From Planctomycetaceae bacterium (GTDB lineage Bacteria; Planctomycetota; Planctomycetia; Planctomycetales; Planctomycetaceae): a stretch of 34,695 nt of DNA. Of the stretch, positions 1 through 34,695 are shown piece by piece. Within the stretch, counting starts at the first letter, position 1. Each line of letters starts with the position of its first letter. The notes under the pieces were generated by a model. It did not search any database, was not told the DNA's origin, and was given only the letters and a program-made list of their open reading frames with translations. A program made the position numbers and the translations under genes. The stretch spans positions 1 to 34,695 of the forward strand of contig JABURQ010000197.1 of the NCBI GenBank assembly GCA_014762625.1, given 5' to 3'.

Positions 1-3000
1 CTCCAACCGATCTCGGAAGAAATTTCCACTTGGGAAAAGCAGTCTCAGCCTTCCGCCCCTCGAAAAACGGCCAAACCGGACTCATCCTCTGAGAAAAAGG
101 AACCCAAAAGTGTTCCCCAAGAGACCGAGTTCGAAGACATGGACAACCAGGCATTTTTCGAGCAGGCCTTAGAAGAAGAGCCGGAAGAGCAAGAAGAGGT
201 CGTGAAAACGACTCTTTCTCGGTCGGGAAGGACAGACTCCTCGTCAGGTTCCCAAGCGGTCAAGCCGACCTCCAGCGGATTGCGTGAGTCTCTGTACGCG
301 TCTCGACAGCGTCCCGGTGAAAAAGAGATTTTCCGATCCCCACTCATTATGGGGCTGACACTGCTGGGAGTTTTTCTGTTGATTGGTTCGGTGATTCTGT
401 GGTCACTCATCGATCTTGAAGAAGCCGATCGCTATCTGGCCCAAGCCCGAGAACAGGCGGAACAAAGAAAGTTCCAACAAGCCATCGAAAACTACGAACA
501 GTTTCTCATCAAATTCCCCTCTGACTCCGAGCAAAAAAACGCCTCTCGCGAGCTCAGCCTCACTCGCGTCCGTTCGCAGCTCGACATCGGCGTTCCAGAT
601 CTCGCTGCCGGACTCCGAGAACTGGAAGAACTGATTGATCGACATCGCAATGAGAAAACCTTCAACGAACTTCACGAACAAATCAGTCGATACGCCCGAC
701 AAATCGCTCTGGATGCCTGTCAGCAAGCGGCCGAGGATCGAGACCGCGAACTGTTCAATCTATCCGAACGAGCCTTGAAGCTGGTCAATCTCTACACCGC
801 CGACGAAGAACGACTCGCACAAATCCAAACGGAAGTGCGAGAAGCACGCAAAACGGCGGAAAGCACCATCCTGCGCCTGGACAAGTTTGATGAATTTCTG
901 GCAGACATGAAATCCGCACTCGAAGCCAAAGAACCGGCCCAAGTGATGGAACTGCGTCGTCATCTGATTTCTCAGTATGCCTCGGCAGAAACCGATCCTC
1001 GTGTGATCAAACTGCTTGAAGAAGCACTTCAAGTTGAACAATCAGCCGCCACGATCCAGGAAGAAATACAACAACCTCTCCCCGTAGATGCCGTCAAGTT
1101 GTCACCGGTCCTCACACTCTCCCAAGCCAATCAGATCGTCAAAGATGAACTGCCTTCCAATCGGGCCGTCATCGTGCATGCCGCAGATTGCCTCTACGGT
1201 GTGGATTCGGATGTCGGGATTCCAATCTGGCGACATCCCGTGGGCACTCAACTCCCGTTTTTCCCTCTCGAAATCACAACCGGGAATCCGGGAATATTAA
1301 GTTATGATTCGGAGACACATGAACTTCATTTTCTGAATCGCGATACCGGTGATTTGAATTGGCGACAATCGTGTGGTGATGAAATCTCCGGAAGCCCACT
1401 CGTTCTTCGCAACGATGCTTATTTGACCACGCAACAAGGCCGGTTGCTCAAGTTGGATTTATCAAGCGGCCAAGTATTGGCGAATATCCAATTGACGCAG
1501 CCGATTGCCACAGGGCCGTCACTCTCTCCCGACAAATCTCATTTAATTTGTGTCGGGAATCGGGATGTATTGTATGTGGTCTCGTTGAACCCTTTTGAGA
1601 TTTCCGAAGTCATTTATCTCGGACATCGCCCCGGAACAATTCAAACGGCTCCCGTCGAAATGAACCCGTACCTGTTGATAGCCGAAAATCACGATAGTAA
1701 CACTTGCCGTTTACGTTTGTTCGATTCACGCCCGGAGGGAGCACACCTGACCGAAATTCATCTGGAAGAGCTTCCCGGAAACGCGCTCGATCCTCTTGAG
1801 CTGCGAGGGAACCTCCTGTTCGTCCCGACGACTCCCGAACGAGTCACCGCCTATACGATCTCTGCAGAAAAAAATGCTCCCGAAATGGCAAAAACCAGCA
1901 GCTATCAAGCCGTCAATCCTCGATTCACTCCCGCCTGGCTCTCCGCGGGACCGGACGGATTACTGTGGACCGCCTCAGCCGCATTACGACAACTTCAATT
2001 ACGGAGCGAAGCTCTCGAACCGTCGACGGATGAAGTCGCGGCGGGACTCGCCACTCAGCCACTTCAGATGTTGGGGGAGAGTCTCTACGCGGCCCGACAT
2101 CCATTTTATTCGTCCACGGTTTTCATTTCGCGCTACGATCGAAATACTTTCGATGGCTACTGGAGTCTCAAACTGGGGGACCGGTTTCACGCTCTGCATC
2201 TCAACTCCAACGGCGAGCTCATCACCTTGCAGGATTCGGGAGAAGTCTTTCGCATCCGTCCGAATGAATTCAATGATCGCGGATTCAAGCTCAAACAAAA
2301 TTTTACGATCCCCATTCCACGGACGCTGACAACAGAAGTTTTCATGAATCAGTTTAGCGATGGGCGGTTTGGAGTCGCCTGGGGAGGCGAAGAACCGACG
2401 CTTGTGACGGTCAGAACGACTGGTCTGGTGGAAAAAAATAATGCACTTCCAGATAAGCCCGTCACGCCCCCCGTCGATCTGGAGGCCGGAACCGCGATCG
2501 GGCTGCCGGGACGTGTTCATCTCGTGCATCGTAACGGTACGCAAGTCGAAGACTATCTCCTGCCCGTCGAGGAAGGAAAGCAAGTCGCCTGGGAAGCGTT
2601 CACCCGCCTCGACGGAACCCACCTCTTAACGCTAGACGCTGAGCAAACGCTTCGCAAGATCGAATACCAGCCACAACCGATTCCCCACTTCTCACTGAAT
2701 CAGGAAATCACTCTCGATCACCCCTCAGTCACTCATCCGATGCGAACCCGTTCGGGACACATCGTCTTCGCCGACAGCAATAAACAGTTACACGTTCTTG
2801 ATCCCGACTCCCTGCAAATCATCAGTTCTCAAAAGTTGCCCGACTTCCCTGTCCATGATCCCTGGATTACGAATGACCATTTTTTTCTGGAGTTGAAGGA
2901 CCACACTCTGTTATGCCTGCAGGATGATGAAAACGCCACGCTTAAGTGGAAAGTTTCCCTGGCGAATGCCTCCTGTACCGGTACTCCACTAATTGATGGT

Positions 3001-3192
3001 GACTCCTGGCTCGTTCCCACATCGGAAACAGGATTCATTCAATTAGAGGTTGAGACGGGACGAGTCATTGACACGGTTCCGGTGCCAGGTCATTGTGACG
3101 GGGATCCCGTCAGACTGGATGATTCCATCGCTTTCCCTCTGACTGACGGCTCTCTATATTTCCACGTCGCGTCTGAAACCGAGGAAAAATAG
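1..3192 (+). CDS. Membrane-anchored TPR and PQQ-like beta-propeller protein (5' partial)
   Basis: The reading frame is open from the first base and the 46 codons before the first ATG (139) look coding (rich in Lys, Glu, Ser, Pro), so the true start is probably outside the window. Counting from that ATG: an acidic, Ser-rich cytoplasmic stretch (residues 1-70), one transmembrane helix (about 71-91), a helical TPR-like region (about 93-310), then a large beta-rich region to the end with repeated Asp-x-x-[ST]-Gly-x-[LIV]-x-W blades such as RDTGDLNWRQ and LSSGQVLANI, typical of PQQ-like/BamB-type propellers. It is likely anchored in the cytoplasmic membrane with the propeller outside. The stop codon directly abuts the ATG of the next gene, so the two are probably co-translated. 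The fold is clear; the function is not. Confidence 0.8.
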   Translation, partial: LQPISEEISTWEKQSQPSAPRKTAKPDSSSEKKEPKSVPQETEFEDMDNQAFFEQALEEEPEEQEEVVKTTLSRSGRTDSSSGSQAVKPTSSGLRESLYASRQRPGEKEIFRSPLIMGLTLLGVFLLIGSVILWSLIDLEEADRYLAQAREQAEQRKFQQAIENYEQFLIKFPSDSEQKNASRELSLTRVRSQLDIGVPDLAAGLRELEELIDRHRNEKTFNELHEQISRYARQIALDACQQAAEDRDRELFNLSERALKLVNLYTADEERLAQIQTEVREARKTAESTILRLDKFDEFLADMKSALEAKEPAQVMELRRHLISQYASAETDPRVIKLLEEALQVEQSAATIQEEIQQPLPVDAVKLSPVLTLSQANQIVKDELPSNRAVIVHAADCLYGVDSDVGIPIWRHPVGTQLPFFPLEITTGNPGILSYDSETHELHFLNRDTGDLNWRQSCGDEISGSPLVLRNDAYLTTQQGRLLKLDLSSGQVLANIQLTQPIATGPSLSPDKSHLICVGNRDVLYVVSLNPFEISEVIYLGHRPGTIQTAPVEMNPYLLIAENHDSNTCRLRLFDSRPEGAHLTEIHLEELPGNALDPLELRGNLLFVPTTPERVTAYTISAEKNAPEMAKTSSYQAVNPRFTPAWLSAGPDGLLWTASAALRQLQLRSEALEPSTDEVAAGLATQPLQMLGESLYAARHPFYSSTVFISRYDRNTFDGYWSLKLGDRFHALHLNSNGELITLQDSGEVFRIRPNEFNDRGFKLKQNFTIPIPRTLTTEVFMNQFSDGRFGVAWGGEEPTLVTVRTTGLVEKNNALPDKPVTPPVDLEAGTAIGLPGRVHLVHRNGTQVEDYLLPVEEGKQVAWEAFTRLDGTHLLTLDAEQTLRKIEYQPQPIPHFSLNQEITLDHPSVTHPMRTRSGHIVFADSNKQLHVLDPDSLQIISSQKLPDFPVHDPWITNDHFFLELKDHTLLCLQDDENATLKWKVSLANASCTGTPLIDGDSWLVPTSETGFIQLEVETGRVIDTVPVPGHCDGDPVRLDDSIAFPLTDGSLYFHVASETEEK

Positions 3193-5658
3193 ATGGCACG
3201 CCTCCTCTTCTCAGTTCTGATTCTGTTCTGGTTCATTTCGAGTCTTTTTGCGCAACCAAAGTTGCCGCAAGAGAACTCGCCGCCGGAATCTCCGGATTCG
3301 CAACAAGAGCCATCAGACAATGAGATACCTCTCACCCCCAATATGAAAGCGGAGGGCGAAGAGGATACTTCGAGAGTCACCGACCTGCCTCTATTGGAAG
3401 AGATGCAGATCCCGTCTGCCTCGGAATTACTGACCGGTCAGAAAGTCGACTGGATCATTCTTGACAATCAACGCGTTGTCGTCTCGCGTCCCATCAAACC
3501 CCGTCCGCGCACCCTCGAAATTCAGGCTGAAAAACTCTTTGAACTTCGTACCGCCGGCATCCCCGGCAATCCAGCTAAGCGCGAAGCTTTCGAAGAACAG
3601 ATTTATGAGCTAAGACGCATCCGGGGAGGATTCATCGATGCCGTCGAAGCTCCCGAATTCATGATTCTGACGAGTCGGATTGATAAAATCTGGCACCACG
3701 AAGATCTGCTGTTGAGGCGTGCCGATATTCTGATGGATCAGAAAAAATATCCTGAAGCTTACGAACTTCTGTTTACTCTGCAAAATATTGATTCCGATTG
3801 GCCCGGGCTAGCCGAAGCTCATCACCGGCTCATTTTCCTGAACGCCTCGCAACTGCTTGAAACGGGAGAGGCTCAGGCCGCTTTCACTCAATGGGGACAA
3901 CTGCATTCTCTCGATCCCGACTATCCGGAACTCTCGGAAAAACTCACGATCGCGGCTTCAATCATCATCGACGATTCAATAGAACACAAAGAGTATCGAA
4001 AATCGCGTCATTTCCTGCATCGATTGCAATCCCTCGTCCCCTCAGCACCAGCCATTCAATCACTCACCGAACGTTTCCAAACACTCTCTGAATCTCTCTT
4101 GAATGAAGCAATAGGGGCCTCGGAATCAGGAGACCAAAGGGCAGCTGTTTTATTCGCCAGAGAAGCGGCGACCGTCTGGCCCAAGTCGCGTCGTGTGCGG
4201 GAGACTTTTGACACTTTCGCTGAAAATTATCAAATATTGCGAGTCGGCGTTCTACACCCCGCTGGCGTCTCTCATGCGAACCCCTTTCCAACACGTTCTG
4301 ATTTGCGTGCCGAATACCTCAAATCTCGCAAATTATTTGAAGTTCAAAGTTTTGACGACAGTGCTCATTATCGAGCGTCGCTGGTCGAACAATGGGAGCC
4401 CACAGAACTGGGACGAAACCTCGATATCAGGCTAAAAACAGCTTTTCGTTACTGGAGTTCCCAACGACCGCTGACAGCCATCGAATTAGCCGAACAGTTC
4501 CACCGTCAACTTGCTGCCGGTAGCCCTGATTACAACGAACGTTTGAGCGGATTTGTGAAACGTGTTCAGGTTCTCGAACCTTATCGTCTGGAAATTGAGT
4601 TTCGCCGCACCCCTCTCAGCCCCGAAGCGGTTTTGTCACTCGAACTGAGTGGTTCCAATCCCGACTCAAACTGGTTCCAGGAAATCTCGCGTTCCGCGAG
4701 CGACGTTTCTTTTCGACGATCGATCCCCGAACCTCAGGAGGTCCCCCAACGGCATGTTACGGAAATACGCGAGCAAGCCTATCCCAACCGAGAGGAAATT
4801 CTACGGGCGATGTTTCGGGGCGAAATCGACTACATTCCCGACCTTCCAGTCCACCACGCGGCCGCCGTGGATAACAAGGATCACTGGTGGGTTCGCCGCT
4901 ATCAGATTCCCGAAACTCACGTTCTCCAATTCCACACAACCTCCCTGCTCGGACAAAGCAACGAATTGCGACGAGCTCTCTTGTTTGCAATCGACCGCAA
5001 ACAGCTTCTCGCTGAGAAGGTGCTACGCGAGGCTCCTGCTGAATTCGGTCGATTAACAACCTCCGTCTTCCCTCAGAAAAGTCGGGCATTTAATCCACTG
5101 GTCTCCGATATCTCTCCAGATCCCTTGGTCGCTCGGTCACTCACTTTGGCCGCTCAAAAAACCGCCGGGGGAAAATTGCCGGTCTTCCGACTGGCGGCTC
5201 CTCACGATTCGAATCTGCAACCGGTGCTCAAACAAATGATCGACGATTGGAAACGGGTCGGCATCACGGTCGAAGTCATTTCTTCGGACGATCAAGAACC
5301 GGAGAACTGGGACTTGGCCTACCGAGTGGTCTCACTTTCTGAGCCGCTCTCTCAACTGTGGCCATTTCTTACGATGAAACGTCATTCGCGTGTGGCCGAC
5401 CTGCAAATATTACCCGGCTGGCTTCGCCAGGAATTGATTCAGTTAGAACTCGCGACAAATTGGAATGACGCTCGACAACAACTACATAAGCTTCACCAGG
5501 CGCTCTGGAGCGAAGTCTTTTATCTACCGTTGTGGGAACTGGAAAGGTTTTCCATGGCGCGTCGCCATTTGACCGGCATCCCCGACGCCCCGCTCACTCC
5601 CTATCAACAGGTCAATCGCTGGGTCGTGAACCCCTGGTACGATCAATCCATCCCATGA
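3193..5658 (+). CDS. Secreted TPR - family 5 extracellular solute-binding protein fusion
   Basis: 821 aa with a clear signal peptide (MARLLFSVLILFWFISSLFA, cut after residue 20 or so). A helical, TPR-like N-terminal half (about residues 105-340) contains units such as LLLRRADILMDQKKYPEAYE. From about residue 348 the sequence follows SBP_bac_5 (oligopeptide/nickel-binding) proteins: an early GVLHP strand, LRRALLFAIDRKQLL in the second lobe, WKRVGITVEV near residue 690 and an aromatic C-terminus. Family members normally deliver peptides to an ABC permease, but no permease or ATPase gene is seen here, and the TPR fusion is unusual. The start ATG follows the upstream stop with no gap, and its own stop overlaps the next start (ATGA). 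Fold assignment is good; ligand unknown. It may act as a periplasmic scaffold rather than a transporter part. Confidence 0.75.
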   Translation: MARLLFSVLILFWFISSLFAQPKLPQENSPPESPDSQQEPSDNEIPLTPNMKAEGEEDTSRVTDLPLLEEMQIPSASELLTGQKVDWIILDNQRVVVSRPIKPRPRTLEIQAEKLFELRTAGIPGNPAKREAFEEQIYELRRIRGGFIDAVEAPEFMILTSRIDKIWHHEDLLLRRADILMDQKKYPEAYELLFTLQNIDSDWPGLAEAHHRLIFLNASQLLETGEAQAAFTQWGQLHSLDPDYPELSEKLTIAASIIIDDSIEHKEYRKSRHFLHRLQSLVPSAPAIQSLTERFQTLSESLLNEAIGASESGDQRAAVLFAREAATVWPKSRRVRETFDTFAENYQILRVGVLHPAGVSHANPFPTRSDLRAEYLKSRKLFEVQSFDDSAHYRASLVEQWEPTELGRNLDIRLKTAFRYWSSQRPLTAIELAEQFHRQLAAGSPDYNERLSGFVKRVQVLEPYRLEIEFRRTPLSPEAVLSLELSGSNPDSNWFQEISRSASDVSFRRSIPEPQEVPQRHVTEIREQAYPNREEILRAMFRGEIDYIPDLPVHHAAAVDNKDHWWVRRYQIPETHVLQFHTTSLLGQSNELRRALLFAIDRKQLLAEKVLREAPAEFGRLTTSVFPQKSRAFNPLVSDISPDPLVARSLTLAAQKTAGGKLPVFRLAAPHDSNLQPVLKQMIDDWKRVGITVEVISSDDQEPENWDLAYRVVSLSEPLSQLWPFLTMKRHSRVADLQILPGWLRQELIQLELATNWNDARQQLHKLHQALWSEVFYLPLWELERFSMARRHLTGIPDAPLTPYQQVNRWVVNPWYDQSIP

Positions 5659-7097
5659 AAGCCCTCGCAACAGTCATCCAGGTTCTCTGCATACTGGTAG
5701 GTTTCTCCATCAGCCAGGGAAATGCTGTCCGTGCCGACGAAGACGATCTTCTCTATCGCGATCTGGCTCCTCTCCGATACGATGTCAAACTCCAGCTTCA
5801 TTGGGAACGCTCTGTCCGCAGGACCGAACAGCAAAAAGACGCTCTGACGAAACAACTTCGTCAACACCTGCAAGCATCAGTCTCCGGATCCTGGAAATTC
5901 GAAATCCAACAACAAGGTCCCCTGCCACAGGCCGATCTTGCGACTCTCAGAAACTGGGACGGCCCTCTCTCTCAACAACTCGGCACGAAGACTTTCTTGA
6001 TAACCATTGAATCTCGAAATGGAGAAACAGTCCTCGGGGTCCGGGAGGGAGATCACACAACCCGCCAATGGGGTCACGTTTATCATGGAACGATCCAGCA
6101 CGACCGCTATCTGGCGACGATGCTACACCGTTTGATCGGACAAGCTTTTCAGCCACTCTATCGCATCACTCAAATCGAACGGACACAGATCGAGATGATC
6201 GCGTTGGCGGGTGAATGGACGCTTCCCGAATCACTCTTTTCCTGTTTTAGACCACACGGCCTCGCACGTCCGGCCCTGATTTATCGAAATCGGGATAATG
6301 AAATCCAGGAAATCCAGATGCTGCCGCTTACCTACCTCTCTCTCGAATCCCGAGAACGAGGGCGTATTTCCGCTCGACTGATTTCCGCATTTCCTGCTCC
6401 TCTGGGGAGCGGTCGTTCCAAGCGTGTCGAAATCTGGGGGCTGGGAGGCAATCCCGCTCCCCAATCCACCTCCGTCAAACTCGTCCTCCAGACAGATCCT
6501 TCTCAGGTCTTAATGGGGCACCGAGTCGTCGTTCAACCCAAGCGATACTTGAAAGATGAGGCCGCGGGAGAGCCTGTTGAACTTCTCAGCGATCGACTCG
6601 GCATCGTTCAGATCTCTGCCATCGACGAACAACAACTGGTGTGGCTCTACGTCTGGAGTGGAGAAGCGCTGCTCGCCCGTGTCCCATTTGTTCCCGGCTG
6701 GTCCGATCGGGAATCACTCTCCCTTCCCGATGATGCCGAGCGTCTCCGTGTCGAAGGAGAACTCGAACGACTGCGTGCCGAGTTGATCGCCGATGTCTCT
6801 CGGCGGGCAATTAGCCGCATTCGCGTTCTACAAGCGGCTTCCACGAAAGACGAAGATCAGGTTTCACGTCGTCTGGCCGCCCATAATGACCTGCCAGGAC
6901 GCGCGTTTTATCTCTCAAAACTCTCTCTGATCGAAACGATTGGAGTCCGGGAAGCTGAAGCTGCCAGGAATCGAGCTGCGGTGGCACGCATCAAAAGATC
7001 CTGTTCCGAAATGAAAACAGTCATTAACCGCTTTCTGAATCCCGATCGTGACGTCGAACTGCGGGAAGAAGCCCAGTCTTTACTGAAGCTACCCTGA
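5655..7097 (+). CDS. Secreted protein of unknown function
   Basis: The frame is open from 5532, but the start at 5655 is preferred: it overlaps the upstream stop as ATGA and gives a proper signal peptide (MKALATVIQVLCILVGFSIS, cut near the ADA-like segment at about residue 29). The product is 480 aa. The middle (about 60-330) is mixed alpha/beta with many short strands. The C-terminal quarter (about 350-470) is charged and helical with several Arg/Glu-rich heptad-like stretches. I recognise no catalytic motif or named domain. Translational coupling to the TPR/solute-binding-like gene suggests the three products from 1 to 7097 work together in the periplasm. Real coding status is well supported by length, signal peptide and coupling; function is unknown. 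Confidence 0.65.
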   Translation: MKALATVIQVLCILVGFSISQGNAVRADEDDLLYRDLAPLRYDVKLQLHWERSVRRTEQQKDALTKQLRQHLQASVSGSWKFEIQQQGPLPQADLATLRNWDGPLSQQLGTKTFLITIESRNGETVLGVREGDHTTRQWGHVYHGTIQHDRYLATMLHRLIGQAFQPLYRITQIERTQIEMIALAGEWTLPESLFSCFRPHGLARPALIYRNRDNEIQEIQMLPLTYLSLESRERGRISARLISAFPAPLGSGRSKRVEIWGLGGNPAPQSTSVKLVLQTDPSQVLMGHRVVVQPKRYLKDEAAGEPVELLSDRLGIVQISAIDEQQLVWLYVWSGEALLARVPFVPGWSDRESLSLPDDAERLRVEGELERLRAELIADVSRRAISRIRVLQAASTKDEDQVSRRLAAHNDLPGRAFYLSKLSLIETIGVREAEAARNRAAVARIKRSCSEMKTVINRFLNPDRDVELREEAQSLLKLP

Positions 7098-7243
7098 CGC
7101 GAATTGCTCGCCACCAGGCTTGTTTTTCAAAAACAGAGGGTGGAAACAGGCCTCCTTGCAGGTAATATGAGAAAGGTGGGCAACCCTGAGCGTTTTTAGT
7201 TATTGTAACCCCCCAACGACCAGTCATGCATGTGAGGCCTCTC

Positions 7244-7717
7244 ATGATCAGAAATCTGCTCCTGACCGCTGGATTGATCTTTGTCTTTGGAACCACAGTC
7301 ACCCAAGCCGGGCATCCCTGGGGACATCATCAGATTTATTCTTACCACTCGTATCGCCCGCTTGCGACTTATTCGTCGGTCAGAACAGTCGCCTACCGTC
7401 CGGTATTTGCTGCTCCGACGACCGTAGTGGTGCAGCGTCCGGTGTATGTTGCTTATCCTGTGACAGTCCCGCAGCCTGTTTTTGTGGAGACTCCTGTCCT
7501 TCAATCACACGTTGTGCAAACACCTCAAGTGATTCCTGTTCCGCAACCATCCCCTCATCGTGTAACGAAGGTCCGTTACCGCGCAACGCTGTGGCCTTTG
7601 GGGCATCGAGACAAACTTCGTTATCGAATCGATACGCCGTACGGAACGCACAAATACACCTATCGCACGAGTTGGTGGAACGGCACCACGAAGTTTGAAT
7701 ACGACTTCGACGATTAA
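7244..7717 (+). CDS. Small Tyr/Val/Pro-rich secreted protein
   Basis: 157 aa. The in-frame ATG at 7226 is possible, but 7244 is chosen because GAGG (7234-7237) lies 6 bases before it and it gives a compact signal peptide (MIRNLLLTAGLIFVFGTTVTQA). The mature protein has a His/Tyr-rich start (HPWGHHQIYSYHSY), a Val/Pro-rich low-complexity middle with repeated RPV and PV/VP pairs (about residues 52-102), and a basic, aromatic C-terminal part (RYRIDTPYGTHKYTYRTSWW) ending in acidic residues. Small secreted proteins of this composition are common in planctomycetes, where a surface role is often assumed. No function can be assigned. A 146-base gap separates it from the upstream gene, so it may have its own promoter. 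Confidence 0.6.
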   Translation: MIRNLLLTAGLIFVFGTTVTQAGHPWGHHQIYSYHSYRPLATYSSVRTVAYRPVFAAPTTVVVQRPVYVAYPVTVPQPVFVETPVLQSHVVQTPQVIPVPQPSPHRVTKVRYRATLWPLGHRDKLRYRIDTPYGTHKYTYRTSWWNGTTKFEYDFDD

Positions 7718-7817
7718 GTCAATCGCCCATCCGAAGCATATATATTTTCTTACCGTATCGTACTTGACGCTCAGCTGCTCCCGAGCTGGGCCGGGTTCTA
7801 AAATGAGGGATGACAGC

Positions 7818-9035
7818 CTAACGGCGGCCTTCCAGTTTTTCGACGATCTGCTTGCCGATGTCGAGGGCTGCCGTTGCAGCAGGCGATGGTGCGTTCAAGA
7901 CGTTGATCACTCGCTCTGATTGATCGATCAGGAAATCATCCGCCAGTTGACCGTCACGTTGTAACGCCTGCGCACGAACTCCCGCCGGAGAGGAGTGCAT
8001 ATCCTCGGCGGTAATCATGGGAATCAACCGCTGTAGAGCTTTCACAAACGCCTGTTTGCTAATAGAACGCCACATCTCGCCGAGCCCGGTTTGCCAATAT
8101 TTGCAGGCCAGCCGCAAAAAACCGGGATACGTCACCGCGTCGAACAAATCGTAGAGGTTTACATCTCGCAGACGGTAGCCTTCCCGAGCAAACGCCAGCA
8201 CGGCGTTCGGTCCGCATTCGACACCGCCGTGGATCATGCGAGTAAAATGAACGCCAAGAAATGGAAATCTGGGGTCGGGAGTCGGATAGATCAATCCGTT
8301 CACCAACGACTCCGATTCTGGGACCAGCTCATAATATTCTCCGCGAAAGGGCACGATTTTCGTGTCAGGATTTCGTCCGGAGAGTTTGGCCACACGGTCG
8401 GAGTAAAGCCCTGCGCAGGTGATGAGCTGCTTCGCACGAACCGCTCCTGCGCTGCTTTCCACGACGCACTCATTCGCACTATCTTTGATCTCCGTCACTT
8501 TCGCGTTGAATTTCAGTTCGGCTCCTTGTTCGGTCAACAACCCCGCCAGCTTCACGCAAACTGCTTTGTAGTCCACGATCCCCGACTCCGGTACGTGAAT
8601 TGCTTGGACGCCGGCAACGTGCGGCTCGATCTCTCGCAGACGATCTGCAGAAATCATCTCGCAGGAAACACCATTCTGCTGACCACGTTCGTAAATATTC
8701 TCCAATCGCAAAACTTCGGACTCGTCCACAGCCACAATGACTTTACCGCACAAGTCGTATGGAACGTCGTGCTCCGTGCAAAATCGCTCCATCGCAAGTT
8801 TTCCCGTGCGACAGGTAACTGCCCGTAGCGAACCGGGTTTGTAGTAGATCCCACTATGGAGCACACCCGAATTTCGTCCGGTCTGATGAAACGCGACCTC
8901 GGACTCTTTTTCGAACAGAACGATCGAACGGCCGGGGTATTTCTGCTGGAATTGCCATGCCGTCGCCAGTCCGACGATCCCTCCCCCCACGATGGCAACA
9001 TCATAAAGCGGTGTCGAAGGGTTGTTGGTCGACAT
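7818..9035 (-). CDS. lhgO: L-2-hydroxyglutarate oxidase/dehydrogenase (FAD-dependent)
   Basis: 405 aa, about the usual length for LhgO/YgaF. The N-terminus carries the FAD Rossmann motif (DVAIVGGGIVGLATAW, residues 12-27, with the acidic ribose-binding Glu at 42), followed by the family hallmark HQTGRNSGVLHSGIYY (residues 50-65). Members oxidise L-2-hydroxyglutarate to 2-oxoglutarate and pass electrons to the membrane quinone pool or oxygen. Related DAO-superfamily enzymes such as glycerol-3-phosphate dehydrogenase are less likely given the hallmark. The gene starts only 26 bases after nqrM on the same strand, so it is probably the last gene of the NQR operon. It is convergent with the Tyr-rich protein gene. 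Confidence 0.88.
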   Translation of the reverse strand: MSTNNPSTPLYDVAIVGGGIVGLATAWQFQQKYPGRSIVLFEKESEVAFHQTGRNSGVLHSGIYYKPGSLRAVTCRTGKLAMERFCTEHDVPYDLCGKVIVAVDESEVLRLENIYERGQQNGVSCEMISADRLREIEPHVAGVQAIHVPESGIVDYKAVCVKLAGLLTEQGAELKFNAKVTEIKDSANECVVESSAGAVRAKQLITCAGLYSDRVAKLSGRNPDTKIVPFRGEYYELVPESESLVNGLIYPTPDPRFPFLGVHFTRMIHGGVECGPNAVLAFAREGYRLRDVNLYDLFDAVTYPGFLRLACKYWQTGLGEMWRSISKQAFVKALQRLIPMITAEDMHSSPAGVRAQALQRDGQLADDFLIDQSERVINVLNAPSPAATAALDIGKQIVEKLEGRR

Positions 9036-9061
9036 GGGAAATTACGAAGCGGAGTGAATGA

Positions 9062-9310
9062 TTAAGAGACTGAGGAGGAATGACGATCTTCCGAGAGCAG
9101 TTCGGGAGGACAATCTTCCAATTGCGGGTCGCCGGAACAATCGGGGGACGGCTTCGTACACATTTCGCACATGGTCTTGCCGTCAGAGTCTTTCATGTTC
9201 GCCAACCCGCCGCAAGACCCCTGAATGCGACGATTCGAGAGGATCACTCCTATCGACATACCAGCGACAGCGAGCAGAAAGATTCCAGCTGAGATGAGAT
9301 AAGTAATCAT
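9062..9310 (-). CDS. nqrM: Na+-NQR maturation factor NqrM
   Basis: 82 aa. The frame extends to 9337, but the ATG at 9310 overlaps the apbE stop (ATGA) and gives the usual NqrM layout: one N-terminal membrane helix (residues 3-25) followed by the family signature GSCGGL (31-36), then a Cys cluster (C48, C51, C58, C67). NqrM (former DUF539) is needed to assemble active NQR and is thought to deliver iron for the cluster held by NqrD/NqrE; the Cys in SCGGL is the key residue in Vibrio. Its place directly after apbE in an nqr operon is the standard arrangement and supports the call strongly. Confidence 0.9.
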   Translation of the reverse strand: MITYLISAGIFLLAVAGMSIGVILSNRRIQGSCGGLANMKDSDGKTMCEMCTKPSPDCSGDPQLEDCPPELLSEDRHSSSVS

Positions 9311-10380
9311 TGTTTCTCTCCCCGACCCTGTTTCCAAACGGAAGTCGCTCTTTCCTCAAATCCTTCATCGGCATGAATCAACATCAATGCCGCGAGATTT
9401 TGGGCTTCTGCCCAATTATACCCGTTATCGGGTCCCATCACCATCAAAGCGGTCGCCAAGGCATCCGCTTCCAGACACGTTTCCGCAACAACGCTCACCG
9501 AAGCCAGGGTGTGAGTGATTGGTTTCAGGGTCCGAGGATCGATGGTATGCGAGTATTTCTGACCGTCCCGTTCGATGTAATTTCGATAGTCGCCGGATGT
9601 CGCCATCGCCTGATCGTCGAGCGCCACAGATGTCTGTAACGTGCGGCGAGAGGATTCAGGACGTTCGATACCGATTCGCCAGCGAGCTCCATTCTCCTTA
9701 CGCCCGGCCACTCGCACTTCTCCACCAATTTCGACCAGATAGGACTTCACCCCCCGGGATCCCAAATACTCGGAAACAGCGTCCACCCCGAACCCTTTGG
9801 CAATCGCCGAGAGATTGACACTCAACCCCGTGACCGATTTTTTGAGACCCGGAGGCTCCAAGCGAGTGGTTATTTTTTCGGAACCGATCAGTTTTGCGAG
9901 TTCATTGAGTTCGTCTTCTGTCGGCGGTTCCTTATCGCGTCCCGCCGGCCCAAAACCCCAGGCATCGATCAACGGGGCAACAGTCACATCAAACGCTCCG
10001 CCGGACAGTTGGTGAATGCGAATCGACTCCTGAAGTACCTTCGCAGTCTCAGGTGAGACTTCAAACCAGTCAGTCGATTCGCTCGCATTGAATCGACTGA
10101 CTTCGGAATCCTCAATCCAGTTCGACATTTGTTGATTGACGTTTTTCAGAACCTCAAAAATGCCGGCGGAAAGAGCTTCCGGATCTTCTCCTTCGGGGGG
10201 ATCGATGATGGTAATCGAGTAGGTCGTCCCCATCGTTTGACCGGTGATCCGGACTCTCTCGGGAGGGGCTGAAGAGGACTCGCATCCAACACAGCAGAAG
10301 GCGCAGACGAGCCCCATCCACCATAAAAAACGGACACCCGAGGGTGTCCGTCGTCGTGTTATGCGAAACGCCAAAGGCAT
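9307..10380 (-). CDS. apbE: FAD:protein FMN transferase (ApbE), lipoprotein
   Basis: 357 aa from the ATG at 10380, which follows the nqrF stop by one base and has GGTGGA about 5 bases upstream. A longer frame to 10425 would run 44 bases into nqrF and is less likely. The N-terminus is a lipoprotein signal with lipobox CVGC (Cys33), so the protein is probably membrane-tethered in the periplasm. ApbE motifs: GQTMGTTY (47-54), AIAKGFGVDAV, the HTIDPRT block and the late EADALATA block that binds Mg2+/FAD. It attaches FMN from FAD to Thr residues of NqrB and NqrC, whose acceptor motifs are both present upstream. It overlaps nqrM by 4 bases. Confidence 0.93.
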   Translation of the reverse strand: MPLAFRITRRRTPSGVRFLWWMGLVCAFCCVGCESSSAPPERVRITGQTMGTTYSITIIDPPEGEDPEALSAGIFEVLKNVNQQMSNWIEDSEVSRFNASESTDWFEVSPETAKVLQESIRIHQLSGGAFDVTVAPLIDAWGFGPAGRDKEPPTEDELNELAKLIGSEKITTRLEPPGLKKSVTGLSVNLSAIAKGFGVDAVSEYLGSRGVKSYLVEIGGEVRVAGRKENGARWRIGIERPESSRRTLQTSVALDDQAMATSGDYRNYIERDGQKYSHTIDPRTLKPITHTLASVSVVAETCLEADALATALMVMGPDNGYNWAEAQNLAALMLIHADEGFEERATSVWKQGRGEKQ

Positions 10381-10381
10381 A

Positions 10382-11602
10382 TCATCCACCGAAGTCGTCG
10401 AAGGCAATATTTTCCGGTTCGACACCGAGATTGTCCAACATGTTCAGGACCGCCTGCAACATCATCGGAGGACCACAGATATAGTACTCACAATCCTCAG
10501 GAGCGGGGTGCTTACTTAGATATTCATCGAGCAACACCTGATGAATGAATCCCTGCGGTCCTTGCCAGTTGTCTTCAGGCAGAGGATCCGACAACGCAAT
10601 ATGCAGGCTGAAGTTCGGATTCTCTTCCTCGAGCTTTTCGAACTCATCCAGATAGAACAGTTCGCGGCTACTCCGACCGCCGTACCAGTAACTGACCTTG
10701 CGATCGGTATTGCGGAGCTTGAACAGATCGAAGATGTGAGACCGCAATGGAGCCATTCCCGCACCGCCGCCGATGTAAACCATTTCGGCGTCGGTATCCT
10801 TGATGAAGAATTCCCCATAAGGTCCGGAGATGGTGACCTTGTCACCTGCTTTGAGATCAAAAATATAGGAAGACATTTTTCCCGGAGGTGTCCCCTTGGG
10901 AGCCCGAGGAGGCGGAGTCGCCACACGGACGTTAAGCATGATGATCCCTTTTTCTCCGGGATAATTGGCCATCGAGTAGGCTCGGATCACCGGCTCATCA
11001 ACTTTTGATTCGATCTCCCACAGATTGTACTTGTCCCAATCTTCGTGAAATCGTTCTTCAATCTTAAAGTCGCTGTATTTCAACTCGTGCGGAGGTGCTT
11101 CGATCTGGATGTACCCTCCCGAGCGGAAGTCGACGTTCTCTCCCTCCGGGAGTTCCAGAACCAGTTCTTTGATGAAGGTCGCCACATTGCGATTCGATTT
11201 GACCGTGCATTCCCACTTTTTGGTCTCGAAAGCTTCATCCGGCACTTCGATATTCATGTCCTGCTTCACAGCAACTTGACACGAAAGACGACAACCGGCG
11301 CGTTCATCTTTTTTATTGATGTGCCCTTTTTCGGTCGGCAGGATATCGCCTCCCCCTTCAAAGACTTTCACTTTGCACTGGGCACACGTCCCGCCACCAC
11401 CGCAGGCGGAGGAAACAAAAATGCCGTTATTCGCCAAAGCTCCGAGAAGTTTCCCACCGGCGGGGACGGTCAACTCTTTCTGATCGTTCACCATGATGTG
11501 AACATCCCCGGAAGGGACCAGAACTTTTTTGGCTTGCAGAATGATCAGTACGAGTCCGACGACCACACCGGTGAAAACCAGAATTGCGAGAACGATTTCC
11601 AT
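10382..11602 (-). CDS. nqrF: Na+-translocating NADH:quinone reductase subunit F
   Basis: 406 aa, normal length. It has an N-terminal membrane helix (residues 3-23), then a ferredoxin domain with the 2Fe-2S ligands C67, C73, C76 and C108 ([12 protein letters not shown]...SCQ), then a ferredoxin-reductase-type FAD domain with RAYSMANYP, an NADH-binding motif ([14 protein letters not shown]) and the terminal CGPPMM block ending in FDDFGG. This is the entry point for electrons: NADH to FAD to 2Fe-2S, then on to the membrane subunits. A 64-base gap separates it from nqrE, the largest gap within the run. The complete set of ligands indicates an active subunit. Confidence 0.97.
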
Positions 11603-11666
11603 AATTCTATTGCTCTTTCGTGAATTCCTGACGTCCTGACTTATTCTGGGACGTTGGAACGTACGA

Positions 11667-12263
11667 TCATAGTTTGATACCGGAAAAGGACATGAACGCG
11701 AGCGCCATCAACCCCACGGTAATAAACGTAATCCCCAGGCCCTTCAAACCGTCGGGGACATCGCTGTATTTCATTTTCTCTCGAATGCCGGCCAGTGCGA
11801 CGATCGCCAGCGCCCAACCCACACCCGAACCGAATCCATAAACTAACGATTCCGGAAGATTATAGTCACGTTCGACCATAAACAACGTTCCTCCCAGAAT
11901 CGCACAGTTCACCGTAATCAGAGGCAGGAAAATCCCCAGGCTGTTGTAGAGTGCCGGGAAAAATCGGTCGAGGGTCATTTCCAGAATTTGGACCATGGCG
12001 GCGATCGTACCGATGTAGCAGATCAACCCCAGGTATTCGAGGCCAAAGTTGGAAATGATGGCCCCTTCTTTCAGGATGTTCTGGTAGATGACGTTGTTCA
12101 TCGGAACGGTGATGGACTGAATAACGACCACCGCCAGACCGAGTCCGAACGCGGTTTTCACATTTTTCGAGACGGCAAGAAACGTACACATCCCCAGGAA
12201 AAAGGCGAGTGCCAGATTCTCGACGAAAATCGATTTCACAAACAGACTCAGGTAATGTTCCAT
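11667..12263 (-). CDS. nqrE: Na+-translocating NADH:quinone reductase subunit E
   Basis: 198 aa of almost wholly hydrophobic sequence with six likely membrane helices. It belongs to the NqrDE/RnfAE family. Cys26 ([10 protein letters not shown]) and Cys120 ([12 protein letters not shown]) sit at the positions of the paired cysteines that, with those of NqrD, hold an iron centre in the middle of the membrane in Vibrio NQR. The N-terminal [16 protein letters not shown] matches NqrE rather than RnfA. It starts three bases after the nqrD stop, so translation is likely coupled. Confidence 0.96.
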
Positions 12264-12266
12264 GAT

Positions 12267-12896
12267 TTATCCTTCCTCTTCCACTTGCTCCGGGTAGGCG
12301 GTTCGTATCGCCCAGATGATCAAGCCGATCAGGAAAAAAGCGGAGGGAGCGAGCAGCATCAAACCGTTCGGCTGATACCAGCCCCCATTTTTGACATTGG
12401 CGAGAATTTCGACTCCAAACAATTTCCCGGAGCCGAACACTTCGCGAAAGAGCGCGACAACCACCAGAATCAAACCATAGCCCAGCCCGTTCCCGACACC
12501 GTCGAGAAAGCTCAATTTGGGCGTGTTCTTCATGGCAAAACCTTCAGCGCGTCCCATCACAATACAGTTGGTGATGATAAGCCCGACGAAAACCGAGAGC
12601 TGACGGCTGATGTCCGGAAGAAAGGCTTGAAGTATCTGGTCGACCAGAATCACCATCGACGCAATGATCGTCATCTGGACGATGATACGAATACTGCCGG
12701 GAATCTCGGACCGAATCAGGGAAACCAAAAAACTCGACACGGCTGTTACGAAAATCACGGCAACCGCCATTGTAAACGCGGTTTCCATTTTGGTGGTCAC
12801 GGCCAAAGCCGAACAGATGCCCAGAATCTGTAACGCAATGGGATTGTTCTTCAGAACAGGATTGAAAAGGACTTCCTTGGTTTTTGCTTCAGCCAT
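12267..12896 (-). CDS. nqrD: Na+-translocating NADH:quinone reductase subunit D
   Basis: 209 aa, six predicted membrane helices, NqrDE/RnfAE family. The paired cysteines are Cys28 ([12 protein letters not shown]) and Cys111 ([16 protein letters not shown]), the second within the highly conserved family signature. It pairs with NqrE as an inverted-topology partner to form the membrane core that carries the iron centre. Its ATG overlaps the nqrC stop by one base (TAATG), indicating coupled translation. Confidence 0.96.
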
Positions 12897-13705
12897 TATA
12901 GGGCCTCCGTTTCAGCACTCAAACGCTTGTTGAGGAACAGCTTGTATCCATCATCGCCGAGCCAGTACTCAATGGTGTTTTCCACACCGTTGGAAGTAAT
13001 CGTGGCTCCTGAGAGGGCATCGATCTGGTGCTCGGCTTCGGGAGAAGATTCATTCACCCCACCTTTCACGACATTAATCGCCGGAACGAGTTCGCCGTCT
13101 TCTTTCTCGCGGGCCTGTTTCCCCACCCACGATTGTTTCCAGGCAGGATTATCGATTTCCCCTCCCAGGCCCGGGGTCTCTCCATGTTTGTAAAAAGTGA
13201 TCCCTGCCACGGTTTTGAGATCATTTTCCAGCGCCAGATAGCCGTACATGGTCGACCACAGGCCTTTCCCATAAATCGGTAGAACGATTTTACTGAATCC
13301 GTCACCGCTTTCATTTCGGACAAAGTAAACGAACTGATATTTTTCCCGACGACCGATGCCGGCAACATCCTCCTCGGCGGGAATATTCTCACTCATCTCC
13401 GGATCGGAAGCTGCTTTCAGCGGATCGTAGGTATCCGGATCCACGGTCGATTCGTCCACTTCCAAACCGGTATCGAGGTCGATCAGTTTCGTTTCAACAA
13501 CTTCAAATTGTTTCGAAACCGCAGGCGCGTCGTCACTATCATCATAGATCCCCGCGGCCTTCAGGATCTCCCGCTGCATCAGCGCACGTTTATTTGCCTC
13601 CTGCATGCCTCGTAGCGATACCGCTGCGGCACTCACGACAAACGAGCAGACAACACATAGAATTGTGGCAACCATCACGGTGCGAGTGGGTGTTTCACGC
13701 GGCAT
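12896..13705 (-). CDS. nqrC: Na+-translocating NADH:quinone reductase subunit C
   Basis: 269 aa, with one N-terminal membrane helix (residues 8-31) and a periplasmic FMN-binding domain. The covalent FMN site is D229-ALSGA-T235 ([12 protein letters not shown]), matching the ApbE acceptor motif; Thr235 should carry FMN through a phosphoester bond. Other family blocks are [12 protein letters not shown] (148-159) and [10 protein letters not shown] (175-184). A loop rich in Asp, Glu and Pro (about 85-115) looks like a local expansion. The gene overlaps nqrB by 11 bases and nqrD by one. Confidence 0.96.
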
Positions 13706-14921
13706 TGCGGGCCATCCTTCTTTTCACATTGGCCTGAACGACGAGATAGTCGATGACCGGGGCAAACACGTTACCAAACAGAATCGCCAACATGATTCCT
13801 TCGGGAAAGGCGGGGTTGATGACGCGAATCAAAATCGTCATGAGACCAATGAGGATTCCATAAAACCATTTACCGGTTTCGGTCATTGAGGCGGAGACGG
13901 GATCGGTCGCCATGAAGACGGTACCGAAAGCAAACCCTCCCACTACCAGATGCCAGTAGGCCGGTAAGGCGAAGACGGCATTGGTGTCACTGGGAATTCC
14001 CCAGAGCAACGTAGCGAGTCCCATCGCACCGATCACAACTCCCGACATGATCCGCCAGGAACCGATCCCGGTCGCAATCAGGATCGCGGCTCCAATCAGA
14101 CAGGCCAACGTCGAGGTTTCTCCCATCGAACCGGGGATCGTACCCAGAAACGAATCCCACCAGGTCACATCGACGGCCCCCATGCCGACAGGGCCGGGAG
14201 CAGTTCCCAGAGCCGTCAAAGCCGTGGCACTCGACATCCCATCCACAGCCGTCCAGACCGATTCACCACTGATCTGACCGGGATAAGCAAAATATAGAAA
14301 CGCACGCGCCGTCAAAGCAGGATTCAGGAAGTTTCGACCGGTCCCGCCGAAGATCTCTTTACCGATCACGACGCCGAAACTGATCCCCAGGGCCACTTGC
14401 CATAGAGGGATCGAGGGGGGCAACGTCAAAGGGAATAACATACCGGTAACGAGAAATCCTTCGTTGACTTCATGTTTGCGGACCGTGGCAAACAGAACCT
14501 CCCACAAGCCACCCACCGTCATGGTCACGATGTAAGCGGGGAGAAAGTACAATCCACCGAGCAACACGTTGCTCCAGAGGGAATTGGCATCAAAAGTCCC
14601 TCCCAGTGAGGCAAACAGATCACCACGCCACCCCTGATTGGCGACGGCATCTTCGAAAGACATCTCAGAGAGCTGCAGATTCGCTTGATACCCGGTGTTC
14701 CAGAAGGCCATGGCGATGCAGGGGATCAGCGCCACGATCACCATGCTCATGATGCGTTTGAGATCCATCCCATCGCGCACGTGCGAAGCATTCGTCGTCA
14801 CTTCCCCTGGTGTGTAGAGGAAAGTATCGGTCGCTTCGTAGAGAGGATAAAACTTCTCGAGTTTCCCTCCCTTGGCGAACTTGGAATGTTGACTGTCGAG
14901 AAGACGCCGCAGGATTTTCAT
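13695..14921 (-). CDS. nqrB: Na+-translocating NADH:quinone reductase subunit B
   Basis: 408 aa with an N-terminal cytoplasmic segment ([15 protein letters not shown]) followed by about ten membrane helices; NqrB/RnfD family. The flavinylation motif is D227-G-M-S-S-A-T233 (DGMSSATAL), placing the covalent FMN on Thr233, close to Thr236 of Vibrio. Here the residue before Ala is Ser, where NqrC has Gly. Other conserved blocks are [20 protein letters not shown] (150-169) and [12 protein letters not shown] (192-203). NqrB forms the Na+ route and contributes to quinone reduction with NqrA. It starts 15 bases after nqrA. Confidence 0.97.
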
Positions 14922-14936
14922 GGAGGTCTGTTCCCG

Positions 14937-16286
14937 TTATCCTTCTTTTTCGATCCGTGTCAGGTTTTTCCGCAGGATGGGGCCATACTCGTATTTGCCG
15001 GGGCACACAAAGGTGCACAACGCCAAATCTTCCTCATCCAGTTCCAGACAACCGAGCGCTTGCGATTGTTCGGTGTCCTCCACAATCAGGGATCGTAAGA
15101 GGAAGGTTGGAATGATATCGAGCGGCATCACTTGTTCGTAGGATCCGATGGGGACCATCGCCCTCTTGCTGCCCTGGGTCGAAGTTGTGAAATCGAACTT
15201 GTCAGCCTTGCCGTTGAAGGCCGAGGCGAAAATCTTTTTGACGGAGAATTTATCGAAACCCGGCTTCTGCCATCCCAGGAACTCGCGTTCGGTCCCTTCC
15301 TCGATGACAGAGATTTGTAAATGATAGCGACCGAGAAAATTAAACGGCGCCACACCATTACGGCCGGAAAACACCGACCCCGAGATGATGCGATTGTGAT
15401 CCCCGTCCAGTTCACCCGCCGTTAAATCGTCGAGACTGGCTCCTATTCGGGTCCGAATGACTTTGGGCGATTTCACTCGCGGCCCTGCCAGAGAGACCAC
15501 CCGTTCAAAGTCTAGTTTTCCCGTCAAAAACAACCGGGCGATCGCGATCACATCCTGATAGTTGATGTGCCAGACCGACTTTTTGAGACCGACCGGATCG
15601 ATCATATGGATGTGGGTTCCCGGAAGCCCCGCCGGATGGGGGCCTTCAAACTCGTGAACCTCAACGGACGGCAAATCACCGCCGGTAAGAATCACCCCAG
15701 GAGCCTTGCACAAATGGACTTTACCGGAGGTCAGGTGACGAATGATCTGCAAGCCGTATTCGAAATCCTTGCCGGATTCCCGAATCACAATCTCGGGATT
15801 GACGGCGAGTGGATTGGTATCGATGGCGGTCACAAAGATCGAATGCGGAAAAGCATCAATTGCGGGAACTTTGCTGAAGGGTCGCGTTCGAAAGGAGGTC
15901 CAAAGTCCCGACTCGACCAACAGCTCTCGTACTTGATCACCCGTCAGCTCGTCGAAGCTCTTGTCTGAATAATTCGTGAACTCCAATGCCTCTTCCTGAT
16001 CGTCGAGCTGAATGACGACCGATTGAAAAACTCGCTTTTGTCCACGATTGACGGCAATAACTTCGCCCGATCCGGGCGCAGTATATCGAACGCCTTCGGT
16101 CTTTTTATCGGTGAAAAGAAGCTGGCCAGCTTTCACCTTGTCGCCAACCTGAACTTCCATGGTCGGCTTCATCCCCACATAGTCGAAGCCGACGACAGCC
16201 ACCTGCTTGACGTCGGGTCCAGCAACAATCTCTTGAACGGGCTCCCCCTTAATAGGAAGATTGAGCCCTTTATTGATCCTGTGCAT
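14937..16286 (-). CDS. nqrA: Na+-translocating NADH:quinone reductase subunit A
   Basis: 449 aa from the ATG at 16286. The frame is open up to 16355, but the family normally begins directly with a KGL-DLPI-like block, here [16 protein letters not shown], so the longer start is unlikely; AGAGG lies 12 bases upstream. The protein is soluble, carries the Rnf-C/NqrA biotinyl-lipoyl-like fold, and includes [21 protein letters not shown] (about 30-50), the AIDTNPLA block and the late [21 protein letters not shown]-type end. It sits on the cytoplasmic face and helps bind quinone. It is the first gene of the run nqrABCDEF-apbE-nqrM-lhgO, so the operon promoter should lie in the 606 bases upstream. 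Confidence 0.96.
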
Positions 16287-16779
16287 TCCGAACCGATTCC
16301 TCTTCGAAACGGAGGAGTAATTGTAAGTGATGACGTGACTTGCATTTGCTCTCATCAGAGAGCTGGGGCCGGACTGGAGATCGAACGCCTCATCTCAGCG
16401 GTGACCACCACAGCTCACAGGGAGATCAGCGATCACACTATCCGACGGAAGTCGCGACATAATCACGGCTTCCTGTTGGTATCTTACAAATCGATGCGCA
16501 GAATGGTAGGCAACGGGTGGGGTCTCTTTTTGTGATTTCTTGTCAGTGAGAACCGGAAGAGATTCGAACGTCACCCCGATGAGAAATATGCGGAAATCGC
16601 CTTTATTTCAGGCACTTCCTGCGATTGCCGTTTCTTCGAGCCGATTCCCGATCCTGAAAGGCGAACTTCCTCATCCCGAGAAAAGGTTTCTGTCGATTCC
16701 GTAAGTTTTGCCCCCTCCTTCAACGAATTACCTAACCAGAACAACCGCTATGACTGGGAACTCTCTTTCGCCGAATTGT

Positions 16780-16791
16780 TTCGCGCGCGAA
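16780..16791. promoter_or_regulatory. Perfect 12-base palindrome, possible operator
   Basis: TTCGCGCGCGAA is self-complementary over all 12 bases. It lies 8 bases upstream of a TTGACA hexamer and in the shared region between two divergent genes, a usual place for a dimeric regulator site. Whether it is bound is unknown; the alternating CG core could also arise by chance. Confidence 0.3.
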
Positions 16792-16798
16792 GGAATGA

Positions 16799-16804
16799 TT
16801 GACA
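16799..16804 (+). promoter_or_regulatory. Possible -35 element of the secreted-protein gene
   Basis: A perfect TTGACA hexamer lies about 90 bases before the start at 16893. No good -10 hexamer is found at 16-18 bases; the best TATAAT-like match (TAGAGT) is 22 bases away. The call is therefore weak. Confidence 0.25.
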
Positions 16805-16892
16805 GATTGGCTTGTTCAAGCTCAGATAGAGTAAGAATTCCTCGACTCCCAATTCTATCTCGATCAGTGATCTGACTACAATGAGGCCACGC

Positions 16893-17747
16893 ATGTCCAA
16901 TCACAAACTCCTGTCGTTAATGGCTTTAGCCGGAATACTGTCTTTGGCTCACAACTCCGCGCAGGCACAATGGTTCTCCGGCGGTTACACCACTTATTAC
17001 GCTCCGCAGACCACTTACTACGGTGGATGGGGTGGCGGGAGTTACGGCTCCGCGTGCTGTGGTACGGGAACTCAGACGACCTATTACGGTGGCGGATACG
17101 GCAATAATCCGTTCGCTCCTCTCGTTCCTTCTCCCTGGCCCCGACTCGGCTTGTTCCGAGCCTTTCGCGGATACGGCTATACCGCCGGATACGCCCCTTC
17201 TGGATGTGGTTGTTCTCCCTGTGCCACCAGTAATTGTGCCGGTGGAAATTGTGGTCTGACGACGAATCAACCACTCAAACCGACTCCCGACACCCCTCCT
17301 ATGACAGAAGAAGAGGATTTTCCCCGGACCTACGATGATACTGATACTCCTCCGATGGACGATCCGAACTTCCGCCCCAGTAACCCGGAAGGATCTTCTG
17401 AGGAAAACGGCACTTTCCCAGGCATGGAAAGTTTCAAACCGCCCGTTGAAGAAACTGAAAATCCGGCAAATGAGTCCGCTCCGACGGTGCCGTTGGATGC
17501 CAACCCCGCCGCTGCTCCGAACGATCAGTTCGATTTTGACATTCCCAAACCGATTACTCCGCGAAACAGTGCCGAATACACTCCGACTCGTCACCTCGAT
17601 CACAAGATCACTTACCGCTCGACTCCAGTGCTCGTTCCGCAGCGACAGGCCGTTGCCACCAGTCGTCCGCTGATTGTGAGAAAGACGGTTCGCGTCGTGC
17701 CCACGAAACCGTTGACGATGGTGAGTGATTCTCGATCGGTCAAATAA
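16893..17747 (+). CDS. Secreted Gly/Tyr-rich protein with acidic Pro-rich middle
   Basis: 284 aa from the ATG at 16893, chosen over 16881 because GAGG (16883-16886) stands 6 bases upstream. It has a signal peptide (MSNHKLLSLMALAGILSLAH, cut after AQA at about residue 25). The mature N-terminus is Gly/Tyr-rich with three TTYY units (residues 33, 40 and 62), followed by a Cys cluster (C105, C107, C110, C115, C120) within a Gly/Ser background. A long acidic, Pro/Thr/Asn-rich disordered stretch follows (about 125-225), then a basic C-terminus rich in Val and Arg. Composition suggests a surface or envelope structural protein, but no domain is recognised. The gene ends 31 bases before a strong terminator and appears monocistronic. 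Confidence 0.65.
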   Translation: MSNHKLLSLMALAGILSLAHNSAQAQWFSGGYTTYYAPQTTYYGGWGGGSYGSACCGTGTQTTYYGGGYGNNPFAPLVPSPWPRLGLFRAFRGYGYTAGYAPSGCGCSPCATSNCAGGNCGLTTNQPLKPTPDTPPMTEEEDFPRTYDDTDTPPMDDPNFRPSNPEGSSEENGTFPGMESFKPPVEETENPANESAPTVPLDANPAAAPNDQFDFDIPKPITPRNSAEYTPTRHLDHKITYRSTPVLVPQRQAVATSRPLIVRKTVRVVPTKPLTMVSDSRSVK

Positions 17748-17778
17748 TCGCCGTGAGTGCGACACAAATGAAACGACC

Positions 17779-17807
17779 AAAGCGTGGCATTTCGCCACGC
17801 TTTTTTT
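17779..17807 (+). terminator. Rho-independent terminator
   Basis: A perfect stem AAAGCGTGGC/GCCACGCTTT (17779-17788 with 17794-17803) with the five-base loop ATTTC runs into seven T (17801-17807). It is placed 31 bases after the stop of the secreted Gly/Tyr-rich protein gene and should end its transcript. Confidence 0.93.
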
Positions 17808-18188
17808 CATTGGTGAGAGTGTGATCTGGAGTGCTCTTGAAGACATTGAAGACCAGAGCTATGAACGAGATCAGAGATAGTCTCATTGAAGCTTAATCAA
17901 GCCTTTTATTCCCAGACATTGTCTGAGAATGAGCATTCATTTTGGGTCTTGAGCCACAACACCGGACCTTCATCTGATTCTGCTATCTAAGAATATTTCT
18001 GAAGTTGAGAACTTGAGAAGTTGAGGATTTACAAAAAGCTCAAGTTCCAAAAAACCGAGAGTTATCAACCAAACGATTTGTGGCTTTTTGTTTGAAGATG
18101 GATTCCGGCATCTCCCTATCGATCCCTGTTTTCAGAAGTTAGAATTGATATCGAACTGATCGATCGTCTCCCAACCCCAATTTCCACC
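17808..18188. other. Intergenic region before rimO with small repeats
   Basis: This stretch holds no supported gene. At 18001-18025 the 9-mer GAAGTTGAG occurs twice, 16 bases apart. AACTTGAG (18010-18017) is the inverse of CTCAAGTT (18039-18046) and could form an 8-base stem in the leader of rimO. A short CAGAC-ATT-GTCTG hairpin lies at 17913-17925. No consensus promoter was identified, though that of the rimO operon should lie here. Confidence 0.4.
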
Positions 18189-19628
18189 ATGACGCAACTC
18201 CCTATTATTTCCGACACACCGGAACCGTCTTTGCAAATGCCGGATGCTCCCGAGCATTCCCGAGGAACGTACGCGTTTGTCAGTCTTGGGTGCCCCAAGA
18301 ATCTGGTTGACAGCGAAAAGATGCTGGGGACTTTGGCTCTCGATGGCTACACGCTGGTCTCCGCCCCGGAGGGAGCCGATTTTGTTATTGTGAATACCTG
18401 TGGTTTTATTGAAAGCTCTCGGCAGGAATCAAAATCAGTCATTCACGACATGCTCGAATTGAAACGCCAGGGTAAAACTCGGGGCGTGATTGTCGCCGGT
18501 TGCCTGCCGGAACGGATGGGGGGAAGCCTGCGAGAGGAAATCCCGGAAATCGATCATATTTTGGGAGTCTTTAGCCGGGACGAAATAAACAAAGTTGCCG
18601 ACCGACTGATCGGAGGTCTCAACGAACAACGCGAGCTCTTCAATCCGGCTCCTGTCAAGGCGATGGACGATCGCGCCCGTCTGCGGATCACCCCCCCCCA
18701 CTTCGCGTATCTTAAGATTTCCGAAGGGTGCGACCGAACCTGTACCTTCTGCGCTATTCCGAAGATGCGCGGAAAACATATCACCAAACCGATCGAGATG
18801 ATTATCGAGGAAGCCCAGGAGCTCGTGGAGGACGGCGTCCGGGAACTCATCCTCGTAGCCCAGGACACCACTTACTACGGCCTCGATCTCTACGGCGAAC
18901 TCCGCCTCGTAAAACTTCTGCAGGAACTCGAGCAGGTCGAAGGCATCGACTGGATCCGCTTGATGTATCTGTACCCGGTCAACTTCACTGACGAACTGAT
19001 CGAAACGATCGCGGCATCATCAAAAATCATTCCCTATCTCGATATGCCGTTGCAACACATCAACGACACGATGCTCAAACGGATGCAACGCCGCGTCAAC
19101 GGGGAACAAACACGAGAACTCGTCAGTAAACTGCGAGAGCGTATCCCCAATCTCGTTCTGCGAACCACATTCATCACCGGTTTTCCAGGAGAAACTGAAG
19201 AGCAGTTCGAAGAGCTGTGCCGATTCGTCGAAGAGACGCGGTTCGAGAGAATGGGAGTCTTCTCTTACTCGGTCGAACCCGGAACGCCCGCCGTCAAACT
19301 GGACGGACACCTTTCCGAAGAGGTCAAGGAAGAACGGCGTCAGCGTCTGATGGAGCTTCAACAGACCATTGCATTTGAGTTTGGCGAGTCTCTCGTTGGT
19401 TATGAACTCGACGTGATCGTTGACGAGCCGACGGAGGACCCCGGGGTCTGGATTGGTCGAACCTTCGCCGATGCTCCCGAGATCGACGGTGTCGTCTATC
19501 TCCATGGCGAGAATCTGCAAACAGGCCAGATGGTCCCCGCGGAGATTGTCGGAGTTGACGATTACGACTTGATTGCCACTGCCATCCTCGATGAAGAGGA
19601 GCATCTCGAATTCGAGGAACTTGCCTAG
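18189..19628 (+). CDS. rimO: Ribosomal protein S12 methylthiotransferase RimO
   Basis: 479 aa, slightly longer than typical because of a 25-residue N-terminal extension of low conservation; an internal ATG (residue 17) is an alternative start. The methylthiotransferase domain has the RimO signature VSLGCPKNLVDSE with cluster ligands C35, C71 and C105. The radical-SAM domain has C181-x3-C185-x2-C188 (EGCDRTCTFCAIP). A C-terminal TRAM-like domain ends the protein. It adds a methylthio group to an aspartate of ribosomal protein S12. The PKNLVDSE signature and the CAIPKMRG block favour RimO over MiaB. Its stop abuts the pgsA start. Confidence 0.95.
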   Translation: MTQLPIISDTPEPSLQMPDAPEHSRGTYAFVSLGCPKNLVDSEKMLGTLALDGYTLVSAPEGADFVIVNTCGFIESSRQESKSVIHDMLELKRQGKTRGVIVAGCLPERMGGSLREEIPEIDHILGVFSRDEINKVADRLIGGLNEQRELFNPAPVKAMDDRARLRITPPHFAYLKISEGCDRTCTFCAIPKMRGKHITKPIEMIIEEAQELVEDGVRELILVAQDTTYYGLDLYGELRLVKLLQELEQVEGIDWIRLMYLYPVNFTDELIETIAASSKIIPYLDMPLQHINDTMLKRMQRRVNGEQTRELVSKLRERIPNLVLRTTFITGFPGETEEQFEELCRFVEETRFERMGVFSYSVEPGTPAVKLDGHLSEEVKEERRQRLMELQQTIAFEFGESLVGYELDVIVDEPTEDPGVWIGRTFADAPEIDGVVYLHGENLQTGQMVPAEIVGVDDYDLIATAILDEEEHLEFEELA

Positions 19629-20297
19629 ATGTCGGAAGCACCACTCACACAATCCCCCACCGGTTTTCTCGATCGGGAAGCACTCAATCTCCCCAATCTG
19701 ATTACGCTCACACGATTGGGATTGTCGTGCGTGCTGTTCGGACTGATCTCCCGGGGTGACTTGTGGCTGACGTCGACGATCCTGTTTGTCGTGGCTGCCT
19801 CTACCGATTTTCTTGATGGCTACTACGCTCGTAAACTGGGGCAGATCACTATTTTGGGACGTATCCTCGATCCGTTTGTCGACAAGATCATCGTCTGCGG
19901 ATCGTTCATTTTTTTGATCGGCGAACCCGCTTCGGGAGTCAGCGCGTGGATGGCCATCATCGTGGTCGGTCGAGAGATGTTTGTCTCGACACTCCGCGGA
20001 TTACTCGAACAAATGGGGCTCGACTTCTCCGCCAACTGGGTCGGTAAAATTAAAATGATTGGACAATGCGTGGCCGTGACTGTGGCTTTGGGATTCTTAG
20101 CCTTGCCCGAAGTTTTGCAGTCAGCGTCGAATCTCATCCTGGCGAGAAATGTCATTCTCTGGGGAGTGACGATTTTCACCGCCTGGAGCGGATTGTCCTA
20201 TGTGCTCCGCGCAGCGCGTGCTCTCGCGGATGCAGCCCGCAATCAAAGTGCCGCAACCACTTCTCATGACTCCACCGACGACAGTGAGGAGGACTGA
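19629..20297 (+). CDS. pgsA: CDP-diacylglycerol-glycerol-3-phosphate 3-phosphatidyltransferase
   Basis: 222 aa integral membrane protein with several hydrophobic helices. The CDP-alcohol phosphotransferase motif is complete: D60-x2-D63-G-x2-A-R-x8-G-x3-D81-x3-D85 (DFLDGYYAR...GRILDPFVD). It makes phosphatidylglycerol phosphate from CDP-diacylglycerol and glycerol-3-phosphate in the cytoplasmic membrane. The N-terminal LPNLITLTRL block is typical of PgsA. Start is directly after the rimO stop; rimO-pgsA neighbours are common in bacteria. The C-terminal 25 residues are polar and probably disordered. Confidence 0.92.
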   Translation: MSEAPLTQSPTGFLDREALNLPNLITLTRLGLSCVLFGLISRGDLWLTSTILFVVAASTDFLDGYYARKLGQITILGRILDPFVDKIIVCGSFIFLIGEPASGVSAWMAIIVVGREMFVSTLRGLLEQMGLDFSANWVGKIKMIGQCVAVTVALGFLALPEVLQSASNLILARNVILWGVTIFTAWSGLSYVLRAARALADAARNQSAATTSHDSTDDSEED

Positions 20298-20299
20298 AG

Positions 20300-20938
20300 A
20301 TGGCTGCCTCACGCCGTTACGCGATGCCGGATCCTGCTGAGGTGATCGTCGATGAGATCATTCTGAAGGAAATTCCCCGAGAAAGCCGCGTGATCGACCT
20401 GGGGTGCGGTGATGGACGTCTGCTGACCAAGTTGCGTGACACCCTGAACTGTTCCGTCCTGGGTGTGGAACTCGACGACGGCAATTTCAAAACGGGACTG
20501 GGGCGCGGACTGCCGATGCTCAATATCGACCTTGACGAAAATCTGGCAGATATCCCCAACGACAGTTTTGAATGGGCGATTCTCTCAGAGACGCTGCAAG
20601 AAGTGCGGCACCCGAAAAGACTGGTTATGGAAATGATGAGAATCGCCCGCCGAGCCATCATTGTCGTCCCCAACTTTGCCCAATGGAGAATTCGTCTGGA
20701 AATTCTGAAATCGGGACGGACTCCCGTCACGAGTTCTTTTCCGTTTGCCTGGTACGACACTCCCAACCTGCACTTCATGTCGCTGTATGACTTTCGCGAC
20801 CTCGTCGATGAATTGGGACTGCACATCCTCAAAGAGATGCCGATCATTAAAGGTAAAGCCGTCGAACGAGCGTGGCTCGCCAATATTCGAGCCGAAAGCG
20901 GCTTTTTCGTCGTCGAAAGAAACGAAAAACCCTCCTGA
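20300..20938 (+). CDS. metW: MetW-like methyltransferase
   Basis: 212 aa. It is preceded by a strong ribosome site (AGGAGG, 20287-20292, 7 bases before ATG). The SAM-binding motif RVIDLGCGDGRLL lies at residues 30-42 and the MetW-type sequences SETLQEVRHPKRLVMEM and VVPNFAQWRIRLE follow, then FAWYDTPNLHFMSLYDF. MetW usually works with the homoserine acyltransferase MetX in methionine synthesis and is usually next to metX; no metX is seen in the window. Here it follows pgsA by two bases, so it is part of the rimO-pgsA operon. The family call is good; the methionine role is inferred. Confidence 0.85.
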   Translation: MAASRRYAMPDPAEVIVDEIILKEIPRESRVIDLGCGDGRLLTKLRDTLNCSVLGVELDDGNFKTGLGRGLPMLNIDLDENLADIPNDSFEWAILSETLQEVRHPKRLVMEMMRIARRAIIVVPNFAQWRIRLEILKSGRTPVTSSFPFAWYDTPNLHFMSLYDFRDLVDELGLHILKEMPIIKGKAVERAWLANIRAESGFFVVERNEKPS

Positions 20939-21065
20939 ACGGAAAAAAGGCTCATCTTAGGTCACATTTCCCCCGTATTAAGAAAGAAGACACAACCTGA
21001 AGTGGCTAAAGTAGATATGATTTCCTGAAATGATTGACCTCGCTCTCACATGCTGAAGTGAGCTT

Positions 21066-21722
21066 ATGAACGATTTACTGAATCAAATCTCCAACCTATC
21101 AACACAGATCATCGGTGGTGCCTTTGCGGCTCATCTGTTCCTGTTTCTGGTTTTACGAATCTGGTCGCGTCGTGATTTGCACGGCATCGTCGGTACTCTG
21201 GATGATTTCACTCGCGGCCTCAAGCATCGTAGCGTTCTCGATCGACGAGGACATCTGACCGAGCAGGTGGATGCCTTTCTGTCGGATGTCAACGATGTTC
21301 TCCTGCATCGAGAACAAAGTGCAGAGCGGGAGACCCTCAAACAACGCATCAACGTGCTTGATGAGAAACGATCCTACCTGCATTCCATGCTGTTTGAGAC
21401 AACATATAACATGGCTCGCAACATGATCGACGCTTATCCTTTGCTCGGTGTACTCGGCACAATCCTCGCAATAGGTGCCGCCCTTCAACAGCCGGTCGAT
21501 GCCGGAGCAACAGTAAGCGGCGTGGAGGCCATAGTGGGGCGGTTCGGGGAAGCGATCTGGTCGACGTTTGCAGGATTGATTTGCGGTATCCTGCTGATGT
21601 TTGTCAACAGTCTTCTCGAACCGGCTTTTCTACGACTTTCCGAAAATCGATTGCAGGTCCGCGAAATGATCTCTCGCGTCAAACACGAGTTGATTCTTGC
21701 GGGCGATAAGGGGGCGGCATGA
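21066..21722 (+). CDS. TolQ/MotA/ExbB-family ion channel subunit
   Basis: 218 aa with three membrane helices (about 15-33, 124-141, 163-184) and a long cytoplasmic loop that looks coiled-coil between helices 1 and 2. The family core is AYPLLGVLGTILAIGAAL in helix 2 and GEAIWSTFAGLICGILLMFVNS in helix 3, matching ExbB/TolQ stator subunits that conduct protons or sodium. A hairpin CTCAC/GTGAG (21045-21049, 21058-21062) lies just before the ATG and covers the only ribosome-site-like bases. Its stop overlaps the next start (ATGA). It is neither a flagellar MotA by context nor a canonical TolQ, as no tolB, pal or tonB is nearby. It likely forms an ion-driven complex with the next two gene products. 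Confidence 0.8.
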   Translation: MNDLLNQISNLSTQIIGGAFAAHLFLFLVLRIWSRRDLHGIVGTLDDFTRGLKHRSVLDRRGHLTEQVDAFLSDVNDVLLHREQSAERETLKQRINVLDEKRSYLHSMLFETTYNMARNMIDAYPLLGVLGTILAIGAALQQPVDAGATVSGVEAIVGRFGEAIWSTFAGLICGILLMFVNSLLEPAFLRLSENRLQVREMISRVKHELILAGDKGAA

Positions 21723-22609
21723 GTTTGCGTACCCGCAGGACGGTCTTTCAACTGACGCCTCTGCTCGATCTTCTGTTGATTGTTATTTTCGCGCAATACA
21801 TGGATGTACGACAGGCGGGAGCGCGGCAGGAAGTCTGGTTTGAGAAAGAGGCCGGTCAGCTAGAGGCGGCAGCCGTCGCTCAAGCGGAAAAAGAAGCGGG
21901 CCTGCGGCAACAGGCGGAGATTCAACTCGCGGTAGCGGAAAAACAGCTCAAAGATCTTCAGGAAAAACAGGGAATGACCGCTGATCTTCTGGAAGATATG
22001 AAGACTCAGCGCAAGCTAATGGCGGAGATGCTGACTCAGTCGTTAAAAATCGATCCACAAATCATTGCGGAGTTGATGGACAACGCCCGCGACGAAACGA
22101 CCTTCGATGCAACACTTCGACAAACTCTTCAGGAACTCAGTCAAGCTTCTCAAGCGGAAGCGGTCTCGCTGGCAACCTCTTATCACGAACTCCTGAAACG
22201 CTGCGACATCTGGGATTTTCGTTTGGAACTGGCGGAGGTAACGCCGGGAAAGATCGCTGCGAACGCAGCGGGAGCAACCATCGTCTTCAGCTTCGGAGAA
22301 CATCACCAGCAATTTGCGATCAATCTGAAAGACGGAGCGGTCATCACCAAAAAAGAGTTTGAAAAGACGATTACTGAAATCAAGAATTACCTGAAATCCC
22401 TCCCACAGCCCAAAGGAATTGTGATTGTGATTTCCGGTTTTCTGAATGAAGACACCAGTTTCGGCCTGCGAACCGATTACAAAGCCTTGATTCAGAAATT
22501 ACTCGACGAGCTCACTCTCGAATCTGCCGGACAAACGCGGTTCTATTACCGCGAACTCGGATATCTAGGTGACCTCGAAAACGATTCCCCAACAAAAGCG
22601 CGAGACTAG
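21719..22609 (+). CDS. ExbD/TolR-like stator partner with long coiled coil
   Basis: 296 aa. A single N-terminal membrane helix carries the ExbD/TolR signature QLTPLLDLLLIVIFA (11-25), with Asp17 in the position of the ion-binding aspartate. A long Ala/Gln/Glu/Lys helix follows (about 40-110), probably a coiled coil, then a helical region (111-165) and a beta/alpha C-terminal part (166-285) containing PKGIVIVISGFLNEDTSFGL, reminiscent of ExbD or OmpA-like periplasmic domains. Canonical ExbD is about 140 aa, so this is roughly twice as long. The start overlaps the upstream stop by four bases. Function as an ion-channel partner is well supported; what it moves is unknown. Confidence 0.72.
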   Translation: MSLRTRRTVFQLTPLLDLLLIVIFAQYMDVRQAGARQEVWFEKEAGQLEAAAVAQAEKEAGLRQQAEIQLAVAEKQLKDLQEKQGMTADLLEDMKTQRKLMAEMLTQSLKIDPQIIAELMDNARDETTFDATLRQTLQELSQASQAEAVSLATSYHELLKRCDIWDFRLELAEVTPGKIAANAAGATIVFSFGEHHQQFAINLKDGAVITKKEFEKTITEIKNYLKSLPQPKGIVIVISGFLNEDTSFGLRTDYKALIQKLLDELTLESAGQTRFYYRELGYLGDLENDSPTKARD

Positions 22610-22612
22610 ACT

Positions 22613-23083
22613 ATGAACAAGCCCAAGCTCGTCTCCAACAAACAAATCATCGGCGGCGGTATTCTGTTGGCTGTCGCCGGGGCAATTCTGTCGATGGTGG
22701 GTGGCCTGTTTTCCGGCTTCGGATCGGGGGATGGTACGGGGGGAGAGGAAACCGGCGATGTCCGCATCTCCGCAGCCACTGACACCGAACAACCGGAGCC
22801 GATTCCTTCCGCCAAGACACTGGAAGTCGATGGCATCATGGATATCATCATCGATCAGACCACCTATTTCATTCAGAAAAAAGACAACAGCACGGTGGAA
22901 CTGAATCTTGAAGAAATTGCCGAACGGGCTCCTGAAATGACGGGCAACGTTCAAGGAATCAAAGTACGCGTCTCTCGAAAGCGTTCGTCATTGCTTTCTG
23001 CAGAACGTGATCTAGAAGAGACACTCGCTGCCGCTGGCCTCAGCGATGAACAGGTACAATGGGTCGCCGCGCCGATTGATTAA
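22613..23083 (+). CDS. Membrane-anchored protein with ExbD-like periplasmic region
   Basis: 156 aa. The N-terminal helix (about 11-36, IIGGGILLAVAGAILSMVGG) is Gly-rich and has no acidic residue. A short Gly/Glu/Thr linker follows, then a compact alpha/beta domain (about 70-155) whose strand-helix order (VDGIMDIIIDQTTYFI, LNLEEIAERAP, GIKVRVSRKRSS, then a helix ending in a final strand) resembles the periplasmic domain of ExbD/TolR. It begins three bases after the stop of the ExbD-like gene, and ends 10 bases before a convergent gene. It could be a second ExbD-type partner without ion-binding function. The structural resemblance is my inference from pattern only. Confidence 0.6.
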   Translation: MNKPKLVSNKQIIGGGILLAVAGAILSMVGGLFSGFGSGDGTGGEETGDVRISAATDTEQPEPIPSAKTLEVDGIMDIIIDQTTYFIQKKDNSTVELNLEEIAERAPEMTGNVQGIKVRVSRKRSSLLSAERDLEETLAAAGLSDEQVQWVAAPID

Positions 23084-23093
23084 TATGGGCGTT

Positions 23094-24188
23094 TCACGAC
23101 TGTTGTTGAGGTGTATCGGACGCATTCATCAACATCGTGGTCCTCGACTCCAAAGCTGTTTGATTTTTCTCAGCAGCAAGATCAGTTTCTTGTGCCGCCG
23201 CCTCCTTCACTCGATCGATCTCTGCTTGCTCAACATCGCGGTGAAAGACGATTCCTGTATCGACCTGATAAAATCCGACAGACTTCAACAAACGATTTCC
23301 CGGCTCATCAACGGCTCGTGCGTGGGCTTCAGCACCGGTAATTAATTCCTCTTTCAGTCGTTTGCAGACTTCCATAATTAACGTCTGCCCGACAGATTGC
23401 CGACGATAATCATCCACGACAAACACATCGGTCATCCCCACCACTCGGCGATTCCATTTTGGCAGATAGAAATCCAGCCCGATAATCGTCACTCCCCCGA
23501 CCGGAGACTCTCCATTTTTTGGTTGAAGAAGAAAACGAATGTAATCGAGATTGCTATAGCGACAGGCGTTCCACCAAGACCGATCGGGAAGTCGGTCCGT
23601 GACTGCTAACTGCATACGACGCCTGAGATCCATGATTTTCATATTCATGGGAGCGGCGCTCTTTTCGGCATCACGAAAATAAATATTACGTTGTTCGTGT
23701 TCCTGGTAACCCCGAGCCTCGACGAAAGGTCGGGAATCGGGATCGGATTCTAAAAAGCCGGCTGGTTTTGTCCCGCCGTATAATCCCATGTAGAAAGGAT
23801 CATGAGGAGCAGCAGCCCCCGCACGAATTTCAGTCGCTCCCTTGGCGATCAGATAAGATTCTGCCCGCTTCAGTAATTCGGAGCCGATTCCACGCCGACG
23901 ATAATCGGGCAGCACCATAATCACACAGATAACGCCGATGGCATAATTAAGTGAGGACTGATCCTCAGACGATCCAAACCCGGCATGCACGAAACCGACA
24001 GCTTCGCCGGTTTCCTCGTCAAACGCCAAAATTAACCCGTCACGATCAAAGTAGGTTTTGTGGAAGTTAATCGCTTCAAAGGTATCTGGGCGAAGTCCTC
24101 CCGCAGCTCCTCGACCGAGCTGACAATCGTGCCAGAGATTGACCAATCGAGGAGGGTCGGAATTTCGAAACGACCGATACGAGATCAC
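23094..24188 (-). CDS. GNAT acetyltransferase with two GNAT domains
   Basis: 364 aa with a GTG start at 24188; the N-terminus MISYRSFRNSDPPRLVNLW is a normal GNAT opening. The first GNAT domain (1-155) has acetyl-CoA loop RRRGIG (97-102) after VICVIMVLPDY. The second (about 190-320) has the weaker loop RRQSVG (262-267) after VGMTDVFVVDDY, so it may bind acyl-CoA poorly. The layout recalls mycothiol synthase-like tandem GNATs. The last 45 residues are polar and probably disordered. Substrate unknown. It lies 75 bases after the transketolase genes on the same strand and could be read through with them. Confidence 0.75.
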   Translation of the reverse strand: MISYRSFRNSDPPRLVNLWHDCQLGRGAAGGLRPDTFEAINFHKTYFDRDGLILAFDEETGEAVGFVHAGFGSSEDQSSLNYAIGVICVIMVLPDYRRRGIGSELLKRAESYLIAKGATEIRAGAAAPHDPFYMGLYGGTKPAGFLESDPDSRPFVEARGYQEHEQRNIYFRDAEKSAAPMNMKIMDLRRRMQLAVTDRLPDRSWWNACRYSNLDYIRFLLQPKNGESPVGGVTIIGLDFYLPKWNRRVVGMTDVFVVDDYRRQSVGQTLIMEVCKRLKEELITGAEAHARAVDEPGNRLLKSVGFYQVDTGIVFHRDVEQAEIDRVKEAAAQETDLAAEKNQTALESRTTMLMNASDTPQQQS

Positions 24189-24263
24189 AAATAATTACCA
24201 AAATTACACAAAGGCGAGGGGAACGCCGTCTGATTGAAAACCTCACCAGACGTTTCAAAACAT

Positions 24264-25223
24264 TTAGCGTGATTTTACGGCTTTGACTGTCGATACAATA
24301 TTTTCAGCGGTCAACCCATACTTTTCAAGAAGCCCCATGGGATCTCCACTCTCGGCATAACAATCTCCAACATTCACATACCCCATCGGGACAGGGTGTT
24401 CTTCACTCACCACTTGAGCAACGGCCGCCCCCAACCCACCATGATGAAGATGCTCTTCGGCGACGATGATGCAACCTGTCTCTTTGGCAGCGGCCACAAC
24501 AGCCGCGCGGTCAACCGGCTTGACTGTGTGCATATCAATCACACGCGTATTGACACCTTCATCTTCCAGCATTTTGGCAGCGTCCGCTGCAATCGAAACC
24601 ATGATGCCGTTAGCGATGATCGTCGCATCCGACCCATCCTTGAGAGTAATCGCTTTACCGATTTGGAAATGGACACTCTCATCATACAAGGCGGGCACTT
24701 TGGGGCGTCCCAGGCGCAAATAGGTCGGTCCCTGGTGCCCGACCATGGCTCGGGTCGCTTTTTTCGCACTGACACCATCGGCAGGAACCATTACAGACAC
24801 ATTGGGCAACGAACAAGCCAGGGAGACGTCCTCAATGCCCATCTGAGAGGGGCCGTCTTCACCAATCGAAATACCGGCGTGACTGCCCACCAATTTCACG
24901 TTTTGCTCTGGAAACGCGACCGACATTCGAATTTGGTCGAAGGCGTTGTTGAGCAAAAAGCAGGCGAAGCTGGCAACCACAGGAATTTTCCCCGTTCCCG
25001 CCAAACCGCCGGCCACGCTGACCATGTTGCTCTCGGCAATCCCGACGTTAAAACCGCGCTCGGGATACTTTTCTGCAAATGGTTCCGTGCGGGTCGAGTT
25101 CCCAACGTCGCCGTCCACTGTCACCACATTGGGAAATTCGTCTCCCAAATCGGCCAGAGCCTCTCCAAAGGCGTCGCGCGTCGCCTGACCCATTTGATAT
25201 CCGCTTAATTCTCCGATCGCCAT
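24264..25223 (-). CDS. Transketolase, C-terminal subunit
   Basis: 319 aa comprising the pyrimidine-binding domain and the C-terminal domain. The catalytic Glu that activates thiamine diphosphate is Glu64 in GFNVGIAESNMVSVAGGLA (57-75). Other blocks are SFACFLLNNAFDQIRMS, SHAGISIGEDGPSQMG and VAEEHLHHGGLGAAVAQ. With the product of the upstream gene it makes a complete transketolase that moves two-carbon units between sugar phosphates in the pentose phosphate pathway. DXS and pyruvate dehydrogenase E1-beta are related but the GEDGPSQM block fits transketolase. It lies 72 bases downstream of the N-terminal subunit gene; there is no frameshift remnant between them, so the split looks genuine. Confidence 0.92.
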   Translation of the reverse strand: MAIGELSGYQMGQATRDAFGEALADLGDEFPNVVTVDGDVGNSTRTEPFAEKYPERGFNVGIAESNMVSVAGGLAGTGKIPVVASFACFLLNNAFDQIRMSVAFPEQNVKLVGSHAGISIGEDGPSQMGIEDVSLACSLPNVSVMVPADGVSAKKATRAMVGHQGPTYLRLGRPKVPALYDESVHFQIGKAITLKDGSDATIIANGIMVSIAADAAKMLEDEGVNTRVIDMHTVKPVDRAAVVAAAKETGCIIVAEEHLHHGGLGAAVAQVVSEEHPVPMGYVNVGDCYAESGDPMGLLEKYGLTAENIVSTVKAVKSR

Positions 25224-25295
25224 GATTCGATCTTTCGTTGAAATTCTACCTGATATTCGAGTGTTTGGATTATCCGAGACAGTCCGCTAGTTTCC

Positions 25296-26138
25296 TCATC
25301 CGAGGTGAGCCAGTGCTTTTTCCGCCAGTTCGCTCGAAAGGGGCTTTCCGTGATAATTGAGATCCCCGGTCGTTTCCAAGACTGGTAGGATGCCGAAACC
25401 TTTTTGCGTTTGTGAAACAATCAACGATGGCTGATCGGTCACTGCGTCAGCCTTCTCCAAAGCTCCCAAGGCTTCTCCCAGATCGTTTCCGTTAATGGTT
25501 TGCGTGTGCCATCCGAAAGGTGCAATCTTATCTGCAAAGGGAGTCAAATCCAGAACATCTTTCGTGGCTCCTGTCTGCTGGTAGCCATTTTGATCGATAA
25601 TCGCTACCAGATTTCCAAGCTTATACTTGGCAGCGGCGGCAATCGCTTCCCAAACTTGTCCTTCCCCCATCTCGCCGTCACCAATCATGACATAGACATT
25701 GCTGTCCTTCCCATCGAGACGAAGCCCCAAAGCCTGTCCGACGCCAATGGAAAGTCCCTGACCCAAAGAGCCAGTCGATGCTTCAATCCCCGGCATCCGT
25801 TTCAGGTTCGGGTGACCTTCGAACGGTGATCCCAGTTTTCTCAAAGACATGGTTTCTTCGACGGGGAAGAATCCACGCTCGGCCATCGCGGCATACAATA
25901 CAGGAACTGCATGTCCCTTGCTGAGAATAAAGCGATCCCGATCGGGATCGGCAGGATTCTCAGGATCCAGACGCAGATGCCCCCCAAAGTATAATCCAGT
26001 GACAATCTCGACCGCCGACAGACTACTTGTGGGATGACCGCTTCCCGCTTCGGTTGTCATTTTGATGATATTCTTACGAAGATCCTTTGCCTTCGCGAGC
26101 ATCTCTTCTTCACTCAGCTTGATTGCTTCCAAAGCCAC
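25296..26138 (-). CDS. Transketolase, N-terminal subunit
   Basis: 280 aa, starting with GTG at 26138 behind a ribosome site (GAGG, 8 bases upstream). It is the thiamine-diphosphate-binding half: SGHPTSSLSAVEI with His35, the LSKGHAVPVLYAA block (73-85), GSLGQGLSIGVG (123-134) and the cofactor motif GDGEMGEGQVWEA...N184 (GDG from residue 153). It pairs with the C-terminal subunit encoded next. Together they total 599 aa, less than the 650-680 usual for single-chain transketolase. Two-gene transketolases are known from archaea and many bacteria. Confidence 0.92.
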   Translation of the reverse strand: MALEAIKLSEEEMLAKAKDLRKNIIKMTTEAGSGHPTSSLSAVEIVTGLYFGGHLRLDPENPADPDRDRFILSKGHAVPVLYAAMAERGFFPVEETMSLRKLGSPFEGHPNLKRMPGIEASTGSLGQGLSIGVGQALGLRLDGKDSNVYVMIGDGEMGEGQVWEAIAAAAKYKLGNLVAIIDQNGYQQTGATKDVLDLTPFADKIAPFGWHTQTINGNDLGEALGALEKADAVTDQPSLIVSQTQKGFGILPVLETTGDLNYHGKPLSSELAEKALAHLG

Positions 26139-26215
26139 GGTACATTCCTCTCTGTCGGAGTCGTTGCGATTGGCGTTATAATATCCGGATTACTTTTGAA
26201 TAAGGAGACAAACGT

Positions 26216-26309
26216 CGGACACCTGTTCCCCTCTGAGGAGAAACCAAACTCGTAAGTTTGCTGTCCGCATATGCTAACGACCAGAACTGCGGGTGGCAAG
26301 CTGCCCGCA
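26216..26309. repeat. Cluster of three inverted repeats in an intergenic region
   Basis: Three palindromic units lie in the 231 bases between the divergent transketolase and zinc-finger-protein genes: CGGACA/TGTCCG (26216-26221, 26262-26267), AAACT-CGTA-AGTTT nested inside it (26246-26259), and TGCGGG/CCCGCA (26288-26293, 26304-26309) whose stem extends with two G-T wobbles. No T-run follows, so these are not standard terminators. They may be an interspersed repeat family or a folded leader of the gene at 26370. Confidence 0.45.
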
Positions 26310-26369
26310 ACTTCAATAAGATATCTCTGTGTCACCTATTCAATAACGTTTTAGAAATCATTCTGAAAT

Positions 26370-26783
26370 ATGAACGCCCCTAATTGGTCCGACGATGAAT
26401 TGCTTGCGTATTTGTCCAACCAATTACCTGCCAGCCAACTCGCCACGCTCGAATTGGAACTGAGAGATAATCTGGAACTACACGATAGACTTCAGAAACT
26501 CAACTCCAATCAAGAGATCCATTCCATAGGAGAAATCTGGCGTCGCCACCGTCTCAGCTGCCCCTCACGAGAAGAACTCCAACAACATCTGAACCGGGAC
26601 TTGAATCCTGATTATGCACAATATCTGGATTTCCATCTGAATGAAGTGCAATGCGAAATCTGTCAGGCTAATTATGCCGATTTGCAAACCCTGAATGTCA
26701 CCCCGACTGATTCCCGGAGACGACATCAGATCTTCGAGTCGTCAGCTGGATTTCTGGCCCAGAACAACCAGGATCGCTCATGA
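26370..26783 (+). CDS. Small protein with zinc-finger-like Cys/His set, anti-sigma-like
   Basis: 137 aa. The N-terminus (SDDELLAYLSNQLPASQLATLE) resembles the short helical start of anti-sigma and zf-HC2-type proteins. Potential zinc ligands are C64, H73, H89, C95 and C98 (FHLNEVQCEICQANY), with H-x5-C-x2-C rather than the classical H-x3-C-x2-C of ZAS proteins. There is no membrane helix. Its stop overlaps the start of the cobA-hemD fusion gene by four bases, so the two are co-translated. Zinc binding is inferred only from residue pattern; partner unknown. Confidence 0.6.
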   Translation: MNAPNWSDDELLAYLSNQLPASQLATLELELRDNLELHDRLQKLNSNQEIHSIGEIWRRHRLSCPSREELQQHLNRDLNPDYAQYLDFHLNEVQCEICQANYADLQTLNVTPTDSRRRHQIFESSAGFLAQNNQDRS

Positions 26784-28294
26784 GGACTCCTGGAAAAGTG
26801 TATCTCGTTGGTGCGGGTCCCGGCGATCCCGGTCTCTTATCATTGAGAGGTCGCGAATGTCTGGCGAAAGCAGATTTGGTTCTCTATGACGGCTTGGTCA
26901 ATCCCCTCATCCTGCAACACACAAACGCGACCTGTCAGCGTACCAGCCGCCGAGTGAGCGAGAGCGGGAAACGAGTGCCCCAGGAGGAGATCAACCGGCA
27001 ACTGATTGCAGCGGCCCAATCAGGTCAGACCATCGTTCGTCTTAAGGGAGGGGATCCCTTTGTCTTTGGACGAGGAAGCGAAGAAGCCTCTGCCTTGAAG
27101 CAAGCCGGCATTCCTTATGAGATAGTCCCAGGTGTAACCGCCGCCGTCGCTGCTGCGGAATATGCGGGAATCTCTCTCACCCACCGTCATCACGCTTCCG
27201 CCGTCGCCTTTGTCACGGGCCATGAAGACCCTTCAAAACCGGAATCTTCGCTCGACTATGAAGCCTTGGCCCGATTTCCCGGAACCCTGGTTTTTTACAT
27301 GGGCTTGAATCGGCTCTCGCAGATTTCACAATCTCTCATAAACGCCGGCATGCCGGCGCAAACTGCAGCCTGTATCATCAGTCATGGCACGCTCGGCAGC
27401 CAGCAAACGGTCTCCGGCACACTCTCCACACTTCAGGAACAGGTCACGACAGCCGGACTGACAGCCCCTTCACTCATACTCATCGGAGACTGCGTCTCTA
27501 TGCGTGAGGAGTTACAATGGTTTGAAAATCGTTCCCTGTTCGGCCAGCGCATCGCCATCACGCGACCACTTCCGCAAGCCTACGAAACAGCGGAACTCGC
27601 GAATTCGCTGGGTGCGGTTCCCGTGCTCCTGCCCACGATTGAAATCCACCCCCCCGAGAATTGGGAAAGAGTTGATACGGCGATTAACTCCTTAAAGGTA
27701 CAGGACTGGCTGATCTTTACCAGTCGCAACGGTGTCTCCTATTTCCTGGAACGACTCCTCACCCTCGGGGGCGACATGAGATCTCTCGGTCATCTGAAAG
27801 TCGCCGTGATCGGTTCCGCCACGGCAACGGCTCTGAAAGAGTACCACGTGCGCGCCGATGTCATTCCCGATACTTATCGTGCGGAGGAATTAGCATCCGA
27901 ACTTATTGACCAAGTCGCAGGGAAAAATATCCTGTGGTGCGGTGCTGATCGAGGAAGAGAAGTCCTGATTGATGAACTCTCTCCTCAGGCGAAATCTTTT
28001 GAAAAACTGATTGTCTATCGTAATACGGACGTGGATTCTCTTCCCCAAGAGACAAGTGATCAACTTCGTCGTGGTGAGTTGGACTGGCTCCCCCTGTCGA
28101 GTCCCTCGATCGCCAGGGCGGTGGCACGCTTGTTTCCGGAAGACGCCAAATCACATCTTGGGAAGCAAATTCGCGTGGCGGCCATCAGCCCCGTGACAGC
28201 CGAAGCCGCTCGAAAATCGGGACTTCCCGTCGATGTGATCGCCACCACTCACACGTGGCCCGGAATCTTCGCAGCCATCGAGCAGTGTCTCTAG
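26780..28294 (+). CDS. cobA-hemD: Uroporphyrinogen-III C-methyltransferase / uroporphyrinogen-III synthase fusion
   Basis: 504 aa with two enzymes in one chain. Residues 5-245 are the SUMT domain (CobA): VYLVGAGPGDPGLLSLRG (7-24), VRLKGGDPFVFGRGSEEA (86-103) and the ITGHEDP-like VTGHEDPSK block; it methylates uroporphyrinogen III at C2 and C7 to precorrin-2. Residues about 255-500 are HemD: GQRIAITRPLPQA, WLIFTSRNGVSYF, VAVIGSATATAL and a late AAISPVTAEAARKSG block; it closes and inverts hydroxymethylbilane to uroporphyrinogen III. The fusion supplies siroheme/cobalamin precursors and heme. It has a ribosome site (AGGA, 7 bases upstream) as well as the upstream overlap. Fusions of this order are known in several phyla. 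Confidence 0.94.
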   Translation: MRTPGKVYLVGAGPGDPGLLSLRGRECLAKADLVLYDGLVNPLILQHTNATCQRTSRRVSESGKRVPQEEINRQLIAAAQSGQTIVRLKGGDPFVFGRGSEEASALKQAGIPYEIVPGVTAAVAAAEYAGISLTHRHHASAVAFVTGHEDPSKPESSLDYEALARFPGTLVFYMGLNRLSQISQSLINAGMPAQTAACIISHGTLGSQQTVSGTLSTLQEQVTTAGLTAPSLILIGDCVSMREELQWFENRSLFGQRIAITRPLPQAYETAELANSLGAVPVLLPTIEIHPPENWERVDTAINSLKVQDWLIFTSRNGVSYFLERLLTLGGDMRSLGHLKVAVIGSATATALKEYHVRADVIPDTYRAEELASELIDQVAGKNILWCGADRGREVLIDELSPQAKSFEKLIVYRNTDVDSLPQETSDQLRRGELDWLPLSSPSIARAVARLFPEDAKSHLGKQIRVAAISPVTAEAARKSGLPVDVIATTHTWPGIFAAIEQCL

Positions 28295-28374
28295 AGCACA
28301 TCCAACTGAACTGTTGCGTTCTGACTTGCTATGTCATTGATGCTGCGTTTTCGCTGGACTCACTCGAAAGCCCC

Positions 28375-30360
28375 TCACTCCACTTCCAACCAGAGAATCT
28401 GGTACGAATCCAACTGAATGGGACCTGACGTTTCAATCGTCCGGTTCGAGAGGATGTCTTTGAAATAGCGTCCCAGACCAAGCGAGCGAACGCGATTCCC
28501 TTCGATCGTCTGGTGATCTTCCGAGAAGTTGGCCAGCACCGTGAGTCGGCTCCCTTCACGTTGTCTCACAAACCCCAGCAGATGATCGTTACCAGTCGCA
28601 ATCAACTTCATCTCGACCCCGCCTAATGCAGGGTGTGACTTTCGCAACCCGATCATTTTCTGAAGCGAACGAAAAATGCGTTTTCGAATGGCCCCATCCT
28701 GTGAATCGAGTTGTTCATCCAGTTCTTCCAGATATTCCCACTTCATTTTCGGACGATGAATCCAGCGAGTATCTCCAGCCTTCGCGGGATCTTTGACGAA
28801 ATCGTAATCATTGAGTTGCCCCCATTCTTCCCCCAGATACAACAGAGGAATCCCGCCGATGCTCAGTGTAATCCCGTTTAAGAGCATAATTCGACGTATC
28901 GCCATCTCCTTCAGATTGTCATCCTCAAGATCGATCGCCTGTTCGAGCCCTGCCAGTGACGCCAGGGTACCCGAGATGCGCATGTCGCCGGTTTCGAGAT
29001 TGTGCTGAAATGGCACGCCGCGCGCAAACGACCCTTCAAACTGTCCCGTGTAAAACTCATTCAGAAATTTGCGATGATCGTAAGCATTGATCCCCAACAC
29101 CGCGGCGTCAGCATCATCAAAAGTCCAGCCAATATCGTCATGACATCGTAAGTAGTTGACCCAGGTGGTTTGTTCGGGAAGTTGATGGCGATGACTTAAT
29201 GACTGCCGCAGTAAGCGAACGGAACGTGTCGCCAGAGACTCCCACAACAAAGCCATCAACGTTGGATTATACGAAATTTGACATTCTTCCGGACTGATGT
29301 ATCTGACCACATCATCGGGATGGACGATCGCTTCTGATTTGAACAACAGGCCGGGGGCGGCTACGCGAGCCAAAGCACTGAAAGCCTGAATCAGCCAATG
29401 GGCCTGGGGAAGATTTTCGCAGCTCGTCCCCATTTCTTTCCAAACAAACGCGACAGCGTCCAGGCGCAAAATATCGACGCCTGTGTTAGCGAGAAACAAC
29501 ATTTCTTCCAACATCGCTCGGAACACAGCGGGATTTCGATAATTCAAGTCCCACTGGTAGTTGTTAAACGTTGTCCAGACCCACTTCTCCATATTGTCGT
29601 GCCAGGTAAAATTCCCTCGCCGCACCGTGGGAAATATTTCGCGGAGAGTTCGCTCATACTGATCCGGCTCCGTCCTGTCGGGAAAGATATAATAGAAATC
29701 CTGGTATTCCTGAACTCCCGCCTGGGCTTGTTCCGCCCAATAATGATGGTCGGACGTGTGGTTGAACACAAAATCGAGCACCAAAGAAATACCCGCGGCG
29801 CGAAACTCTTCCGCGAGCTGCTGCAAGTCTTCAATCGTCCCCAAGCGAGGATCGATCGAGCGATAATTGCTGATGGCATAACCGCCATCATTGTCTCCCG
29901 GTCGTACCGCAAACAGCGGCATCAAATGCAGATAAGTGAGGCCGAGCGTCTGAAAATACGGAATTTGCTCTCTTAGACGACTCAGATTTTCACTGAATAA
30001 ATCGACGTACAGAGCGCCGCCCACCATTTTCTGCGACTGAAACCACTCGGGATCATTGATTCGGTGAAGATCGAGCTCCTTCAGATCGGGGGAGCGAGCC
30101 ACCCACGAACGCGCGGCCGTCAATAAAATCTGCTCGAGGTGATAGAAGAAGTCGAACCGTGTTCCGTACAGGCTCAATAACAAATGGAACAACCGAGGCC
30201 AAACCTGTTCCAACCGTTGATGAAATGAGTGCACAGTCTCTGCGGACGCTTGTTCCTCGATCCACACGGAATCAAGTCGAGGAAGAAGTCGTTGGAGCGT
30301 GAGATCCACCTCGTGGGCAGAGACTCGATTGTGTTCGTGAAGACTATTCAATCCGGTCAT
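28375..30360 (-). CDS. Amylosucrase (GH13)
   Basis: 661 aa from the ATG at 30360; a TTG at 30372 would add four residues. The N-terminal helical domain (1-105) is typical of amylosucrase, followed by the GH13 barrel. Catalytic residues by motif: nucleophile Asp301 ([14 protein letters not shown]), acid/base Glu343 ([11 protein letters not shown]) and transition-state Asp409 ([10 protein letters not shown]). The segment [11 protein letters not shown] (311-321) and the HDDIGWTF block fit Neisseria amylosucrase closely as I remember it. It uses sucrose to extend alpha-1,4-glucan, releasing fructose. Sucrose phosphorylase and sucrose hydrolase are relatives but less likely. The start overlaps the end of the sucrose-phosphate synthase gene by 17 bases, implying joint expression. 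Confidence 0.92.
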
Positions 30361-32503
30361 TCGGGATGACAATATTGTTTAAAAATTGGTAGTAATCAAT
30401 TCCTTCAAGGATTCCCTTGGCGTGAGGGGCGTCGGCAAAATAGATGCGCGGTGACTTTCTCAGTTCTTCCATTTCCGGGCTGTGATTGCCCACCACGACT
30501 CCGAGCGTGTGCCCTTTGAGCATTCCAATATCGTTCCCGGAATCTCCCGCAACCAACACTTTCTCGGGCGGAAACCCCCAGCGATAGAGAAGATGTCGCA
30601 TACAAAGACCGCTGTCGCCTCTCACAGGAAGGATATCGAGATACATGCCCAGAGAAAAGACTACGTTGGCCCGCAATCCCGCTTCCCGTAACATCCGCTT
30701 CAAAACGTTGATTTCGGGAGCGACTTCCGGATCCATTTCATAACTGATTTTGAATTCCGATTGTTCATTTTCTCCCTGTGGAAACAAGCCTGCCGTCTGA
30801 TCCAGGAGTTCGCGAATTTCATCCGGCTTCCACTGATATCCCATTTGCTTGCGCCAGGAGAGATCGGCCGTTAGCGAATCACCATAATGAAGCTCCGTCC
30901 CGACGGACGTAATAAACAAGTCAGGCGAAGGTAGATTCAGTTCCTTCACCATCTTGAGAGCATCATCCAATCGACGTCCGGTGGCGATCCCCAGACCGAC
31001 GTGTTCGTTTTGCTCGATCATCGTTTCGAATTCTCGCAAGCTCGCTTCATCTCCGGTCAATGTGTTATCGAGATCTGTTATGATCAAGCGGTCGAACTCG
31101 GGAAGGCGCTGTTTTCGAGAGACGTTGGCGAGTGCCGGCTCCGCAGTGGTCGCCAACAAATCCCGGATGTCTCGTAAATATCGATCCGCGTGGTGCTTCC
31201 ACGAGTAATGCTCGTTCGCTCCTCGGATGCCATTTTGCGACCATTCTTCCCAGTGATCAGACTCTGTCAGTACACGCAACAGACCGTGTTCAATCTCATG
31301 CTGATCGAAGGGATCGACCAGTAATCCGTTTTGGCAGTTGGCAACGATGTCGCGAGGTCCCCCGTCGTTCGTCGCCACGATCGGGACGCCACTCGCAGCC
31401 GCTTCGAGTAGCGTGAGTCCAAACGGCTCTGTCATCGCAGGGTTCACAAAAACTCCCTGAGAACTCGCTGCCATGCGATAGAGATCGGCAACATCGTCGG
31501 AGTTGTGCGATTTGGGGTAAGCGACTTTTCCGTAAAGATCGTAGACGTCGATCAGGACGAGAACCTGCTGCAGGATATTTCTTTGAGCGGGGACCATCTC
31601 TCGCAAATCTTCGCGAGACCCCATCAGCAGGACCAGATTTGCTTTCTCCTGCAGTGCTTCTGACTCTCCGTAAACCTTAACCAGCATCTCCAGATTTTTC
31701 CGTTCATCCGGTCGCGCCATGGCGAGAATCATCGGCTTGTCGGTGTCTTGCAGAAACCTTCCCAACTCGGCCCGCATCGGAGGCGTCTGGTCCTCCTCTT
31801 CCGGCGGGCGAAAGTTGGTGAGATCGACGCCGGGGGGAATTACCTCCATCCGTTCGGGAATATAGTGCTCATACAGCGCGTATTGTTCTTCGACCTCCTG
31901 ATTGGTACTGGCCACCACCAAGGCAGCCGTTTCAAGAGCCGTTTCCTCGGCCTCATTGCGAATCGTGAATTTATATTTCTTCTCCAGAGTTTCCGGTTTG
32001 GCGTTCCCCATCGCCAGTCGCTGTCGTTTCACTCGTCCCAGAGAATGCCCCGTAAAGACATACGGAACGCGTAATAATCGCGCCAATTGAGCCCCGGCAA
32101 AACCGGCATCTGCGTAGTGGCCGTGAATGATATCGGGCAATCCCGTGCGGCGGAAATGAGCCAGCGCATGATCGATGAAGACATCCAGATAAGGCCACAA
32201 CGATTCTTTTGCCAGATAACGTTTCGGCCCAAACGGAATCCGAATGAGTTTCGCTTTCTCAGAGATCGGTTCTTCGATCTGGGCATAGTCCGCATCTACA
32301 TTGTTATCGATAATCTGCCGCGTCAGCAGTTCCACTTCTCCGACGGAAGGATCCTGTGCCAGGGCTTCCGCCAATTCGAGCACATATTTGACCTGCCCAC
32401 CAGTATCGGAATCGCGGCCTAATTCCGGATCCTTGACACGAATCAGTCCGTGTAAACTAATCAGTGTGATTTTCAATTGGTCGTCATCTGAAGGAATACT
32501 CAT
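30344..32503 (-). CDS. Sucrose-phosphate synthase with C-terminal sucrose-phosphatase domain
   Basis: 719 aa. Residues 9-450 are a GT4 glycosyltransferase: sugar-phosphate-binding SDTGGQVKY (32-40), [11 protein letters not shown] (128-138), [10 protein letters not shown] (151-160) and the donor motif [11 protein letters not shown] (358-368). Residues about 468-715 form a HAD phosphatase of the SPP type with all motifs intact: D477-L-D479-N-T481, T508-G-R, K585 (EFKISYE), and GDSGND with D654 and D658. In some cyanobacterial enzymes this domain is inactive; here the residues predict activity, so one chain could make sucrose from UDP-glucose (or ADP-glucose) and fructose-6-phosphate. It is upstream of amylosucrase on the same strand and diverges from a separate phosphatase gene. 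Cytoplasmic. Confidence 0.92.
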
Positions 32504-32731
32504 AGCCTCGGAAATCCTGTCGATTCAGATCCAGAGAGGGCGCAACTCATCCGGACAGTGACATCCTCGAAGTTGATTCGGTGGATTAAGAAAAGAGAGT
32601 CAACACGGTTAGAACAAAAAGCGTCATCTGCGCGAAGGTATCTCGCAGTATGGGAGAAACCGTCACTCGCTTTACAAGTGGCTGGTTGGCTAATAATTGA
32701 CAATGACATTGGTAATGGCTTTGATTATAGC
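32504..32731. promoter_or_regulatory. Divergent intergenic region of the sucrose genes
   Basis: 228 bases between the sucrose-phosphate synthase gene (leftward) and the phosphatase gene (rightward). Rightward, TTGACA at 32697-32702 is followed by TTGATT (32721-32726, 18 bases) and an ATTATA (32724-32729); either would place transcription start almost on the ATG at 32732, suggesting a leaderless or nearly leaderless message. No ribosome site is visible before that ATG. A longer in-frame start at 32558 is possible but would add 58 residues with no family similarity. Confidence 0.35.
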
Positions 32732-33553
32732 ATGAACATGCAAAAATCACGAGCGAACCATTTTCGTCCGCGCGTCCTGGCCACGGATCTCGACGGGACA
32801 TTGATTCCCAATGAGGAAGAGCAAAAGCCGTCACTCGAAACTCTCCGCACGAAACTGAGCCACACAAACTCTCAACTCGTCTTTGTGACCGGACGCGACT
32901 TTGGGTTGACAACAGAAGCGATCTCCGAAAACGAACTTCCACGAGCGGACTGGATTATCTGCGACGTCGGCACGTCCGTGATGCACAGAGTTGAGGATGA
33001 ACCATTTGAGCTGGTCGAAGATTATCGACAGCACTTAAAGAGCCTGTGTGCAGATCTGCCTCGCGAGCAACTCCAGCAGGAGTTTGAGAGGTGGGGCGAA
33101 CTGCGGTTGCAGGAAGAGTCGAAACAAGGCGAATTCAAGCTCAGTTTCTACACCAAAGCTGACGAAATTGATGACCTGGAGCAACGAATCCAACAGTGGC
33201 TCACAGAGCATTCCGCTCCCTGGTCGGTGATCTGCAGCGTCGACCCTTTTACCAACGATGGTCTCGTTGACTTTCTGCCTAAAAACGTGTCCAAGGCCTA
33301 TGCGCTGGAATGGTGGAGACAACACGAATCCTGGGAGCAAGAGGAAATCGTCTTCGCAGGAGATAGCGGCAACGATTTTGCTGCTCTAACGGCGGGATAC
33401 CTGGCAGTCGTGGTCGGTAACGCTCACCAATCCGTCATTAACAAAGTCCGTCAGGCCATGCGCGAGAGGGAGTGGCTGGATCGACTGCATGTGGCTGAGG
33501 GGCATTCGACAACAGGCGTTCTCGAAGGGTGCAGAGCTTTTGGTTTATTTTAA
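32732..33553 (+). CDS. Sucrose-6-phosphate phosphatase (HAD superfamily)
   Basis: 273 aa from the ATG at 32732, chosen since HAD motif I then begins near residue 15 as usual for the family. Motifs: D19-L-D21-G-T23 (nucleophile Asp19), T53-G-R, Lys136 (EFKLSFY) and D211-SGND215 in VFAGDSGNDFAALT. The cap region includes ICDVGTSV (77-84), a typical SPP segment. It hydrolyses sucrose-6-phosphate to sucrose. It duplicates the C-terminal domain of the divergent synthase, with only moderate similarity (shared EFK, GDSGND and DVGTS/SVGTE blocks). Related mannosyl-phosphoglycerate or glucosyl-phosphoglycerate phosphatases are possible, but the neighbour favours sucrose. Confidence 0.85.
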   Translation: MNMQKSRANHFRPRVLATDLDGTLIPNEEEQKPSLETLRTKLSHTNSQLVFVTGRDFGLTTEAISENELPRADWIICDVGTSVMHRVEDEPFELVEDYRQHLKSLCADLPREQLQQEFERWGELRLQEESKQGEFKLSFYTKADEIDDLEQRIQQWLTEHSAPWSVICSVDPFTNDGLVDFLPKNVSKAYALEWWRQHESWEQEEIVFAGDSGNDFAALTAGYLAVVVGNAHQSVINKVRQAMREREWLDRLHVAEGHSTTGVLEGCRAFGLF

Positions 33554-33578
33554 GTAGGCGAATTTCACATACTATAAA

Positions 33579-34695
33579 TTACTTCTGAGTCACTTTGGAC
33601 TGCTGAAGATACTTGTCAGGATCCGGAATCCGGACGGTCAGGACTTCAATCACAATCGGATGTCCCGGAGAGAGTATCCGCTGAGCATCTGAATCAACAT
33701 CCTTAGGGACGACGGACTTACGCACGCGGCTTCTCGAAATCAAAATATCAGTTGAAACGAGCTCTCCCGTCATTCGATCCAGCTTCGTAGACTCAATCCA
33801 CATCCCGTTATTGTTCAGAATCGAAAATACGTTTTCATTTCGGACCGCCCGTTCGTAGTGTTCGATGGTTCGTTCATCGAGCTGTGTCATCTCCATTCTG
33901 ACGTAGTTCACCGTTGTGAGATCGGGCATCGCCGCAGTATGCCCCAATCCCTTCTCCCGTAATAGTTCCAGTCGTGCATCGTAAATCGGTTCCGCGTCGC
34001 GATGGAGTTTGACATCCAGTTCGTCCGAATGGCTCGCAGGCAACGTCTGATTTGCCGCCGCCAATTGCATTCGGTTCATGAGTGACAACATCATCTGAGC
34101 ACTCGCCTCAAACCACAGATTCATGGACTTCAGTTCGACGGGACCGACTTCATCTTCATCAGGTTGATTGGCTCCAGGGATTTCCCCTCGCCGCCCCAGT
34201 TTGATGGACTGCCCTGGAAGCGTCGGCTGTTGACGCGGCAAACTTTTGAGGGTCAGCAACCATCCGGGGTCGCGAAATTGTGACTTGAACAACTCCGCTT
34301 TGACCAGATCGACTGGGTTGCTCGTCCAGTCTTCCGTCATCCGCCAGTTAGCTGCCAGGAATTCCTGAAATACGTGCCGAACTGGAGTGGCAGGAAGCTG
34401 GCCGAGTAACAGGAGCAGGCCCGGTTTTTTCATAAATTCATCTGAGGAAGACAACTCCGGATCGAGGGCGTTGATGAATCTGTCCGACCAAAGATAAGAT
34501 TGGGCATGAGCCGCTTGCTGTTGGGAGTATCGGGGTAAACCACGATTCTCGTGTACTTGACGACGCAACCCCTGCTCTCCAGGATTTCCGCCGTTGATGA
34601 TCACGCCGTCCGGACGAATTTCAATCGCAGGAGCCTGGTGATCGAATCCCCCCTCGTCGGTCACGCTTGCTACTGAAGGGTGTCGTAGGTGCATC
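33579..34695 (-). CDS. Protein of unknown function (5' partial)
   Basis: The frame ends with TAA at 33579 and is open to the window edge; an ATG falls at 34692-34694, but the start may be further out, so it is treated as partial. At least 371 residues are visible. They are mostly polar with mixed alpha/beta segments: a hydrophobic stretch (MKKPGLLLLLGQLPATP), a long helix (FEASAQMMLSLMNRMQLAAA), a strand-rich C-terminal part (TTVNYVRMEMTQLDERTIEHYE; IVIEVLTVRIPDP). No domain is recognised. It is convergent with the phosphatase gene, with a 25-base gap. It looks like the C-terminus of a large conserved planctomycete protein, but this is a guess. Confidence 0.55.
   Translation of the reverse strand, partial: MHLRHPSVASVTDEGGFDHQAPAIEIRPDGVIINGGNPGEQGLRRQVHENRGLPRYSQQQAAHAQSYLWSDRFINALDPELSSSDEFMKKPGLLLLLGQLPATPVRHVFQEFLAANWRMTEDWTSNPVDLVKAELFKSQFRDPGWLLTLKSLPRQQPTLPGQSIKLGRRGEIPGANQPDEDEVGPVELKSMNLWFEASAQMMLSLMNRMQLAAANQTLPASHSDELDVKLHRDAEPIYDARLELLREKGLGHTAAMPDLTTVNYVRMEMTQLDERTIEHYERAVRNENVFSILNNNGMWIESTKLDRMTGELVSTDILISRSRVRKSVVPKDVDSDAQRILSPGHPIVIEVLTVRIPDPDKYLQQSKVTQK

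Follow-up and report, generated by a model that had tools for sequence, protein, structure and literature searches.

A planctomycete contig carries a gene for a TolQ/ExbB/MotA-like channel subunit followed by two genes for membrane-anchored proteins, and the locus raises the question of whether the three encode an ordinary, diverged motor or a different ion-driven machine of the cell envelope. This study was concerned with these genes, designated A, B and C, in a window of 34,695 nucleotides, which is the whole stretch of DNA that was analysed (Planctomycetaceae bacterium, contig JABURQ010000197.1). A first-pass annotation had read them as an ion-driven complex with two ExbD-type partners. The triad is real, conserved and not ordinary; it is a variant of the TolQR/ExbBD/MotAB kind and a predicted motor, and in many planctomycetes it probably builds a motor in the membrane that runs on an ion gradient. 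Such a machine would be uncharacterised and almost universal in its bacterial family, whose envelope is unusual. No description of the triad was found among the open-licence literature matches listed, and the motor terms looked for are absent from the main text of the essential-gene paper on Planctopirus limnophila, a species for which genetic tools exist.

Organization of the locus

The coordinates of the open reading frames agree with the earlier description of three coupled genes on one strand (Table 1). Genes A and B overlap by four bases (21719-21722) and B is separated from C by a gap of three bases (22610-22612). A metW gene lies upstream of A with 127 bases between it and the start of A, and the gene 3' of C is on the opposite strand with its end 10 bases from C. 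Judged from this layout, A-B-C alone, or metW together with A-B-C, is likely to be a transcription unit. The triad is more than a chance arrangement, since all three proteins are conserved across many related genomes.

Table 1. Coordinates of the three genes and of their conserved or predicted parts within the window.
Feature	Position	Strand	Basis
Gene A, 218 aa, TolQ/ExbB/MotA-type channel subunit	21066..21722	+	Pfam MotA_ExbB; PDB profile search
Codon of A Thr132, first conserved threonine	21459..21461	+	Thr in 22/22 and 16/16 rows
Codon of A Thr167, second conserved threonine	21564..21566	+	Thr in 22/22 and 16/16 rows
Gene B, 296 aa, predicted axle and shaft subunit	21719..22609	+	AlphaFold2 model; conserved directly 3' of A
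B residues 7-29, ExbD-like pore helix	21737..21805	+	Profile comparison with planctomycete ExbD
Codon of B Asp17, expected ion-carrying acid	21767..21769	+	Asp in 61/61 rows and in 23/23 rows of a deeper alignment, rows partly common to both
B residues 30-109, predicted coiled-coil shaft, continuous with pore helix	21806..22045	+	AlphaFold2; hydrophobic period
B residues 162-282, predicted distal head, beta-beta-beta-alpha-beta-alpha-beta	22202..22564	+	AlphaFold2
Gene C, 156 aa, membrane-anchored protein with predicted ExbD/TolR fold	22613..23083	+	AlphaFold2 and fold search
C residues 12-33, neutral hydrophobic anchor	22646..22711	+	No Asp/Glu in 56/57 relatives
C residues 34-72, Gly/Ser/Thr-rich linker	22712..22828	+	Spaced-glycine pattern in 48/50 relatives
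C residues 73-156, predicted ExbD/TolR-like periplasmic domain	22829..23080	+	Foldseek; structural realignment

Pfam scans of 23 other window ORFs, with small ORFs and the ORF at 12267-12896 left aside, identified no tonB, tolA, tolB, pal or flagellar gene, as the first-pass annotation had stated for the neighbourhood, and no vWA gene was found among the ORFs scanned. The window does encode an Nqr-type sodium pump, so a sodium gradient may be available. When ORFs around A were clustered in the best 80 of 104 loci, the leading clusters were the three genes themselves, together with shadow frames antisense to them. In addition, a metW-like gene was present in 13 of these 80 named loci, mostly just upstream, and other families were scattered over fewer loci.

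Gene A, the channel subunit

Gene A matches Pfam MotA_ExbB (PF01618) with an E-value of 1.4e-7 and a score of 31.7 bits, which passes the curated cut-off of 22.9, and the same family was matched by all 22 aligned relatives (E <= 0.1). In a search of the PDB with a profile of A, the top two rows were ExbB (E 0.0018 and 0.0019) and the next was TolQ (E 0.13); five of the seven rows were ExbB or TolQ. A deep alignment of 16 rows that includes distant families has Pro125, Thr132 and Thr167 in every row. In the profile alignment Pro125 corresponds to TolQ Pro138 and Thr167 to TolQ Thr178, and Thr132 aligns with the threonine of the GT step that follows Pro138 in TolQ. Pro138 and Thr178 are described as conserved, and Thr178 as a pore residue, in the TolAQR structure report (PMC12215075). 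By its sequence, A is a member of the MotA/TolQ/ExbB channel family, and the earlier assignment of A to that family is upheld.

Gene B, a predicted axle and shaft

B reaches no family cut-off in Pfam or NCBIfam. The window protein has no match to Pfam ExbD (PF02472) at E <= 1, and only 2 of 61 relatives match that family, with a best E-value of 0.0068. The likeness to ExbD is found in the pore helix, which carries the ExbD-type TP..D and its acid. This helix scored a probability of 85.4% (P 5.8e-6) against a planctomycete ExbD profile built from a set that was chosen with a pattern requiring the Asp itself, and the best of 30 column shuffles reached 3.9%.

The AlphaFold2 model of B (mean pLDDT 85.7, pTM 0.55) shows residues 7-109 as a single helix. 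Beyond the pore helix, 46 of the 61 aligned rows had a hydrophobic period of 3.5 residues stronger than the 95% level of shuffles of that same row, and none of 100 shuffles reached the mean. A heptad-like period that begins right after the pore helix is most easily read as two parallel B chains emerging from one pore. The rise of a helix is 0.15 nm per residue, and the modelled shaft would thus be about 12 nm long outside the membrane.

The distal head was modelled with pLDDT values mostly of 91-97 and a low stretch near residues 171-185. Its best structural matches were RNase H-like folds with Z of 8.6 and below, and there was no Foldseek match at E <= 0.001. Since such Z values are at a common level, no functional meaning is given to this likeness. 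An ExbD domain was also considered for the head and is unsupported: the distal domain of B scored a probability of 0.7-1.4% against the ExbD domain profile, no better than shuffles, and ExbD/TolR was absent among the structural matches listed for the B model. The description of B as an ExbD/TolR-like protein of unusual length holds for the pore helix, Asp17 and the coiled coil, and no ExbD match in these tests extends it to the distal domain.

Gene C, a membrane-anchored protein with a predicted ExbD/TolR-like fold

C likewise reaches no family cut-off in Pfam or NCBIfam, and the window protein has no match to Pfam ExbD at E <= 1. That family matches 2 of 50 relatives of C, under the cut-off, with a best E-value of 0.0048. 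Its anchor is free of acid in nearly all relatives (Table 1), the sole exception being an end residue in one row that had been cut short, and histidine is absent from the hydrophobic stretch in 57 of 57. The anchor gave a probability of 0.1% or less against the ExbD helix profile and is without the TP..D start. In the AlphaFold2 model the anchor was not formed as a helix (pLDDT about 50); residues 73-156 were modelled at high confidence and the anchor and linker were not. The mean length of the linker is about 52 residues.

Foldseek against the PDB placed an ExbD (8pek, E 8.4e-4) first and a TolR (5by4, E 8e-3) second, with unrelated ribosomal chains close behind by E-value. On structural realignment, five ExbD/TolR entries gave Z of 8.4-9.3 and one TolR gave 6.5, and the best unrelated entry gave 6.2; the match to 5by4 had Z 9.3 and an rmsd of 3.0 over 80 residues. 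TonB/TolA-type domains were absent among the structural matches listed, and C has no Pfam match. The distal domain also scored a probability of 37-46% against the ExbD domain profile, where 30 shuffles reached at most 1%. A sequence-profile route from C to the PDB was tried and set aside, as its best rows were ribosomal eL31 (E 0.011) and ExbD was absent. The ExbD/TolR fold of the predicted distal domain is therefore well supported. Common descent of this domain and ExbD/TolR is only moderately supported, because Pfam ExbD matches few relatives of C and the sequence profile against the PDB lacks ExbD. The first-pass annotation had proposed an ExbD-like periplasmic fold and an acid-free helix for this protein, and had named the lack of such a fold in a structural search as grounds for abandoning the idea; the search returned ExbD/TolR on top, and both features were borne out.

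Conservation and co-occurrence of the three genes

B was present in 33 of 36 close relatives and in none of 22 genomes from other families of the same class. In the named planctomycete loci (the best 80 of 104), A and B occur together in 79, and C lies downstream of B in 50. All but one of these 50 C genes are on the same strand and within 559 bases of B; the other is on the opposite strand, 1.9 kb away. Thalassoglobus neptunius and Aporhodopirellula aestuarii are examples of cultured planctomycetes in which the three genes are adjacent. Four of the 29 named loci with B but without C stop within 220 bases of B.

A sample of 170 genomes from the family was used to follow the genes irrespective of position. 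B was detected in 151, C in 149 (147 once two dubious matches are removed) and A in 148 (E <= 1e-25). Two genomes, G009 (C match at E 2.8e-4) and G406 (E 2.9e-5), were scored as lacking C, since their matches are short or weak or fall within a long frame of unrelated sequence. A hand count gave 142 genomes with both B and C, 14 with neither, nine with B only and five with C only; among the 130 genomes of good quality these numbers were 118, six, four and two. Fisher tests of the co-occurrence gave p 6e-11 (n=170) and 9e-7 (n=130) with genomes treated as independent, and these are not sets of independent events because the genomes are related; assembly gaps also matter. Five genera are represented among the six good-quality genomes that lack B and C, and A is absent in all six.

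B and C are often apart. Both could be placed in 140 genomes. In 86 of these, C was no more than 3 kb from B, and in the remaining 54 it was at another site; the 54 include several single-contig genomes with C located 54 kb to megabases from B. All 12 genomes in which A-B had no adjacent C carried C elsewhere, and three genomes without B were also without C. No common neighbour was seen at nine loci of unlinked C genes inspected by eye. A and B were on separate contigs in 9 of the 38 genomes with A placed. Individual exceptions also exist. For example, G409 (99% complete) has A and B with C not found, as is also the case in G407 and G414, the three being of good quality; G393 (99%) has C without A or B, and in G413 (89%) A is the only one of the three. 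Despite frequent separation, most genomes have either both B and C or neither. A conserved A-B-C block had been expected, with scattering of the genes as the outcome that would tell against it; joint retention and the distant loci described below agree with this expectation, and the strict adjacency of the block does not hold in view of the unlinked C genes and the separated A and B genes.

In a wider sample of 397 genomes of the class, B was detected in 121, of which six belong to other families, and phylum samples of 294 and 392 genomes added a few further B genes. The order A, B, third gene was found in all eight loci examined from five other planctomycete families. Four of the third genes were unambiguous profile matches to C (E 1e-25 to 1e-4), and three were weak matches (E 0.0021, 0.47 and 2.3) that were recognised by position, anchor, glycine-rich stretch and an ExbD-like pattern. 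The remaining one, the C of G072, was missed by the first C profile and included after iteration, so its E-values are partly circular; this also applies to the E-values of A and B in G072 and G063, although B of both was first found without iteration. A deeper B profile does not recover G063. One further candidate, G099, was rejected as a relative, since its B match lies inside an open frame of 976 aa and neither A nor C was found next to that frame.

Other motors in the host genome

Seven Pfam ExbD proteins and six MotA_ExbB proteins, including A, are encoded in the host genome. Six of the seven ExbDs fall in three ordinary ExbB-ExbD-ExbD sets, and the acid is kept in all seven, both partners of each set included. 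A genome that is without A, B and C (G019) likewise has seven ExbDs, and thus the triad is an addition to the ordinary motors and not a replacement for them. TonB_C had no match in the host genome, in a search whose E. coli control was positive. Of eight genomes searched, only G010 had a TonB_C match, and it is without A, B and C. TonB nutrient uptake was therefore rejected as the output. The predicted machine belongs to a family in which TonB_C was unmatched in seven of eight tested genomes.

An apparently divided ExbD and a proposed mechanism

In the profile tests, B alone of the two proteins matched the ExbD helix and C alone matched the ExbD domain. The distal domains of B and C have a profile similarity of 1.8%, i.e. 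none. From sequence and models, ExbD looks to be divided, with its pore helix in B and its periplasmic domain in C, and this is the principal outcome of the analysis. The earlier idea of two ExbD-type partners is thus modified: ExbD features do occur in both proteins, and these are better described as one ExbD shared between two proteins. In the known motors of the TolQR/ExbBD kind the ion-carrying helix and the ExbD/TolR periplasmic domain are on one chain, which makes it hard to tell if the domain must move with the axle. A natural split onto two proteins would let this question be tested directly.

The reading favoured here, at a rough probability of 55%, is an A5B2 ion-driven envelope machine of the TolQR/ExbBD/MotAB 5:2 kind with C as a docking or clutch partner. 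Five A subunits would form the channel and two B helices would occupy its pore, where Asp17 would take up and release the driving ion. The coiled coil of B would act as a stiff drive shaft that holds the B head roughly 12 nm above the membrane, and rotation or tilting of B would be turned into mechanical work on the wall or the outer membrane. C, held by a neutral anchor and a flexible linker of its own, would stay out of the pore and would supply the ExbD/TolR-type periplasmic domain, which ordinary motors carry on the subunit that moves. Its most likely role would be that of a clutch or stop that docks on the wall or on the B head. Two reports describe ExbD and TolR domains as able to bind peptidoglycan (PMC4646322, PMC10771500). 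A linker of 52 residues could be long enough to extend well into the periplasm. The lengths of the C linker and the B shaft are uncorrelated (rho -0.07, p 0.66, n=42; rho 0.13, n=13), and this gives no support for C reaching the B head. A wider version of the proposal, in which a phylum-wide planctomycete motor has B as axle, rigid shaft and head and C as a non-rotating, tethered ExbD domain that binds the wall or a partner, is put forward tentatively and at less than even odds.

Alternative explanations

The main competing idea for C is that it enters the pore beside B, so that a 5:1:1 motor would contain one conducting and one neutral helix. Its ExbD-type domain would suit this, as would the three ExbB-ExbD-ExbD sets of the host and the pairs of TolR-like genes that accompany a tolQ-like gene in the PVC group, as one report describes (PMC12204202). 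However, such a pair is unlikely, because the C helix scores 0.1% or less against the ExbD helix and lacks the TP..D start, both partners in the ordinary sets keep the acid, the coiled coil that leaves the pore exit suits two B chains, and 54 of 140 genomes have C at a site away from B. C might instead lie outside the A ring and pull on an outer-membrane partner as a force transducer like TonB or TolA, with which it shares the plan of one helix, a flexible linker and a small distal domain, and the missing TonB_C match in the host would also fit. The same report (PMC12204202) describes a conserved motif with an essential His in the TonB/TolA helix, and no His is present in the C hydrophobic stretch in any of 57 relatives. 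In addition, the predicted fold fits ExbD/TolR, with TonB and TolA domains absent among the matches listed, and a transducer is judged quite improbable.

It is also conceivable that A and B form the complete motor and that C is an unrelated small envelope protein which travels along with them. The 54 genomes with separate C and the good-quality genomes G407, G409 and G414, where A and B occur and C is absent, would fit this. Against it stand the joint presence and loss of B and C, with the Fisher values given above if the genomes are independent, and the same third gene in all eight distant loci, which leave this explanation very improbable. Lastly, A and B belong in a broad sense to the family of ordinary ExbBD-like uptake or Tol-Pal motors, and the triad might be merely a diverged member. 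This is highly improbable, since TonB_C is unmatched in the host genome with a positive E. coli control, the scanned ORFs of the window include no identified tol-pal gene, and the host also has ordinary ExbB-ExbD-ExbD sets. The A5B2 motor with C as a docking or clutch partner has the best support among these readings.

Comparison with known motors

Zorya ZorA-ZorB consists of a MotA-like subunit and a one-helix partner, and the triad resembles it in this pairing. Zorya phage defence was nevertheless rejected, since a PADLOC search with a limit of E 1 matched none of the three proteins. The AglQ-AglR-AglS gliding motor has one channel subunit and two TolR-like proteins, and in the GldL-GldM motor the channel subunit has a GldM partner that bears a long periplasmic rod. 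By description, A with two TolR-related proteins is like the former, and the rod of GldM may be compared with the predicted shaft of B; unlike these systems, the triad has no gliding or type IX secretion gene identified in the window.

The likeness to TolQ-TolR-TolA is found in the TolQ proline and threonine positions matched by A, in a one-helix partner with an expected ion-carrying Asp and in a third protein that also has one helix and ends in a small domain. The triad differs in that neither tolB nor pal is among the window ORFs scanned, that the predicted long rigid rod is on the Asp-bearing B and not on the third protein, and that it is C, the third protein, which carries the TolR-type domain. 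Compared with ExbB-ExbD, the B helix resembles the ExbD helix and the C domain the ExbD domain, whereas both ExbD halves are on separate proteins in the triad and its host is without a TonB_C match. The planctomycete sets of a TolQ-like gene and two TolR-related genes have the same one-plus-two composition. In the ordinary triplets of this genome, however, all ExbDs keep the Asp, and in the triad only B does.

Triad genes and their neighbours in relatives

A multi-pass membrane protein encoded near C, the triad gene for a neutral anchor and an ExbD/TolR-like periplasmic domain, formed a cluster present in 8 loci, and its offset was identical in 6 of these. By eye, this protein looks like an AI-2E-type transporter. 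In some loci, for example L143 and L028, it lay approximately 2 kb downstream of A, the TolQ/ExbB-type channel gene.

In genomes of genus g268, such as G416, A, B and C were found on three different contigs (loci L247, L248 and L249), and the matches to all three remained high-scoring. In addition, the protein resembling B, the subunit with the coiled-coil shaft, at 6312-7592 of locus L238 (genome G063) had a much longer stalk, in an open frame of >420 aa. Thus, shaft length varies widely between lineages. A TonB_C match was detected in one of the eight genomes tested, G010, which belongs to the same family and is without A, B and C.

Other MotA_ExbB-type gene sets in the host genome

Three ordinary ExbB-ExbD-ExbD sets were identified in the host genome (contigs C28, C33 and C167; loci L166-L175), and the Asp was present in both ExbDs of each set. 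The gene preceding the set on contig C33 appeared TPR-like by eye. Also, on the minus strand of host contig C194 (L176, ~1-2229), an open frame of 408 aa matched MotA_ExbB. It is followed downstream by a protein with the hydrophobic helix FPFLAVLLCAMGALLVLLV, which is without the usual Asp. This pair may be a further motor in which the partner protein lacks the acid.

Other genes in the window

From its sequence matches, the set at 9307-16355, near the triad, is assigned as a sodium-pumping NADH dehydrogenase, and the 28375-33553 genes are probably a sucrose cluster.

Carbohydrate and sodium pump genes in the window
Feature	Position	Strand	Content
Nqr gene set	9307-16355	minus	matches to NqrA, NqrB, NqrC (FMN_bind)
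Nqr gene set, further members	9307-16355	minus	matches to a Rnf-Nqr membrane subunit, an NqrF-like reductase and ApbE
Transketolase	24264-26138	minus	two separate genes (N-terminal, C-terminal)
Carbohydrate genes	28375-33553		amylase-family enzyme, sucrose-phosphate synthase/phosphatase-like protein, second phosphatase
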